Notes under the pieces: generated by a model
Told to the model about the DNA's origin: nothing
Databases searched by the model: none
The model's input: only the letters and a program-made list of their open reading frames with translations
In this document: in pieces, positions 1-64,000 of the stretch
Numbering within the stretch: position 1 is the stretch's first letter
Layout of the letters: the number at the start of each line of letters is the position of its first letter
From: a virus
Virus record (IMG/VR): IMGVR_UViG_3300025659_000002
Location: 64,001-128,000 of that record
DNA: 64,000 nt
Strand: one strand, 5' to 3'
Position numbers and translations under genes: made by a program

Positions 1-1052
1 AAGCAGCAGCGCTTCACTACAAACGAAACCCACATCATGCCCACAAACTTGGTTTGGTCTCTGAAAGAAAAAATAAATTAGAAGCAGTAACTGATTGGTA
101 TGCGACCTCAAAAGCTAACCAAGCTAATACAAAGGATTTTCCTAGTTTCGGCACCTGGGTGAGAACTCAAAGCCCAGCAGCTAGAAAGAACTTAATAGAT
201 TTAGGAATAAACACGGAGAAATTAGCAATGCAAGATAAAGTAACATTAATATTTAAGAAATATGCAGAAGTTCAGGATTTAAAAGCTAAAATCAGGAGCG
301 GAGTAACAAATATAAAAAATAATGAAGGAGTGGCAAAAGCTACCGCTACCGTAAAAGCTATAGATAAGAAAATTAATTGAAGTAAAGTAGATAACGTGGC
401 TACAGGGTTAGCCGTAGGAGCGAAAGGTTACCATCTTAAAACCGTACATTCACAGGTGAAGGCGGGTAAGGCCGCTCAAAAGGAAATGGCAAAACAACCA
501 TTTATGAAGGACGTTCCCGGGTATGTAAACTCTAAAATGGGAGACAGTGTAAGCGTTATTCACGATAAAGCCAGTTCTAAAAAATGAGTTAAGAAAAATG
601 TAGGTAGAGGACCAGGAGGTTTTATATCTCATCAAATGAATAAAATTATATTAAAGCAACCTAACGCGGCAGCTACTATGGGTAAACACGGCCCCGCAGT
701 TATAATTGGATCAAAAGGGTCTTCTCAAAAAATTATAGATCACGAACTAGGACATATCGCGGATTTTAAGAATAAGGGTCTTACTTCTCCAAAAAAATTA
801 GGAAAACATTCAAGAGGAAAAGCAACAGATGTTTTTCATAATCTTGTGGGCAAGCCTGAAAAAACAAATAGATTTAAAATGGAAATCGATGCTTGGGATA
901 ACGCTGGAGTACCTGCAGACGACGCTCTTAGAGTTAAGGCGTTAAAAACTTATAGGCAACAAGCAGTAGGGGGAACTAGATCTGGGATAGCTAATTTAGC
1001 TACAACTGCTTTTAAAGCGTTCACCACTGCAAAAAAGAATAAGATAATATAA
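1..1052 (+). CDS. Virion-associated protein with HELGH zinc-peptidase motif (5' end outside window)
   Basis: The reading frame is open from base 3, so the gene begins before the window. It crosses two in-frame TGA codons (378-380 and 585-587), read as Trp. The product is Lys-rich and carries H-E-L-G-H followed by I-A-D-F at bases 741-767, the HExxH zinc site of gluzincin/metzincin-type metallopeptidases; no third zinc ligand can be assigned with confidence. The stop TAA overlaps the next ATG by one base (TAATG), the coupling used throughout this operon. It lies beside a set of Lys-rich proteins with a common leader, so a virion-carried peptidase that acts on the cell wall or on injected proteins is plausible but inferred. 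The family is not recognised. Confidence 0.6.
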
Positions 1053-1786
1053 TGGATAAAGCACAGTATATATTTGAAAAATTAGGAAAAGACTCTTCAG
1101 CTACCAGAGATTTTTTCGCAGGAGTAGAGCCTACCGGACGTTGGACATTTGAAAGCGCTATTAATAATAAAGAAAATCATAAAAGGCATATGGGTACAGC
1201 GGTTGCAGGAGGTTTTATAGGGAGCTCTGTAATTACTCCAGCAGTGTTGTCTACTATGGTAAAAGGGCCAAGCGCCTCTAGACAGGCCGGACCCGGCATA
1301 AAGGCTAAAGCCCATGCAGTAGCTTCTGAAGCTTTTAAACCATATAAAGTATTAGGGCAGTCTCTTCATGCGCGTAGTAAAATTAATAAAGCATTAAAAA
1401 CTAAATCTAAAGTATCTAAAAAAGATTTTTCTGTTATTCTGGATACATTAAAAAACCTGTCTATAAAGGATTTAGAGAAAACAAAAGGTCCTTCAGAAAA
1501 AGGCAAGGTATTATGAAAAAATAAACGAGGGGATACTATAAAATCAAAAACTAACTTTAAGGATGTAATTAAGGAAACATTTACTAGCGCAAGAGCTAAT
1601 CCAAAGATACTGAAATCAGTAAGACACGGGTTAAACCGAGGTATAACTTTAATATCTTCTGGAATATTAGCGGCAGGAGCTATAGGAGGGGTAGCAGCAG
1701 GAGCTCAATATAATTCTGGATTAAGAGCGCGCAAGATGCTTGTTCCAGGGACTACAAAAAAATCTAAAATTTTGGAGACAAATTAA
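1052..1786 (+). CDS. Lys-rich putative internal virion protein with shared N-terminal leader
   Basis: 244 residues with one in-frame TGA (1514-1516). It starts with MDKAQYIFEKLGK, which closely matches the starts of the next three genes, while the rest of the protein is unrelated to them. Two small-residue hydrophobic stretches are visible: AVAGGFIGSSVITPAVL near residues 50-66 and LISSGILAAGAIGGVAAGA near 200-218. These may be membrane-inserting segments. The remainder is basic. Start and stop are coupled to both neighbours by TAATG overlaps. By analogy with T4 internal proteins, the leader may target the protein into the prohead before cleavage by the protease encoded at 9655-11376. The function of the mature protein is unknown. 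Confidence 0.6.
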
Positions 1787-2514
1787 TGAAAGATAAAGCA
1801 ACTTACATATTTGAAAAAATAGCTAAAACAGCGTTAGTAAGGGCCTTTAATCGTGGAACATTGTCGCTTAACAACGTAAAACGTATTTCACAGAGCTTAC
1901 AGTTGAAACCAAGAACTTTAAGAAAGGCTGGTCGAGGCAATGAGGCGCTCGTACAACTAAGAACCTCTCCGAAACATGGAGTAGAAGTGGCCAAAATTCA
2001 TGACACGACTAGTCCAATGTTTAGCCGTAAAGCCTTTAATACTAAAATACAAGTTTCAAAAAAACTGAATAAATCACCACATTTTGCTAAGTTTCACAGA
2101 GCCGATAAAAAAAAGAAAATAACATACCAACAATATAGTGTTCCGAGTGAAAAAACATTTGACGAGCACGTAAAACTTATAAGAAGTGCACGTAAAGATT
2201 CTAGAAAAATAATTGGTAAAACCGTGCAAGATCTTCACTCTTCAAATGTTGCTGGAAATAAAGTAATTGATTTTTTATCTCCAGATATAGCAAAAAACAG
2301 ATCCACTGAACTTGGCAAGATATTTAGTAAGGGAAGTAAAAAAAAGTATAGAGCTAGAAAGCATATGAAAACCTTATCAGGACAGGCTAAACATGATTTT
2401 TTTAATAGACCCTCTTCAGAAAAGTCTACATATGATAAATGAACAGTTCGCATGTCTAAGTACAAAAAAAATAAAATAACAGATAGTAACTTACTTAAAA
2501 AGGTATATGGATAA
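1786..2514 (+). CDS. Lys-rich leader-bearing protein with weak protein-kinase-like signature
   Basis: 242 residues with one TGA (2440-2442). The N-terminus MKDKATYIFEKIAK is the operon's shared leader. Residues 147-163 (VQDLHSSNVAGNKVIDF) resemble the catalytic and metal-binding loops of kinase-fold enzymes (D-x-H-x3-N followed by h-h-D-F). An upstream segment, ITYQQYSVPSEKTF, resembles a kinase hinge. A glycine-rich loop and catalytic Lys are not clearly recognisable, so this could be a degenerate kinase or chance similarity. The C-terminus is very basic. If it is a leader-targeted cargo protein, a kinase injected with the DNA is an attractive but unproven reading. It overlaps the upstream stop by one base and precedes the next start by 4 nt. 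Confidence 0.55.
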
Positions 2515-2518
2515 AAAT

Positions 2519-3127
2519 ATGAAAGATAAAGCAACAATAGTATTTGAAAAATTAGCGGGTAGATCCGTAGAAAGTTTAGGACTGATTCCTGAAGGTATGA
2601 CTGTTAAACAATGGAACGACGACTATAATGCTGGCTATGAAAAATACAAAAAAATTCATGGTAAAAAGCTACACGCATATGATAAGCAATATAGATCGAC
2701 CCATACATATCCTAAAGTTAGTAAGCAGCAGTTCAAAAAGAATAGGCGAAGAGCAGTATTAAACGCTGTTGGAGTGGTGGTGGCGGGGGCTCTTACAGGC
2801 GCAGCAATACTTCGTAAGTATGCAGGATCAAGAGGGTTAAAACGCCTTAATAGAGTATATAAGAGTGTTGACAATTCTCGTAGCTTAGCATTTAGACAAT
2901 CAGAAAAAAATTGAAGAAACTACGATAACCATACTACTAAGAATACTGAAAAAATTCTAAGACTTGGTAGAGTATGAGACCGTTCTGCTACAAAAACAAA
3001 CATACTTGATAAGAAGACAGAGCTTGCAGGAAATAAATTATATAGAAAAAAACAAGAAGGGAAACTTAGACATGTAAAAGGCATGATGAAAACTATTAAG
3101 AATGGTGATGAAGTGGGATTAGCCTAA
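2519..3127 (+). CDS. Lys-rich leader-bearing putative virion cargo protein
   Basis: 202 residues with two TGA codons (2912-2914 and within LGRVWDR). The leader MKDKATIVFEKLAG is nearly identical to its neighbours. The ATG at 2519 is preferred over the in-frame ATG at 2507 because it aligns the leader exactly with the other three genes. A hydrophobic small-residue stretch (VLNAVGVVVAGALTGAAIL, about residues 76-94) could cross a membrane and is flanked by Lys/Arg-rich regions. Under the standard code the gene would be cut at 2914; with TGA as Trp it runs to TAA, which overlaps the next ATG. No family is recognised. The role as internal head protein is inferred from the leader and composition. 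Confidence 0.6.
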
Positions 3128-3729
3128 TGGATAAAGCAACAATAGTATTTGAGAAACTAGCAATCTCTACAAGACATATAAACAAGGCTCTAACAAAGTC
3201 CAAATTACAAAATACTAAAAATTTGTGAAACGTACTTGATCCTAAAAGGCAGAAATACAGAAACCCAACACGACTAGAATTAAAGGCTGACTCTCTAATT
3301 CACAAAAATAATACTAATCTACGAAAAAGAAAAGCTGGAAGATTTGACCGAACACAAGATCTTGAACTTATGAATAGTATAAAAACTGCTGAAGGCCTAA
3401 CTAAATCTCAATTACAATTTTCAGGGGTAACTGCGGCTACTCAAAATAAAAGACTTCTTCCAGGAAATATAGCTACAAAGGCACAAAAGGCAGATATTAC
3501 CACTATTAAATTACAGAATAAGGCAGCAGTTAAAGCGTCACAACCTTTTTTACTTAAGAAAACAGCAAAGTTTATACCAAAAAATCTTAAGGCTTATAAA
3601 CTGAAGAATAGTATAAGTAAAGCTAAAATTTCAGATAAGAAAAATACTATACTCCTACAGAAAGAAAAAAATAGTGCAGCAGCAAATCGCATAGAGATGG
3701 CGAAGAATTGAGCTAAACGATACAAGTAG
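3127..3729 (+). CDS. Lys-rich leader-bearing putative virion cargo protein, last gene of unit
   Basis: 200 residues with TGA at the LWNV position (about residue 34) and near the C-terminus (3709-3711); stop TAG. It starts MDKATIVFEKLAI, the fourth consecutive copy of the leader. The rest is Lys/Ala/Asn-rich, predicted mostly helical and strongly basic, with no hydrophobic segment and no recognised domain. It may bind DNA in the capsid, but that is a guess from composition. It ends 7 nt before the -35 box of the promoter at 3737-3765, so it closes a transcription unit that begins upstream of the window. Confidence 0.6.
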
Positions 3730-3736
3730 TAAAAAC

Positions 3737-3765
3737 TTGACTAATTTAAATAAATAACTTATAAT
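3737..3765 (+). promoter_or_regulatory. Sigma70-type promoter P1, start codon 5 nt after -10
   Basis: TTGACT at 3737-3742, a 17-bp spacer, and a perfect TATAAT at 3760-3765. The ATG of the next gene is at 3771, so transcription would start at or within one base of the start codon. It lies in one of the few gaps between genes and heads the packaging operon. Confidence 0.8.
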
Positions 3766-3770
3766 AAAGT

Positions 3771-4022
3771 ATGTACATATTAATAGAACACTCTGGAAGT
3801 GACAAACATATTGAAATGGCAGAGTTTATTAAACAAGCTGCGGAAGACTTAGGATTTACCTACGAAGAAGCTGCAACTTTAGCGGATGAACCTTTGACTA
3901 TATACGACGAAGATTTAACTAAGATAGCGGAACTAAAATCAATTCCAGATAGTTTTACGTTACATTACTATTTATCCACCATGGAGGAAAAAGATAATGA
4001 CCCAAATAATTCTATATGATAG
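3771..4022 (+). CDS. Small acidic hypothetical protein
   Basis: 83 residues, first gene after promoter P1. It ends with TGA (Trp) directly followed by TAG (4017-4022), so either decoding stops it within one codon. Its acidic sequence has a helical central part (EMAEFIKQAAEDLGFTYEEA). No family is recognised. With only 5 nt between the -10 box and its ATG, there is no room for a Shine-Dalgarno site on the transcript, so it is probably translated from a leaderless mRNA. It overlaps the following gene by 26 nt, which suggests translational coupling. Confidence 0.6.
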
Positions 4023-4290
4023 AAACCCAGAAAAAGATGCATTAGCTGCAGAGTTTTTTGATAAAATAGAAAAAATGGACCTTTTTGAAAAGAAAGCAGA
4101 TATACCTATGGACACAGATAGCGATTTTGAAAAAATATTTATTAAGTGTGCAGAGGAATGGAAACCAGAAACATTTGCAGAATTTAAAGAAAAAGTTGCA
4201 GAAGTATTTGATAATAAATTAGATGCGCGCCTGGAAAGATGGGAAGCAAAGCTTGCTATAGATAGACATCTTTTATCAAAATTGTTTTAA
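3997..4290 (+). CDS. Small acidic hypothetical protein
   Basis: 97 residues with no TGA codon; stop TAA. Its ATG is preceded by GGAGG about 9 nt upstream, inside the end of the previous gene. The protein is acidic and helical with heptad-like Glu/Lys/Leu patterning (residues 20-40 and 55-90), and two of its three Trp residues sit in the C-terminal half. No domain is recognised. Its position early in the packaging operon suggests a small accessory protein, but nothing in the sequence fixes its role. Confidence 0.55.
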   Translation: MTQIILYDRNPEKDALAAEFFDKIEKMDLFEKKADIPMDTDSDFEKIFIKCAEEWKPETFAEFKEKVAEVFDNKLDARLERWEAKLAIDRHLLSKLF

Positions 4291-4302
4291 CCATAGGATG
4301 AC

Positions 4303-4713
4303 ATTAAACAGAAAATAAAGTACTATGAAAAAGGGTACTCTCATATTTTGAAGAGTATGGACTATAAAGACTGGGACTATTCCTATTCTGTTCATAAAAA
4401 TAAAAAAGGTACTCATTTCGATATGAGATTGTTTTGTCCCTCCGGAGCCGAGCTAGTGTATTCGTGAAGTTCTAAACATAACTTTTGAAAAGAGCGATAT
4501 CCAGTACCAATTATTCGCACTAAAGATCACGCTCTTTCAAGTATAAATTACGAGGAAGATAGTGAAGAAAACATAGTTAAAATAGTCTCTAAAGGAACCG
4601 CCCTTTTGCTTGATGCTGAAAAGGGATTTTTGTTATTTAAAACAGAATTAGGCGATATTTTTAGTTTAAAGAATTTAAGAGGCAAACGCTATATCTTCAC
4701 GTCAATAAAATAA
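4303..4713 (+). CDS. LigD 3'-phosphoesterase-like domain protein
   Basis: About 136 residues with two TGA codons. No ATG opens the frame after the TAG at 4294-4296. Candidate starts are ATT 4303 (AGGA just upstream), TTG 4348 and ATG 4357, so the 5' end is uncertain. The core Y-S-V-H, then T-H-F-D-M-R-L-F, then E-L-V-Y-S-W-S matches the start of the 3'-phosphoesterase domain of LigD (HyDlRLE...G...SWA). In that motif the Trp is conserved, and here it is encoded by TGA. A later I-R-T-K-D-H matches the family's TEDHP-like segment. In LigD the domain removes 3'-phosphate or ribonucleotide ends before ligation. A role in DNA-end trimming during packaging or repair is inferred. Confidence 0.55.
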
Positions 4714-4714
4714 T

Positions 4715-5545
4715 ATGAAATACCCATTTATAAAATATGTAGAAACGCTAGTTATGCGTAAATTACCCCCAGAGGATGTAAAGGCGGGCTTAGATATCTA
4801 TAATCTTGAAATGCCTTTGTCAGATATCATGGTTATTAGAGAAGGACTAGAGAAGGCTTTTCCTGAATATTTTAAATCTCCTGAGATTGTGCCTCCTTCT
4901 GAAGTATTAGAACAAATAAACATAGAAACAATGTTTGCATATTTATATAAAGTATATACTCCTAAAAGCGTTAAGGGAGTTAAAGGTTCTTTTGAAGTAG
5001 TAAATGATATGCTTATGTATAGATTAATTACATCACTAGCGCTTGCGAAGATAACAGAAGAAGATATTGAGCTTATAGTTAATGGGAAATTTAATATCGA
5101 CTATGAGCATGAAGATATAGAATCTTTCTTACACTACTTCTTTGATGTACAAGGTTGAACAATTGCTGATAAAAAAGCATTAGTGCGAAAAACCAAAGAA
5201 CATTTTTTACAACACGCATATAGAACTGCTCTAGAACATGATAAAAATTACTTAATTTGAAAACTTGGAGCATCTCCTGATAAATCTTTTGACTCCATGT
5301 TAAAGGATATGATGAATGATGCGTATTATAATTTTACCGAGAGATCAACAATTGACCCAGAACTTGCACAAAAATGAGGAGCGTTAGCTGTTAAGCTGGC
5401 AGACAAATTAGAAAAATTAGATAAAGATAAAAAGAAAAAAGAAGACTTCTTTGCCGAAGTAACGTTTGAAGTAAAACAGCACAGAGCTGGACATGTAAAA
5501 GATTCTGACGAACCCAAACATATCCTGGATTTGATGAATGAGTAA
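4715..5545 (+). CDS. Packaging-operon protein, possible small terminase subunit
   Basis: 276 residues with three TGA codons (5156-5158 and two downstream). An N-terminal helical region (MKYPFIKYVETLVMRK onward) is followed by a long acidic/basic C-terminal helix rich in Lys and Glu (KLADKLEKLDKDKKKKEDF) that may form a coiled coil. It sits three genes upstream of TerL in the same operon, where many phages encode TerS, and its size and helical make-up would suit that role. No helix-turn-helix can be assigned by eye, so this is context only. Its end overlaps the next gene by 8 nt. Confidence 0.5.
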
Positions 5546-6329
5546 TCAATACATTAAAAAACAAGCAGGCATCTTAGATGTGCCACAAGATACTTTAGCT
5601 AGCGATATATGGACTACTGAGGGAAAACTATATCCCCACATTAGGGATCAAATTTTAAATAGGTTATATGCTTTTGTGCCTAAGAAAGTGGTACGAAGTG
5701 TGGTTATTTTAGGATCCATTACAGGATACAAATATACTGAAACGTCGGACATAGATATAAACGTTACGATTGAGCCTTATGGTGACTATTTTCATCAAGC
5801 TAAGAAAGAAGTTAATGGCTATCTTGCACAGGGTACCCGACATCCTGTAAATTATTTTGTTATGCCCCATACTTCAAAATTATCTAATTGAGAAAATTCT
5901 ACGTTTGGAGTATTTGATGTAATTTCAAATGTTTGAGCAAACAACCCACCCGCTAGAGCTACAGTTAGAGACCCGCATAAGCAATTTAATCAAGAATTTA
6001 TTATAGCAAAAATGGTTGCTGGACATTATAAAAGACTTGTTTTAGCTTTCCATAAAGACAAAAAAGATTTAGAGACTCTTATAGCATTACCAGATTCTTG
6101 ACATAAGTGATGGTGGATTAGAAATAAAAAAAAGGAAATAAATGAAGATAGACAAGATCTCATTAATTTTTCTCAAAATCTAGATAAATCTAGAAAATTA
6201 GAGTATTCTTTAGGGTGAGGAACCCCGAGGAATAATTATAGAAACGTAGTATATAAATTTATCGAACACGGACCTCATGGCGAGTTATTCGAAAAATTTA
6301 AAGAAATCAAGCTAAACAATGGCAAATAA
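5538..6329 (+). CDS. Nucleotidyltransferase-fold protein
   Basis: 263 residues with five TGA codons, one of the densest in the window. Residues 55-75 hold the polymerase-beta-type nucleotidyltransferase signature: hydrophobic strand V-V-I-L-G-S (Gly59, Ser60), then T-S-D-I-D-I with metal-binding Asp71 and Asp73. A third carboxylate may lie in the following strand. The C-terminal half contains Trp clusters, several created by TGA, and a basic stretch. Members transfer nucleotides to nucleic acids, proteins or small molecules; the substrate here is unknown. Position between the putative TerS and TerL suggests a role linked to packaging or to modifying the translation machinery, because it overlaps the bS21 gene. 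Confidence 0.65.
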
Positions 6330-6546
6330 GATACAGAAGAAAAGTGGACCTAAAGATTTTGGGTTAAAGGTATACGTACACAACCAAGATCAAAGAGGAA
6401 TTAGTGATGCACTAAGACGCTTAAGAAGCAGATTAGATACAGAAAATATCATGGAAGAAGTGAGATGAAGACAGCATTATGTTAAGCCTAGCCAAAGAAC
6501 CAAACATAAAAAGAAAAAATCTAATCCAAGATGTCTCAAAAGATAG
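6319..6546 (+). CDS. rpsU: Phage-encoded ribosomal protein bS21 homologue
   Basis: 75 residues with one TGA (Trp50). The order of motifs follows bS21: V-Y-V-H-N strand, then I-S-D-A-L-R-R-L-R-S-R (the ALRR helix), I-M-E-E-V-R-W-R-Q-H-Y-V-K-P-S (matching the R-R-R-E-F-Y-E-K-P segment), and a Lys/Arg-rich tail. Host bS21 sits on the 30S platform near the anti-Shine-Dalgarno sequence and affects initiation. Phage copies are known from large metagenomic phages and are thought to favour phage mRNAs. It overlaps both neighbours. Because its own frame contains TGA, the full protein can only be made when UGA is decoded as Trp. Confidence 0.82.
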
Positions 6547-8069
6547 CAATATCACGTAGCGAATTTGCAGAATCATTTTTCTGGCTAAATGGCGCCCCCT
6601 TCTCTTTAGATGATTACCCCCATATGCGACGTGTGTGGGATACTTCGCCTAAAAAGAAAGTTATGCAATTTAGCAGACAGACGGCTAAATCCACTACAAT
6701 GGCGGGAATGGTAACAGCTAATTCTGGTATGATTCCTTTCTTTAAAACTTTATACGTAGCTCCTACGATTACTCAAGCTAAGATATTCAGTCATGATAGG
6801 GTGAAACCTTTTTTAGAAGGTAGCCCTTTTATGAAAGATCACTATATGAATACTTCTCTAGTAGATAATGTTCACCATAAAGAATTAGCTAATGGATCTT
6901 TAATGCATATAAGATATGCGCTGCTTTCTGCTGATAAATTACGTGGATTTTCTGCGGATATGAATATTTTCGATGAGTGTCAGGACATGCTTAGTGAAAT
7001 TATTCCTGTGGTACAGGAAACTATGACACACTCTGATTATAAATGGATAGTATATTCTGGTACCCCAAAACGTTCTAGAGGAACTTTAGCTGATTTATGG
7101 CATAAATCTACTATGTGCGAATATATAGTTAAGTGCCAAAGTTGTAATCATTGAAATATTTTAGATGAAGAAAACATTGGGGATTTCGGAGTTATATGTA
7201 AGAAGTGTGGTAGACCTTTAGATATTAGTGTAGGAGGAGAATGAGTTTCTACATATTCTTTAAAAAATCCTACAGCTATGGAAGGGTATAGAGTTTGCGC
7301 TTTACACTTTGCAAAAGCACCCTGGGTTAATTGGCAGGAAGATATATTAGATAAACAAAGGCATTGGTCTAAAGCTTTTTTTCACAATGAAGTATTAGCG
7401 TTAGAATATGATGCTGGAGTATCACCTGTTACAGAATTTGAAATAGATAGAGCCAGTACCGGCCCGTTAATGGAAGAGGATCCTAACGAGGAACAGCGTA
7501 ATTATCCTAGTGTATTAGCTATCGATTATGGCCCAGTTAATTCAGAAAAATCTTATACCGTAGCAGTAGTAATGCAACTTCGCTCTAATAAATTACGAGT
7601 AGTTTATGCTAAAAAGTTTATTGGAAAAGAAGCCGATTATAGTTTTATCGTTCCAGAAATTCCTAAAATAATGGCTAAGTGAAATTGCGTTAGTGTAGCT
7701 TCAGATTATGGAATGGGCGAAGCGCCAAATTCAGAACTCAGAGCTAGAATAGGTTATGAAAAAGTAGTAGCATTTCAACATTCCGGTACCCAGAAAAATA
7801 AAATTCAATGGAATGACAAGATGCCCGCCTACACTTTAAATAGAACTAAAGTAATGACTGAATTCTTTGAAAACATTAAAAATTTACGAATAGAATTTCC
7901 ACATACAGTATCAATGGATTCTTTTAAAGAAGACATTATGAATATACAAATTGACTATGACGAAGAGCGAGGATTTATGAAATATATTAATATAGGTCCA
8001 GATGATTTTGCCCATGCTTGTATTTTTGGAACTATAGCTTGCGAACTAATGTTTGGGGCAGTAAAATAA
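6531..8069 (+). CDS. terL: Terminase large subunit
   Basis: 512 residues with three TGA codons (7152-7154, about 7242, and 7680-7682). The ATPase domain has a terminase-type Walker A, R-Q-T-A-K-S at residues 49-54, with Ala instead of the usual Gly. Walker B is N-I-F-D148-E149. A zinc-ribbon-like insert C-Q-S-C ... C-K-K-C follows. The RNase H-like nuclease domain shows A-I-D332-Y-G, S-D392-Y-G and D491-D492-F-A-H-A. It would cut and pump genomic DNA into the prohead through the portal. The start is ATG 6531, within the end of the bS21 gene. The spacer after its TAA is A-rich and leads into promoter P2. Confidence 0.92.
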
Positions 8070-8087
8070 AAAAAAATAAAAAATTAC

Positions 8088-8116
8088 TTGACAATTAAAG
8101 GATAAGGAGCCATATT
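8088..8116 (+). promoter_or_regulatory. Promoter P2 of capsid operon, start codon 5 nt after -10
   Basis: TTGACA at 8088-8093, 17-bp spacer, CATATT at 8111-8116, then TAGTT and ATG 8122. An AAGGAG lies inside the promoter spacer, upstream of the expected transcription start, so it cannot serve as a ribosome site on this transcript. Confidence 0.75.
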
Positions 8117-8121
8117 TAGTT

Positions 8122-9084
8122 ATGTTCACAGCATCCGACTTAGAAATTTTCGGTAAGTCTATTTCCGAAAAGTATATCAAAAACTCTATCCCTCTTACAG
8201 AAGGTTTAGCTAAAACAGCTGAAGCCCAGGGATTTACTACATACCAAATTGACCGAGTTGCAGAATTTGCTAATACGGCCACGTATCTTAACATGATGAA
8301 AACAGCTTCGGATAAATATATACGTTTTGAAGTTGCGGATTCAAAGGAAGCTAAAAAGAATATGAAATCTATCAAAGTAGCTGTGGATTTAAGCGATTAT
8401 GACGATGAGCCTTCTATTTTTTCTATGCAAAAAGTAGCAAGCGCTGAGAAACGTGAGGCAACGGAATCAGAATTACGGAAAATGGCCCAACGTCATTTAG
8501 GTAGTATACAAAGAGAAAGTAATATAATTGCAGAGCATGTAACGAGTTGGGATACTACATATGGACAGTTAAAGTCTCTAATAAAACAAGCAGTATTAGG
8601 CGGATGCTCTTATGGAAACGTTTCTGAAATTATAAAAGTCGCTGCACCACAAACCCATGAACATTTTATTTCCTCAATAAGAGAGGAACTACAACCAAAT
8701 ATGCCTTTTGTTAAATTAGATACAGAAGGTGACAATTCCTTAACCCCTAACCCTAACTCAGATATTTATAAAATCGCTGAAAGATTGGAAACATATACTG
8801 ATGAAATCTGCCAAGCAGATAAAAATTTAGAACAGGAAACAGAGGATTATACTAAATTTACTAAAGAAGCCTCTCTTCCTAATATTAGTGGACTATTACA
8901 AGAAAAATCAGCGGCCTTAAAAGTAATTAAAGGTATTGGAAAAACAATTATAAATCATCCCAAAACTACTGCAGCATTAGCTGTGGGGGCAATGGTACAT
9001 AAGTCTGGCAAAAATAAAGGTAAGTTTGAACAAGGTTTGATATTACAAAAGAAATTAGTTCAGCATAAAATGGGGAGAAGATAA
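8122..9084 (+). CDS. Capsid-operon structural protein of unknown role
   Basis: 320 residues with no TGA. It is the first gene after promoter P2 and is probably leaderless. The protein is mostly helical, with a C-terminal Ala/Gly/Lys segment (TTAALAVGAMVH near residue 286). It contains several K-T-A or K-V-A sites (EGLAKTAEAQ, MQKVASAE) like those at the N-termini of other virion proteins here, which may be prohead-protease sites. Location between TerL and the prohead protease is where a portal or portal-associated protein is usual, but it is shorter than most portals and lacks a recognisable portal pattern. It overlaps the next gene by one base. Confidence 0.5.
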   Translation: MFTASDLEIFGKSISEKYIKNSIPLTEGLAKTAEAQGFTTYQIDRVAEFANTATYLNMMKTASDKYIRFEVADSKEAKKNMKSIKVAVDLSDYDDEPSIFSMQKVASAEKREATESELRKMAQRHLGSIQRESNIIAEHVTSWDTTYGQLKSLIKQAVLGGCSYGNVSEIIKVAAPQTHEHFISSIREELQPNMPFVKLDTEGDNSLTPNPNSDIYKIAERLETYTDEICQADKNLEQETEDYTKFTKEASLPNISGLLQEKSAALKVIKGIGKTIINHPKTTAALAVGAMVHKSGKNKGKFEQGLILQKKLVQHKMGRR

Positions 9085-9647
9085 TGCCTAAGATAAAAGG
9101 TTCACAAGTATTTAGTGGTTTGATAAGAGGCGCAATCGGGGAAAAGGATCCGGCAAAAATAATACAGTATTTTAAAGCTGGTGCTGGAATGATGATTGCT
9201 ACTTTAGCACTTGACGCTGTTGTAGATACAGTTACGGAAGTATTTAAATCTAAAAATAAAAAGTTTGTGGCTAAAAAAGCATTTAAGAAAATGATGGCAG
9301 TGCATCCTAAGTTACATAAGGTAGACCCTAATATACTTTCATTATACTGGGAATCATTATACCATTTTGCACCGCACATGGCTAGAGATCCGTTAGCTTC
9401 TGGAGCCTATATTAGGCAGTCTATTGAAAGGGGTCATTATGATTCCTTTGGAGGACCCCCTCCTGATACGTTTTCTACATTAGTAGGTGTTGGTAGAGCT
9501 CCTATGAAACCCGGAAAGGGTCCTGGATTATCAGATATGGTATCAAAAGAGTTAGTGCAAGGAGCATTTGACGGCTTAGCAGAATTTGGGAAAGCACAAA
9601 CATCTCCTACAAAATATAATTCACCTTTCGATAGCGACATTACATAA
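9084..9647 (+). CDS. Capsid-operon hypothetical protein with hydrophobic segment
   Basis: 187 residues with no TGA, coupled to the upstream gene by TAATG. Residues 35-50 (GMMIATLALDAVVDTV) are hydrophobic, followed by a basic stretch and then a conserved-looking H-P-K-L...W-E-S-L-Y-H-F-A-P-H-M-A-R-D-P segment. The C-terminal half is Gly/Pro-rich (GGPPPDTF, GKGPGL), suggesting an extended region. It is probably a minor virion or assembly protein because it lies between TerL and the protease. No family is recognised. Confidence 0.5.
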   Translation: MPKIKGSQVFSGLIRGAIGEKDPAKIIQYFKAGAGMMIATLALDAVVDTVTEVFKSKNKKFVAKKAFKKMMAVHPKLHKVDPNILSLYWESLYHFAPHMARDPLASGAYIRQSIERGHYDSFGGPPPDTFSTLVGVGRAPMKPGKGPGLSDMVSKELVQGAFDGLAEFGKAQTSPTKYNSPFDSDIT

Positions 9648-9654
9648 AAATTAA

Positions 9655-11376
9655 ATGATAGAAAAACGCGCAGAATACTTTTACGGAGACAATAACTCTG
9701 AGGTGTTTACCCTTATCGGTAAGGGAACCATGGAGAAAACTGCGTCGTATTCAGAAGAGTTAGTAGATTATATTAATTCTTTAAAAAAGCGTGTTGACAA
9801 AGTATATGCTTTAGTAAATGCTTTATCTGCTGGAGAATTTTATAGCTCTAATAGAAATGGTGATCATTTTCCAGAAAAGGCCTTAAAACAATATCATAAA
9901 ACATTTGAAGCTTTAGGTCATGTGTACAGACACCATGTAAATAAGGATCCAAGAAAATCGTTAGGTAAGGTTTTATTTTCACATTATAATCCTACAATGC
10001 ATCGAGTAGAATTAATATTAGAATTAGATTCTAAAAAAGGTGCAGACGTTATTACAAAAATGCAAAAAGGAGAATTACCATTTTGTTCTATGGGAACTAA
10101 AGTTCCTTTTGACATATGCTCCATTTGCGGAAACAAAGCTCAAACGAGAGCTCAATATTGTGACCACTTAAAGTATCGTATGAATAATATTTTATCCGAC
10201 GGTAGAAAAGTTTACGCAATAAATACAATGCCGAAATTTTTTGATATCAGTGTTGTAACTATCCCTGCCGACAGGACTGCTAGTTTTATTAGGCTTCTTG
10301 AAGCAAAATCATCTAGTAGACCTCGTGTTATAAAAATTGCAGAGGAATTACCAAAAGAAACAAAACAGCTTTTTAAAGCTGCCGGGTTTGAACCAAGAGC
10401 AGAAATTAGAAAAAAAGTAGACGTTAAAATAGAGATTGCGGACCAAGATCCAAAAAATATCCTATTACATACTCAGAAAAGACTTTCAGATGAAACAATC
10501 GAAAAGCTTTCTAAGTATAATATCGACGAGATACTTTCTACAATGATGGCTTTACGAATTGCACCAGTTAGAGAAGATTTTCAAAAATTGGCTGCGTACG
10601 TTTTTGGACAAAAAGAAGCGGCAGATAAATGGGCTGAAAATGGAGTTTGTTTTATTGTAGATAAGGACACAGTCCCTACAGAATTACCCAATGTAACTTT
10701 TGATAATTTTAATAGCAAGATCGCAGGGGTGCTTTTGAAGTCAGTCCCAGATATGTCTCTTACTAAACAATGAGTATTAGCAAGAGGAATACATAAAGTA
10801 GGATATGAGTCTCAAGCAACAACCTATCCAAGTAATGTTTCTAGAGAACGTAGCGGAATAAAACGTTTCTTATTTACGCAGAAAGAGGAACCACCTGTTT
10901 CAGCACATAGAAATCCAGTAGTTCCATTAGGACTTCTAGGAAGCTTATATTACGGGTATGCGAAGGTATTTAATAATCCATCGATTAATAAATTTAGATC
11001 GTTTGTAGTTAAATATCCTTGGTTACTTCCAGTATTAGTGGGAGCGGGAACGGCCGGTTCTTTAGCCAGCCAAAGTGTAGCATTTAATAAAGAAGCCTCT
11101 TTAGGAGCTGTGGACAAATTCCTAATGTCTTCTTTAATAACAGTACCAACCGCCTACTATTACGCAGGTAAACAGGAGAATAAAGCTAGAAAAGGTGTAC
11201 CTTTAAAACCAACAGAGAACTTTGCCAGAAAACATCCATTACTCGCAGGACTAGTGGGGGCCACTGTAGCAACAGCTATTAAGAGACCTAAGTTTTTTAA
11301 AACAGCAGAGTTATTATCAGAAATAAGTCCGGAAGATTTGGATTTATTGTATAAAGATATCATAGGAGGGCAATAA
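9655..11376 (+). CDS. Prohead (head-maturation) protease with zinc site and membrane-like C-terminal extension
   Basis: 573 residues with one TGA (10771-10773). The N-terminal 250 residues match the herpes-type prohead serine protease fold: His93/His94 in Y-R-H-H-V-N-K-D-P, then repeated strands, then the nucleophile Ser145 in F-C-S-M-G-T-K-V. A zinc knuckle follows (Cys155, Cys158, Cys169, His171), then F-F-D-I-S-V-V and P-A-D-R-T-A. It would cleave scaffold and N-terminal leaders during capsid maturation. The protein is unusually long. After the TGA its C-terminal third carries Gly/Ala hydrophobic stretches (LLPVLVGAGTAGSLA and HPLLAGLVGATVATAI), which may be a separately released virion protein. 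MEKTA at residues 26-30 may be a self-cleavage site. Confidence 0.85.
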
Positions 11377-11377
11377 A

Positions 11378-11965
11378 ATGTCACTTAATATAGACAATAT
11401 TTTAGCAAAACTAAAAGCTGAACACGAAAAAACAGCTGAAGAATCTTTTAATGACGCAATGCTTGAAGGTTCTACGGAAGTTAAAGAAGAAGTTAAAGAA
11501 GCAGAAAAGACTGAAGAAGTAGCTGAAGAAGTGAAAGAAGAAGTTAAAGAAGCTGAAAAGACTGAAGAAGTAGCTGAAGTAGTTAAAGAAGAAGTTAAAG
11601 AAGCAGAAAAGACTGAAGAAGTAGCTGAAGAAGTGAAAGAAGAAGTTAAAGAAGCTGAAAAGACTGAAGAAGTAGCTGAAGAAGTAGCTGAAGAAGACTT
11701 ACAGAAAGAAGCTGAAAAATATGAAGATGCGGGTAGAATTATGGCTCAAGGTTTCTGGAAGGAATTGCAGAAACAGGCGTCTGAAGAAGTAGCTGAAGAA
11801 ATAGCTGAAGTAGTTAAAGAAGAAGTGAAAGAAGAAGTTAAAGAAGCTGAAAAGACTGAAGAAGTAGCTGAAGAAATGAAAGAAGAAGTTAAAGAAGCTG
11901 AAAAAACAACTGCTGCGGATAGAATTATCGGAGCATTAACCTCACAGTATTTAGGAGATAACTAA
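11378..11965 (+). CDS. Acidic repeat protein, probable scaffold/core protein
   Basis: 195 residues with no TGA. AGGAGGG lies 8 nt before the ATG. After MSLNIDNILAKLKAEHEKTA the protein consists largely of a 17-residue unit, K-E-E-V-K-E-A-E-K-T-E-E-V-A-E-E-V, repeated with small changes four times in residues 35-107 and again at 145-180. It is highly acidic and fits long alpha-helices or coiled coils. Size, charge and position directly after the protease and before decoration and major capsid genes fit an internal scaffold. The recurrent K-T or K-V-A steps could be protease sites. The repeat DNA is nearly identical between units, so unit number may vary. Confidence 0.6.
   Translation: MSLNIDNILAKLKAEHEKTAEESFNDAMLEGSTEVKEEVKEAEKTEEVAEEVKEEVKEAEKTEEVAEVVKEEVKEAEKTEEVAEEVKEEVKEAEKTEEVAEEVAEEDLQKEAEKYEDAGRIMAQGFWKELQKQASEEVAEEIAEVVKEEVKEEVKEAEKTEEVAEEMKEEVKEAEKTTAADRIIGALTSQYLGDN
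11479..11910 (+). repeat. 51-bp in-frame direct repeats in acidic scaffold-like gene
   Basis: Units of about 51 bp coding for a 17-residue acidic motif recur from 11479 to about 11700, are interrupted by a unique stretch (about 11700-11800), and resume to about 11910. Differences between units are mostly single synonymous or conservative changes. Confidence 0.8.
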
Positions 11966-11967
11966 AG

Positions 11968-12273
11968 ATGGGAACACTATTAGACACATATAAAGCTATT
12001 CAGGAAACTGAAGCTGAAAAAGTGGCCGAAGAAGTTACTGAAGAAGTAGTTGACGAGGGTCAAGAAACTTTACGTAAGTACGCTGAGGGCGCTGAAGGCT
12101 TATTAGCTGCAGAATATGGTGAAGATTACGACGAAAATGACGTAATAAAATTAGCTGGAATGATGATTGATTACGATGTGGAACAAGAAACAATGCTTGA
12201 AAAAGTAGCTGAATTGGAAGACATGGGTACAATTATAGGACAAGCTATTAAAGCTGAGTTAGCTAAAGACTAA
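11968..12273 (+). CDS. Small acidic protein related to the scaffold-like protein
   Basis: 101 residues with no TGA. The N-terminus (QETEAEKVAEEVTEEVVDEG) repeats the E-K-V-A-E-E theme of the preceding gene, so the two probably share an origin or a protease site. The rest is helical and acidic (AAEYGEDYDENDVIKLAGMMIDYD). It begins 2 nt after the upstream stop, so the two are co-translated. It may be a second core or scaffold component; no family is recognised. Confidence 0.55.
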   Translation: MGTLLDTYKAIQETEAEKVAEEVTEEVVDEGQETLRKYAEGAEGLLAAEYGEDYDENDVIKLAGMMIDYDVEQETMLEKVAELEDMGTIIGQAIKAELAKD

Positions 12274-12281
12274 CAAAAAAA

Positions 12282-12602
12282 ATGGATCCCAAGTTAATTA
12301 GCGAAACTATGGCTCTTGTTGAATCTCTTAGAGATGATAATGAGAAATTAGCATCTGATCTGGCGCATGTGCAAAACGCGTATGCAATAGTATTTCAGAT
12401 GTTTAAAGCCGGACATGTAGCTGCAGAAAATTTGGAGTCCACAATCAAGAAATTCGTCCAAAAGGACGACTCGGAACTTGAAGTTATTGAAAAAGCTGCT
12501 AGCTTCGGAGGCGCTGTCGCGTCTCTAGGGGAAGTTAGTGACCGACTTCAGGATGACGGGACCATGGATCCTTTGACAAGAATGCTTGTCGAAGATCTTT
12601 AA
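12282..12602 (+). CDS. Small coiled-coil capsid-operon protein
   Basis: 106 residues with no TGA. Residues 1-60 show a clear heptad pattern of Leu/Ile/Val with charged residues (ISETMALVESLRDDNEKLA), consistent with a coiled coil. E-K-L-A and E-K-A-A steps recur here as well. The C-terminus (MDPLTRMLVEDL) is acidic. Placement between scaffold-like genes and the decoration gene suggests an assembly factor. No homologue is recognised. Confidence 0.5.
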   Translation: MDPKLISETMALVESLRDDNEKLASDLAHVQNAYAIVFQMFKAGHVAAENLESTIKKFVQKDDSELEVIEKAASFGGAVASLGEVSDRLQDDGTMDPLTRMLVEDL

Positions 12603-12625
12603 AGATAATCGGAGGATATAATAGA

Positions 12626-13078
12626 ATGTTAGAAATTCTTTCTACCTTAAATAACCTTACTAGAATCGACTTGACGTTAGACGCGGCAGGCTGGGTTTTA
12701 GCATCGGGCGTAATAGGCTCATGGGTTAGTCCTACCGGAACTGATCAATGTATAAAAGTTGCGGCCGCTGGAAACTTCGGATTTCCAATCTGGTCTGAAT
12801 CTAACCGTTCAAGCTCTTTAGCAGGGTTCTCCCCTGACATAGCAGCTACCGGAAAAATTACTGTTTTATATGGTAAAATCCGTGCAAGAACTGACCAATA
12901 TGATGGTACGCCAGCTATTGGGTCTAAACTATACTTATCTGTTACAGGAACACTGTCTACAACAGCTGGGAGCTCGGCTCACCAGGTAGCGGTTTGTACT
13001 AAAGCGCAGTATAGTCATGATGTTAAATTCCAAGGCGCCATAACTGCAACAAACGTAATTGAATACGTAACCATATAA
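12626..13078 (+). CDS. Head decoration protein
   Basis: 150 residues with no TGA; GGAGG lies 10-14 nt before the ATG. The sequence is beta-rich and follows the pattern of capsid decoration proteins found just upstream of major capsid genes: an N-terminal L-D-A-A-G-W-V strand, N-F-G-F-P-I-W-S-E-S-N-R, a strand ending K-I-T-V-L-Y-G-K-I-R-A-R-T, and S-K-L-Y-L-S-V-T-G-T-L. It would bind the mature capsid surface and stabilise it. Codon choice is richer in C-ending codons than in most neighbours, as in the major capsid gene, which suggests high expression. Confidence 0.7.
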   Translation: MLEILSTLNNLTRIDLTLDAAGWVLASGVIGSWVSPTGTDQCIKVAAAGNFGFPIWSESNRSSSLAGFSPDIAATGKITVLYGKIRARTDQYDGTPAIGSKLYLSVTGTLSTTAGSSAHQVAVCTKAQYSHDVKFQGAITATNVIEYVTI

Positions 13079-13093
13079 AGGAGGATTAAGAAA

Positions 13094-14017
13094 ATGGAAT
13101 ATTCAGCTAGTACGCTAAATGAGTTATTTGTAGAAAAGCTTAATTCCCCTGCGGGACTTGAGAAAGTCGCTATGGAAGGATCAGCTTTCGTTAGACAAAA
13201 ACTACGTGAAGTTTCTTTTGCAAGAAAAATAATAAATCCACAATATGTAACTAAAGCTGACTTGACAAGATCTGTCAATCACGACGGCCTAGTTAAAATC
13301 GTGGACATCGAGCCTGACTCAGAAGCCATGGCACTGAACATGCGCGGACAGCCAAACCTTAGATACGTAATGGGCGATCGATTCGAGATACCCCTGTATC
13401 AGGTTAGTTCTGAAGACTTTCAGAAGACTGAAGAAGAGCTGTTGGCCTATGAAATGCCACTGACTGACATAATTGAGAAGAACTCAGTACTCGATTTACA
13501 ACGCATTGAAGATGAAAAATTCTTAGAAGGTGTAGACGCGCTAATGCCCGTTGCAAACGCTAAGACCGGTTCTTATAGAGCATCCGGCAGTGAAACAGGT
13601 GTGATTGAAAAATCAAGCCTAAAAGAACTGTTTGACGTTTTAGACGGAGCGGAATTACGTTGCGATACCCTATTAATGGATTCTACAATGTATAACAGAT
13701 TATTCTTGTATGATGCATCAACTATTGGTGACTCAGCAGGAAGCGAAATCTACATTAATGGTTTCACTTACAATACGCTCTTCGGACGTAAAGTAGTTGT
13801 TTCCAATAAAGTGTTCAAACAGGACGGGTCAACTGCACTGTTACAGAACAAGATCTACGCTTTTGCACCACAAGAATTCTTAGGACAATTCTTAGTATTA
13901 AACGATACTAAATTCTGGATCGAAAAGAAAAAGAATATTATCACATGGGCCGTGTACGAACACATTGGCATCGGATTTGGTAACTCCAAAGCGCTTGCTA
14001 AACTTACACTGTCGTAG
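13094..14017 (+). CDS. Major capsid protein (HK97 fold)
   Basis: 307 residues with no TGA; both of the last Trp residues use TGG. The strongest ribosome site in the window, AAAGGAGG, lies about 10 nt before the ATG. The order decoration protein then capsid protein, the length, and the alternation of an N-terminal helical arm, E-loop-like region and a C-terminal beta-rich end (NKIYAFAPQEFLGQF, then FWIEKKKNIITWAVYEHIGIG) fit HK97-type capsid proteins. The N-terminus contains G-L-E-K-V-A-M-E-G, a likely prohead-protease site. A terminator follows 22 nt after the stop, so it ends its transcription unit. Confidence 0.8.
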   Translation: MEYSASTLNELFVEKLNSPAGLEKVAMEGSAFVRQKLREVSFARKIINPQYVTKADLTRSVNHDGLVKIVDIEPDSEAMALNMRGQPNLRYVMGDRFEIPLYQVSSEDFQKTEEELLAYEMPLTDIIEKNSVLDLQRIEDEKFLEGVDALMPVANAKTGSYRASGSETGVIEKSSLKELFDVLDGAELRCDTLLMDSTMYNRLFLYDASTIGDSAGSEIYINGFTYNTLFGRKVVVSNKVFKQDGSTALLQNKIYAFAPQEFLGQFLVLNDTKFWIEKKKNIITWAVYEHIGIGFGNSKALAKLTLS

Positions 14018-14039
14018 TATTAATACATACGCTAAAATT

Positions 14040-14067
14040 AGGGTCGGCTTTGCTGGCCCTTTTTTTT
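14040..14067 (+). terminator. Rho-independent terminator after major capsid gene
   Basis: AGGGTCGGC, a TTT loop, then GCTGGCCCT form a 9-bp stem with two G-T pairs, followed by seven or more T. It separates the capsid operon from promoter P3, which starts 4 nt downstream. Confidence 0.85.
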
Positions 14068-14071
14068 ACCC

Positions 14072-14100
14072 TTGACATTTTCCTCCACAAAATCTATATT
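14072..14100 (+). promoter_or_regulatory. Promoter P3 of neck/tail/fibre operon, start codon 5 nt after -10
   Basis: TTGACA at 14072-14077, 17-bp spacer, TATATT at 14095-14100, then TAGAT and ATG 14106. It sits immediately behind the capsid terminator. No Shine-Dalgarno site lies before the ATG. Confidence 0.85.
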
Positions 14101-14105
14101 TAGAT

Positions 14106-14453
14106 ATGATACATCCCACAACTAATTATAAACGTGAAATAAAGGCTTTAGTAGGAGATCCAGATGTATTTCCAGTAACTCTTCCAGGAGCTTGAGGTAC
14201 TGAGGCTGTAGACTTTACATCCGACTTAGCGGCATTATTGTTTCGAGATTTACAATTAGGGATGACAGACACAACTTTACAAGACGACAGAGCCTACGCA
14301 GTGAGTAGTGTCCTAGGGCATTCCTTAGTTACAGACGTTGTATCAACTGAAGCTACGAGTTTAATAACAAATTCTCAAATACAGATGATTGATACCAGTA
14401 TGGATACAGTAGTAATAGTTACTACGAAGGGAAACACCTTAACTATAATATAG
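14106..14453 (+). CDS. Neck/tail hypothetical protein, first gene of P3 operon
   Basis: 115 residues with one TGA (PGAWGT). It opens the long operon that holds the neck, glycosylation and fibre genes. The ATG lies 5 nt after the -10 box, so the message is probably leaderless. Composition is mixed, with a beta-rich C-terminal part (IQMIDTSMDTVVIVTTKGN). No family is recognised. Its position after the capsid operon suits a head-completion protein, but that is context only. Confidence 0.55.
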
Positions 14454-14462
14454 GAGATTCAA

Positions 14463-14834
14463 ATGGCTACTAGTGTAGTATACATGAAAAGACACGATAC
14501 CAGGCCCTTCTTAGATGTTCAACTTCAGGACGTAGACGCTAATAACATTAATGTAACAGCGGCTATTGCCACTGAAGTGAAATTTACTATGAAGGAAATA
14601 AATAGCACTACTATAATTGCTACAGGGGCTTGTACCATTTTACCGGCAACAGACCTAACTAAAGACAACGGATACGATGGTCGAGTTAGGTATATTTGGC
14701 TAGCAGCAGACACCGTTACTGCGGGAGAATACTTAGGAGAATTTCAGATCACTTATACTAATGGTGATAAAATGACAGTACCTACAAGTGGTACCTTAGC
14801 TATAGTAATTTTGGAGGACTACGATAATGCCTAA
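14463..14834 (+). CDS. Small beta-rich structural protein, BppU-N-like
   Basis: 123 residues with no TGA. The arrangement R-H-D-T-R-P-F-L-D-V-Q-L-Q-D at the start, then V-K-F-T-M-K, a G-x-Y-D-G-R-V-R-Y-I-W strand, and A-G-E-Y-L-G-E-F-Q-I-T-Y resembles the immunoglobulin-like domain at the N-terminus of baseplate upper protein families. Such domains are common in small phage structural proteins. It would be a virion component near the neck or baseplate. Its end overlaps the next gene by 8 nt. Confidence 0.55.
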   Translation: MATSVVYMKRHDTRPFLDVQLQDVDANNINVTAAIATEVKFTMKEINSTTIIATGACTILPATDLTKDNGYDGRVRYIWLAADTVTAGEYLGEFQITYTNGDKMTVPTSGTLAIVILEDYDNA

Positions 14835-15315
14835 TACTCAGGAATTATTAACCAATTTAATACCCTTTGCAGATCAGCTATATGTAGATAGATTTAGAAC
14901 CTTTCTTAATGATACAGTTGCAGAAAATGAATTAGATTTAACAGAAGAAAGTTCAGATACTCTTTTATGACATTGTCTAAAAGATACCCTAGACGAAATT
15001 AATTATGAAATACCCCCAATAAGAAGTAGTGTGTATACTACAATATCCGAGGTACCAAGTTGGTCGGTAATGAAATTTGGGGCTACCCTCCATATTTTAG
15101 TTTCAAAAGGAATTCTTTCAGCAAGAAATCAATTAACATGAAATGATGCCGGAGGGATTACAGTTAGGGATCAGGATAAGTATGGGCGATATGTAAATTG
15201 ATTTAACGTGTTATCAACTAGATATGCTAGAATGGCTAGATCTATGAAAATGTCTGCCAACATAGACGACTGTTATGGCGGCGTACACTCTGAATATTTT
15301 GATATAGGATACTAA
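14827..15315 (+). CDS. Neck-region structural protein, possible head-tail connector
   Basis: 162 residues, intact only if three TGA codons are read as Trp (LLWHCL, LTWNDA, VNWFNV). Helical segments with an invariant-looking D-x-Y-G-R-Y-V-N-W-F-N motif near residue 120 and A-R-M-A-R-S-M-K-M follow. The protein lies between two likely neck genes and overlaps both by a few bases (TAATG with the next). Its size suits a connector or tail-completion protein. No family is named with confidence. Confidence 0.5.
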
Positions 15316-16097
15316 TGCTTACTTTAACTTCTTTAGATATAACGTCTTATGATATAGACGCTCTGACTTTAACTTGAGCTTTTTCAGACGTAAGTGCTTC
15401 TGGATTTAGCATTAGTGTTTATAGAAGCGAAGCGCCCAGTAGTGACATTACTGAGTATGATTTAATAGCTTCAGGAGTAACAGCTTCTGGTTTTTCTTAT
15501 TCAGATACTTCTGTAGAAAAATTATATGATCCACAACGTACCTGGTATTATAAATTAAAGATAATAGATTTATCAGATTTATCTTCGTCTATAGCACCAG
15601 CTACCCCAGCTTATTTAGATGACACTTCAACTCATAAAGTTTTTAGACGAGTAAAAGCTCTAAAAGAAAAGGCTTTAAGAGTAGGTGGGGGCAGAACTAT
15701 ATACATATTAAAAAGAAGAACTTGAGGGACACATTGTCCGGATTGTTACAATAGTACGTTAGGAAGACAAACTGAAAACGAATGTTTAACCTGCTTTAAT
15801 ACAGGATGAACAGGTGGATATTATGACCCAATAACTATAACGGGTATGATAAATCCAGCACCACAATTTAATCAAATAACAATGTTTGGAGAGTTTATGC
15901 CGAGTGACTGTGTTTTAAACATGCTAAATTATCCCCCATTGAGACCTAAAGATGTTGTAGTCGAAACTACTAATCAAAGATGAATAGTTAGACAAGTACG
16001 ACCTTTAGAATTTCAAGGAACTTTATTAGAGCAAACAGTACATCTTAGCAGAATACTTCCAGACGACACCATTTACGATAAAATATGAGCTTGGTAG
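15315..16097 (+). CDS. Neck/tail structural protein with zinc-finger-like cysteines
   Basis: 260 residues with five TGA codons; stop TAG. Residues 1-110 look like a fibronectin-III-type beta domain (L-T-W-A-F-S-D ... F-S-I-S-V-Y-R-S, then W-Y-Y-K-L-K-I-I-D). A middle segment has C-P-D-C and, after a 16-residue loop, C-L-T-C, a four-cysteine zinc site. The C-terminal part is beta-rich (KDVVVETTNQRWIVRQVR). This domain layout occurs in structural proteins of large tailed phages near the neck, though the exact role is unknown. It overlaps the next gene by 13 nt. Confidence 0.5.
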
Positions 16098-16480
16098 AAG
16101 AAGTAGCCTTATTAGACGATTTTAATACAGGCAGATTAAAATGAAATAGAAGCCTAGTAGCTTTAGAAGGCGGTATTGATTCGATAAGTACAGCTAATGC
16201 GTGGTCTCAAAATTTAGATACGGTCTCAGGACAGTATGTATCTGGAGACTCATATTTGCTGATTAGCGGCTCTTTTATGCATTCTGAGTTCCACACTAGC
16301 GGTATTGTTAATGATACCGGAGAATGAGCTTTATACGTTAACTCTCTACGAGTTCCTCCAACCGATATAACTTCAATGATAAATAATGCATTAGGAATAT
16401 TAATTCAACTAAACACCACAGCGCTAGGATATAGCATCGATGCGACTGATGAATTTCTACTATGAGGACCGGTAATATAA
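16085..16480 (+). CDS. Small hypothetical structural protein
   Basis: 131 residues with three TGA codons (KWNR, EWAL, LWGP). Hydrophobic and small residues alternate in a way that suggests beta strands (DSYLLISGSFMH, EWALYVNSLRV). No signal peptide is present. It is encoded between the zinc-finger structural protein and the giant glycosyltransferase with tight spacing, so it is probably a neck, tail or fibre-attachment component. No family is recognised. Confidence 0.5.
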
Positions 16481-16486
16481 TACTAA

Positions 16487-19400
16487 ATGAATATATATGG
16501 TCACACTTCCTTTGTCGGGCAAACTGGCTATGCCGCTCATGCTCGTGGATTTTTTAGAGCTTTAAATAACTACTTACCAGTTAAATTAAGAAATTTTTCT
16601 GTAGGGCCTTCCTGAGATGGAGTATCTGATCGTCCTCATGAAAAGGAAACATATCTAACAGACATTGATAAAGAAATGTTCATTAGGCAGACTTGTGACG
16701 AAGGTATGGATAGTGGGGTGTACAAAGGTATAGATTTTGAGATGTATAACGGAGTCGGAACTCTTCCTCCAGAAAATCCTGTTAACATAATTTTATCAGA
16801 AACAAACCACCATTACTGATTCGAAAATAGTTATCCCGGCTACAACATAGGCTATAATGTCTGAGAAAGCACTTTATATCCAAATGAGTTTTTTGAAGCA
16901 CTATTACGAAATGAAATGTTATGAGTACCCACTAAATGGCAACGCGACTGTAGTATCGCCCAAGGATACCCTGCTGATAGAGTATTTGTAGTTCCGGAGG
17001 CTGTGGACACCTCAATCTTTAACGTTAGTTCTGGAAAAAGACCAGACGAGTTTAAAGACGACCGATATAAGTTTGTATTATTTGGCAGATGGGATCATAG
17101 AAAATCTACAACAGAAATTTTAAGAGCTTTTAGTGAAGAATTTGGTGCAAATGAACCTATCGATCTGGTGTGTTCTATCGAGAATCCCCACTCGGTGGAT
17201 GGAATGAATTCTACTAAAGAACGTTTAGCTTTTCATAAAATAGAACATCCAAATATTAAAATTATACCTTTTTTACCTAGAAAAGATTACATTAATTATC
17301 TTAAATATGGAGATTGTTTTGTATCTTGCGCTAGATCGGAAGGGTGGAACTTACCCTTAATAGAAGCTATTGCTTCTGGAATTCCCACCATATGCTCAAG
17401 CCATCCGGCACAATTAGATTTTGCGGGAGGAATCTCCCAACAAGTAAGGACTATAGATCAAAGACCTATGAAGCCTTTTATGTTTGCTACAGAAGGAGTA
17501 GGATTATGAGATGAGCCTGACTTCGACCACTTAAAGGAAATAATGAGAAGCACTTATGAAAATAGAAATATAAATAAGGGCCAGGCACTTCTTAAAGCTC
17601 CTAGAGTCAATAAATTTAGTTGACAGAATGCGGCATTAACTGCTGTTGATATATTAAATAATAATGTAAATGAAAATTATTATAAAGATTTTGGAAATTA
17701 TATTACAGCTATAAAAAGTAATAATACTCCATTAATAAAAATAAATGGACCTATAAAAAAGCAATATACTGTTGAATTTCTTGAAGATAATAAAGAAGTA
17801 TATAAAGCAGAATTATCAAATGAAGATTCTTGGGCGTCTAGTTTTCCTATTTCAAAAGATACAAAAATTAGGATAAATGGCGAAGATCAATTTTTGCTTG
17901 ATAAGGTATCAAATAAAATACAAAGTACTGCTGCAAAATTAGGAGCGTATGTAGTAGGCGGTGATCTCAAATATATGCCTTATGTAGAGGCGTGTGTAAA
18001 AAGTTTATTAGAATTTTCAAAACTCCCAATAATTGTTTATGGATTTAATTGTGAAGTACCCTTTTCATATTCGAGAGTAATAAATAAAAAAATAGAATAT
18101 TCTGGAGGCAAAGTAAACCAGGTAGGTCATGTAGATAGCCAAAACTATTTTGCTAGAATAGCGGCTGCATTAGAAACTACAAAAAATGATGAATTTGATT
18201 ATTATATTTTTTTAGATGGAGATATGGTAGTGTCGGAAAATATAGACCATCTTAATACTTATGTAGATAAACTAAAACATTATCCACTATGTATGAGATA
18301 TAGATACCCCTCTTTATTACATTTTAGAGAGGATGGGGATGGGCGAAGAGAAAAGAAGCATGGAGAAGAGCTTTGCGAACTATACGGGTGAGATACCGGT
18401 AATTTACCATATAGCGGTCACACAGTGGCCACAGGTATATTTATGTATGATAAAAGATCTCAACGTTTTTTTGAAGAAGTTCTCCGAGAAGAGGCTTATA
18501 TAAGGAACATTAGTAATACAGATTCAGATGGTAAAATTTTTGTAGATGACACGGCATGCTCTGAAGAACGAATTATTAACATGTTATTTTGAAAATATAA
18601 ATATGACGAGTTTCTTCCTATAACTTGAATTTCTCCACATGACAATGTTATGGGCTTTAGCCAGGGGCATATAGCCTCCTTAAATTATTCTTCTATGTTT
18701 TTTATGGAGAATTGGCCCAAAGAAATGGATGAGATTTACCCAAAAAGCGAAGCTAATATACTAGCGTATCATCCAGAAATCGATAACAAAAATCCTAATA
18801 CTGCTTCAAAAGTATTGAGGTTTCTTAAAAAAATTAAGAAAGAGATTGTAGTTATAAGCTCTTATACTGATACCGCTAGTAAAGAAAAATTATTAAAAGA
18901 ACGCATAGCGCAAATTAAGGGGTTTGGATACGATATATTATTATCAACCCACTATGATGTTCCTCAGGAGATAAAAGATGAAGTAGATCACTATGTGTAT
19001 GATCCAAATAATGAAATATTTGAAACTCCTGAATTTTTTTGAGGAGATCTTTCTGGAGTTTATTTTGAAACTTTTTATAGTAAAAATAAAAATCATTCTT
19101 ATGCAGCGTTTACATTATTTAAAAATGCCTTTAATTACTGTAAAAACTTAGAGGTTGATACTATACATTTTTTAAATTATGATGTTTTGTTAAAATACAA
19201 TCCTTTCATTAAATTTAGAACTCTATTAAAGACCACTAATAGTTCAGGATGTTTTATTACAAGTCAATCAAACGAAGACAATATAACTTTTGAAAATGTT
19301 AGAGTTCTTATGTTTTCAGTTACCACTAAATTTAAAGGATTTGAGGGAATAGATTCTTTACAAGAATACTTAGAGCTTTCAGAAAGACAATTGGAGAAGT

Positions 19401-22399
19401 GACTTTATGAGCGTTTTAGAATGCAAAATATCTGAGATGATATTATAAAATTAGATGAAAAAACAGAAGCTTCTCAATATACAATAAAGGATTCCATAAG
19501 CTTGACAACTTATAAAGTTAATTTATTTGAAAAAAATAAAAATTTATTGGCCCTAATTTTTAGAGAAAGATTAGATGATAATGAAGTATTATTTAAATAC
19601 ACTTGCTATGAGGATACTAGAGATGTATTGGAGAGAGAGGCGCATATTAAATTTGAAACAGATAGTAAAGTGGTGGTGATTAATTTAGGAAATTTAAAAG
19701 ATGTTAAGAATATTAGTCTTTTAGATTCTCATAATGGTGTGGAAATAACTAAGGAACTAGACGAAAAAACTTTATCTGAAATAGAAAATAATATAATTAG
19801 GTTAGAAAAAGAAGTAGAAATGGTGGATCTAACAAGAAATGATATATTACAAGCTATAGAAGATAATAAACCTTTAAAAGAAGTAGTGGCTATTTTAGCC
19901 TATACTAACACCAAAGAAAAAATAGATGTTTTAAAAAAATGTATAAAGCGAATTAAGGAATTCGGATATGATATTTTGTTAGTAACACACTACCCAGTTA
20001 GTTTAGAAATACAAAAATCTGTAGAACATTATGTATATGATAGTAACAATGAAATTATAGAAATCCCGGTTACTTTTTGATTTGATAACGAAGATTATTT
20101 TGTTAAATCTGTAAATCATGAAACTCCAAATCATTCTTATGCAGTATTTTCATTATTTAAAAATGCAGAAGTATACTGTAAATCACGAGATATAGACATA
20201 ATTCATTTTTTAAACTACGATATGATTCCGCAAAAGGATTTATTTAAAATTCATAAAGAAGATTTAGGTAAAGGCGCTCATGGCTCATTTTACTACTATG
20301 ATACAGATGAGGATTCTTTTGCTATGACATTTTTTTCAATTTCTAAAAATTTTACGGCGTTCAATAATATAAATAATTCCCAGCAATATTTTAAGGCTTC
20401 TTCTTCAAGAGATGGGGATTCTAGACTGTATCTAGAGCCTTGGATTTATGATCTTATTATTAAAACAGAGGGAGAGTCTAATCTAAAAATAAGAAAATAT
20501 ATAGATGTAGAAAAGGATTATGGAGTTAAGAATTTAATTACTGATGGAGCTCTTAATATATATGGATTTGTATATAAGAAAGAATTTAGGTTAGTATTAG
20601 GTAAACCAAATATTACTGATGATTCTAAATATTTGTTAAAATATAATGGTAAGGAAATTAATTTAGATTTTTCAGGTTCTAAATTTTTTCATCATAATTT
20701 GGGATTAAGTTCTAAACTAAATAAATATCAAATATATAAAGATGGTAAATTATTCAAGAATGAGCTAGTTACAAAAGATTACAAAAAAAGAATAGAAAAA
20801 TATAACACATTTGTCGTGAAGGCTGATACTAAACTTCCTAATAAGTTGATGATAGTAGCTCACCCGGACGACGAACTTATTTTTGGAGGATACGACTTAT
20901 TAAAAGACCCTGAAGATTGAAAAGTTATATCAGTAACGGGAAAAAGTAATCCAATTAGAGCGTATGAGTTTAGCAAAGCTATGGAAACTTTAGGAGTAGG
21001 AGAATATGCTTTATGAGATTTTCCTGACTCTTTATATGATAAATTTGATGAAAAATATTTAAGAAAATTTATATTAGGTGAAACTTCTAGAAGATATTAT
21101 AAAAAAATAGTAACTCATAATTCTAACGGAGAGTACGGGCATGTACAGCATAAATCTCTTCATGATGCTATGATAGAAATTAGTCCTAGAAATTTATATA
21201 CTTTCTCGATAGGAGATAAAACTAAAATATATCCTTTAGAAGAAAAAAGAAAATTACTTGAAGTTTATGAGAGTGAGGAAACAGAATTGCCTGGTTATTT
21301 AGATTATCTTTATTACGGGGAATCAACTTCTATATTAAATGGAAATATATCAGTTGACCATAATTTTGTAGATGGACCATTTGTAGAATTGTGAGGATCA
21401 GAATCTGACCATACTTATGATATAAAATTTATTGATCAAGATTTAGAAGAGGTTGTATATGAGAAAATTGGAGTATCTGCTAATAGCTGAATTAAAGCAA
21501 GTAGAGTATATTTTACCAATTATATGATTACGGTACATAAAGGTGAAGAATTAGTGAACCAATACGCTTTTAATTGTGATAATAAACGAGTATTAATTGC
21601 GTTAGATAGCAGCTCTCTAGGAGATACTTTGGCTTGAATACCCTATGTTCAAAAGTTTAAAGAAAAACATAATTGCGAAGTAATAGTGTCTACATTCCAT
21701 AATCATTTGCTTGATTATCCAGAATTAAAGTTTATTAGTCCGGGAACTACTGTTGACAATTTATACGCAAGCTATGTAGTAGGTATTAGAGAAGATGATG
21801 ATTTCCTTCATAAAAGAAATCCATTTTCAATTCCTTTACAAGAGGTTGCTTGTGATATTTTAGGTCTCGAGTATGAAGAACTATTACCGCAAATGGCTAA
21901 GATTAAAGGACATACTGATATTGACGGTCCTTATGTATGTCTAGCGGCCCACTCCACAGCTCAGTGTAAATATTGAAATTATCCTGGAGGATGGCAAACT
22001 GTGGTAGACTATTTAAATTCAAAAGGTTATAAAGTAGTAGTTATAAGTAAAGAAGAAAGTGAATTAAATGGCATAATCGACAAAACTAACTTGAATCTTA
22101 CTGAAACAATGCGTATATTGAAACATGCTACATTCTTTATGGGATTGAGTTCAGGATTAGCTTGGCTAGCTTGAGCGTTAAAGGTGCCAGTATTAATGAT
22201 TTCCGGCTTTACAGCGCCTTGGTATGAATTTAAATGTGTTAGAATGCATAAAGACACAGTATGTCATAATTGTTTTAATGAGGAAAAATTTGATAGAGGC
22301 GATTGAAATTGATGTCCTAGAGGAAAGAATTTCGAGTGCTCTTCAAGTATTTTACCAGAGGAGGTAATTAATACTATTTATGAAAATTGAAATATCTAA
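16487..22399 (+). CDS. Giant multidomain glycosyltransferase / PIG-L deacetylase / TibC-like heptosyltransferase fusion
   Basis: 1,970 residues in one frame once about 23 TGA codons are read as Trp. Domains in order: GT4 (about 1-370; E-G-W-N-L-P-L-I-E is the E-x7-E motif near 286); a beta domain (about 397-472); a GT-A domain with F-L-D-G-D (DGD at 577-579); a repeated GT-like module (about 783-972 and 1131-1312, both with G-F/Y-x-I-L-L-x-T-H-Y and H-Y-V-Y-D); a PIG-L/LmbE deacetylase (AHPDDE at 1458-1463, G-E-Y-G-H-V-Q-H after His1544); and a C-terminal heptosyltransferase (about 1699-1970). Its C-H-N-C ... W-C-P-R ... F-E-C site (Cys1926, 1929, 1943, 1951) matches the iron-binding site of autotransporter O-heptosyltransferases such as TibC. 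It lies upstream of a Ser/Thr-rich fibre, the likely acceptor (inference). Confidence 0.85.
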
Positions 22400-22760
22400 T
22401 GGAGAATTAATAGATAAGCTATCTATTCTTCAATTAAAAACTGAGAATTTTACTGACCCAGAAAAGATTAAAAATGTACAAACAGAATTTGAGGCTTTAC
22501 AACATAGCGTTGTAGAGCTATTGAATTTCTCATTGGATTCTGAAAGTTATATGAATCTTTATAATTGTAATGCAGAGCTATGGGATATAGAGGACCAACT
22601 GCGTAGAAAAGAACAATTAAAAGAGTTTGATGAGGAATTTATAAAATTAGCGCGAGCAGTGTATTACACTAATGACACTAGAGCTAATTTAAAAAAAATA
22701 ATTAACAACGAAACCAACTCTATGTTTATTGAGGAAAAAGAATACGTAAACTATAACTAG
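22380..22760 (+). CDS. DUF6165 family protein
   Basis: 126 residues with no TGA; stop TAG. The start M-K-I-E-I-S-N-G-E-L-I-D-K-L-S-I-L-Q-L-K, the centre E-L-W-D-I-E-D-Q-L-R-R-K-E and the end A-R-A-V-Y-Y-T-N-D-T-R-A-N-L-K-K-I-I-N follow the DUF6165 pattern closely. The family is of unknown function and often sits beside glycosyltransferases. It overlaps the end of the giant fusion gene by 20 nt and precedes the collagen-like fibre by 14 nt, so it is probably an accessory subunit or adaptor of the glycosylation machinery. Confidence 0.75.
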   Translation: MKIEISNGELIDKLSILQLKTENFTDPEKIKNVQTEFEALQHSVVELLNFSLDSESYMNLYNCNAELWDIEDQLRRKEQLKEFDEEFIKLARAVYYTNDTRANLKKIINNETNSMFIEEKEYVNYN

Positions 22761-22774
22761 TTTGGAGACCCCGC

Positions 22775-25700
22775 ATGTCAGGACAAATAAAAGCCAAACA
22801 AATATCGGATGTATATAGCCAATCACAGGCTAATGCAACATTTTCAGCAAAATCCCACAACGCATCCGCCGCACCACCAGCGTCCCCAATAACTGGACAG
22901 ACTTGGTGAGATTCATCTAATGAAGTATTAAAAACATGAACAGGTAGTACATGAGTAGCCTCTGAAGGTACCTCAGGTACTTCTGGCTCAAGCGGAGCTA
23001 GCGGTGCTAGCGGTACTTCCGGATCAAGCGGAGCTAGCGGTGCTAGCGGTACTTCCGGAACTAGCGGTACTTCTGGATCAAGCGGATCAGCAGGTTCAAG
23101 CGGATCTTCGGGGACTTCCGGAACTTCTGGAACTTCAGGATCAAGCGGAACTTCAGGATCAAGCGGTACGAGTGGTACAAGTGGTACGAGTGGTACTTCA
23201 GGTTCAAGCGGTTCAGCAGGTTCAAGCGGTTCAAGCGGTACGAGTGGTACTTCTGGATCAAGCGGGACTTCAGGAACTTCAGGATCAAGCGGATCATCAG
23301 GATCAAGCGGAACTTCGGGAACTTCTGGTTCAAGCGGGACTTCAGGAACTTCTGGTTCAAGCGGGTCAGCAGGATCAAGCGGTTCTTCCGGAACTTCCGG
23401 ATCAAGCGGTACGAGTGGAACTTCAGGATCTTCTGGAGAGAAAGGAGTTACTGGAGATTCAGGATCAAGTGGATCAAGCGGAACCTCAGGCTCTTCTGGA
23501 GCTAAAGGAGACGCTGGAACGAGTGGTTCAAGCGGAACTTCTGGTTCAAGCGGAACTTCAGGATCAAGCGGTACTGGCGGTACTTCTGGGTCTTCTGGAG
23601 GAGTTGGAACGAGCGGTACTTCAGGATCAAGCGGAGCAGCAGGAACTTCAGGTTCAAGTGGAGATACGGGGGTGCCCGGAGCTTCAGGGTCAAGTGGTTC
23701 TTCCGGAACCTCAGGATCAAGCGGTACGAGTGGTACTTCGGGGTCAAGTGGAACTAGCGGTACTAGTGGTACTTCGGGTTCGAGTGGATCAAGCGGTTCA
23801 AGCGGTTCAAGCGGTACGAGTGGTACTTCAGGTTCAAGCGGTACGAGTGGTACTTCAGGTTCAAGCGGATCAAGCGGTTCAAGTGGATCAAGCGGTACGA
23901 GTGGTACTTCCGGAACTAGCGGAACTTCGGGATCGAGTGGAGCAGCTGGAACTTCAGGAACAAGCGGTTCAAGCGGAATAGACGGAACTTCCGGGTCAAG
24001 TGGTACGAGCGGTATAGGCGGAACTTCCGGATCTTCAGGAGGTGCAGGTACAAGTGGTACTTCTGGATTAAGCGGTACGAGTGGTACGAGCGGTTCTTCT
24101 GGGACTTCCGGATCAAGCGGGACTTCTGGATCAAGCGGTTCAAGCGGTTCAAGCGGCACAAGCGGTACTTCCGGTTTAAGCGGAACGTCAGGTTCAAGCG
24201 GTACAAGTGGAACTTCAGGATCAAGCGGAACTTCAGGATTAAGCGGAACTTCAGGATCAAGCGGTACAAGTGGAACTTCAGGTTCAAGCGGATCAGCAGG
24301 ATCAAGCGGTTCAAGCGGATCAAGCGGATCAAGCGGTACGAGTGGTACTTCGGGGTCAAGTGGAACTAGCGGTACGAGCGGTACTTCGGGCTCAAGCGGG
24401 GATAGTGGTACGAGTGGTACTTCAGGGTCAAGTGGGACTTCAGGAATTAGCGGTACTTCAGGGTCAAGTGGGACTTCAGGAATTAGCGGTACTTCAGGAT
24501 CAAGCGGAACTAGCGGTACTAGCGGTACTTCTGGGTCAAGCGGGACTAGCGGTACTAGCGGTACTTCTGGGTCAAGCGGGACTGCGGGTACAAGCGGTAC
24601 TTCTGGATCAAGTGGAACTAGCGGTACAAGTGGAACCTCAGGGTCAAGCGGTTCAAGCGGTTCAAGTGGAACTAGCGGTTCAAGCGGAACTTCAGGAACT
24701 TCTGGAACTTCAGGTTCAAGCGGAACTAGCGGTACGAGTGGTACCTCTGGATCAAGCGGTTCAAGCGGTTCAAGCGGTGTAAGCGGCACTTCCGGATCAA
24801 GCGGTACGAGTGGTACTTCAGGTTCAAGCGGTTCAGCAGGTTCAAGCGGTTCAAGTGGAACTTCAGGAACTAGCGGAACTTCAGGATCAAGCGGAACCTC
24901 AGGAACTTCAGGATCAAGCGGTACGAGTGGAACTTCGGGATCTTCTGGAGAAAAAGGAGTTATTGGGGATTCAGGATCTAGCGGGTCAAGTGGGACCTCG
25001 GGCTCTTCTGGAGCGAAAGGAGACGCTGGAACAAGCGGTTCAAGCGGAACTTCCGGAACTAGCGGAACTTCAGGTTCAAGCGGTACTGGCGGTACCTCTG
25101 GGTCTTCTGGAGGAGTTGGAACTAGCGGAACTTCAGGATCAAGCGGAGCTGCAGGAACTTCCGGTTCAAGCGGTACTTCCGGTTCAAGCGGAACTTCCGG
25201 AACTAGCGGAACTTCGGGTTCAAGTGGAACTTCCGGAACTAGCGGAACCTCAGGATCAAGCGGTATAAGTGGAACTTCAGGATCAAGCGGTTCAAGCGGT
25301 TCAAGCGGATCAAGCGGAACCTCAGGATCAAGCGGTACAAGTGGTACGAGTGGTACTTCAGGTTCAAGCGGTACGAGTGGTACAAGTGGTACTAGCGGGT
25401 CGTCTGGAACTAGCGGGTCAAGTGGAACTTCCGGTTCAAGTGGTACGAGCGGAACCTCAGGATCTTCTGGAGAAAAAGGGGTTACGGGGGATTCAGGTAC
25501 AAGCGGCTCAAGTGGAACTAGCGGTACAAGTGGAACTTCAGGATCAAGCGGAACTAGCGGTACGAGTGGTACTAGCGGGTCATCTGGAACAAGCGGATCA
25601 AGCGGAACTTCAGGAACTTCTGGAACTTCAGGATCAAGCGGAACTTCAGGAACTTCTGGAACTTCCGGGTCAAGCGGAACTTCAGGAACTTCAGGAACTT

Positions 25701-28459
25701 CAGGTTCAAGTGGATCTGCAGGATCAAGTGGTTCTTCCGGAACTTCAGGATCAAGCGGTACAAGCGGTACTAGTGGTACTTCGGGGTCAAGCGGTACAAG
25801 TGGTACGAGTGGTACTTCAGGTTCAAGCGGAACTAGTGGTACTTCTGGGTCAAGCGGTTCAGCAGGTTCAAGCGGTTCAAGCGGAACCTCTGGTTCAAGT
25901 GGTACTTCAGGCTCAAGTGGAACTTCAGGTACAAGCGGAACTTCAGGTTCAAGCGGAACTTCAGGTACAAGCGGAACTTCTGGGTCAAGCGGTTCAGCAG
26001 GTTCAAGCGGTTCTTCCGGAACCTCAGGTTCAAGCGGTACGAGTGGTACTTCAGGATCAAGCGGTACAAGTGGAACTTCAGGATCAAGCGGAACTTCAGG
26101 ATCAAGCGGAACTTCAGGAACTTCAGGATCAAGCGGAACTTCAGGAACTTCAGGTTCTAGCGGAACCTCCGGGTCAAGTGGAACTTCAGGAACTTCAGGT
26201 TCAAGTGGATCGGCAGGTTCAAGCGGTTCAAGCGGAACTTCGGGATCAAGCGGAACTTCAGGAACTTCAGGTTCAAGCGGTTCAAGCGGATCATCAGGAT
26301 CAAGCGGAACTTCCGGGTCAAGCGGAACTTCAGGAACTTCAGGTTCAAGCGGATCAGCAGGATCAAGTGGCTCTTCCGGAACCTCCGGGTCAAGCGGTAC
26401 GAGTGGAACTTCCGGGTCAAGCGGTACGAGCGGAACCTCCGGATCAAGTGGTTCAAGCGGTTCAAGCGGTTCAAGCGGTTCAAGCGGTTCAAGCGGAACG
26501 TCTGGATCATCTGGTAACACCGGAAATGCAGCCGGACATGTCCAGTACAACTTTGACAGCTCAACAACTGTAGCAGATCCGGGATCTGGAGACTTACGAT
26601 TAAACAATGGGACTCAAAACGCGGCTACCGTTATAATCTGTTCCGATGAGGACATTTTAGCGGTAGATGTACAGGGGTTACTGGCAACCTTCGACGACTC
26701 TACTAGCGCGGTTAAAGGTCACATCGTGCTCAGCGAGACTTATGTACCTGAAAACTGATTAATATTCCAAGTGAATTCTATAACCGAGGGACCAGGATAC
26801 TGGCAGATCGGAGTAACTAACGTAGATTCTTCCGCAGCATCACCTTTCTCAAATCTAGATCGTCTAGTTTTAAATTATTTCCGTACAGGAGATGCAGGGA
26901 CTAGTGGTTCAAGCGGTACGAGTGGTTCAAGCGGTTCAGCAGGTTCAAGCGGATCTTCAGGGACTTCCGGATCAAGCGGTACGAGTGGTACTTCAGGATC
27001 AAGCGGTACGAGTGGTACTTCAGGTTCAAGCGGTTCGGCAGGTTCAAGCGGTTCTTCAGGAACTTCAGGTTCAAGCGGAACTTCAGGTTCAAGCGGTACA
27101 AGCGGAACTTCTGGGTCAAGCGGTTCAGCAGGATCAAGTGGCTCTTCCGGAACCTCCGGGTCAAGCGGTACGAGTGGAACTTCCGGGTCAAGCGGTACAA
27201 GCGGAACCTCCGGATCAAGTGGTTCAAGCGGGTCAAGCGGTTCAAGTGGAACTTCAGGATCAAGCGGTTCAAGCGGTTCAAGCGGTTCAAGCGGAACGTC
27301 TGGATCATCTGGTAACACCGGAAATGCAGCCGGACATGTCCAGTACAACTTTGACAGCTCAACAACTGTAGCAGATCCGGGATCTGGAGACTTACGATTA
27401 AACAATGGGACTCAAAACGCGGCTACCGTTATAATCTGTTCCGATGAGGACATTTTAGCGGTAGATGTACAGGGGTTACTGGCAACCTTCGACGACTCTA
27501 CTAGCGCGGTTAAAGGTCACATCGTGCTCAGCGAGACTTATGTACCTGAAAACTGATTAATATTCCAAGTGAATTCTATAACCGAGGGACCAGGATACTG
27601 GCAGATCGGAGTAACTAACGTAGATTCTTCCGCAGCATCACCTTTCTCAAATCTAGATCGTCTAGTTTTAAATTATTTCCGTACAGGAGATGCAGGGACT
27701 AGTGGTTCAAGCGGTACGAGTGGTTCAAGCGGTTCAGCAGGTTCAAGCGGATCTTCAGGGACTTCCGGATCAAGCGGTACGAGTGGTACTTCAGGATCAA
27801 GCGGTACGAGTGGTACTTCAGGTTCAAGCGGTTCGGCAGGTTCAAGCGGTTCTTCAGGAACTTCAGGTTCAAGCGGAACTTCAGGTTCAAGCGGATCATC
27901 AGGATCAAGTGGGTCCTCTGGGACTTCCGGTTCAAGCGGGTCAAGCGGCTCCTCAGGTTCAAGCGGAACTAGCGGCTCTTCAGGAAGCTCCTTCACCTAT
28001 TCCCCTTCTAACGATAATAGAGTATTAAGAAGTGATACCGTAGGATCGGACGGAGTGCAGGAAACAGGTATAACCGTCGATGATTCTGACAACATGAGCG
28101 GAATAGCAGAACTATCAGCTACTGTAAAAAAATTCGTAATAATACATCCTACTAAAAAAGATTATAAATTACAGCACAGTGCTCTTGAAGGGCCTGAGCA
28201 TGGAGTCTATATTAGAGGTAAACTCAATATTGAGGATTCAATAATTCTACCTAATTATTGGGAACAATTGGTGGATACATCAACTATTTCAGTACACTTA
28301 ACTCCTATAAGATACTATCAAAAACTTTACGTGGATACTATTCAGGACAAAATAATTCTAATTAAAGAAGCAGACTCTAAACCTATATACTGTTTCTATG
28401 AGGTTAGAGCCGAACGTAAAGACGTTGATAAACTAGAGGTCGAGGTACCATGTCAGTAG
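22775..28459 (+). CDS. Giant collagen-like Gly-X-Ser repeat tail fibre
   Basis: 1,894 residues with five TGA codons; stop TAG. The N-terminal 65 residues include G-Q-T-W-W-D-S-S-N-E-V-L-K-T-W-T-G-S-T-W, with three of the Trp from TGA. From about residue 65 to 1245 the protein is almost only Gly-X-Y triplets (GSS, GTS, GSA, GAS) with no Pro beyond one GVP-like site. A 129-residue globular domain occurs twice (about 1247-1375 and 1513-1641), each followed by more triplets. The C-terminal domain (1738-1894) has E-G-P-E-H-G-V-Y-I-R-G-K-L and Y-Y-Q-K-L-Y-V, typical of phage adhesin ends. A trimeric collagen-like fibre is expected. Its Ser/Thr content and location make it the prime candidate glycosylation substrate. 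Confidence 0.85.
22966..26512 (+). repeat. Low-complexity 9-bp based repeats encoding Gly-Ser/Thr-Ser triplets
   Basis: The DNA is built from 9-bp codon blocks such as GGT-TCA-AGC and GGA-ACT-TCA with shuffled Gly and Thr codons. Ser-Ser pairs are nearly always TCA-AGC or TCT-TCT/TCT-TCC. The block order is irregular, so no simple long unit dominates before 26490. The region stays open in other frames and on the reverse strand as a by-product of the repeat. Confidence 0.9.
26497..27893 (+). repeat. Tandem duplication of fibre domain, 798-bp offset
   Basis: The block starting near 26497 recurs 798 bp downstream with essentially no base changes across the globular domain (26512-26898 and 27310-27696) and into the following triplets (to about 27095 and 27893). 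A smaller 771-bp offset upstream shows a 27-bp insertion in the second copy. Confidence 0.88.
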
Positions 28460-29127
28460 GTTACGGAACATCATTAGTTAACGACAGCTTAGTTTTTTGT
28501 CTAGATGCTGCAAACCCCAAGAGCTATATCGGTGATGGGGATTGGTATGATTTAATCAAGGACAACAATGGAACTAACTATGGACCAACTTATAGTTCAG
28601 ACTATGGTGGGATTTTCTTATTTGATAGAGCTTCTTCTCATTATTTTTATATAGGAAATCCAGCAGAGCTCTCTTTAGGTTCTAATTTTACAGTAGAAGC
28701 CTGAGTACGAGCTGACGCAGATGCTTGGATGTATTTTCTATACAACGGCTATAATCAAAATAACAGCTTCTGAATGGGAACACACCCCACCGCCAATGCT
28801 TGGTGACACGGTACTTATTATAACACTTCTTATAATTATTTGAGTAATGGTACTGACTCTGTAGAAATAGGAGTATGAACTCGCTGTGCTCTAACTTTTG
28901 ATGGTGCCAAATTTAATTGTTATATTAACAAAGAACACACAGTTACTGACGATCTATGATCTAATGATGCTTTTTCAAACCCAAGTACTGGAATTCAAAT
29001 AGGCAGTTCTTCGGGAAGTCGCGCTTGAGAAGGAGCTATAGCTGTTATTAAAGTATATAATACTGTTCTATCTGAAATTGAATTAGATAGAAACTATGAC
29101 GCTTTAAAAGGCAGGTTCGGCTTATAA
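28450..29127 (+). CDS. LamG-like (concanavalin-fold) lectin 1 of 5
   Basis: 225 residues with several TGA codons (VEAWVRAD, FWMG, VWTR, LWSN, AWEG). The LamGL pattern is clear: L-V-F-C-L-D-A-A-N-P-K-S-Y, a W-Y-D-L strand, N-F-T-V-E-A-W-V, C-A-L-T-F-D-G and I-A-V-I-K-V-Y-N-T-V-L-S, ending R-N-Y-D-A-L-K-G-R-F-G-L. It overlaps the fibre gene by 10 nt. It is probably a receptor-binding or fibre-tip protein recognising surface glycans (family knowledge plus context). Confidence 0.75.
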
Positions 29128-29834
29128 TGGCACTTCAACACTCACCAAGAATAGTTACTGATGGGCTCATCTTCATGATAGATGCTGCCAATCCTAAGTG
29201 TATGCAAGCAGGCGATACCACTTGTACAGATTTAATAGGAGCTAAAACTTGTACAGGCGCTAGCGGTACTCCTGCGGCAGGGGCGCACACTCCGAACCCA
29301 GCTTACTTTCCAGAGTACAATGATCTCTATGGTGGGGGTGTGTTTGATTGTGCTGGTGGAAGAGGGATGAACGTAGAAGAAAGTTTAGGCTCTCATACAG
29401 AAGTGAGTGTTTGTACGTGACTTTATAAAAATTCCTCAAGCGCACAATACATAACTGACGGAAGAAATAACGGCGGCACTTGGTATATATTTAACTATAC
29501 CTCACCACAAACTAACTTGTCTTGGGCAAACCAACTTACACATACTTTCAGTGATCCTAAAGAAGCTGACGATGAAGCTTTTATGAATAAATGAATTTAC
29601 TTGGTTATCGCAGCAGATGCCTCTGCTGGTACTTTCTTTGTTAACGATGAATCAGTTGCTACCGGTGGCCCTATAACTGATAGTTTGGGAGTAAATTTTA
29701 GAATAGGTACTAGGTATACTACATCGGCCCCTTGAACAGGTTATATGGGTCCTATACAAATCTATGATAGAAAAATAACACTTGCAGAAGTGCAACAAAA
29801 CTTTAACGCACATAGATCGAGGTTCGGGGTATAA
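29127..29834 (+). CDS. LamG-like lectin 2 of 5
   Basis: 235 residues with TGA at TWLYK, KWIYL and PWTGY. It starts MALQHSPRIVTDGLIFMIDAA, very close to the fourth paralogue (MAFYHSPRIVTDGL), and ends N-F-N-A-H-R-S-R-F-G-V, the family's common tail. Extra Cys residues near the N-terminus (K-C-M, T-T-C-T-D, T-C-T-G, D-C-A-G) set it apart from the others and might form disulphides or metal sites. A one-base overlap with each neighbour keeps the five genes co-translated. Confidence 0.75.
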
Positions 29835-30538
29835 TGGGTTGTCATGAGGGGCCGCGATGAGAAACCGATGGTTTAAAATGATGCGTAGATCCCGCTAGTT
29901 CTAAAAGCTATAGCGGGTCAGGCTCGGATGTTTATGATTTAAGTTCTGGTAACTATAGTAGTACTATAACGTCCGCGACTCACAACGGCACTGGTCCAAA
30001 ATCTTTTGTGTTTGCCGCTAACCCGGATAGAATAGAAACGTCTTCCTCAACTTGATGAACTACTCCTACAAGTATGAGCGTATCTACATGATTTAAAATG
30101 ACAGGCGGGGGCGGTACCTATAGAACTGTTATTCACAAAAGTAATACAGGTGCAACCTCTGTAGGCTCGAGTCAATTCTGAACAGGTATAACTGCAGCGG
30201 GTACTTTGTGTGCTACTATTGGAGCAGCTACTGGTGGAATAGGTTGGGCTGCAGGGAATACTACCACCACAGGTACTTTAGATATTTGATGGAATTTAGC
30301 CGCAGTTTGGAATGGTGCCAATGTGCGAGTCTTTATAAATGGAGTCTATAACAAGCAATATGATTTAGGAGAATACCCTGTTGGCGATTACGCAGTACGA
30401 GTAGGGGCTTCTGGTGATGCTGGTACCTACCAAGTTATAGGTAAAATTCCCATGGTTACAGCAAATCACAATGTCGCACTAAGTGACGAACAAGTTGCAC
30501 AAAACTTTGATACACACAAATCGAGGTTCGGACTCTAA
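29834..30538 (+). CDS. LamG-like lectin 3 of 5
   Basis: 234 residues with at least eight TGA codons (PRWET, LKWCV, STWWT, STWFK, QFWTG, IWWN), the highest density among the five. It is hidden under the standard code. The fold markers are W-C-V-D-P-A-S-S-K-S-Y, M-S-V-S-T-W-F-K and A-A-V-W-N-G-A-N-V-R-V-F-I-N-G, ending N-F-D-T-H-K-S-R-F-G-L. As in the other copies, many TGAs sit on Trp positions expected in this fold, for example the strand before the second sheet. A role in host recognition is inferred. Confidence 0.72.
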
Positions 30539-31227
30539 TGGCTTTTTATCACTCACCACGAATAGTTACTGACGGATTGATAGCATATTTTGATGCGCTT
30601 AACCCAAAATCCTATCCCGGAAGTGGAACATTATTATATGATTTGACTGATCTCACTAATATTGCCGATGTAAAAAATTCCCCAACATATAATGCTGATG
30701 GAAGTTTTAGTATGAATGGCACTGATCAATATATTAATATGGGCACCTGCGAACAGTATTATCCAGCTACAGGAAGCTTAAGTTTGTGTGCAAGTATATG
30801 AGTAAAAGATACTGCAAGTGAAAATAGTGTTGTACTTGGGCAGCAAAACGTAGCCAACGAAAGACTATATATTGGTAGATACTCAGGTAATTGAAACATG
30901 GCTTGAGGAGAACAACATTGGGGCGATTCATATACTGGAGATTTAGTAGCAACTAGTGCTGGATTTGATAATGTGGTATTAAACGTGATAAAAGGAGTAC
31001 CAACTTTATATGTTAATGCTGTAGAAACTATCAGTAGAACGGGGGACACTAATGTATCCTTAACTGGCCCATTTCCGCTTGGTGCGTATTTTGGAGCACC
31101 TGGTGTGTATATTGACGCTTCCTCAGGTCCAAACGATAGTGCTATATGTCAATTATATAGTAGAAATCTATCAGTAGCAGAACTTACTCAAAACTTTAAT
31201 GCACTAAAAGGAAGGTTCGGAATATAA
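30538..31227 (+). CDS. LamG-like lectin 4 of 5
   Basis: 229 residues with TGA at SIWVKD, NWNMAW and following positions. The start MAFYHSPRIVTDGLIAYFDALNPKS nearly matches paralogue 2, pointing to a duplication inside the array. The core strands include Q-Y-I-N-M-G-T, S-L-C-A-S-I-W-V-K and A-I-C-Q-L-Y-S-R-N-L-S, and the end is N-F-N-A-L-K-G-R-F-G-I. It is coupled to both neighbours by TAATG overlaps. The ligand cannot be predicted from sequence. Confidence 0.75.
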
Positions 31228-31931
31228 TGACTGTAGTAGGCGGGCCAAATATAATAAGGGATAACTTATCGTTTTATGTAGATGCAGCTAATATAGACTC
31301 ATATCCAGGTAGCGGGTCTACTTGAACGGATTTAAGTGGCAATGGTTTTGGAAATGCATTATTCGGAGCTACAACATATTCAACGAGCCCAGATAAGTTT
31401 GATACCAATGCGACTGATCATTTAACAGCTGACCATTTATCATTAAATGCAACTATTACATACGCTGACGCTTCTGCGTATACCTTTGAATTTGTAGTCA
31501 AGTTAAGAGCGTCCGCTACAGCGACTTATCAAGGATTAGTTGGATATGGGTCTACAAATCCTTGACTAACGTTATATGCAAATAACACTTCTGGAAGTTC
31601 GTGAGATTTGCGGTTTAGAGATAATGCCGCAGCTTATAATACTTTTTCTGATATTACTGATTATAATATACAAAATAATTGGGCTCATATAGCTATCGTA
31701 GTAGGGACAGATAGGAATATGTTATTTTATTTAAACGGAGCATGAAAACAAACTAAAGCTCTAACTACTTCTCTTTGTAGAGTACAAAGAATATGTGGGG
31801 GATATTCTTCTGGAGGAAATTATTACTCTTTACAAGGGTCAATGGCGTTATCTAGAGGATATACTTCAGATTTAAGCGCTACCGAAATATTACAAAACTT
31901 TAATGCTACTAAGGATAGGTTTAGTATTTAA
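31227..31931 (+). CDS. LamG-like lectin 5 of 5
   Basis: 234 residues with four TGA codons (STWTDL, NPWLTL, SSWDLR, GAWKQT). The segment S-F-Y-V-D-A-A-N-I-D-S-Y-P-G-S-G-S-T-W-T-D-L-S-G-N is a textbook start for phage LamGL proteins, in which S-T-W-x-D-L-S-G-N is conserved, and here its Trp is TGA. The end N-F-N-A-T-K-D-R-F-S-I closes the array. It is the last gene of the P3 operon, 8 nt before the -35 box of promoter P4. Confidence 0.75.
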
Positions 31932-31939
31932 AAATATTA

Positions 31940-31968
31940 TTGCAAATACACTTAAAAGGAGATATATT
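31940..31968 (+). promoter_or_regulatory. Promoter P4 of S74 fibre gene, start codon 5 nt after -10
   Basis: TTGCAA at 31940-31945, 17-bp spacer, TATATT at 31963-31968, then TAGTC and ATG 31974. As at P2, an AAGGAG lies inside the spacer, upstream of the expected transcript start. Confidence 0.75.
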
Positions 31969-31973
31969 TAGTC

Positions 31974-34900
31974 ATGGCTAAAGATATTACAATCACTCCC
32001 GGAAGTGGAACTATTGAGTTTCACGATTTAGCTGGGGCAGTACAAATTACTCTTGAAGTACTAGATGACGGTACATTACAATGATCTGGTAGTTCAGGAG
32101 CTTTATTTTCTTTAGTAGATAGTTTAACAGGGGTAGTGCTGTCTGCAAATGATATATCTGGCTTACCTATTTTTGAAGTAGATGCCGATAGTGACAAAGT
32201 AACTATGGGCTCTTATGGCAATAATACTTTTACAGTATCCGGCCTTCTAGCCGGATTTCAAACAGCCAATCCAACTGAAGCACTACATCTTGCCGATGGG
32301 TATGCGCTATTACCAAATGGCACAAGAATTAATGAATTCTCAACAGACGGCACATTAGGCGACGATAGTGATGACGCAGTACCTACTGAAAAAGCAGTAA
32401 AAACAGCCATTGATGCTGCAACCCTGGCCGGAACTTCCGGAACCTCCGGATCAAGCGGTTCAAGCGGTTCAAGCGGTTCAAGCGGTTCAAGCGGAACCTC
32501 TGGTTCAAGCGGTACGAGTGGTACTTCAGGATCAAGTGGTTCAGCAGGTTCAAGCGGCTCAAGCGGTACGAGCGGAACTTCAGGTTCAAGCGGATCAGCA
32601 GGTTCAAGCGGATCTTCAGGGACTTCCGGATCAAGCGGTACGAGTGGGTCTTCTGGTGGGGCTGGTACAAGTGGAACTTCAGGATCAAGCGGAACTTCCG
32701 GTTCAAGTGGTACGAGCGGAACCTCAGGATCGAGTGGTTCAGCAGGGTCAAGCGGTTCAAGCGGCTCAAGCGGTTCAAGTGGAACTTCAGGAACTTCAGG
32801 TTCAAGCGGTTCAGCAGGTTCAAGCGGTACGAGTGGTACTTCAGGATCAAGCGGTGCGAGCGGATCTTCCGGTTCATCCGGATCAAGTGGAGCTACTGGA
32901 AACGCAGGAACAAGCGGGTCAAGCGGTACGAGCGGTACGAGCGGTACTTCAGGTTCAAGCGGTGCGAGCGGATCTTCCGGTTCATCCGGATCAAGTGGAG
33001 CTACTGGAAACGCAGGGACAAGTGGTTCAAGCGGTACGAGCGGATCTTCCGGTTCATCCGGATCAAGTGGAGCTACTGGAAACGCAGGAACAAGTGGTTC
33101 AAGTGGAACTAGCGGTACTTCAGGATCAAGCGGTTCAGCAGGCTCAAGCGGATCTTCCGGTTCATCCGGATCAAGTGGAGCTACTGGAAACGCAGGAACA
33201 AGCGGGTCTTCAGGAAACTCAGGAAATCATGCCGGGTATATTGAGTACACATTCGATTCATCTACCTCTATGGCTGACCCAGGTGACGGGGATTTTAGAC
33301 TAAATCACGCCACGCAGTCTAGTGCTACAATTATAGCTTGTGATCATTTAGATGTAAATGGTACAGGTGTTGAGTATTTAATGGATACTTTCGATGATTC
33401 CTCAAGCACAATGGTAGGAAATCTTTATCTAGCTGGTAAGTATTCACCAGAAAATTGGTCTTATTGGCAAGTTAGTTCTCTTTCAAAAGAAACAGGTTAC
33501 ACTGAAATTACTATAAGCATTAGAGATGCTTCAGAAGCTAACCCATTTACTAATGGAGACGCGGTAGTATTAAGTTTTTTCCGTACAGGAGATAAAGGAG
33601 ATACAGGAGCAGGAGGAACTTCTGGGTCAAGCGGAGCAAGCGGATCTTCCGGTTCATCCGGATCAAGTGGAGCTACTGGAAACGCAGGGACAAGTGGTTC
33701 AAGCGGAACTTCCGGAACCTCAGGATCGAGTGGTTCAGCAGGGTCAAGCGGTTCAAGCGGCTCAAGCGGTTCAAGTGGAACTTCAGGAACTTCAGGTTCA
33801 AGCGGTTCAGCAGGTTCAAGCGGTACGAGTGGTACTTCAGGATCAAGCGGTGCGAGCGGATCTTCCGGTTCATCCGGATCAAGTGGAGCTACTGGAAACG
33901 CAGGAACAAGCGGGTCAAGCGGTACGAGCGGTACGAGCGGTACTTCAGGTTCAAGCGGTGCGAGCGGATCTTCCGGTTCATCCGGATCAAGTGGAGCTAC
34001 TGGAAACGCAGGGACAAGTGGTTCAAGCGGTACGAGCGGATCTTCCGGTTCATCCGGATCAAGTGGAGCTACTGGAAACGCAGGAACAAGTGGTTCAAGT
34101 GGAACTAGCGGTACTTCAGGATCAAGCGGTTCAGCAGGCTCAAGCGGATCTTCCGGTTCATCCGGATCAAGTGGAGCTACTGGAAACGCAGGAACAAGCG
34201 GGTCTTCAGGAAACTCAGGAAATCATGCCGGGTATATTGAGTACACATTCGATTCATCTACCTCTATGGCTGACCCAGGTGACGGGGATTTTAGACTAAA
34301 TCACGCCACGCAGTCTAGTGCTACAATTATAGCTTGTGATCATTTAGATGTAAATGGTACAGGTGTTGAGTATTTAATGGATACTTTCGATGATTCCTCA
34401 AGCACAATGGTAGGAAATCTTTATCTAGCTGGTAAGTATTCACCAGAAAATTGGTCTTATTGGCAAGTTAGTTCTCTTTCAAAAGAAACAGGTTACACTG
34501 AAATTACTATAAGCATTAGAGATGCTTCAGAAGCTAACCCATTTACTAATGGAGACGCGGTAGTATTAAGTTTTTTCCGTACAGGAGATAAAGGAGATAC
34601 AGGAGCAGGAGGAACTTCTGGGTCAAGCGGAGCAAGCGGATCTTCCGGTTCATCCGGATCAAGTGGAGCTACTGGAAACGCAGGGACAAGTGGTTCAAGC
34701 GGAACTTCCGGAACCTCAGGCTCAAGCGGAGCAAAGGGGGCAACCGGAACTTCCGGGTCAAGCGGAGCAAGCGGATCTTCCGGTTCATCCGGAACCTCAG
34801 GCTCAAGCGGAGCAAAAGGAGATGCGGGTACTTCAGGATCAAGCGGAGCAGCAGGAACTTCAGGTTCAAGCGGAGCTAGCGGTGCTAGCGGTACTTCAGG

Positions 34901-35843
34901 TTCAAGCGGAGCAAGCGGATATTGAACAGAATCTGGTGGTGAAATATACTATGCTAATAATGTAGGAATTGGAAATACTAATCCAGCAAAACGTTTTCAT
35001 ATAACTGGATCGGGTACAGGGGCATTAGCTCCAGCTTTTAGATTGGAAAACACTGACTCATCAGTTGCAGATTGGCAAATGGTAGCACATAGTTCTAATT
35101 ACTTTTCTTTTAATGAAGTAGGATTATCTGGAAGATTTTATATAAATAACGGCGGTGATTGTGGAATTACAGTAGTACCAACTACTTATAGATTTGAGGT
35201 TAATGGTGGCTCATCGGGCGGAGATATTCTTTGTTTCGATTTATATACACATGATGGAGGAGTACATACTTCTGATGCTAGGTTAAAAGAAAATATTGTA
35301 CCCGCTACACTGGGTCTTAATTTTATCGATACATTAAATCCTGTTAGCTATAAATGAAAAACAGTTCCAGAAAGAGATCAAATGGAAACTGGTAATAATG
35401 TAGCCCTAACAACTATAAATAAAGAAGTAACTTCAGAAGAAATAGTATTTGAAAACGGCAAGTATGTAAAAAAAGTTACAACATCATTACAAGACGTAGA
35501 AGTGCCGGTAATAGATGTACATGATTTATATAATGATGCTGGGGAAATTATAGGCCAACATGAAATACCTCGAATGGAGCCTTATGAAACAGTTCATCAT
35601 ACGTTTCCTGAAGAAACATTTAGCCGAACCCATTATGGATTGGTAGCACAAGAGGTAGAAACCGCTCTTACTAATGCTGGACTAACCACTACAGATTTTG
35701 CAGGATTTATTTATGAAGATAAAAGAGATACATATGGACTTAGATATACTGAGTTTATAGCTCCAATGATAAAAGCTATTCAAGAACTGTCAGCCAAAGT
35801 AACACAGTTAGAAGCTGATTCACATACTCATGGCAATAATTAA
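31974..35843 (+). CDS. Collagen-like Gly-X-Ser fibre with C-terminal peptidase S74 chaperone
   Basis: 1,289 residues with three TGA codons (LQWSG, GYWTE, YKWKT). After a 150-residue N-terminal domain (A-D-G-Y-A-L-L-P-N-G, S-T-D-G-T-L) come Gly-X-Ser triplets with recurrent G-A-T-G-N-A-G spacers. A globular domain is present twice (about residues 415-549 and 747-881). From residue 983 a head domain leads to the S74 intramolecular chaperone: H-T-S1100-D-A-R-L-K1105-E-N-I, then N-P-V-S-Y-K-W, H-Y-G-L-V-A-Q-E-V and Y-T-E-F-I-A-P-M-I-K-A-I-Q-E-L. In this family the chaperone assembles the trimer and then cleaves itself off before the Ser, using a Ser-Lys pair. It is probably a side-tail fibre and a second substrate for glycosylation. 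Confidence 0.88.
32724..34715 (+). repeat. Contiguous 996-bp tandem duplication in S74 fibre gene
   Basis: Copy 1 runs from about 32724 to 33719 and copy 2 from 33720 to 34715. They look identical by eye, including the globular domain (33216-33620 and 34212-34616) and the synonymous codon choices in the triplet regions. The copies are adjacent and in frame (332 residues each). Confidence 0.88.
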
Positions 35844-35850
35844 ATAAAAC

Positions 35851-35879
35851 TTGACTATTTTCATCCCCTTAACTATATT
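35851..35879 (+). promoter_or_regulatory. Promoter P5 of sheath/tube operon, GTG start 5 nt after -10
   Basis: TTGACT at 35851-35856, 17-bp spacer, TATATT at 35874-35879, then AAAAA and GTG 35885. The geometry equals that of the other four promoters and supports the GTG as the true start. Confidence 0.82.
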
Positions 35880-35884
35880 AAAAA

Positions 35885-36064
35885 GTGAAACTAATTAGAG
35901 AAGAAACAATAAATAAGGATTACCTCATTATAGAGCAAATAAAAAGAGATGTGGAGAAACTTGATCAAGAAAAACGTCAAAACCCATTTTCTAAAGTTTC
36001 TACCTTGATTAATTCTAAAGTAAAATCTCTAAAAAGTTTGCTTTTTGAAACAGTAACAATTTAG
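35885..36064 (+). CDS. Small basic helical hypothetical protein
   Basis: 59 residues from a GTG start fixed by promoter P5; stop TAG; no TGA. The protein is Lys-rich and predicted helical throughout (IIEQIKRDVEKLDQEKRQN). No ribosome site can precede the start, so translation is probably leaderless. It opens the operon that carries the sheath and tube genes. No function can be assigned. Confidence 0.55.
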   Translation: MKLIREETINKDYLIIEQIKRDVEKLDQEKRQNPFSKVSTLINSKVKSLKSLLFETVTI

Positions 36065-36065
36065 T

Positions 36066-37001
36066 ATGAGCCTAGTATCGACAGGGAACATAAGTTTAGA
36101 CATTAAGTATATATTTTTAAGCTTTGCTCAAGAGTTATTCTTGAACGATGCTAAATATATTTGATCGGCAAATGTATTAACTACCGGCATAATTATAGCG
36201 GATAAATACGCAATTGATTTAGGAGTAGTAGCACATAGACCGTCTATTGTATTGTCAAGAGGAAGTATGTCTTGATTAAAGCTAGGACTTGATCAAAGAA
36301 TTAATACTTCGTCATTAGCTTACGGTAGCCAAATAGGAACTATGGGAGGTCCTCAGGGATCAGCAAATCTTGCTAAGAATGCTAAATTTACTGACTTATT
36401 GAGAACCTCAATAACTTTTCATGTACTAGCAGCAAATGGGGTTGCCGCAGATGATATAGCTAATACACTTCATATAGCTTTACTCGCTAATAAACAGGCA
36501 CTTAAAGCTAAAGGGGTTCATAGAATTTTAGGAATTACCGTTAGTGAAGAACAATTAGTTAATGCGACAAGTGATATAGAAGTAGCTAGTATTTCAATAA
36601 GAGTTGACTTTACTACCCAAAGAACCGTACAATTAGGAGAGAGACAATTTAATTGTAGAGTTTATGTTGCAGGTACAGAAGTAGATGAAGGAATTAATTT
36701 TAGAGTAGATACTAATGGGACACAAGTTGTATTTGGCACAGCCCCAGCAAGCGGTACTCTTTTAACTTTAACATATGTAGATGCTGTTACCTTAGATACT
36801 ATTACTTTAGCGGCTTTAGGAACGGGAGACGGAAATACTGTTATTTTTACAGTACCAGCTTCAGGAACAATTTATGGATACTATACGCTTTTGAGTGAAA
36901 TATTAATAACAGGACCAAATGTAACTTCTCAGATAATAACTAGCGGAGTAACTACAAGCGGCTTAACAACTATATCGGGATTATGAGCAAGTGTTAACTA
37001 A
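36066..37001 (+). CDS. Tail-operon structural protein, possibly tail terminator/completion
   Basis: 311 residues with TGA at YIWSA, MSWLK and SGLWAS. The N-terminal third is helical with R-P-S-I-V-L-S-R-G-S-M-S-W. The middle reads S-I-T-F-H-V-L-A-A-N then D-D-I-A-N-T-L-H-I-A-L-L-A-N-K-Q-A-L. The C-terminal third is beta-rich with Thr/Ser/Gly loops (GTLLTLTYVDAVTLD). Position just before the sheath gene suits a tail-completion or sheath-terminator protein. No family is confidently recognised. Confidence 0.5.
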
Positions 37002-37767
37002 AGAAGCACAAGAACAAATAATAAAAGAAGCGTTTTATAGTGAACTTGAAAAACTAGGAGTACTTGCCTGGCTTCCAAGATTAATGAGTTTAATAGGGAA
37101 AAAGGGACTAGCTTCAGGATTAAAGGCTACTAATACTGGTAAGTTTTTTGCAGGAGCATCGAAACATAAAGGATTTCAAGCTAAATTAAATTATTTTTCT
37201 AGATACGCGAGCCCAACTAATATGATGAAGGGAAAATGGGGTAAGGTAACACAGACTGATTTTAAGAGTCTTAAAATGCAAACAGGAAAAGGGAATATAC
37301 CAAGAGGGATTAGAACCTCTATAGGTAATACCGCTCAAAACATAAAAGAATTGACAAAAGGATTAAAAGGGAAAAATGTTTGGGAAGGAATGAGCCAAGC
37401 TGGAAAAAATATAAAGGATTGGGGCGGAAATCAGCTGCGAGGATCTTTATATAAAGAAGTCAATGTAGGAAATAAAGGCGTTGATTTAGGAAATAAAATA
37501 TTTAAAAGAAAGGGAATATTACCTAATAGTAAAATTTTAGGGGTAACCAATAGAGGAACAGCTTTAGTGAGAAAAAAAATACCATTAAATGCGGCATATA
37601 CGGGGCCAGGAATGATGGTAAGCACTCCTCTTATGATTTCAAAAGATAGTAAAGGTAATAAACTTTCGGTTACAAAAAGAGTAGGCCAAGGCGCCAAAGA
37701 TGCCTTATTGTGGGGGATAGCCCCTCCAATAGGAGCAGCGGATATGCTAAGGTCATTTACAAAATAG
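36991..37767 (+). CDS. Basic leader-bearing putative virion protein
   Basis: 258 residues from a GTG start that overlaps the upstream gene by 11 nt; no TGA. The N-terminus contains K-E-A-F-Y-S-E-L-E-K-L-G followed by a hydrophobic W-L-P-R-L-M-S-L-I-G. This resembles the F-E-K-L-A/G leader of the cargo genes at 1052-3729, so it may also be a packaged, protease-trimmed protein. The rest is rich in Lys and Gly with a hydrophobic C-terminal part (DALLWGIAPPIGAADML). The function is unknown. Confidence 0.5.
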   Translation: MLTKEAQEQIIKEAFYSELEKLGVLAWLPRLMSLIGKKGLASGLKATNTGKFFAGASKHKGFQAKLNYFSRYASPTNMMKGKWGKVTQTDFKSLKMQTGKGNIPRGIRTSIGNTAQNIKELTKGLKGKNVWEGMSQAGKNIKDWGGNQLRGSLYKEVNVGNKGVDLGNKIFKRKGILPNSKILGVTNRGTALVRKKIPLNAAYTGPGMMVSTPLMISKDSKGNKLSVTKRVGQGAKDALLWGIAPPIGAADMLRSFTK

Positions 37768-37786
37768 TTAAATGGAGGATATCTAA

Positions 37787-39418
37787 ATGGCTTATACTAA
37801 ACCAGGTGTGTCGGTAGAGCAGGTCAATAATAACACTACACCAATTCTTCAAGCGCCAAACCTAACAGCATGCATGATTGGAAGATCATACTGGTGACAG
37901 GATCCAGCGTTAGATGAATCTACGTATAGTACAAAATATACTGATGCAGGCGGACTGACCATCGCATTGTCTGGAATAAATTCTAGTTACAATGAACTTA
38001 CTAGTGTAAGTGGCTTAACAACGGTAGATTTAATAATTACTAAAGGTAACGGAACAAGTAATACAATACATGTACCAATAGCTAATATTACTAGAAGTGG
38101 ACTTAATCACTTAGTAATAGATGCTGGATTACTGGTAAGTAACGGCGGAGAGGCTACCGGAGAAGCGGATGCCAAAGTAGGGTATTTAGCTACAAATTCC
38201 GGCTCACAAGGATTTAATACACACGCAAGTGTTGCCGATATAAGAGATGTCTTAGGCCCTATTGTATCTTGGAACCCATTAGCTTTTGGGGTATACCTAG
38301 CTATGTCAAATTCAGGATCTGAAATTCAGTCTTATGGAGTATCGGCAGATAGTCCTACGGCTGTAGGTGGGTATTCTGATGCATACGATGCTTTAGAAAC
38401 TAAAGAATCTTATGCCTTAGTACCTTTAACTGAAAAAGATTTAGCGGTTGGTACAATTAGTACTCACTGTAATACTATGTCAGCAGCAGCTGGTAAGAAA
38501 GAGAGAATAGCTTTCGTAGCTCCTCAGGTGTTATGGGACCCACTGGGAACTGCCCACGCAGAAACTAGTTCACAAAAATTAGTTACTGCGGGCTTAGTAG
38601 GTGACGCAAACTCAGCTTATGAATCTAAACGTATATTCTCAGTACACCCTGATGCAGGATATCTACAAGAAACTAGACATATTAGTACAATTCATCCAGA
38701 TTGGATAGCTAGTAGTTTTAGCCTTTTTACTAATGTGAGTTTTTCTATATATGAGTTATATGCTAAATTTGCAGCGGATGTACGAATTAATAGTGTACTA
38801 TACAAGAAAGGTAGTAAGATTACAAGTACAATTTGGAGTGCCTTAGTGGCAGCTGAATGGGGTACTGCAGGAATGGTTACGGTATTAGTACCTGTACCAG
38901 GATTTTATTATGGAGCAGAGGCCGCGGGGTTAGTAGCTGGAGAATCTCCAGAACAACCACTTACTAGGCTTCCGATTTCAATAATGAAACAAACATATGG
39001 ATCTCAAGATTATTTTTCTGAAGCTCAATTAAATAGAATGGCCCAAGGTGGTACATATATTATGACTCAGAATTCTGATTTTAGTTCAGTATATTGTAGA
39101 CATCACTCGAGCACAAATGTAACGAGTGTGGCAAAACGAGAGCTTAGTGTAACTAAGGCTGTGGATTATACTTCTAAATTTATTAGAGATGGGTTAGATC
39201 CGTATATCGGACGAAATACTATTAGTCCTAGTTTTTTAAAATTTGTAAATTCAGTATTAGTGAGTATAGGACTATTTTTAACTCGAAAAAACTATATTGA
39301 TGATTTACAAGTGGTATCAATTGTACAAAATAGCGTTAATGCGGATACAATAGATGTAGAAATTAATTTACTACCTTTATATCCAGCCAATTATATCACA
39401 ATCAAGTTAGTATTCTAG
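37787..39418 (+). CDS. Contractile tail sheath protein
   Basis: 543 residues; one TGA directly after a TGG (S-Y-W-W-Q-D) near residue 36; stop TAG. GGAGG lies 8-12 nt before the ATG. The N-terminus M-A-Y-T-K-P-G-V-S-V-E-Q is the typical start of sheath proteins. The C-terminal domain (FLKFVNSVLVSIGLFL, then DLQVVSIVQNSVNADTIDVEI and PLYPANYITIKLVF) matches the conserved inner sheath domain. It forms the contracting outer tail layer, so the phage is a myovirus. The tube gene follows 12 nt later, the usual order. Confidence 0.87.
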
Positions 39419-39430
39419 GAGGAATAAATA

Positions 39431-40066
39431 ATGGCAACACGAACTTTAAATGATTGGGATTTTGACGTAGAGCACGTACAAGATATTACTAGCGGAAGTG
39501 ATTTTTTATCTTCCGAATCGGTAGTTATTTGTGCGGGACCGCCTTCAGTAACTAAGGCAGCCGCTTTTAATGAATCTCATTTAATACCAATAGGAGTGGT
39601 GCAAAATGCACAAGTTAGTCAAAGTAAACAACTTCAACAATTTTTTGAAGTAGGTTCAAGAGAGCCGTTCTTTATCCCAGGTAGAACATTTGTTAATGCC
39701 TCATTAGGCAGAGTAATGTTTGACGGGCCATCAGTAATGAAGGCTCTGTATATGCAGGGAACTGCAGCTGACGTGCCGACGGATTTGGAAGGATTAACTA
39801 CAGCCGATTTTGCAAATGCACCATCTAACCCTCAAGGGGGGTCTGGAAATTTTTATATAAATTTATCGGCTAAATTCTTTAATAACCCTTTAGGTTTAGC
39901 ATTTTTATTAAATGATATGGACGACAATAGATATGGCGGTTTTTATTTAGAAAATTGTTTTATCCAGCAACATACACTTAACGTGGCAAGTCAACAAACT
40001 GTATTGTTTGAAAATGTATCTATAAGATGTTCTCGATTAGTCCCTCTTAATTGGAAAGAAGCATAA
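39431..40066 (+). CDS. Tail tube protein
   Basis: 211 residues with no TGA; GGAGG about 9 nt before the ATG. The placement right after the sheath gene, the length and the beta-rich sequence with S-E-S-V-V-I-C-A-G-P-P, Q-S-K-Q-L-Q-Q-F-F-E-V-G-S-R-E-P-F-F-I-P-G-R and an ending in S-I-R-C-S-R-L-V-P-L fit tube proteins of large myophages. Absence of TGA parallels the capsid protein, another highly expressed structural gene. No tape-measure gene follows, because the strand switches after the terminator; it must lie elsewhere in the genome. Confidence 0.75.
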   Translation: MATRTLNDWDFDVEHVQDITSGSDFLSSESVVICAGPPSVTKAAAFNESHLIPIGVVQNAQVSQSKQLQQFFEVGSREPFFIPGRTFVNASLGRVMFDGPSVMKALYMQGTAADVPTDLEGLTTADFANAPSNPQGGSGNFYINLSAKFFNNPLGLAFLLNDMDDNRYGGFYLENCFIQQHTLNVASQQTVLFENVSIRCSRLVPLNWKEA

Positions 40067-40081
40067 TTATAAATTTAAGAT

Positions 40082-40114
40082 AAAAAAAAGGAAGGGGGCA
40101 ATGCGCCCCTTTCC
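40082..40114 (-). terminator. Terminator between converging operons
   Basis: On the minus strand GGAAAGGGGC, a short loop, then GCCCCCTTCC is followed by eight T, a strong terminator for the replication operon. On the plus strand the same hairpin ends the tube operon but lacks a good T run, so it may act weakly there. Confidence 0.85.
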
Positions 40115-40136
40115 TAATATTTCTATAAAAAATGGA

Positions 40137-40484
40137 CTATTTAGCCCACTTTCCTTTATTTACAATCCTAGAAATTATACTATAAACTCCTAAATCTAAA
40201 AAAGCATCTTCTACAGATTCGTTTTGTGGAGACCTTCCGGTCTTTACCACAAGATTCAATAATCGTTGCATTTTATCATTCATACGAATAATTATTCCAG
40301 TAGTAGACAACCTTTTATCTTCGTCTGTTTTTAAGTTGGTTCCCATACTGATATTGTTTGGACCATAATCCATTTGTTTCCTACAAAAGATAGCAAAATC
40401 TTCAGCCTGTATAGCTTCAAATTCTTTCATCATTTCTGGATATTCTTTTTTACAGAACTCAATTGGATTTATAATGTCTGTCAT
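40137..40484 (-). CDS. Nmad1-like (DUF1599) nucleotide-modification-associated protein
   Basis: 115 residues with no TGA; stop TAG. The start at 40484 (MTDIINP) avoids the 20-nt overlap with the polymerase that an upstream ATG would require. The pattern Q-M-D-Y-G-P-N-N-I, G-I-I-I-R-M-N-D-K-M-Q-R-L-L-N-L-V, E-S-V-E-D-A-F-L-D-L-G-V-Y-S-I-I is that of DUF1599/Nmad1 proteins. They occur in phages near nucleotide metabolism genes and may act on modified nucleotides, with the reaction unknown. It is the last gene before the shared terminator. Confidence 0.7.
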   Translation of the reverse strand: MTDIINPIEFCKKEYPEMMKEFEAIQAEDFAIFCRKQMDYGPNNISMGTNLKTDEDKRLSTTGIIIRMNDKMQRLLNLVVKTGRSPQNESVEDAFLDLGVYSIISRIVNKGKWAK

Positions 40485-40497
40485 TTTTATATATTGA

Positions 40498-42324
40498 TTA
40501 GTGCTTCCAATGGCCACTAACGTGAGAGTCTACTTCCATAGACACGTCGGGGGCATAATAGTTAAAGGCTAGTATCATTAATTTTTCTACCATCTTTGCT
40601 ACATCGTCTGCATCATCTTCGTGTACTTCTAATAAGATTTCATCGTGTACTACGTTTACTAGTCTAGCATCGTAGTCTTTTTTGTCTATTTCTGCTTTGA
40701 GTAAACAAAGAGCTTTTTTTGTAGTACTAGCTCCTGCTCCCTGAAAAGGGAGATTTTTTGCTTCATTCATAGCGTGAGCAACTTCACCTTTATTATCCCA
40801 ATCTACATGAGACAAGTCTACACGGCGCTTATCTAATGGCGAATAATTATATTTATTTTTTGTGGCGTCAGCTACTAAATTATCAAGTGTATATTTTATC
40901 TTTGGAAATGTTTTAAAATATAATTTGATAAGTTTTTTTGCGCCATCTAGGTCTAATCCTAAATTTTTCCCTAGTTTAGTAGGGCCAATTCCGTAAATTA
41001 AACCGAAGTTGATGGCCTTAGTGTTCCCACGTAGTGCCAACATTTCTTTTCCTTTATCACATAAAAAATCAGTTTCCGGATCTTTCTTCCACACCTTTCC
41101 AGTATCTGGATCTAGAAAATCATCATAAGGTCTATTATATATAAGACTTGCTGAATAACTATGTAGGTCCATGCCCTGCTCAAGTGCATAAGTAAATTTA
41201 GGTTCTTTGCTTAACTGCGTTAATAATCTCAATTCTTGCCCAGAAAAGTCAGCGGCAATTATTTTATAATCAGAGTGTTGAGATGTAAATGCCGCTCTAT
41301 AAACAGCCTCTTTAGGAATATTCATTAAGTTCGGCTCTTTCCCAGCCATTCTTCCTGTTTTTGCTCCAAGTTGAACAAACCTCGCATGAATACGTTTATC
41401 TAATTTATGTACGTTTTCATTTAAGAAGGCTTCTCCATAAGTGGTTACCCTTTTAGTAGCCTGTCTATACTCTAGAAGCGCGTCGATGACTTCATGTCTT
41501 ACACTTTTAAGAGTATTTACATTCGTGTTTTCTAAGGGTTTTCCTATAATTTTTTCTAATATAGGTTTTATTTGTTGATGGGAATTATAATTGATAATGG
41601 GTTCTCTAAATAAATCTACAGAACAATGTGGTATGAAGAAATTATCTAAATCTTTTTTAGCTTTGGCGGCTGTATCAGCTGCTAAGGTTTTAAGAGCTAA
41701 CCATTTAGGTTTGTCTACATAAATTCCATTTAGTTCCATATCTCCCAACACTCTTGCAGTATCATATTCTAAAGTACCCAATTCTTTCATACCACGTTGC
41801 GCTAATAAATGTTGAATTTTAGCATATAATGGTATCAAATACTTAACGTCTAATCCAGCATACTCTATTTGGTCGTCGTCAAATTTATCCCCAAATTCCA
41901 TTTCTGAAAAACTTTTTTGAGAACTTTTATCTAAATCGACGCCGAGAAACTTTTTAGCCACTTTAGCTAAACCGCTTCCAATATTTCGCCCTTGGACTAA
42001 TAGTTGGTGTCCTAACATAGTACAATGTATATTTTCTATTTCTATCTTAAAATTAGATTTTGTAAATTGATATTCAAATTTGCTATTATGAGCTATCTTT
42101 CTTGTATCCGGTAATTTTAACCAATCTAATAATTTGAAAATATGTGTTCTAAGTTTATAAACATCATAAACATACTGTCTATATTCATTACCTACTTGTA
42201 TAAGTAGTACTTTATCAGTAAGTGGATCTAATCCTGTAGTTTCAAGATCATAGCCTACTCCTTGTAAGGATTTTAAGTATTCAAGAGATTTATCTAGCTG
42301 TTTGCTAGTAGTTATGTATGTCAT
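40498..42324 (-). CDS. polA: Family A DNA polymerase with 3'-5' exonuclease
   Basis: 608 residues with no TGA (all Trp are TGG). The exonuclease domain begins G-Y-D26-L-E28-T-T-G-L-D and continues with A-H-N-S-K-F-E-Y and Y-A-G-L-D-V-K-Y. The polymerase domain shows motif A (A-D-F-S-G-Q-E-L-R-L-L), motif B (R-G-N-T-K-A-I-N-F-G-L-I-Y-G) and motif C (V-V-H-D-E-I). No 5'-nuclease domain is present, as usual for phage replicative enzymes. It would replicate the phage genome. Its start overlaps the end of the sigma gene by 20 nt. Confidence 0.93.
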   Translation of the reverse strand: MTYITTSKQLDKSLEYLKSLQGVGYDLETTGLDPLTDKVLLIQVGNEYRQYVYDVYKLRTHIFKLLDWLKLPDTRKIAHNSKFEYQFTKSNFKIEIENIHCTMLGHQLLVQGRNIGSGLAKVAKKFLGVDLDKSSQKSFSEMEFGDKFDDDQIEYAGLDVKYLIPLYAKIQHLLAQRGMKELGTLEYDTARVLGDMELNGIYVDKPKWLALKTLAADTAAKAKKDLDNFFIPHCSVDLFREPIINYNSHQQIKPILEKIIGKPLENTNVNTLKSVRHEVIDALLEYRQATKRVTTYGEAFLNENVHKLDKRIHARFVQLGAKTGRMAGKEPNLMNIPKEAVYRAAFTSQHSDYKIIAADFSGQELRLLTQLSKEPKFTYALEQGMDLHSYSASLIYNRPYDDFLDPDTGKVWKKDPETDFLCDKGKEMLALRGNTKAINFGLIYGIGPTKLGKNLGLDLDGAKKLIKLYFKTFPKIKYTLDNLVADATKNKYNYSPLDKRRVDLSHVDWDNKGEVAHAMNEAKNLPFQGAGASTTKKALCLLKAEIDKKDYDARLVNVVHDEILLEVHEDDADDVAKMVEKLMILAFNYYAPDVSMEVDSHVSGHWKH

Positions 42325-43120
42325 CCATAAAATACCTGAGTTTATCAGCTCTCCAAGTTCGTCTTAATTTGTTGAGAGCTTGTTCTTTAATTTGACGAAT
42401 ACGTTCCCTAGTTAAGCCTAAATCAATACCAATATCTCTAAGAGTATAAGGTCTAATATGCCCAATACCAAAATACATTTTCAATATTTGTTTTTCTCTA
42501 GCAGGAAAACTGCTTATAACGTCATCGAATTCCTCTCTGAATTCATCAATAAGATGTTCTAATTCTACTGAAGAGGCTATTGCTGGAATTACGTTTGTAA
42601 GCGTATCGTCGTTATCTGTGTGGGGTTCGTCAAGATGAATAACTGTATAGCTATATTTTAAATCCTGTAAAGCGTTAGGATTATCGACTAATTCTGCTAT
42701 TTCATCATAACTAGGAACACGCTGTAATTTCGTTTCAAGGTATTCTCTAGCTTTTGTTATCTTTGTAACATTTGTTATTTTGTTTAAAGGTAGACGAATC
42801 ATTTTTGCATGCTCATGAATGGAAGCCATAATAGCTTGACGAATCCACCATACAGCGTAAGTAATAAATTTGAAATTACGAGAAGTATCAAATTTAGAAA
42901 AAGCTTTAACTAATCCTAAGTTTCCTTCTGCAATTAAGTCTTCTAAACTAATACCTTGATTCTGATATTCTTTTGCAACTTTTACAACAAATCTTAGATT
43001 TGAGGTTATTACTGTATCATAAGCTTTTCTATCACCAGCCTTTGCTAAGCGCAAGAGTTCTGCTTCTTCTCCCTTTAATAAGGGGTTGTGATTTTGGATT
43101 TCTTTTAAGTAACGTTTCAT
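42305..43120 (-). CDS. RpoD-like sigma-70 factor
   Basis: 271 residues with no TGA; stop TAG. Regions are complete and in order: sigma region 2 (S-N-L-R-F-V-V-K-V-A-K-E-Y, then D-L-I-A-E-G-N-L-G-L and F-K-F-I-T-Y-A-V-W-W-I-R-Q-A-I), region 3 (M-I-R-L-P-L-N-K) and region 4 (A-R-E-K-Q-I-L-K-M-Y-F-G-I-G ... L-G-L-T-R-E-R-I-R-Q-I-K-E-Q-A-L-N-K-L-R). Region 1.1 is missing, as in group 2/3 factors. It would redirect host RNA polymerase. The five late promoters here have sigma70-like boxes with a strict geometry and are natural target candidates (inference). Confidence 0.9.
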   Translation of the reverse strand: MKRYLKEIQNHNPLLKGEEAELLRLAKAGDRKAYDTVITSNLRFVVKVAKEYQNQGISLEDLIAEGNLGLVKAFSKFDTSRNFKFITYAVWWIRQAIMASIHEHAKMIRLPLNKITNVTKITKAREYLETKLQRVPSYDEIAELVDNPNALQDLKYSYTVIHLDEPHTDNDDTLTNVIPAIASSVELEHLIDEFREEFDDVISSFPAREKQILKMYFGIGHIRPYTLRDIGIDLGLTRERIRQIKEQALNKLRRTWRADKLRYFMDDIHNY

Positions 43121-43827
43121 ATATCTAGTATCACATAAGACTGATTATTTTTTGAAAAGTTCCCCACACCGTGTACCTTTGTAGTATTTATACTTCCTTC
43201 ATATTTTTTATGATGGTGTGCGAAAACATAATGTTTTGGTTTTAAAACTTCGACTAATTGTCTTAAATGTTTACTACCTTCATCATGATTAGTTTTTTTA
43301 GAAAAAATTAAATCTGAAGCAGCTTGGTGAGTTACTAAGACGTCAATAGAAGTATCGTCAGTGGTGGCTCGTATACTTAATTCCTTAATTTGTAAAGAAG
43401 TATAAAAGCGTTTATTTCGATCGACTAATTTTTTCTCCGGCCAGTGAAATTTAATAGGAGACCATATTCCTCCTAAAACACCAATCCGTACATCACAAAT
43501 GGTATGAACTCTAGCTTGAGGTAAATAGTGTATATTTAGAGAGTCTAAATACCAATGAGTTAGATTATTAAAATCTTCATGGTTACCCATAATAAAATAT
43601 ATAGGTATATCAAATCTCTTTAAATTTTGAGCAGTTAAATCTTGTATTATTTTTTTTACATTCCAAAAATTATGACGTACTTCTTTAGAACAGGCAGCCT
43701 CTTCCGATCGATATAACCCAAAATCTCCGCCCTGCACTATTGCATCTACTTTATGTTTTTTTACAAAAGAATATACATTATCAATGTTAGAGTGTACATC
43801 TCCTATAAAAGCTATTCTTGCGGCCAT
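43105..43827 (-). CDS. Calcineurin-like metallophosphoesterase
   Basis: 240 residues with TGA read as Trp (236 if TGA at 43117-43119 stops it). Motifs in order: I-G-D-V-H-S-N, Q-G-G-D-F-G, M-G-N-H-E-D, and later V-T-H-Q and A-H-H-H-K, which complete the two-metal site. Substrate could be nucleotides, cyclic nucleotides or phosphoproteins. Its end overlaps the sigma gene as A-T-G-A, the classical stop-start overlap. Under Trp decoding the protein gains W-N-V-T before TAA at 43105-43107. It is the only TGA found in frame in the 40137-55581 block. Confidence 0.85.
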
Positions 43828-44099
43828 GGTTCACTATCTCCTTGAAAAATTACTGTTTGCCCTTTTAAACTTACTTCCACTGTTTGCCCATTTTTTAGGG
43901 CATTACATACCCAACATAGGGGAACTATACATTTCTTAGAGTTATCCCAATTATGAAACACTCTATCATATTTTTCTTTTTCAATGTCTCCTATCTGGTT
44001 TTGGGTATTCCAAATTTCTCCCAAGTCTTTACTCTGCCTACGTTGCTGTCTAAGATGTTGATCGCCGTGCGGTGCGGTAGTGTTTATATTATGACTCAT
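43812..44099 (-). CDS. Small Cys-containing hypothetical protein next to E1
   Basis: 95 residues with no TGA; stop TAG. The N-terminal half is polar with many Gln/Arg/Asp. The centre has C-I-V-P-L-C-W-V-C-N (C-x4-C-x2-C), a possible metal or redox site, and the end is a short beta-like segment (VEVSLKGQTVIFQ). It directly follows the E1 gene and overlaps the phosphoesterase by 16 nt. It could be a partner or substrate of the ubiquitin-like module, but nothing specific identifies it. Confidence 0.5.
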   Translation of the reverse strand: MSHNINTTAPHGDQHLRQQRRQSKDLGEIWNTQNQIGDIEKEKYDRVFHNWDNSKKCIVPLCWVCNALKNGQTVEVSLKGQTVIFQGDSEPWPQE

Positions 44100-44686
44100 T
44101 AGAATATATAAATAAACCTAGCAGAATTTACTACGTCACGGGTCCAATTTAAAATAAATTGAGCACCAATTTGACCAATAATTCTATTTCCACCTTGGAC
44201 TATGCCTGCCTCTAATTCATAGGCTAATTGACAACTTCCATTTTCTACTTTTTCTGGCAAAGTTTTTAGCATATCATCTAATGTATTAGTTGGATGCTTA
44301 GTAAAAGCAGCTATGGAGCGGCCCTCACTTCTTAAATCTATCCAATATACTTCTGGGTTTTTCTCTGCAAAGCGAAACAATAGTTCTCTAAAAGCAGTAT
44401 TATCTACAGCGCTTACTATGCAATCGTATCCTGTTAGCTGTTCTTCTGTAAGTATGTTTTCAGTAATGGCTGAAAACCCGTATTTTACTTCAAGACATTC
44501 TGCTTTATTATCCATTATATCTTCAGTTTCATAAGTAGTATACGGTAAATTTTTACTTTCAACAGTATCTTCATCTGCAAAGTAAAATAAAGTCTTATGA
44601 AATTGATTGTGTTTATTATAGTGATCTATATCTGGGGCTATCCAAGAGCCTATCCCACCACCACCTACTATTAATATTTTTTTCAT
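44099..44686 (-). CDS. ThiF/E1-like adenylyltransferase of a ubiquitin-like module
   Basis: 195 residues with no TGA. The Rossmann loop G-G-G-G-I-G-S-W (8-15), the D38-E-D40 pair, S-K-N46-L and K61 reproduce the adenylation site of E1/ThiF/MoeB enzymes, and D95 lies in V-S-A-V-D-N. The Arg that usually follows Asn-Leu is absent. Cys152 in N-G-S-C-Q-L is a candidate thioester cysteine. The protein is short, with no Ub-fold domain. It would activate the C-terminal glycine of the 76-residue Ubl encoded at 45916-46146. Gene order Ubl, unknown, JAMM, E1 resembles PRTRC clusters. TAA and the next ATG overlap. Confidence 0.82.
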   Translation of the reverse strand: MKKILIVGGGGIGSWIAPDIDHYNKHNQFHKTLFYFADEDTVESKNLPYTTYETEDIMDNKAECLEVKYGFSAITENILTEEQLTGYDCIVSAVDNTAFRELLFRFAEKNPEVYWIDLRSEGRSIAAFTKHPTNTLDDMLKTLPEKVENGSCQLAYELEAGIVQGGNRIIGQIGAQFILNWTRDVVNSARFIYIF

Positions 44687-45120
44687 TAGTTTTGTATAAT
44701 TATTTGTGCTTCGTTAAATTCTCTGATTACACCATCAAAATACCAAGCTGTCATACTCCTATACATGGGAGAGAAGATAATATATACTCCTTCATAACCT
44801 GCATAATTTAAATCAGTGGTAGAAGGTATTGGGTGGTGTCTTGGGTGTGTATGTGCTATACCTACAAGATCATAATCTGCATCATCATGCATATGAGTAG
44901 TTTTGCTCAACACATTGAATAAATCTTCAGGTTTTGGAGTATAATACACTTCGGCTTTAGAAGATATTTCTGTGTTTCGCATTCTCATATATTCCATACA
45001 ATGCCAATAGGTATCGCTGGATTTACTACCCAAGAGAGCCCCACAGATTTCTACTGTGGGGTCCTCTAAGGCGTGATTGTAAATATCAGCAATAACACTA
45101 AAATTACAAACTAAAATCAT
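44686..45120 (-). CDS. JAMM/MPN metallopeptidase (deubiquitinase-like)
   Basis: 144 residues with no TGA. The JAMM site is complete: Glu24 in V-E-I-C-G-A-L-L-G, then His90-T-His92-P, seven residues, Ser100 and Asp103 (H-x-H-x7-S-x2-D). Enzymes of this type remove or process ubiquitin-like proteins after their terminal glycines, using zinc. Adjacent E1 and Ubl genes make that role likely. The alternative, cell-wall peptide cleavage as in tail-tip JAB proteins, is less likely because the gene lies in the replication block. It is coupled to both neighbours by one-base overlaps. Confidence 0.88.
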   Translation of the reverse strand: MILVCNFSVIADIYNHALEDPTVEICGALLGSKSSDTYWHCMEYMRMRNTEISSKAEVYYTPKPEDLFNVLSKTTHMHDDADYDLVGIAHTHPRHHPIPSTTDLNYAGYEGVYIIFSPMYRSMTAWYFDGVIREFNEAQIIIQN

Positions 45121-45899
45121 TATATGAACTCGATTAAGCAGCGTTTAGGAATTCTTGCTTTTTTACAAATCTGCTCTAGAGGAGCAGGAGCTTTTCCAAA
45201 ACGTTTCCAAAAATTAGCCTTAATGAAATTATAATCTTTAAATGTAATCCAGTTTTTTCCTGGAGGGCCATATAAAGCCCATATTAAACCATTAGGCATA
45301 TCTAGTTCTCTGGAAATTGTGTCAAGATTGAGGTTAACCCAATGCATGGCATATATACCAGGGCTGCCAGTTCTTACAGGCACTGCTTTAGAGCTATCTG
45401 AAGGGCGATGACATGGGTGTATTCTGTCTAGAAGACCTCTACCTCTTACAATGTCGTTTGCAACCTTTGAAAATCTTCCTAGATATTTATTCATTTCAGT
45501 TCGAACAGTATTAGGAGTTATATTCAAATTCATATCTCTTAAATTTTGCATAATATGTTCAAAATGTACTCCGTTAGCGAACTGCTGGTGAACATAATCT
45601 TTTGCCCATAATTGGCCATTTACCGGAAGTCCCCAACGCTTGTGTTCTATCCATTGTATCCCTGCGGCTTTAAAAAGTCCTCGCAAAGTTTCTGAAGTAG
45701 TGTTTAACCTTTCGGCTAAATCAGATTGAGTAGTTCCTATCTGTACAATAAAAGGAGCAGAACCCTCAGGAAATGAAGGTTCCGCTGCTTTAGTAAGTTC
45801 TAATCTTTTACCAGCTCGTCTTAAAGTTGGAATGAAATTATCAGCAGTAGTAATGTTTACTCCGCTACCTCGGCTTGTTGTCGTATTCTGTTTTCTCAT
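45120..45899 (-). CDS. Hypothetical helical protein in the ubiquitin-like module
   Basis: 259 residues with no TGA. Predicted helix-turn-helix-like segments occur at T-Q-S-D-L-A-E-R-L-N-T-T-S-E-T-L-R-G-L-F and I-S-R-E-L-D-M-P-N-G-L-I-W-A-L-Y, which suggests DNA binding. No E2 signature is visible: no H-P-N motif before a cysteine. It sits between Ubl and JAMM, the place taken by protein B in PRTRC clusters, though no sequence match is claimed. It may be a target, adaptor or regulator of the module. Confidence 0.5.
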   Translation of the reverse strand: MRKQNTTTSRGSGVNITTADNFIPTLRRAGKRLELTKAAEPSFPEGSAPFIVQIGTTQSDLAERLNTTSETLRGLFKAAGIQWIEHKRWGLPVNGQLWAKDYVHQQFANGVHFEHIMQNLRDMNLNITPNTVRTEMNKYLGRFSKVANDIVRGRGLLDRIHPCHRPSDSSKAVPVRTGSPGIYAMHWVNLNLDTISRELDMPNGLIWALYGPPGKNWITFKDYNFIKANFWKRFGKAPAPLEQICKKARIPKRCLIEFI

Positions 45900-45915
45900 T
45901 TGTCTTATTCCTAAG

Positions 45916-46146
45916 TTATCCGCCAGCTAAAGCGTTTGTTAGTACAATATCAGTTCCGATTACATCTGCAACACTAAGCCCATTAGGACTACGAAATTGT
46001 TGATCGATAAATAACCATTTTGATTCATTGTTTGTTTTTTCTTTTATCATGTCGATTGCGTCGAGAGGAGTCCCATACCAATCATCGTGACCACTTTCAG
46101 ATATAATCTGTACGTGAACCTGAAGGTTGTCTTCTTTTTTATTCAT
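45916..46146 (-). CDS. Ubiquitin-like protein with C-terminal Gly-Gly
   Basis: 76 residues, the length of ubiquitin, ending A-L-A-G-G directly before TAA (codons GGC GGA). The sequence fits a beta-grasp: strand V-H-V-Q-I-I, hairpin, helix P-L-D-A-I-D-M-I-K-E-K-T, then strand K-W-L-F-I-D and a final strand D-I-V-L-T-N before the free tail. PRTRC protein C and other small prokaryotic Ubls share this plan. With E1 and JAMM genes on the same transcript it is a probable protein modifier or sulphur carrier. No E2 or E3 was recognised in the window. Confidence 0.72.
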   Translation of the reverse strand: MNKKEDNLQVHVQIISESGHDDWYGTPLDAIDMIKEKTNNESKWLFIDQQFRSPNGLSVADVIGTDIVLTNALAGG

Positions 46147-46162
46147 TATAATTTTGTGATTA

Positions 46163-48214
46163 TTATAGAGTTGTTATTTGCTGAGCGACAAGATTGTCGT
46201 TATGTAATGCAAATAGTCTATTTACTAATTTGTCTTTTCCTACTTGTGCTGTGGACTTATCCACAATACAAACATAATTTCCAGACGGGTATCTATATAC
46301 CTGAGAACCGTCTGCACTAACTACATAAGTATCTAATTTACCTTTAACAAGATATCCGGTAATAGTTTTTCCGCTTATATTATAAGCATCGATTTTGATA
46401 TTAAAACGTTTTTCTGTGTCAGCTAATAATTTTTTACTTTTTTCAACTGCCTCATTAAATTCTCGTTTTGCACCATCCAGTAAGCCTTTTATATCAGAGC
46501 TACTTACATTTTGAACAATGGTACCATCTAAGAGAGCGCTAACAATTTGTAGAACATTCACATAATTTTTAAATCTTATAAGTCTCTGAGTGTCAGATAC
46601 TCTAAATTCTTGTTTATTTAAAACTAAATAGTTTATATTTTTTTGTCGTCTAATTGGAAATTTAAAGGAAAGCATGCCGCCATCTAAGGGGTCTTTTGCT
46701 TTTACATCAACACCATTTTGAAGATACCCATGTATTTCTAAAGAGCAGCTGCTAACTGAGTGTAAAAAATAATCATAGTCTTCTTGTGAAGTAAAGCAAA
46801 GCGCCCTCTGAAGGCATTCTGCAACTTCGCTAGCATTTACTCTATGTTCATTTATATATAAACGTTTGCTTACTACCCCATTCGCATTAGTAGTGTATTG
46901 TGCGTCAAGATTAAAGGAAACTTCTCCAATTATACCAGAAGAAGCGTCTGACTGAGCTTCATCCTCTACGAATCTATCTAAAATTCTTTCAAAATTTAAA
47001 TCTTGAATGTCGGACCAATACCATCTTAATTCACTTATTAAAGTTTTAGTCCAGCCTTCATTTGGCTTAAATATTCGTTGGTTTTCATAGGTTATTTCTG
47101 TAGAGGAAATTGTCATTCCGTTTAAAGAGATTGGTTTAGTATCTAATTTATCTAAACGAGCAGTAAATTTTTTACTCAGATTGGTTTTAGCTACTTCTTC
47201 ATTTTCTTCTCTTAATTTAAGTTTATCAGCTTTTTTTACAACTTGTTGTATGTCTCTACTTTCTAAAAGCATAGGAAGTTCCCCAGCTTTTGAAGCGGAC
47301 GCCCACAAGCTTTTTAAAATTGTTTCAGTAGGGAGCACGGGGTGATCATCAGTAAATACTAATGTTTGAACACGACCCGCAGCGTCTCCATCCCTAAACA
47401 ATATTCTACCGATGTCCATGTAATTGTATAATTCGTGATCGGGAGTCAGCATACTTATATAAACTCTATTATTGTATTGATTCCAAGAATTATTATAACT
47501 ATAAGAATTTTTATTACTTTGTTCTACTGTAAATACAACTCGTCTGTTAACGGATTCTAATACAGCGATAACTGCTGCAAATTTCTTTGAAGGGCTACCA
47601 TTATAGAATAAATGTTCAGGATTTACTTCTTTTACAAAAGTAGAGGTTCCTTTGCTATTTAATTCTGATAGAAGCTTAGAGGCTCTTGGCCACAAGTCAA
47701 CTATTGAATTATCGATTACTCCTAGTTCCATATAATTTCCAGAAATCTCAGTATTTATAAAAATATGAGTATATAATTCTTCCCAGAGATTACTAATATT
47801 TTCAAAAACTATATCTGTAAAATTTACAGATAGGCTTCTGAAGAAATTAGAAAGGGCCCCAAAAGAACGTACGGTAGTAAGATCTTCTGGAGCTATTTCT
47901 TTTATTTTAAAGTTATATACGACAAAAAAGTTTTTGTCATTATCTTCTATTTCTGCACCATAGGTTTCTAACGTAAAATTAAGGTCGTCAGAAGTTCGCG
48001 TTGAGTTGTTAAAGTTTCTACCTTCTAAATGACACATAGCTTTGCTAGTTGTCAATTGAAAGGTGATACCTGATAAGGTACCGCTGTGCATTTGAAACTC
48101 TTCACTATTAAACAAGGCGAAGGGTTTGGTACGTAATGTTTCCTGTTGTTCTTCACCAATTCCTAACTCATAAAGTGAGTTTAGAGCTGGTATTATTTTC
48201 AGTTTTACTTGCAT
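46163..48214 (-). CDS. Large hypothetical protein upstream of Ubl
   Basis: 683 residues with no TGA. An N-terminal beta-rich region (MQVKLKIIPALNSLYELG) is followed by a mixed alpha/beta centre, including a Ser/Asn/Tyr-rich loop (SYSYNNSWNQYNN). A helical charged stretch occurs near the C-terminus (KREFNEAVEKSKKLLADTEKR), and a beta-rich end follows. No Walker, nuclease or E2 motif was found. It is 16 nt upstream of the Ubl gene in the same transcript, so it may be the main partner or substrate of the module, or a separate replication protein. The family is not recognised. Confidence 0.5.
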   Translation of the reverse strand: MQVKLKIIPALNSLYELGIGEEQQETLRTKPFALFNSEEFQMHSGTLSGITFQLTTSKAMCHLEGRNFNNSTRTSDDLNFTLETYGAEIEDNDKNFFVVYNFKIKEIAPEDLTTVRSFGALSNFFRSLSVNFTDIVFENISNLWEELYTHIFINTEISGNYMELGVIDNSIVDLWPRASKLLSELNSKGTSTFVKEVNPEHLFYNGSPSKKFAAVIAVLESVNRRVVFTVEQSNKNSYSYNNSWNQYNNRVYISMLTPDHELYNYMDIGRILFRDGDAAGRVQTLVFTDDHPVLPTETILKSLWASASKAGELPMLLESRDIQQVVKKADKLKLREENEEVAKTNLSKKFTARLDKLDTKPISLNGMTISSTEITYENQRIFKPNEGWTKTLISELRWYWSDIQDLNFERILDRFVEDEAQSDASSGIIGEVSFNLDAQYTTNANGVVSKRLYINEHRVNASEVAECLQRALCFTSQEDYDYFLHSVSSCSLEIHGYLQNGVDVKAKDPLDGGMLSFKFPIRRQKNINYLVLNKQEFRVSDTQRLIRFKNYVNVLQIVSALLDGTIVQNVSSSDIKGLLDGAKREFNEAVEKSKKLLADTEKRFNIKIDAYNISGKTITGYLVKGKLDTYVVSADGSQVYRYPSGNYVCIVDKSTAQVGKDKLVNRLFALHNDNLVAQQITTL

Positions 48215-48219
48215 GTGTT

Positions 48220-48636
48220 TTAATCAAAAAGTCCGGTTTTTTCTGTTAATTCATTGGATTCGGAAGTACTCTCCTTCATGTCACATATAGTTAACACTAG
48301 GAAGTCTTTTGGGTCTGGATATAAATTTACTTCTTTACCTTGTAAGCCTTTCAGCGTACCGGCGTCGTAATAATCTAAAACTTTTGCTAAAGTGCTACCT
48401 GACGATAGCTCACCTTTCGAGTCGAGTGTAAACCATAATCCCTTTATCCCTTGGGACTGTTTATGGTCTTCTACCCAACAATCAGATACTTGAAAAGTCC
48501 TACGACCATCATTAACTGAAAGTATAATTTTATCCGCAGTTTCCCCATCTCTGGTGGATACTGTTGTTTTTTTCACTTCTTCTACTGTTCCCTGTCGTAA
48601 CTTGCTTCCGACTCCTAAATCTAAAAAGTCATTCAT
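48220..48636 (-). CDS. Small beta-rich protein, possible OB-fold/ssDNA-binding
   Basis: 138 residues with no TGA. Alternating strands (GSKLRQGTVEEVKKTTVS, DKIILSVNDGRRTFQVSDCW, KEVNLYPDPKDFLVLTICD) and an acidic, disordered tail ending in G-L-F-D recall phage single-strand-binding proteins, whose tails carry acidic residues and a terminal Phe. The similarity is structural guesswork. It is the first gene of the replication/Ubl transcript, after a 139-nt gap that holds the nrdJ terminator and no promoter that could be recognised with confidence. Confidence 0.45.
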   Translation of the reverse strand: MNDFLDLGVGSKLRQGTVEEVKKTTVSTRDGETADKIILSVNDGRRTFQVSDCWVEDHKQSQGIKGLWFTLDSKGELSSGSTLAKVLDYYDAGTLKGLQGKEVNLYPDPKDFLVLTICDMKESTSESNELTEKTGLFD

Positions 48637-48722
48637 TGTTTTCTTATTTGGTTGATATTCTTTAATGTCTTAATCTAGTAACTTGCTTCCGTTGTGTGAA
48701 GACTGAATACCATCTTCTACAT

Positions 48723-48750
48723 AAAAAAAAGGTTAGGATGGCCCTAACCT
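48723..48750 (-). terminator. Rho-independent terminator after nrdJ
   Basis: On the minus strand AGGTTAGG, a short GCCAT-type loop and CCTAACCT are followed by eight T. It lies 25 nt beyond the nrdJ stop and splits the minus-strand genes into two transcription units. Confidence 0.88.
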
Positions 48751-48775
48751 CTTCTTAATTCTTATACCAAAAAAT

Positions 48776-50764
48776 CTAAATTTCGCAGCTGTCGTTACTA
48801 CAAAATTTTTCTACTTCGGCATTGTTTCCCTTAACTTTCTTGAAAGATAAGGATTTTATGTTTTTAATTAATTTATTATAAGCATCTTCCGTTATTTTTT
48901 CGTAAGGCATTTGCGGGTAAGCACCTCCTTCTAATTTTGGAAGAAATGAAACAGATTTTAATTTGTATTGAAATATATCTAAGGCCTGCTCTATGTATGG
49001 GCCTTCCGTTTCCGGGTCAAATGTGATAGTAACAGAGACAGAGTTATCTGCCCAGTACTTTTGCATAAATGCAGCCATCTCTAACTGTTCCCACATTGAT
49101 ACATCTTCTAAGGTTCTTATGTGCTCTCCAACGTCGACTGGAACTTCTACTACTGACGTAGTTGCTTCTTGCCCAAAGGCTTTTTCTACAACATATCCTG
49201 CCTTTCGTAAAGGTTCTAATAAAGGACTATCATTAGCTAAGCGTACACGTCTAATATAAAAACGGCTTTCTGGGTAATGCTGTCCAGGGGTAGCGCCTAC
49301 TAGTATAGAAATGGAACCACTAGGTTTCATTGTACTTAGGCGTATAGACCTAGGAATAGCAAACCAGTCTGAGTATGATTCATCATAGTTTTTTAGGGCT
49401 GCGTATCCCTCATTTAGCCAATGCTTTAAAGTATCTATAGAATTGTTTGCTAAGAATTGAGCTACGGCACCTACGCCTGTACCTACTCTTCTATTTCTTA
49501 ACATAATTTGATTGGTTTCAGGCCAATGGGTATCAAGTAATGTTATTGTTTTAGAGTATAAATAGGCATATTTTAGAGAGCGTATAAAGTCTTCAAGAGT
49601 GTCATGTTTGCTTAAGAACACCTCACATAAATTGCATTTTTCTCCGCTTTCTAAAAATATTTCACCACAAGGGTTAGTGCCCTTAGTTTTCGTATCAGCT
49701 CTTAAACCACTGTTGGTTTCACCAAAACGTCCATTTGCATGGGCATTCTCTGGCCATAATAATCCGGGTTCTCCATTTATTCTTATTCTTTCAGCAATCT
49801 CTTTGTAGTTCATACCTACTGTGCCTATCACGGAATTGTTACTTGCCCAGCCATATTCTATACGATCTGGATTTTTCTCATAATTTTTTAAATCCAAAAA
49901 TTCGTCTATAGGTAAGCCTGCAAGTAAAATAGCGGATCTTCTTACGTTTCCAGCTACTACAGTTTTGCCAATAAAATTAAATATATCAGCGATAGTTCTA
50001 ATAGTAATAAGGGATCCAGCATTATGTGATAAAGTTTTCTCTATCATAATATGCATCTCTTTTAGAGGGCCTGATCCAGAGGATACCCCTCCAAAGGTTT
50101 TTATAGGTAAGCCTTCTGCTCTAATTTCAGTATAATCAAAGATAGGTTTAGGTATTTTATAAAAGAAAGATTTTATTAATATGTCTAAACTTTCTACCCA
50201 ACCTTCCCTAGAATCAGGAATAACAAAAACTTCAGTACCTTCTAATTGTCCCTTTACTTCAACAGTGCCCGCACCTAATAAGTCGGCCCCAATACCAACA
50301 CCGCACATAAGCATATCCATAGCAAATGTAAAAGGTTTACTGGGATCTTGTTTCATAGTTTCAGTACTAATAAAACTACAATTAAATAATGCAGGTGTTA
50401 ATTTTTTCTTTTCAATTATATCGGTACCTTGCGCATACAACCCTCTTCCTGGTGCTAAAATTTTCATAGACCACATTCTGTAGTACATTTCCTGTGCAGA
50501 AAATTGAGCTTTTTGAGGAACCCAAGCTAGTCTAAGTGATTCTATCCATCTTTTTTGAATGTTATAGGTACCTTCAACAACTCTTCTGATGGTTTCCCAC
50601 CATTCCTCGTTTTTGCCATTCTCCTTAATTCTAGAGTATGTACGTTTGTAAACTAACTCACCTAAACCGTTAAATCCAAATGGAGGTTTTTTTCTTTTGT
50701 ATTTGTCTATAAATGTTTCAGTTAGTCTAAAAGGTACATAATCTTCCATTTGTTTTTTCTCCAT
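48776..50764 (-). CDS. nrdJ: Class II (adenosylcobalamin-dependent) ribonucleotide reductase
   Basis: 662 residues with no TGA although it holds many Trp; stop TAG. It matches the monomeric Lactobacillus-type class II enzyme. The first active-site Cys lies in A-L-F-N-C-S-F-I. The radical region is G-T-N-P-C-G-E-I-F-L-E with E-K-C-N-L-C downstream. The C-terminal redox pair is C-S-N-D-S-C. It reduces ribonucleoside triphosphates to deoxy forms for phage DNA synthesis, without oxygen, and needs B12 from the host or its surroundings. It is the last gene before a terminator and overlaps dut by one base. Confidence 0.92.
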   Translation of the reverse strand: MEKKQMEDYVPFRLTETFIDKYKRKKPPFGFNGLGELVYKRTYSRIKENGKNEEWWETIRRVVEGTYNIQKRWIESLRLAWVPQKAQFSAQEMYYRMWSMKILAPGRGLYAQGTDIIEKKKLTPALFNCSFISTETMKQDPSKPFTFAMDMLMCGVGIGADLLGAGTVEVKGQLEGTEVFVIPDSREGWVESLDILIKSFFYKIPKPIFDYTEIRAEGLPIKTFGGVSSGSGPLKEMHIMIEKTLSHNAGSLITIRTIADIFNFIGKTVVAGNVRRSAILLAGLPIDEFLDLKNYEKNPDRIEYGWASNNSVIGTVGMNYKEIAERIRINGEPGLLWPENAHANGRFGETNSGLRADTKTKGTNPCGEIFLESGEKCNLCEVFLSKHDTLEDFIRSLKYAYLYSKTITLLDTHWPETNQIMLRNRRVGTGVGAVAQFLANNSIDTLKHWLNEGYAALKNYDESYSDWFAIPRSIRLSTMKPSGSISILVGATPGQHYPESRFYIRRVRLANDSPLLEPLRKAGYVVEKAFGQEATTSVVEVPVDVGEHIRTLEDVSMWEQLEMAAFMQKYWADNSVSVTITFDPETEGPYIEQALDIFQYKLKSVSFLPKLEGGAYPQMPYEKITEDAYNKLIKNIKSLSFKKVKGNNAEVEKFCSNDSCEI

Positions 50765-51207
50765 TAAGAAGGTTGTTCAGAATCCGAAGAACCGAAACCT
50801 TTATCCCCACGAGCGGTTTCAGTAAGTTCTTCTTCCTCTCCTAACTCTTCTAGCTGTATAAGCTGTCGTCTTAAAATAACCATTTGAGCAATTTTGTCAC
50901 CAGGCTCTATGGTGTAAGGGCGATATCCAGTGTTTTTAAACATGACAGCTATCTCGCCTCGATAGTCAGAGTCTATGACTCCGGCAGTCACTTTTAAAGC
51001 ATTTTGTAGGCTAAAGCCGCTTCTGTCCCAAATTTTACCAAAGTAAGAGGTGGGTATTTCAAAGGATAGTCCGGTGTGAACCGCTTTTGTTGTATTTGCT
51101 GGAATAACAATTTTATGATCGGCATATAAGTCCATGCCAGCTGCGCCATCATAGGCCATTGTAGGGGACTTAGCTGATTTAGTCAGCTTTTTAAATCTAA
51201 TATTCAT
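50764..51207 (-). CDS. dut: Trimeric dUTPase
   Basis: 147 residues with no TGA. All five motifs are visible: G-A-A-G-M-D-L-Y-A, D-R-S-G-F-S, A-G-V-I-D-S-D-Y-R-G-E-I, the G-D-K-I-A-Q-M-V-I strand, and C-terminal R-G-D-K-G-F-G-S-S-D. It hydrolyses dUTP to dUMP and keeps uracil out of phage DNA. It is coupled to nrdJ in the nucleotide-supply cluster. An insert rich in Glu (QLEELGEEEELTE) precedes motif 5. Confidence 0.93.
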   Translation of the reverse strand: MNIRFKKLTKSAKSPTMAYDGAAGMDLYADHKIVIPANTTKAVHTGLSFEIPTSYFGKIWDRSGFSLQNALKVTAGVIDSDYRGEIAVMFKNTGYRPYTIEPGDKIAQMVILRRQLIQLEELGEEEELTETARGDKGFGSSDSEQPS

Positions 51208-51501
51208 TTAGTTTGTAGTGGTTTCTGGTGTAATTTTATTTTCAATAATCTGTATATTATTAATAAGTGTTATGGAGTCTATAGAAAGCATAGTAGGGGT
51301 TTTAAAATCGGCAGTAAGAGCCGTTATATCTATATTTTGGAAATCGGTTTCACCGAAAGGGCGAAGTACAATAGCATCATCTATCCCCTTCACTAGTTCA
51401 ATAATTCCTACATAAGATTCTCTATGTAAACCTTCTCGAACAATAAAGCATTTTGGGCCATAAATATTTATAAAGGCGCTTATACTATCTTTTGAGAACA
51501 T
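51208..51501 (-). CDS. Small hypothetical protein between dut and RecU
   Basis: 97 residues from the internal ATG (MFSKDSI), which gives a 22-nt overlap with the upstream gene; an earlier ATG at 51546 would give 112 residues and a 67-nt overlap. No TGA. It is beta-rich with alternating Ile/Val strands (CFIVREGLHRESYVGIIELV, SIDSITLINNIQIIE). No motif is recognised. The product may be a small accessory factor of the nucleotide or recombination genes. Confidence 0.5.
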   Translation of the reverse strand: MFSKDSISAFINIYGPKCFIVREGLHRESYVGIIELVKGIDDAIVLRPFGETDFQNIDITALTADFKTPTMLSIDSITLINNIQIIENKITPETTTN

Positions 51502-51956
51502 AATTTTTTTACCTTGGTTAAGTAATGTTCCGGCTCTGTAAGCCATTCATTTTTAAAATCTTTAAAGGGTATGGAACGTCTACCTTCATCATCATACCAG
51601 TATTTAGTAATAATGCTTAAAGGCGTAATATATACCTTAGTTGGATGTATTTTTTTGAAATGAATTAAGAAAAAAGCTATTCCACCTAATTCCTTAACCA
51701 TCTCTAAATACAATAATTGGTGTTGGTGTATATTAGCTAAAGGAAATCTAGTTTTTATTTCAGTTTCCTTCGCATCATAAGCAATAAATTTACCACCACC
51801 AATTAGTCCGGCATAATCTACAGTTGAGGTTTGTGCAATTAATCCTCGTTGTGTATAAACAATAGGCACTGGTATCTTTAAAATCAAGGCTTTTCTATCT
51901 CGCCTTAAATTTAAATTAATAGCATTTGCTGTCTTTTCTAATTGATTAACTTTCAT
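51480..51956 (-). CDS. recU: RecU-type Holliday junction resolvase
   Basis: 158 residues with no TGA. The catalytic core T-V-D-Y-A-G-L-I-G-G-G-K-F-I-A-Y-D-A-K-E-T, followed by P-L-A-N-I-H-Q-H-Q and I-A-F-F-L-I-H-F, follows RecU closely, including the metal-binding Asp, Asp and Lys of the PD-(D/E)xK fold. It would resolve branched DNA before packaging. RecU is the resolvase of Firmicutes and Mollicutes, a weak pointer to the host group. Confidence 0.85.
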   Translation of the reverse strand: MKVNQLEKTANAINLNLRRDRKALILKIPVPIVYTQRGLIAQTSTVDYAGLIGGGKFIAYDAKETEIKTRFPLANIHQHQLLYLEMVKELGGIAFFLIHFKKIHPTKVYITPLSIITKYWYDDEGRRSIPFKDFKNEWLTEPEHYLTKVKKLCSQKIV

Positions 51957-52632
51957 TATGAGAACCGCCTAAATATTTAGAATATCCTATTTGTTCTTCT
52001 AACTTCCAATTTAAATTAGCAGTTATATACTCAATTATATGTTGAGGAATTTTTTTAAAGAATTCTTCTTTTAAATAAAAATCTTTTTTATTAAAAGTTT
52101 CAATACTTATAGCACTTTCTAAACAATATTTTTCTAAAATTATTGTAGAATCCCAAATAGCTAGATTGTATTTTATAGCTAAAAAATCTAATTCAATTTT
52201 TGGATTCTCCAACAACTCTTCATATTTTATAAATTCTATATTTTTTACCACTTTCCTTAATAATAAAAATAAAGCTATTTTTTCTTCTCTGCATTTAAAA
52301 ATATTGTCAAATGTCTCTACTATCTTTTGTTCCGTAATTATATCATAAGACCTAAAATCATTAGATAAAAAATCTTCCCAGCTAACCATAGCTAATTCAG
52401 GTAAATGGTGAGGGTGTTCAAACATACCTAATAGCCAGGAATAAGGATTCTTGTGTATTATTAAAAATAAAGTGTCTTCAGGAATTGGTATTAAAGAGTT
52501 ATAATTTGGCAATCCATGTTTCCAGCCGTGATTAAAAACTATTTCAACCTCTCTGATATTATCACGTATAAGATACTCTAACCAGGTAGTTCCTGAATGC
52601 CTTTCCCCAAATAGCTGTATTTTAGAAATCAT
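51946..52632 (-). CDS. Sulfotransferase-family protein
   Basis: 228 residues with no TGA. The N-terminal P-loop-like motif L-F-G-E-R-H-S-G-T-T-W-L-E matches the 5'-phosphosulphate loop of PAPS-dependent sulfotransferases. A later I-I-H-K-N-P-Y-S-W-L-L-G-M matches the 3'-phosphate-binding segment (R-x-P-x-x-x-x-S). It would transfer sulphate from PAPS to a hydroxyl of a sugar or protein. It starts the sugar locus and overlaps recU by 11 nt. No PAPS-synthesis gene is in the window, so PAPS must come from the host. Confidence 0.75.
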   Translation of the reverse strand: MISKIQLFGERHSGTTWLEYLIRDNIREVEIVFNHGWKHGLPNYNSLIPIPEDTLFLIIHKNPYSWLLGMFEHPHHLPELAMVSWEDFLSNDFRSYDIITEQKIVETFDNIFKCREEKIALFLLLRKVVKNIEFIKYEELLENPKIELDFLAIKYNLAIWDSTIILEKYCLESAISIETFNKKDFYLKEEFFKKIPQHIIEYITANLNWKLEEQIGYSKYLGGSHNES

Positions 52633-53456
52633 TAGGATTCAAATGGATTGCAACTAATCATTTCTTTAATTTGATCTTGTATAGAAGGTATTTCATCTAT
52701 TATAGGTTTTTGAATATCTTTACTATTTACCAAAGATCTATCACAACCTGGGGTTGCTTCAAAGAGATCCACTTTTATATCTAAGTTATACTCGGCGATT
52801 AGCAACGTTAGTAACTGGTATTTGGAAATGATTTCAGGAGAAAATATATGTCTAACTCCTTTCCAGTAAGTTTCCTTAACAATAATATCCCTAATAATTT
52901 TAGCTAGTTGCCAACAAGTAACTCCGTTCCAAAAATGATTTGTGTATCCAAATACTTTAGAACCCTCTTGAGTTTTTAACCACTCTATTAGGGAACGTTG
53001 GTTTCCTTCTCGCTCTTCACCAATTAAAGAAGTTCTGATTACAGTAATATTTTCAGGCTCTCCTAAAGCCTTTGTTTTTCCATAATCATCGATAGCGTCT
53101 TTAACATCTACCTCTGAGTACTTACCTTTTTTTCCTGAAAATACGCCATCGGTAGTAATATGTATTACATTGACTTCAGTAGTTTCTGCTAAATCACTTA
53201 ATAGATGTGGAAATATACTATTAACCTGTATAGTCTCATATAAGCCCCTAACTTGCATTCTTGGCCCAATGACCCCGGCACAGTTTATTATGACGTCCTC
53301 GGGGCCAATTTGCTCCAATTCTAGCCATTTAAGAACTGTAGCAGGCCTACATAAATCGAATTCTTCGGAACCCAAGGGTACTAGGCCTTTAATTCCTATT
53401 AACGCGGAGCTTACATAACGGCCTAACATGCCATTAGCTCCGAATAGATACATCAT
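52632..53456 (-). CDS. RmlD-like nucleotide-sugar reductase (extended SDR)
   Basis: 274 residues with no TGA. It begins with the NAD(P) loop Y-L-F-G-A-N-G-M-L-G-R. Then come I-I-N-C-A-G-V-I-G, T-T-D-G-V-F-S-G-K-K-G-K-Y-S-E and the catalytic Y-G-K-T-K-A-L-G-E (Y-x3-K). This order is typical of dTDP-4-dehydrorhamnose reductases and relatives that reduce 4-keto sugars. It is coupled to the next gene by a one-base overlap. A plausible partner is the adjacent PseB/CapD-like dehydratase, together giving a 6-deoxy sugar. Confidence 0.8.
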   Translation of the reverse strand: MMYLFGANGMLGRYVSSALIGIKGLVPLGSEEFDLCRPATVLKWLELEQIGPEDVIINCAGVIGPRMQVRGLYETIQVNSIFPHLLSDLAETTEVNVIHITTDGVFSGKKGKYSEVDVKDAIDDYGKTKALGEPENITVIRTSLIGEEREGNQRSLIEWLKTQEGSKVFGYTNHFWNGVTCWQLAKIIRDIIVKETYWKGVRHIFSPEIISKYQLLTLLIAEYNLDIKVDLFEATPGCDRSLVNSKDIQKPIIDEIPSIQDQIKEMISCNPFES

Positions 53457-54397
53457 TATATTGTCTCCTTTAAAATTGTTTCTAAGTCTTTTTTTGACAC
53501 GGCAAAATCCTTACTGTTATATTCATTATTTTTTAATAAAACTTCATCGTTATAAGTATTTTTATAATGCATTAAATAATATTTGCCAGGATCAGCCACT
53601 CTCCCTAATTCTTCTTTAGCAATCATAACCTCATGAATTTTTTCTGAAATACGAGGTTTTCCTATTTTGTATTTTAAACCAAAATTTTCTTTAAAATAAT
53701 CAAACATATCCTTAACTAAAAAACTTTTTAATTTAGGAATAATATTAAACCCAGTTAATGAAAAACCTATAGGACGGCTAAGCGCGTAATCTATTAAATT
53801 TACAGCTTCAGCTACTGAAATCATAAATCTAGTCATGTCCGCACTATACAATGTAAGTGTATATTCGTTAGAAATGGCGTTCTTTATTAAAGGAATAAGA
53901 CTTCCTGTAGAACCTAACACATTGCCATAGATGGCCGTGTTTAAAACACAGTCTCCAAGAGAGTTTTCAGAATTTACTATGAACAATTCTCCTGCTACAA
54001 ATTTCATAGAACCATATAAGGTGGTTGCTGCTCTACTTTTGTCTGTAGAAATAAAGCAAGAATCTATATGATTAGTTTCTGCAGCGGCTCTACTGTTAAG
54101 AGCTCCATTAATAATTGTTTTGACGGCTTCACTTGGATTTTGGTCAACGGCTTCTATTTGCTTCATACTAGCCGCAAAGATAGCTTTGGAATGACCCATA
54201 GAGGCTTCTATCAGCCTTTCCTTATCATTTACGTCACCTATGACACATTTAATATTTGGGAATTGTTTTTTTAAATAATAGTGCTTTGCCTCATCACGGC
54301 TATATACGGTAATCCTATTAGTTCCATAATATTCTTTAACTAACGCAGTTCCTAAAAACCCCGCTCCTCCAGTAATAAAAATACGTTCATCAAACAT
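53456..54397 (-). CDS. PseB/CapD-like UDP-sugar 4,6-dehydratase
   Basis: 313 residues from the ATG at 54397, which overlaps the upstream stop by three bases; no TGA. It opens I-F-I-T-G-G-A-G-F-L-G-T-A, then A-A-S-M-K-Q-I-E-A-V-D-Q-N-P and F-I-S-T-D-K-S-R-A-A-T-T-L-Y-G-S-M-K. The A-x-x-K-Q-V-P/D and S-T-D-K-A-x-x-P-x-x-x-Y-G-x-x-K signatures characterise UDP-GlcNAc 4,6-dehydratases of the PseB/FlaA1/CapE group. It would make a 4-keto-6-deoxy amino sugar for modification by neighbouring enzymes. Confidence 0.82.
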   Translation of the reverse strand: MFDERIFITGGAGFLGTALVKEYYGTNRITVYSRDEAKHYYLKKQFPNIKCVIGDVNDKERLIEASMGHSKAIFAASMKQIEAVDQNPSEAVKTIINGALNSRAAAETNHIDSCFISTDKSRAATTLYGSMKFVAGELFIVNSENSLGDCVLNTAIYGNVLGSTGSLIPLIKNAISNEYTLTLYSADMTRFMISVAEAVNLIDYALSRPIGFSLTGFNIIPKLKSFLVKDMFDYFKENFGLKYKIGKPRISEKIHEVMIAKEELGRVADPGKYYLMHYKNTYNDEVLLKNNEYNSKDFAVSKKDLETILKETI

Positions 54398-55581
54398 TAG
54401 GAAGACCTCTCTCGTATTGACAATCGAGGTAAAGGTTTTAACCATTTACCTAAAAACCACGAGTTCTTATATACAATTTCATCTATAAAATTATAGGCAA
54501 GTACTAGAATATGATCTGGATTATACCCACGTAGAAAATCATTATCTAAGATTGGTATATGAGTTCCAGGTGTGAGTTTATTTTGTCGTAATGGAGAGTC
54601 ATCTATAATAAATGGAATCTCATCTTCTGTAATACCCATAGTGGATAAGTATATATTAGCTTGACCACTAGCTCCATAAGCTACTATTGTTTCATTTTTC
54701 TCTTTAATATTATGCAATGTTTGCTTTATATCTGTTTTAAGATTTACTAACTTCTTTTTAAAAACTTTAATTTTATACTCAGTCAAAGCTGGAGGAAAAA
54801 AGTAAAGGGGGGTTGCCGGCTTAGTTCTACTAAATATAGCATGTAAAGATGTTCCATGTATACTAATATACTCATAAGAGTCTAAGTATAATCCATGTTT
54901 ATCCATTAGAGCAGTTAAAGACTCTATTGTATAATAAAATAAATGCTCATGATAGAAAAATGGAAAGCACATCTCATCTAGTAAATAATGAAAATCCTGC
55001 ACTTCTATAATTAGTTTGCCGTCAGGACTTAATAAGGTATCTATACCATCTATAACACTTTCCAAATCTTCCATATGGGCAAAATTGTTAGCGGAAAATA
55101 TAACATCCATAAGCCCAAAATCATTTTTTATTTTAGTAGCTACTTCGTTATCAAAATAGTTATTAACTAGTGTAACTCCTTTAGGAACAGAGTCTAAAGC
55201 AACATTTGATGGGTCTACATTTATTACTAAATGATTCCCTAATTCCATTAGTCTTTCTCCTAGTGGGCAAGAGTTTCCTCCTATTTCTAATATACTAGAG
55301 GACGAAGCTAATTCGTTATGTAAACTTTCGGCTTCCGCATAAAAGTGATCTTTTAAAGTTTTAGTAGCGTGTGTATTATAAAAATAGTTATCGAATAGCT
55401 CATGTTTTGGTATCCTATCTTCTTTTAAAACTTGAGCTAATCCACAATCTTTACAATATAAGATTCTAAGAGGTTTTAAAACGTCGTCTTTAATATCTTC
55501 TAAGAAATTGCCTGCTATAGGTGCATGATCCATAGAAAATATAATATCGATGTTAGTTGAGTTGCATATAGCGCATTTCAT
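54397..55581 (-). CDS. Sugar C-methyltransferase (zinc-binding N-terminus)
   Basis: 394 residues with no TGA. The N-terminus has C-A-I-C ... C-K-D-C, the zinc knuckle of TylC3/NovU-type C-methyltransferases. A SAM-binding class I fold follows (I-L-E-I-G-G-N-S-C, then F-S-A-N-N-F-A-H). The C-terminal domain begins near A-Y-G-A-S-G-Q-A-N and resembles the Methyltransf_14 end domain. These enzymes add a branch methyl to nucleotide-linked keto sugars, consistent with the two dehydratases beside it. Confidence 0.8.
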   Translation of the reverse strand: MKCAICNSTNIDIIFSMDHAPIAGNFLEDIKDDVLKPLRILYCKDCGLAQVLKEDRIPKHELFDNYFYNTHATKTLKDHFYAEAESLHNELASSSSILEIGGNSCPLGERLMELGNHLVINVDPSNVALDSVPKGVTLVNNYFDNEVATKIKNDFGLMDVIFSANNFAHMEDLESVIDGIDTLLSPDGKLIIEVQDFHYLLDEMCFPFFYHEHLFYYTIESLTALMDKHGLYLDSYEYISIHGTSLHAIFSRTKPATPLYFFPPALTEYKIKVFKKKLVNLKTDIKQTLHNIKEKNETIVAYGASGQANIYLSTMGITEDEIPFIIDDSPLRQNKLTPGTHIPILDNDFLRGYNPDHILVLAYNFIDEIVYKNSWFLGKWLKPLPRLSIRERSS

Positions 55582-55583
55582 CT

Positions 55584-57718
<2,135 letters not shown>

Positions 57719-57734
57719 TAGTATTTATTGATTT

Positions 57735-58661
57735 TTATTTAAGCTGTTCATACACTTTCTTTATGCCCTCTTCCAGAGGTGTAAATTCGAATTCTGGAAA
57801 TAAGGACATTAATTTAGAAGAGTCTATATCTTTTCTGTGCTGTCCATTAGGCATTGAAGTATCATATCTAACTTCTAAATGTTCGGCATTAAGAGCTTTT
57901 AAAGCTATAACTACCATTTCATTTATACTTAAATTTTGATTTGGTGGGGCTATGTTTACATTTTCATATGTATCAGTATAGATCATTAGTTTTATAAGTC
58001 TTGCTAAATCTCCGGCATACATAAATTGTCTAAGAGGAGTACCATCACCCATTAAGATTATAGTAGAATCTCCATTATCAAGAGCTTTCCTAATTTTAGT
58101 TAATAAAGCAGTTAAGAAATGACTTTTAGTTGGATCAGTTTTATCCCCATCTCCGTATAAATTACATGGAATAATATAATTATAATTAGTATTATATTGA
58201 GTATTATAGGCATCAATTTGTACCGCCATAGCTCTTTTAGCATACGCGTAAGAGAAGTTAGTGGGTGTGGGAGGGCCATCATGTAGTTGTTCCTCAGCCA
58301 TCGGATATACAGTAGCCTTGCCTGGAAAAATACAAGAACTTAGGATTCCAACAAATCTTGGTGTTTTAGTTAGCATGGCATATCTAAGTAAATTAGTATT
58401 CATCAGAATATTGTCCGTATAGTATTCTGCAGGATGCTCAATGTTATCTAAGATACCTCCAACTCTCGCGGCCAGGTGTATTATACATGCGGGTTTTAGA
58501 TGATAAAACAACTTTCCTACATCATCTTCGCTTCGCAAGTCATAGTCATCGGACGACAGATACACAGCATTGGGCATAATTTCTTGCAAACAACTGCCCA
58601 CTAGACCACTTCCACCGGTTACTACTGTTAGAGTTGACATATTACTGTTAACCACACTCAT
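57735..58661 (-). CDS. Fcl/ColC-like GDP-sugar epimerase-reductase
   Basis: 308 residues with no TGA. The sequence follows GDP-fucose synthase: V-T-G-G-S-G-L-V-G, L-A-A-R-V-G-G-I, S-S-C-I-F-P, then the catalytic F-S-Y-A-Y-A-K-R, I-P-C-N-L-Y-G and G-D-G-T-P-L-R-Q-F-M-Y-A-G-D-L-A. With Gmd alone it would give GDP-L-fucose. With the ColD-like enzyme encoded next to it, GDP-L-colitose is expected, because ColC performs the same 5-epimerisation and 4-reduction. The alternative start at 58640 would drop seven residues. Confidence 0.85.
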   Translation of the reverse strand: MSVVNSNMSTLTVVTGGSGLVGSCLQEIMPNAVYLSSDDYDLRSEDDVGKLFYHLKPACIIHLAARVGGILDNIEHPAEYYTDNILMNTNLLRYAMLTKTPRFVGILSSCIFPGKATVYPMAEEQLHDGPPTPTNFSYAYAKRAMAVQIDAYNTQYNTNYNYIIPCNLYGDGDKTDPTKSHFLTALLTKIRKALDNGDSTIILMGDGTPLRQFMYAGDLARLIKLMIYTDTYENVNIAPPNQNLSINEMVVIALKALNAEHLEVRYDTSMPNGQHRKDIDSSKLMSLFPEFEFTPLEEGIKKVYEQLK

Positions 58662-58664
58662 AAA

Positions 58665-59441
58665 TTATAGGCCAAATATTTTATACATAAACTTATCTTT
58701 TTCATAAATCTCCATTTTTAAAGCTGCAGGTATTTCATAGCAATCCACAGGCTTTCTATTACTTTTCTGAGGTTTTTCAGAAGCTTCGACTTTTTTCACA
58801 CTTTTAGGGCCGTTAAAAGGGACGCCGTGTTGCACACATAAAGCCTTTAATTCCTCAGAAATATTTTTTTGATGTAAGATGTGGTAGTTGTTTTTTATCC
58901 ACTCCAACTCTTCACATACTTCGTCATTAGATTTTAAATCAGTTATTTTTTTAGACCCAAATTGATCTAGGAAACCAAAAGTATAATACCCTATTTTTAA
59001 ACGTGTTAGCTCTTTAAAAACATGATAGTCATAAGTATGATGCTGTCTAGATAAAACATTTGCGTGTTGCAATAAGAATTTATTGTCAAACATATTCCCC
59101 AATATTTTAACTAATCCCAAATCTCCGCTTAAACTATGTTTTTCAGAAATATAACGATTAATATGCCCTTCATTTGGATCTAAGGGCTTTGCATGACTTT
59201 CCTTAATTTGGGCATACTTAGGATCTAAACATCAAAAGGTAATTAAAGAGATATAGTAGTCTAAAGGTTCTCTGACAATACAAACTTTTTGTTCATTAGA
59301 AATTAAGCCATTATTTTTACAAAAATGATAGTTTCTATGGTGTCCCAGAGTGTACCCTTTGGGTAAAACTCTATGCGCATAAGTTCCAGCTGTCTTTGGC
59401 TGATGAAATATTATGAATTCTGGCATAGTATTGTTAACCAT
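58665..59441 (-). CDS. Second sulfotransferase-family protein
   Basis: 258 residues with one TGA (L-I-T-F-W-C-L-D at 59232-59234). The start F-I-I-F-H-Q-P-K-T-A-G-T-Y resembles the I-P-K-T-A-G-T-S phosphosulphate loop. K-V-C-I-V-R-E-P-L-D-Y-Y-I-S matches the R-x-P-x-x-x-x-x-S binding segment. The C-terminal part is basic with a Lys-rich linker (KSVKKVEASEKPQKSNRK). It is unlike the sulfotransferase at 51946-52632, so two different acceptors are likely. The start may be 59441 or 59426; both overlap the upstream gene. Confidence 0.7.
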
Positions 59442-60067
59442 TCCTTAGAGTAAACTTTGAATTGTGGATATTTTTTTCTGATAGTCTTTACTACTGTGTT
59501 GTTATCTTCAAGAAAACATACAAAAGTGTCAGATAAAAATGGAATAGCATCCTCTAGTGTCTGTAAAATAGTTTCATCAGTGTGGTAGGCATCATCAACA
59601 AATATGTCTATAGTCCTACCCTTTAATATTTTTTCTAAATAATTAGAGTTAGATACAAACTGATCAAACTCAAATACTTCCGGTAATTTATTTGGAAAAG
59701 CTCCTAAATCTAACAAGGTTTGTAGATTATCTTCAAAGTAAGTTAAACTGATGTCTAAACCTATTACAGAGCCATTGGGGAATAAATCCCCCCAAAGAGC
59801 TAAACCGGAACCTTTTAAAATTCCAACCTCTACTATTGTAGGAGCCATGCTGGAATTAACAAAGGGTAGTAAATGTTGGGCATATTCCGAATTGTAGGCA
59901 GTTGGCAGCATTCTGTCGCCACCCTGCATACCTATTGTCGATAGGTATCGTTCCGATCTGGGGTCCCTTTCACTAACATGTTTTATGGGCACGTTTGTTA
60001 TAAGGCCCCCATATTTTTTTTCAGTTGTTTCTAGAAATTCTTCTAGTTGTGGTATAGTGTAGCTCAT
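59411..60067 (-). CDS. Class I SAM-dependent methyltransferase
   Basis: 218 residues with no TGA. T-I-V-E-V-G-I-L-K-G-S-G-L-A-L-W is the SAM-binding loop, V-I-G-L-D-I-S-L the acidic strand, and T-I-D-I-F-V-D-D-A-Y-H-T a substrate or metal site resembling macrocin-O-methyltransferase and cephalosporin-hydroxylase relatives. It probably O-methylates a sugar in the glycan made by this locus. AGGAG lies about 6 nt upstream of its start, within the gap after the GT11 gene. Confidence 0.75.
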   Translation of the reverse strand: MSYTIPQLEEFLETTEKKYGGLITNVPIKHVSERDPRSERYLSTIGMQGGDRMLPTAYNSEYAQHLLPFVNSSMAPTIVEVGILKGSGLALWGDLFPNGSVIGLDISLTYFEDNLQTLLDLGAFPNKLPEVFEFDQFVSNSNYLEKILKGRTIDIFVDDAYHTDETILQTLEDAIPFLSDTFVCFLEDNNTVVKTIRKKYPQFKVYSKEWLTILCQNS

Positions 60068-60075
60068 GTAACTCC

Positions 60076-60837
60076 TTATAATTTAATACTTGTTTCTCAG
60101 TATAGATCTGATATGTTTCTATCCCGATTCGCAGGACCAAACCAGGTTGCTGGAAACACTACTTTCTTATCTTTATTTTTATTTAAGTAAGCCCCTCACC
60201 AGGAAAAACTCGAGTTAGCAATGATGTTATGACTACACCTAGATAAAATATTCATATCTATAAAGTCTTTCTCTCCTTCGATGTATACTGCGCTATCCCC
60301 GAACACAGATTTACACCAAGGAACGTCATCGCTCACAATGATTTTTTTAGTATTCTTAGGAAATAAATCTAAACCTTTAAAATAGTATTCAGGTGTTAAA
60401 GGTAAATGAAACTGTGGGGTTTCTAAATAATCCCCCCTTCTAACATGAATTCCGATAGTTTCTTCTGTAAATAGATTTCCATACTTAGAAGTGATATATT
60501 CATTAGTTTCAGATGGCAATTCAAATAGATTTTTAATAAAAAGCTCGTTATGTTTAAAATACTTATCTGATTGAAAATAACCCGTTAGTATAGAATTGTT
60601 AGAACAATTTATTTTTTTAAAATGAAAATAAGGCTCCTTGTACTCATTCACACAGGCACTTACATTGGCATGCGGTACTTTCCAAAAAATGGTATCTTTA
60701 TACACATTTACACGATCATAGTAGTGAGTTCTACACTGTATAGGCTGATCTAAGTTAAATCCGTATTCTCAGTCATTGTCGATAGCTAAAGAAACTACAT
60801 TTGCTATTTGAAATAGTAAGTTCCCCAAACCACCCAT
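60076..60837 (-). CDS. GT11 alpha-1,2-L-fucosyltransferase-like enzyme
   Basis: 253 residues with three TGA codons. It starts M-G-G-L-G-N-L-L-F-Q-I-A, the family's N-terminal motif. I-G-I-H-V-R-R-G-D-Y is the donor-binding motif and A-N-S-S-F-S-W-W-G-A-Y-L the third conserved block. In that block the second Trp is TGA (60196-60198), one of the clearest proofs of decoding as Trp. Members transfer L-fucose from GDP-fucose, and some accept GDP-colitose, which the neighbouring pathway should supply. Under the standard code the gene would appear as a fragment. Confidence 0.88.
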
Positions 60838-60841
60838 TAAG

Positions 60842-61546
60842 TTAGCTGTTAGCATTGGCTGCTTTCCTTCTTTTGAAATTTTGTATCGCTCGGTTGGCAT
60901 TGACAGCTGCTTGCAGAAAAGTGGCACCGTTTGAAGCAGACTCTGGCAAAATTCTATAGTTATATAAAATTGCGTCTACAAAGTAAGGAGTAGTAACTTC
61001 GCTAAGTTTATATACCAAATCCTTGTCTCCTCCAGGACTGAGTGTTAGGTCATATCCTAGACTTTCGTTATAAGTAGTTCTTCTAAATGTTTTTAAATGG
61101 CTAGGCGGACAATCGTAAATTGCCTCATGTTCCCCTAATTTTCGACACCACCCCTCTTTAAGAGGTAGTAGGGTTTCATCACACAGCATAAAATTTGAAT
61201 ATACGAATCCACGCGCTCCTTTATCATACTCTTCTAGAATTTTTGCCGTAGCTTGCGGAAGCAGTGCATCGTCCGAGTCTAAAATACCGATAATGTCAGT
61301 TGGGGAGTTAGCAATCATATTTATCATAGTCTGCAAACTTCCTAGATTTTTAGAATTTTGTACACAAATAAATTTATCATTATTAGCTACTAGGTTTTTT
61401 ATAAATTCTGCGGAGCCATCAGTACTAGCATCGTCTGTTATAAAAGCGCATCACCGGTCACAGTCTTGTGCCATTAGCGACTCATATCAGTCTTCTAAAT
61501 ACTTTTCTTTATTATAATTTGGTGTTATGTAAGTTATATATTCCAT
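60842..61546 (-). CDS. GT2 glycosyltransferase
   Basis: 234 residues with two TGA codons (L-E-D-W-Y-E, D-R-W-C-A-F). The start Y-I-T-P-N-Y-N-K-E-K-Y-L-E-D-W, then F-I-T-D-D-A-S-T-D-G-S and G-I-L-D-S-D-D-A-L are the standard GT-A strands and the metal-binding D-x-D. L-S-P-G-G-D-K-D-L fits the E/D-D acceptor motif. It transfers a sugar from a nucleotide donor, probably in the glycan chain built with the GT11 enzyme. It begins 39 nt from the next GT2 gene. Confidence 0.87.
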
Positions 61547-61584
61547 GTAAAGATATGTCCTTATATTTCTGAGGGCTTTAATCC

Positions 61585-62211
61585 TCATTTTTCTGTAAAG
61601 TATTTGGTATTGTGTCCTATTATGTTCACAGAACGATCGCCGTTTGCATATAAATTGTTTCCGTGAGATGCTTGGGTCCCTACTTCTCCATTTTTTAATA
61701 CATAGCTAGCATCTTGCAGCCTCTTCCCAAAGTCTATGTCTTCGTGTCCGTAATTTCCATCAAAATTTATGTCGAAAAGACCTATAGCATCTAACACTGT
61801 TTTTCTAATTCCTAAATTAGCGGTACTGAATCAACCATCGGCGGTCTGACCATTTCAAAATTTTATAATTCCTCTAGAAACATCGGCTGTTTTTAAAGTG
61901 TCTAAATGAGCTTGTATGAAGTTATTCGAAGTGGGTATACAATCATCATCTAGCAAGATGATATAAGGAGAAACACACAAAGCAACAGACTCATTGAATC
62001 TAGCAACTCTGTGGTAGCCAGCATCCTCATTTCATATAAATTTTGTAATTATTGAGTAAGTTGCGGCATTGATAGGGTCACAGCTTCCGTCATCATTGAT
62101 GATGAGATTAAAATTAGTGTTAGTTTGTTTCCCTAACATTTTTAAGGTTTTTAACAGTTCAACTGGCCTGTTATAAGTTGTGATGCAAATATCTATATCT
62201 TTCTTTTCCAT
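61585..62211 (-). CDS. GT2 glycosyltransferase with GT7-like acceptor motif
   Basis: 208 residues with three TGA codons (F-I-W-N-E, K-F-W-N-G, D-G-W-F-S). Motifs: I-C-I-T-T-Y-N-R-P-V-E-L-L-K-T-L, N-D-D-G-S, L-L-D-D-D-C-I-P, and F-D-G-N-Y-G-H-E-D-I-D-F-G-K-R-L. The last one, G-x-E-D-x-D-x-x-x-R, is typical of galactosyltransferase C-terminal domains. The active site is complete only when the TGAs are read through. It is one of several transferases for the phage-specified glycan. Confidence 0.85.
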
Positions 62212-62212
62212 A

Positions 62213-63535
62213 TTAAAAACCTATTTTCTCTTCAACTTCGAAGGGAAATTTATTAATTGTTAAGTAGTGATGCAGTACGCTTTTGTAATGCCTATTTTTC
62301 AATTCTTGAGAAATTCATAAAAATTCTTGAACCACTTTTTTATCTAAAAACGGGTATCTACTTTCAATACCATACGCACCTCCTACATACTCCTCTTTGG
62401 CCAAGTAAGACTCCATAGACGAGCCGTAAAAAGACGCTCAAGGAAACACAGTATTCAAGTCTTTTGGAAACAGTCCTCCAAAATTGGAATGTGGGTATTT
62501 CGATTTCCCACCAAACCCGTAATCTGAAAACAATTCATCAGCACCAGCTCCGCTTATGTGAATTTTTAATCCAACGCTCTTTGCTTTTGCGCACAAATAC
62601 GAGAATTGATTAGAACCGTTATCGTCTACAAGTTTTAAGTTGAATTCGTTATAGCTGGATGAATCTGAGCGTATGGTGTACACGAAGCTGTCTGTATTAC
62701 GTACTATAAATTGATGTGCCAAATCCAAATCCTCGGGACGCACTGTGTACTGATCGATGCGAGTTGTGTTTTTTAAAACATCATATCTTTCCGCTAAAAT
62801 CTTTTTATTCTCGTGGCCAACGTGAGTATAGGCTTGAAAAGGTACTTTTAGTTTGTGCATTTCACAAGCAATGGCACCGCTGTCATACCCACTAGATAGC
62901 CCTATAAAGATTTTTTCTCTGATGTTAGTTTTAGCACGTTTTTTAATGCTTTCAGAAAAAGCGATCGCTCAATCGTCAAAATCAGTTTTATATTGGTCTA
63001 AATTAAACTCGAAATTAGCGAAGGATCTTAATAGTTGCTTCGTTTTTAAATCAAAAACAAAGGTTGTGTTTGCTGCACATTTTTTTATATCAGTAAATCC
63101 AAGCTTGTATAAAGGATCGGCGTAACTTGCTATTCCGATATCCTGCGAGTTAATTGAAAAAAATAGAGGTTTTGTTTTAAAGGTATCGGTACTAATAAGT
63201 AAGATTCTTTTATTAAAGTCTACTAACGCCAAAGCAAACTCCCCATCTAGCAATTTTGTAAATTGCTCCCCATACTCCTTGTATAGTGGAATAAGACATT
63301 TTGTATCATTATCAAAGCCATCGAAATTATAAATTTCGCCGTTAAACAATACAACGACGTCGTCTTCTAACAAAGGCTGCGAAGTTCAAGCCCCTGTTAT
63401 ACTGAGCAAATTGTGCAAAAAAGTTATGCCATTAATATTTTTAATGTTTGTACTATCGGGCCCACGCAACTGGAGAAGTCTATTGATCTGTGGTAGATTT
63501 TCTACATCTTTTGTAGTTAGTAAAAAAGAACACAT
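62213..63535 (-). CDS. AsnB-type glutamine amidotransferase (asparagine synthase-like)
   Basis: 440 residues with four TGA codons. Cys2 (M-C-S-F) is the Ntn nucleophile. L-R-G-P-D-S and F-N-G-E-I-Y-N-F complete the glutaminase domain. The synthetase domain has the ATP loop G-L-S-S-G-Y-D-S-G and I-S-G-A-G-A-D-E-L-F-S-D-Y, then R-Y-P-F-L-D-K-K-V-V-Q-E-F-L-W. In glycan loci such enzymes amidate sugar carboxylates or link amino groups, and that is favoured over free asparagine synthesis because of the neighbours. It is shorter than bacterial AsnB. Confidence 0.85.
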
Positions 63536-63536
63536 G

Positions 63537-64000
63537 CTATGACTTAGTCCTTATTTGTGGTATCAATTTGTTTTTGTGTAGCCCGCCATTGGCATATCCA
63601 GGCAAAGTACATATAGATACAGCTGTTTTTCACGCTACAAAGGGCAAACTTAGTTGGTCTCTGGAAGAATACTTACAAATTTGCTCTCACCAACGTAAAT
63701 TCAATACTTTGATTTTATCAGTATTTTTGCGTATGAATGTTGGAAGTTCATACAGTCCATTATTCTTTGGGTAGCATTGGCTACGATAGTAGTCCATTTG
63801 TCTATGAATGTTTTCAGGTAAGTCATATTTTAATTTCAATAACTCAGAAGCTTCTTCATAAATACAAGTTCTATGGGTATGTTTAAATACTCCTAAATCT
63901 TTGTTATGTAAATACTGCTCACAAAATTCTAAAGGATTTTCAATTACCTCATGGGTGGGATCGTGCCATATTCAATAATTATAATCTGGGAAAAATAAAT
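63537..64000 (-). CDS. DUF616 / TOD1-MUCI70-like glycosyltransferase (5' truncated)
   Basis: About 154 residues of the C-terminal part; the start lies beyond base 64000; stop TAG. Three TGA codons are used as Trp (Y-W-I-W-H-D, R-W-W-E-Q, V-A-W-K-T). The sequence D-Y-Y-R-S-Q-C-Y-P-K-N-N-G-L-Y-E-L then R-W-W-E-Q-I-C-K-Y-S-S-R-D-Q-L-S-L-P-F-V follows the DUF616 pattern (GYP.nnGL.E, WW.qi..yS.RDQLSf.y). Plant and bacterial members act in glycan synthesis. It continues the sugar locus past the window edge. Confidence 0.72.

Follow-up and report, generated by a model that had tools for sequence, protein, structure and literature searches.

A portable N-terminal leader ending in Lys-x-Ala on unrelated proteins of a large uncultured phage: a probable T4-like capsid-targeting tag

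In phage T4, unrelated internal proteins (IPI-III and Alt) carry a short N-terminal peptide, the capsid-targeting sequence (CTS), which is cut by gp21, a prohead protease encoded in the head module; in IPIII the initial 10 residues are enough to serve as such a sequence, according to the excerpted text of PMC9026906. For P1 DarB, 30 N-terminal residues are enough to direct a reporter to the capsid, and the portion of PMC9024508 drawn on here places this signal on one protein and reports no motif over a cargo set. In phiKZ and SPN3US many head and ejected proteins are trimmed, with the motif repeated within propeptides, several of which exceed 100 residues and have Glu before the cut; the cleavage motifs given in the excerpts used are S/A-x-E for phiKZ and A-x-E for SPN3US (PMC9026906, PMC10052503, PMC7411985). 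Every prohead protease studied takes an N-terminal propeptide off the major capsid protein (MCP), as stated in the excerpt of PMC7411985.

The DNA considered here (the window) is a stretch of 64,000 nucleotides, bases 64001-128000 of a 163,945-base record of a large uncultured phage; the record itself is labeled G000. TGA encodes Trp in this record (Trp is the residue at 60 of at least 96 TGA columns of standard-code homologues), and therefore the four consecutive proteins singled out by an earlier sequence-only reading are 244, 242, 206 and 200 residues long under code 4. Their ORFs are broken under table 11 and contiguous end to end under table 4. The end given for the group in that reading, 3170, truncates the fourth protein. 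The common leader itself is present exactly as that reading had it: MDKAQYIFEKLGK at 1052, MKDKATYIFEKIAK at 1786, MKDKATIVFEKLAG at 2519 (an in-frame ATG upstream, at 2507, adds MDKN) and MDKATIVFEKLAI at 3127. The features are listed below in window coordinates, except for the first two lines, which give start positions in the record.

record 58027, 61195, 61919, 63312, 65052, 65786, 66507/66519, 67127, + strand: eight ORFs that start with the leader (leader matrix)
record 58380, 60653, 63838, + strand: three ORFs with the leader inside (leader matrix)
1-1052, + strand: 3' part of the ORF starting at record 63838 (code 4), with DUF5662 (E=3.1e-13, above cut-off), leader and an HExxH motif (HELGH, by eye)
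228-266, + strand: internal leader copy MQDKVTLIFKKYA of that ORF (leader matrix), DUF5662 upstream and HELGH downstream
1052-1786, + strand: cargo protein, 244 residues (code 4), with Gly/Ala-rich hydrophobic stretches; leader 1052-1087, ending K-L-G
1786-2514, + strand: cargo protein, 242 residues; leader 1786-1824
2507-3127, + strand: cargo protein, 206 residues; leader MKDKATIVFEKLA at 2519-2557
3127-3729, + strand: cargo protein, 200 residues; leader 3127-3162
5538-6329, + strand: nucleotidyltransferase-like protein (Polbeta E=0.0056, below cut-off), in which a short K-x-A start, MSNQYIKKQA|G, replaces the full leader
6531-8069, + strand: large terminase (phrog_675 E=2.2e-69; GpA_ATPase 8.8e-14)
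8122-9084, + strand: head-module protein H0, with 8 hydrophobic-x-K-x-A sites (0.84 expected)
9655-11376, + strand: prohead protease, 573 residues (phrog_18299 E=6.7e-11; Peptidase_S78 E=0.008, below cut-off)
11378-11965, + strand: H3, acidic and repeat-rich, a scaffold candidate by position and composition
11968-12602, + strand: H4 (11968-12273) and H5 (12282-12602), small head-module proteins with K-x-A sites
13094-14017, + strand: MCP (phrog_2522 E=2.7e-9), with a single hydrophobic-x-K-x-A site, LEKVA, at residues 22-26 (13157-13171)

The four proteins form the 3' end of a cassette of 11 leader-bearing ORFs (record 58027-67729, all on the + strand) that lies shortly upstream of the head module, in a 10-kb stretch before the terminase, and adjoins the terminase, protease and MCP genes. 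That the four share little else with one another holds in general; the 1786 protein, however, is 34% identical to the cargo protein at record 61195. The 12-residue consensus of the leader is M-[D/N]-K-A-x-x-[V/I]-F-E-K-[L/I/Y]-A. A matrix built from 31 typed windows finds 12 copies scoring >16 at record 58030-67130, all on the + strand, and one weaker internal copy at 13.2; the ORF at record 58380 alone has three internal copies (16.2, 17.7 and 13.2). No shuffled gene exceeds 14.2 (five shuffles per gene in six records), and the leaders of the four proteins, all of which are among the 31 seeds, score 31-35. Judged by these sequence scores, their sharing of the leader is not chance.

Sought in the rest of the genome and in relatives, as had been proposed, the motif extends to the 11 ORFs here and to 13 other virus records. 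A DNA pattern for MDKAxxxFEK, run against 2.9 million virus contigs, gave 95 stretches, of which 80 loci (L013-L092) were read; many of these belong to one unrelated family starting MDKAQGLFEKG, and several are large contigs with whole sets. The matrix counts 52 copies in 14 records (31 of them its own seeds): 41 near an ORF start, 10 internal and one late in its ORF. In 44 of the 52 the leader ends in K-x-A, and in 49 it ends in K-x-[A/G/S]. Five of these large contigs, G001-G005, encode a protein related to the protease of the window (51-56% identical), the G005 match being the same as that of G004 (51%) and G005 being left out of the count. When a looser pattern was applied to 26 further MCP-bearing records, 6 matched, giving 13 matches where the reversed control gave 1; that the other 20 of the sampled records, many of which are fragments, were unmatched counts against the tag. 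In cellular genomes a stricter pattern found 26 stretches, 25 of them above the matrix threshold, all at ORF positions of at least 60 and none at a start.

As in T4, then, a short leader is common to otherwise unrelated proteins, and the same genome encodes a prohead protease in its head module (phrog_18299, as listed above). We think it likely, from sequence, that the leader is a portable T4-like capsid-targeting tag that is removed by the protease and also separates fused cargo. Loading and cutting are predictions here. The amphipathic helix of about 12 residues would attach the cargo to the prohead core. The prohead protease encoded by the phage would then cut the end of the leader at hydrophobic-x-K-x-A, probably after the Ala or Gly, and so free the cargo inside the head; where the leader lies between domains, the protease could separate fused cargo; and the trimmed cargo would accompany the DNA out of the head and act at an early stage in the host cell. 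This last step, the injection of the freed proteins, is suggested by analogy with T4 and the giant phages, as far as the excerpted accounts of those systems go. The candidate motif differs from that of T4, K-x-A here as against (I/L)-x-E, and the cargo is larger, more varied and includes internal copies. It also differs from the phiKZ and SPN3US propeptides described above in its length and in having Lys-x-Ala in place of Glu before the cut, and from the DarB signal in being shared over a set.

The head module is where the candidate cutting motif can be recognized independently of the leader. In a blind test of gapped residue pairs, K-x-A is the strongest pair in the head proteins of G000 (40 seen, 16.5-16.7 expected), ranks first in the head modules of G001 (z 8.0, its protease being left out), G002 (4.9) and G003 (4.6) and second in that of G004 (3.8), and is the top pair in two isolated, distantly related phages, Salmonella phage Arash (44 vs 19.2) and Vibrio phage D181 (49 vs 22.1), whose terminases are only 26-28% identical to that of the window. 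The fuller form [FILMVY]-x-K-x-A occurs 23 times in the G000 head proteins (5.1 expected), as against 46 times in 97 other proteins of the record (42.6 expected). When all genes are ranked by motif excess, H0 heads the list in G000 and likewise in G001, G002, G003 and G004; third in G000, as a point against the motif reading, is an unrelated minus-strand gene (record 109123). For this ranking, for the leader shuffles and for reading the MCP sites, G001 was translated with table 11, which shortened its protease and some of its ORFs. Conserved K-x-A sites also lie around and after the domain of the prohead protease. The T4-type motif [IL].E is not enriched in the G000 head proteins (23 vs 23.7), and an SPO1 control has no K-x-A excess (4 vs 7.2). 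Also counting against the tag, the N-termini of the head proteins bear no resemblance to the leader; only the scaffold candidate of G003/G004 reaches the 96th percentile.

These results bear on the best-surviving alternative, that the leader solely docks cargo onto a scaffold, portal, terminase or other partner and stays uncut, the K-x-A enrichment of the head proteins having some other cause such as a helix surface preference. The leader pattern is strongly amphipathic when drawn as a helix (moment 0.495 vs 0.294 +/- 0.02 for shuffled sequences), and a few leaders whose last residue is not Ala (ending K-x-K in nucleotidyltransferase cargo and K-Y-F at record 63315) still keep the helix, both of which suit docking. 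Against it, the blind test recovers the known motif of T4: prohead cleavage there is at (L/I)-x-E, and in nine T4 head and internal proteins used as a positive control (I/L)-x-E ranked first, in agreement with it (49 vs 25.7), and K-x-A ranked 185. The MCP argues in the same direction. Each MCP of G000-G004 has one hydrophobic-x-K-x-A site, with the Ala at residue 25-27; K24 and A26 are invariant in an alignment of seven MCPs down to 34% identity; and K-x-A falls within residues 15-35, the place of the propeptide, in all 74 MCP loci compared (51 distinct N-termini; 80 were returned, and same-contig or near-identical repeats were omitted), and in 57 of them the residue two positions ahead of the Lys is hydrophobic.

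If K-x-A is a cutting site, its frequency in the bodies of the cargo proteins also matters. In G000, the 11 cargo proteins minus their leaders contain 9 K-x-A (39.7 expected; 0 of 1000 shuffles were that low), whereas the controls A-x-K (35 vs 40.0), K-x-x-A (34 vs 39.6), R-x-A (13 vs 13.9) and, likewise, A-x-x-K are near expectation; that the avoidance is specific against mirror controls is a further point against docking without cutting. K-x-G is also low (19 vs 32.0). The whole 1052 protein has no K-x-A (3.6 expected), and all four in the 679-residue ORF at record 58380-60416 (13.5 expected) lie inside its internal leader copies. In G001 the avoidance is less marked (13 vs 21.0). When the cargo of G002, G003, G004, G017 and G023 is pooled it disappears (28 vs 30.9), a result that favors docking alone, and R-x-A exceeds expectation there (29 vs 15.0). 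Among the Lys-Ala spacings counted across all 37 cargo proteins, Ala two residues after Lys is the most depleted (50 vs 92.0), followed by directly adjacent Ala-Lys (72 vs 92.1). K-x-A is scarce in MCP bodies as well (22 vs 73.7), a depletion that is not specific because the control A-x-x-K is scarce too (26 vs 74.1).

The leader behaves as a unit that is combined with differing domains in differing positions. In DUF5662 proteins it is N-terminal in G002 and follows the domain in G000 and G001; a C-terminal leader on the G001 protein was a product of the table 11 reading, and because G001, too, reads TGA as Trp, that copy is internal. The nucleotidyltransferase carries a leader of its own in G004; in G003 it follows a weak internal copy within a 664-residue ORF. 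Leader-bearing relatives of the window's nucleotidyltransferase-like protein lie at L133 (7039-7995, minus strand) and L212 (1771-2721). A 97-residue protein of G002 starts with the leader; the G000 ORF at record 60653, 56% identical there, has it inside. Homologues of the cargo helicase in four other records start differently but retain hydrophobic-x-K-x-A, either at the domain or a short way ahead of it (FFKIA, LIKFA, LIKIA and LTKRA), and the Arash helicase, 33% identical to the cargo helicase, starts without any tag. Since the homologues retain K-x-A while losing the helix, the candidate cutting motif seems to be the more conserved half of the leader and the helix the more changeable one, again opposite to what docking alone would lead us to expect. 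Taking both sides together, we consider an uncut docking peptide unlikely and K-x-A the likely motif of the prohead protease.

Less probable still is that the leader directs proteins to export, into a membrane or into an organelle, or marks them for degradation in the host cell. Several cargos have hydrophobic or mitochondrial-carrier-like domains, as would fit such a signal; against it, the 11-residue core has a mean net charge of only +0.5, with mostly Asp first and Glu ahead of the second Lys, internal copies are ill-suited to an N-terminal export signal, and the tie to the head-module motif would be left unexplained. That the leaders are recent copies, spread by duplication or recombination as a mobile 5' end and kept by descent rather than function, is hardly credible: the leaders of the four neighbors are near-identical and tandem paralogues are present, but the four differ synonymously and share no upstream DNA in the 20 bases read, and position-specific residues are kept over 14 records on mostly unrelated proteins, which indicates that selection has acted on the protein and not on the DNA.

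Returning to the probable capsid-targeting tag, its cargo is mostly a set of different proteins. Families above cut-off are an SNF2 helicase, a mitochondrial-carrier repeat, DUF5662, a DnaJ domain and two further carrier repeats; the HExxH motifs, the nucleotidyltransferase GS..D-x-D and an ADP-ribosyltransferase-like start are labels by eye. For the last of these, in G001, the predicted structure has a mean pLDDT of 37.4 and the best match in a PDB sequence search has E=0.4. The cargo at record 58027 matches PF00153 at 54.3 bits (curated cut-off 22.3), and the family is above cut-off in G001, G018, G024 and G028 as well, that is, in 5 of 36 records searched and in none of 14 control genomes. 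Mitochondrial carriers by definition have three tandem repeats, and this protein of 114 residues has one. Searches with tblastn of this cargo and of the 61195 cargo against a phage collection gave no match.

More tentatively, with chances that we put a little short of even, the leader could mark a plug-in system for protein delivery in a phage lineage that is widespread and for the most part uncultured. In such a system anything behind a K-x-A-ended leader would be loaded and trimmed, fused effectors would be packaged as a polyprotein and cut apart in the capsid, and the cargo delivered at infection would include an SNF2 helicase, a protein with a DnaJ domain and carrier-like membrane proteins with a single repeat. 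If so, the packaged and probably injected proteins of the lineage could be listed from sequence alone, the prohead protease would have a specificity unlike the Glu-ended ones in the published excerpts, in-capsid processing of polyprotein cargo would be suggested, and a short tag would be at hand for loading chosen proteins into phage heads. We found no description of a K-x-A prohead protease motif or of this leader in searches of the open-licence literature.

The idea of a T4-like tag thus gains from the motif shared with head proteins and MCP, from the avoidance in G000 cargo and from the use of the leader as a unit with differing domains; two details of the sequence-only reading find no support. 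One is the kinase-like protein: the 1786 protein has its best kinase chain among solved-structure matches at E=0.56, and at E 0.01 neither Pfam nor PHROG assigns it to a family. The ORF at 36991 (VLTKEAQEQIIKEAFYSELEKLG), which had been credited with a similar leader, scores -7.2 at best on the leader matrix; the window with ELEKLG scores -10.3. Though without the leader, this ORF has two x-K-E-A motifs near its start.

Large proteins of two kinds, encoded outside the head module, carry a strong excess of the hydrophobic-x-K-x-A form of the inferred protease cutting motif, and both kinds are likely to be additional head substrates (sites seen vs expected):

Record 36319-38493 (virus under study): motif-rich large protein, 10 vs 1.5
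G011 (a further virus record) 71354-72433: motif-rich large protein, 7 vs 0.84
G002 (a record with a relative of the protease) 40295-41371: motif-rich large protein, 9 vs 1.05

Two genes lying close together in another virus record, G018, at 89465 and 90674 (locus L313), start with MSKFFKEA and MSKFFKIA, a shorter form of the leader with the identical K-x-A end.

A mitochondrial-carrier domain with one repeat only is present in five phage records (G000, the record under study; G001; G018; G024; G028):

Record 58027-58368 (L005:1027-1368): single-repeat carrier protein of G000

The leader is found on three of these proteins (G000, G001 and G028), and the G018 protein has a variant start, with LIKFA ahead of the domain. 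Used as a tblastn query against 50,697 phage records, the single-repeat carrier cargo gave no match.

Elsewhere in the window, a 1,894-aa ORF precedes a tandem set, apparently of paralogues:

Window 28450-31931: five tandem ORFs, ~230 aa each, with similar starts (DGL.F..DAANPKSY-like)

The two recoded phages, G000 (whole record) and G001, use TGA as a Trp codon; for G002-G004 the standard code was applied. Window 40137-58661 contains many minus-strand ORFs without TGA. Large tRNA sets with a tmRNA, each including a CUA-anticodon tRNA, occur in G011 (L144-L147) and G001 (L122-L123):

L144:12150-12246 (G011): tRNA-like gene, UCA anticodon

Follow-up and report, generated by a model that had tools for sequence, protein, structure and literature searches.

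The closest characterized relatives of the enzyme described here are TibC and AAH, bacterial O-heptosyltransferases of family TIGR04414 that modify Ser residues in long repetitive acceptors (eLife 2014 e03714, PMC4358343). The catalytic and sugar-contact residues of TibC are known, as is the contact of its Arg286 with the adenine of ADP-heptose, and a beta-hairpin thumb assembles the enzyme into a dodecamer ring; AAH accepts both heptose stereoisomers (PMC4358343). Structural proteins with glycans are also reported for mycobacteriophage virions, on capsid and tail-tube C-termini (Freeman et al. 2023, as cited in PMC12619734 and PMC12894461); these citations mention neither a TibC-type enzyme nor a collagen-like fibre. 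EPclA, a prophage tail-fibre protein of E. coli, is likewise a side-tail fibre that contains a collagen-like stretch of Gly-X-Y triplets, but this stretch has Pro at about half of its X positions and charged triplets, whereas the fibres described below are almost Pro-free with Ser at almost all Y positions; recombinant EPclA is unglycosylated and its collagen domain melts at 42 C (PMC3368898). Another close counterpart is protein WWT39291.1 of Microcystis phage Mel-JY01 (annotated as methyltransferase FkbM), which also joins a GT4 domain, a copy of the unnamed module described below and a TibC-type domain, and lies about 2.5 kb from a Gly-X-Ser tract. The pairing of TibC-type enzymes with Gly-X-Ser fibres in phages was not found described in the open-licence PMC literature, where absence is only weak evidence; the system is apparently undescribed and widespread.

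The window analysed here comprises 64,000 nucleotides (positions 64,001 to 128,000) of the IMG/VR virus record IMGVR_UViG_3300025659_000002, and its relevant features are collected in the table below. As the initial annotation had proposed, positions 16487-22399 form a single frame when TGA is read as Trp, without any TAA or TAG, encoding a protein of 1,970 residues (P0001). The chain of GT4, GT-A, duplicated GT-like module, PIG-L deacetylase and C-terminal heptosyltransferase that was then read from the translation was recovered by profile searches and structure models. Trp is encoded by 23 TGA and nine TGG codons, and the recoded reading is directly supported, since four TGA codons of the C-terminal domain (W1717, W1896, W1940 and W1942) correspond to Trp in 39 of 39 aligned relatives. 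The frame does require a recoded stop codon, and no tRNA with a UCA anticodon was found in the virus record, which might mean that the fusion arose in assembly or that the gene is decaying, and that the domain chain is not one protein. This explanation is scarcely credible and was rejected: the identical 1,970-residue frame is present at 99-100% identity in six further assembled contigs, Trp is conserved at the TGA sites, the GT4, GT-A, PIG-L and TibC parts all have intact active-site motifs, and related fusions of up to 1,625 residues are encoded by other phages.

Features of the fusion gene and its neighbourhood (positions in the window; residues refer to P0001).
Feature	Residues	Position	Strand	Basis
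GT4 glycosyltransferase domain	about 1-400	16487..17686	+	PF00534, phrog_2170
GT-A fold glycosyltransferase domain	475-783	17909..18835	+	AlphaFold2 model, Foldseek
Unnamed GT-A-like module, copy 1	784-1075	18836..19711	+	homology to copy 2
Unnamed GT-A-like module, copy 2	1130-1395	19874..20671	+	same family; model
PIG-L/LmbE-type de-N-acetylase domain	1454-1565	20846..21181	+	PF02585; AHPDDE, GHxxH
TibC/Aah-type O-heptosyltransferase domain	1618-1964	21338..22378	+	TIGR04414, PDB TibC
DUF6165 gene, overlaps fusion gene 3' end		22380..22760	+	PF19662 E=5e-14
Gly-X-Ser collagen-like fibre, 1,894 aa, nearly Pro-free, proposed acceptor		22775..28459	+	Pfam Collagen E=1e-186
Five tandem lectin-like genes (Laminin_G_3), about 230 aa each, between the two fibres		28450..31931	+	virion context
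Second Gly-X-Ser collagen-like fibre, 1,289 aa, C-terminal Peptidase_S74 chaperone		31974..35843	+	Pfam

The C-terminal domain scores 265 bits against TIGR04414 (hepto_Aah_TibC), above the curated equivalog cut-off of 200; nine further TibC-type proteins score 272-484 bits. The initial annotation was to be abandoned if this domain failed to match the TibC/GT9 fold, but it matches TibC of PDB entry 4rap (E=3.7e-47) and, at residues 1800-1911, the GT9 profile (E=7e-8). Homology to TibC and AAH extends over the whole domain and includes the catalytic Asp110, the sugar-binding Thr226, Lys230 and Trp305, and all four iron-finger cysteines (TibC positions 339, 342, 358 and 370); P0001 also resembles AAH in having Ser at TibC position 300. 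Asp110 and Lys230 of TibC correspond to residues 1713 and 1828 of P0001. Among 66 phage domains compared, Asp110 and Trp305 are invariant, while Lys230 and each iron-finger Cys are present in 65. Judged by these matches, the domain is a true relative of the bacterial autotransporter O-heptosyltransferases. Unlike TibC and AAH it follows GT4, GT-A and further modules in one polypeptide, and its thumb segment has only 23 residues, compared with 33 in TibC and in a classical Paraburkholderia enzyme; 44 of the 66 phage domains have a segment of 22-24 residues. Arg286 has also been lost. As this residue is Thr in P0001 and is Arg in only 14 of the 66 phage domains, the donor of the phage enzymes may differ from ADP-heptose. 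The 164-kb record, which is itself incomplete, yielded neither an HldE-type (CTP_transf_like, PF01467) nor a GmhA-type (SIS_2, PF13580) protein.

Preceding this domain, the GT4 part is recognized by PF00534 at residues 188-309 (E=7e-10, 39.1 bits, cut-off 26.4) and by phrog_2170 (E=8e-25), and keeps a nearly invariant E-x7-E motif (E285, E293). The next domain adopts a GT-A fold in an AlphaFold2 model (pTM 0.78), for which the best solved structures in Foldseek are GT6 enzymes and glycogenin/LARGE1 (GT6/GT8-type; probability 1.00, E about 1e-8, TM about 0.5). Its DxD motif is invariant among relatives (alignment A4, D103/D105), and it recurs in TibC fusions of other phages. The two unnamed modules belong to one family, whose homologues in other phages are either joined to TibC or encoded next to it; one Asp and one Glu are invariant in this family. 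Stand-alone copies gave no Pfam matches; the family was modelled as GT-A-like (pTM 0.72) from an alignment of window and scan loci only, without annotated records, albeit with Foldseek TM values of only about 0.3-0.4 (probability 1.00, E about 1e-5). The PIG-L domain (PF02585, E=2e-10, 41.6 bits, cut-off 28.2), whose metal motifs can be read in the translation, was found in P0001 alone among 40 scanned TibC fusions.

The initial annotation knew of no described phage system with this domain chain. The chain does not stand alone, since 38 of the 40 fusion proteins sampled share its GT4 and TibC core; as far as the compared sequences can tell, its special features are the added length and the PIG-L domain. 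In Mel-JY01 a methyltransferase-like stretch replaces the GT-A domain, second module and PIG-L domain of P0001, and the protein has 1,226 residues in the standard genetic code compared with 1,970 residues and TGA as Trp. The modules fused in P0001 are neighbouring genes elsewhere, for example at locus L061 and in the 735-kb phage L015.

The DUF6165 gene and the 1,894-residue fibre follow the fusion gene in a tight arrangement, in agreement with the operon that had been proposed. The fibre, originally described as Ser/Thr-rich, is indeed rich in Ser, but more precisely it is a collagen-type repeat of 479 Gly-X-Y triplets with Ser at 435 of the Y positions and Pro at one. The 1,289-residue fibre (Collagen, E=3e-78; Peptidase_S74, E=3e-12) has Ser at Y in 155 of 198 triplets and is a likely second acceptor, its glycosylation being inferred. 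Stable collagen triple helices are usually Pro-rich; in the 677 triplets of both fibres, Pro occupies a single Y position and no X position. Of the tandem lectin-like genes, the first three match PF13385 above the cut-off and the fourth below it, whereas the fifth has only a weak match to DUF7604. Late expression of the tail/fibre operon, including the fusion gene, is inferred because this gene is TGA-rich, whereas the early-type minus-strand genes are mostly without TGA.

The partnership of enzyme and fibre, which had rested on mere adjacency in one window, is now supported by a controlled association in both directions across dozens of divergent phages. A Gly-X-Ser/Thr tract was found within 10 kb of 49 of 80 TibC loci, but near none of 134 random viral loci of similar total length (p=2e-27, computed before clustering). 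These random loci were chosen by DNA pattern. When the TibC loci were clustered at 70% identity, 24 clusters had 6 kb or more of sequence on either side; 17 of these have a tract, and in about 30% of such well-flanked clusters none lies within 10 kb. Conversely, TibC is encoded in 20 of 50 contigs with Gly-X-Ser fibres and in none of 50 random contigs (p=2e-7); for Gly-X-Ser contigs of at least 60 kb it was detected in 14 of 20 and not in the other six. It is equally absent from 38 contigs retrieved with a proline-collagen pattern. This pattern, a palindromic GGNCC period, also hits some frames that do not encode collagen, and only about two-thirds of the 38 contigs have a real collagen tract in the examined stretch, which makes the random set the cleaner of the two controls. 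GT2 enzymes have no link to Gly-X-Ser fibres (16 of 50 Gly-X-Ser contigs, 14 of 50 random contigs). Chance adjacency and a general effect of glycosyltransferase-rich phages were rejected on the basis of the random and GT2 controls, respectively. TibC-like domains are frequent among metagenomic phages, with at least 554 hits in IMG/VR, and their association is specifically with Gly-X-Ser/Thr fibres that lack proline. DUF6165 accompanies TibC at 20 of 80 loci, which represent 8 of 40 clusters and mostly have the two genes side by side, and the unnamed GT-A-like module also recurs beside TibC; both are absent from all 253 control loci. We propose that the DUF6165 protein serves the TibC enzyme as an accessory.

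The strand-loop-strand target repeat of the autotransporters (TIGR04415) did not exceed its cut-off in any of 41 contigs of related TibC phages (the record of the window not among them), while the same search was positive in the Paraburkholderia genome with a classical enzyme. In three bacterial genome records the TibC locus lies close to GTS/GSS repeats, which in two cases belong to secreted or lipoprotein-like proteins, and in these three genomes TIGR04415 was not over the cut-off either. The family seems to have exchanged strand-loop-strand autotransporters for collagen-like fibres as its target. The phage enzymes are best read as a branch of the autotransporter heptosyltransferases that has switched its target and is mostly without the thumb.

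Phage glycosyltransferases are often proposed to modify the host surface and block superinfection, and the enzyme could similarly alter the LPS O-chain or core, the fibre being merely a neighbour. GT4, GT-A and GT9 domains and the methyltransferases of relatives are typical LPS-pathway modules, and SAR11 phage glycosyltransferases have been interpreted in this way (PMC7029224). We consider such a role improbable, as the C-terminal domain belongs to a protein O-heptosyltransferase family and scores far above any LPS heptosyltransferase model, so that an LPS heptosyltransferase identity was rejected. Moreover, a change of the host surface would be expected early, whereas this TGA-rich gene lies within a tail/fibre operon, and Gly-X-Ser fibres are tracked by TibC and not by GT2.

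Adjacency does not name the acceptor, which might instead be another virion protein (LamG-like, sheath or capsid) in phages where Gly-X-Ser fibres just happen to be common; capsid and tail-tube glycans of mycobacteriophages offer a precedent (Freeman et al. 2023, as cited in PMC12619734). There is only a slim chance of this, given that TibC-type enzymes act on Ser of long repetitive acceptors (PMC4358343), that the Gly-X-Ser tract is the repetitive Ser-rich protein shared near these enzymes, and that the bacterial GTS/GSS repeats are placed likewise. Glycosylation of DNA, known for some phage glycosyltransferases (also cited in PMC12619734), was rejected and is most improbable: no domain of the chain matches DNA-glycosyltransferase families in Pfam, PHROGs or NCBIfam, the TibC domain belongs to a protein-directed family, and the gene sits in a tail operon.

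We regard it as likely that the phage encodes a late O-glycosylation machine for its own collagen-like tail fibres. Computation shows what the domains are, that their catalytic residues are conserved, that the gene lies in a tail-fibre operon, that TGA is read as Trp, and that TibC is specifically and recurrently linked to proline-free Gly-X-Ser fibres, but adjacency and co-occurrence are insufficient to identify the acceptor, and there is no biochemical or mass-spectrometric evidence of a sugar on such fibres, whose glycosylation is inferred. The TibC-type domain would transfer a first sugar, probably heptose, to Ser of the Gly-X-Ser repeats, most likely at the Y position, using ADP-heptose supplied by the host; both residue and sugar are inferences, the latter without enzyme assay or mass spectrometry. 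The GT4, GT-A and both GT-A-like modules, which share a polypeptide with this domain, would then extend the sugar, the PIG-L domain might deacetylate an N-acetylated sugar to a free amine, and DUF6165 would assist the TibC enzyme, the order and late timing of these steps being likewise inferred. Its purpose can only be inferred as well, with stability of a proline-free helix, shielding from proteases or receptors, and host recognition as candidates. A bolder and rather doubtful possibility is that many aquatic phages produce glyco-collagens, in which thumb-less TibC enzymes glycosylate Y-position Ser in place of stabilization by proline and hydroxyproline, and the variable modules write phage-specific glycans for recognition or shielding.

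If true, the proposed system would provide a specific acceptor and a role for a large class of phage glycosyltransferases that are usually deemed modifiers of host LPS or DNA. It can be tested in the cultured cyanophage Mel-JY01 and through co-expression, and would give a hint as to how proline-free Gly-X-Ser fibres, which metagenomic phages commonly encode, could attain stability.

The best-established part of the 1,970-residue fusion protein is its C-terminal TibC/Aah-type domain, which scores 265 bits against TIGR04414, the autotransporter heptosyltransferase model (cut-off 200), and matches the TibC crystal structures with E=4e-47. From the N-terminus it is preceded by a GT4 domain, a GT-A domain, two copies of an unnamed module, and a PIG-L domain with its metal motifs present. 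The GT-A domain contains a DxD motif, and its model resembles GT6/GT8-type enzymes (probability 1.00 but TM ~0.5). The unnamed module, in which one Asp and one Glu are invariant, constitutes a separate family and is probably a remote GT-A fold.

Mutation studies of TibC have shown the importance of Asp110, Lys230, Trp305 and the four Cys residues of the iron finger (PMC4358343). All of these, as well as Thr226, are retained in the window domain, whose sequence profile, together with most active-site residues, assigns it to TIGR04414. However, Thr stands in place of Arg286, which contacts the adenine in TibC, and the ring-building beta-hairpin thumb is shortened from 33 to 23 residues. Because of these two changes, the TibC dodecamer is probably not formed and the donor sugar is not settled. 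The thumb segment has 22–24 residues in 44 of 66 phage domains, whereas a classical Paraburkholderia enzyme still has 33. No PF01467 (HldE-type) or PF13580 (GmhA-type) protein could be identified in the 163,945-bp virus record (of which the window is bases 64,001–128,000), so ADP-heptose, if used, would be supplied by the host or by a part of the genome outside the record.

The reading frame of the fusion gene encodes Trp by 23 TGA and nine TGG codons and has no other stops, and it was recovered from six other contigs with 99–100% identity. At the sites of four of the TGA codons in the C-terminal domain, Trp is found in 39/39 aligned relatives. It is certain that TGA is read as Trp in the late genes of this record. 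The record's TGA codons cluster in structural-type genes, on the plus strand and in a part of the minus strand (124–130 kb), and are almost absent from early-type minus-strand genes, most of which have none; this distribution resembles that of described phages with late-gene stop-codon recoding. Despite the recoding, ARAGORN identified no tRNA with a UCA anticodon in the 164-kb record; it did find a tRNA-Trp with a CCA anticodon and an ordinary-looking D arm (L011:17260-17332, genome 57260-57332). A longer contig of the same virus (205 kb) exists. Another tRNA-like gene, in L009, has by eye an 8-base anticodon loop (AGTCCGCT), and could represent a frameshifting tRNA or decay.

Coordinates of the genes and frames discussed (window positions unless a locus with an L-number is named)
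Feature	Position	Strand	Remarks
Fusion gene	16487-22399		starts 6 bases past preceding frame; overlaps DUF6165 gene
DUF6165 gene	22380-22760		overlapped by fusion gene
First fibre, 1,894 aa	22775-28459		14 bases past DUF6165 gene; overlaps next gene
Five tandem lectin-like genes, ~230 aa each	28450-31931		Laminin_G_3/ConA-like matches
Second fibre with S74 chaperone	31974-35843		after lectin-like genes
Tail-sheath gene	37787-39418
Antisense PEVPLEP-repeat frame	22726-26724	minus	opposite Gly-X-Ser repeat
Antisense PEVPLEP-repeat frame	L002:739-2298	minus	opposite Gly-X-Ser repeat, Microcystis phage Mel-JY01
tRNA-like gene	L009:3602-3674	minus	ARAGORN anticodon only 'cc'
1,625-aa phage fusion	L086:1518-6392		TibC in middle; GT4, two methyltransferases and GT2 flank
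Stand-alone TibC-type gene near small secreted or lipoprotein-like GTS/GSS repeat protein	L098:9836-11924, L099:7941-11107		two bacterial genomes

The tail-sheath gene identifies the virus as a contractile-tail phage and the operon as a tail/fibre operon. The first fibre contains 479 Gly-X-Y triplets, with Ser at Y in 435, Thr or Ser at X in 437, and Pro only once at Y and never at X; the second has 198 triplets, 155 of them with Ser at Y. The five lectin-like genes between the two fibres appear paralogous, and neighbours overlap or abut. In contig L008, from the same virus, the fibre repeats differ from window positions 26994-27096 by an internal duplication or deletion, pointing to a variable repeat number. 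The PEVPLEP frames on the reverse strand were rejected as genes, since their sequences are inferred to be mirror images of the Gly-X-Ser repeats; in Mel-JY01 such a frame has seemingly been annotated as a gene across the real fibre.

A GT4 plus TibC core was found in 38 of 40 diverse fusion proteins, accompanied by variable extras (methyltransferases, FkbM, GT2, Gly_transf_sug); PIG-L occurs among them only in the window protein, whose frame exceeds in length all others in a set of 110 distinct TibC-type frames. The L086 fusion represents another extreme of this architecture. In L061 and L015 (735-kb huge phage), the same modules are distributed over neighbouring individual genes, next to one for a Gly-X-Ser protein. 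As the extras vary, we infer that different phages may put different glycans onto the same kind of fibre.

When 2.9 million viral contigs were scanned with an alignment of the TibC domain, at least 600 stretches matched, at least 554 of them encoding relatives; the best 80 were used, i.e. a non-random sample of the most similar loci on fragmentary metagenomic contigs. A proline-poor Gly-X-(Ser/Thr) tract was present in 49 of these 80 loci (fetched stretch, up to 10 kb on each side), and in none of 134 control loci of nearly equal total bases chosen by arbitrary DNA words. After removal of near-copies by clustering the TibC domains at 70% identity, 17 of 24 well-flanked clusters, window included, had the tract. 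Conversely, among 50 contigs chosen solely by a GTSGSSGTSG DNA pattern, 20 encoded a TibC domain (14/20 among contigs of at least 60 kb), compared with 0/50 random contigs and 0/38 contigs with a proline-collagen pattern. The general glycosyltransferase family GT2 showed no link to Gly-X-Ser (16/50 versus 14/50 contigs). DUF6165 and the unnamed module were found near TibC in 20 and 30 of the 80 loci, respectively, whereas 253 control loci contained neither.

The target-repeat model of the classical enzymes, TIGR04415, exceeded its cut-off in the Paraburkholderia genome, in which no Gly-X-Ser tract accompanies the TibC locus. It did not do so in any of 41 phage contigs with TibC (the window's own record was outside this search) or in any of the three bacterial genomes with GSS/GTS repeats near TibC. 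In a quick tree, with its root assumed on TibC, all phage domains and the Gly-X-Ser-linked bacterial ones group together to the exclusion of E. coli TibC and the Paraburkholderia enzyme (SH-aLRT 97), which is consistent with a single change of target. The pairs in Methylomicrobium and a gammaproteobacterial MAG, each a stand-alone TibC-type gene with a GTS/GSS protein, are possibly a non-phage version of the pairing.

Association alone cannot establish which protein is the acceptor. The likely late timing, the operon position and the co-occurrence statistics favour the phage's own fibre over host LPS as the target. The evidence is computational throughout: in the absence of mass spectrometry, it is unproven that the fibre is glycosylated, which residue is modified and whether the sugar is heptose. 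From what is known of the families, the TibC domain would add the first sugar to Ser, the remaining transferases would extend it, and PIG-L may deacetylate an amino sugar. Glycosylation of mycobacteriophage virions has reportedly been described by Freeman et al. in 2023, as cited in PMC12619734 and PMC12894461. The evidence does not separate the candidate purposes: such a glycan may stabilise a collagen-like helix that lacks proline, shield the fibre from proteases or receptors, or contribute to host recognition.
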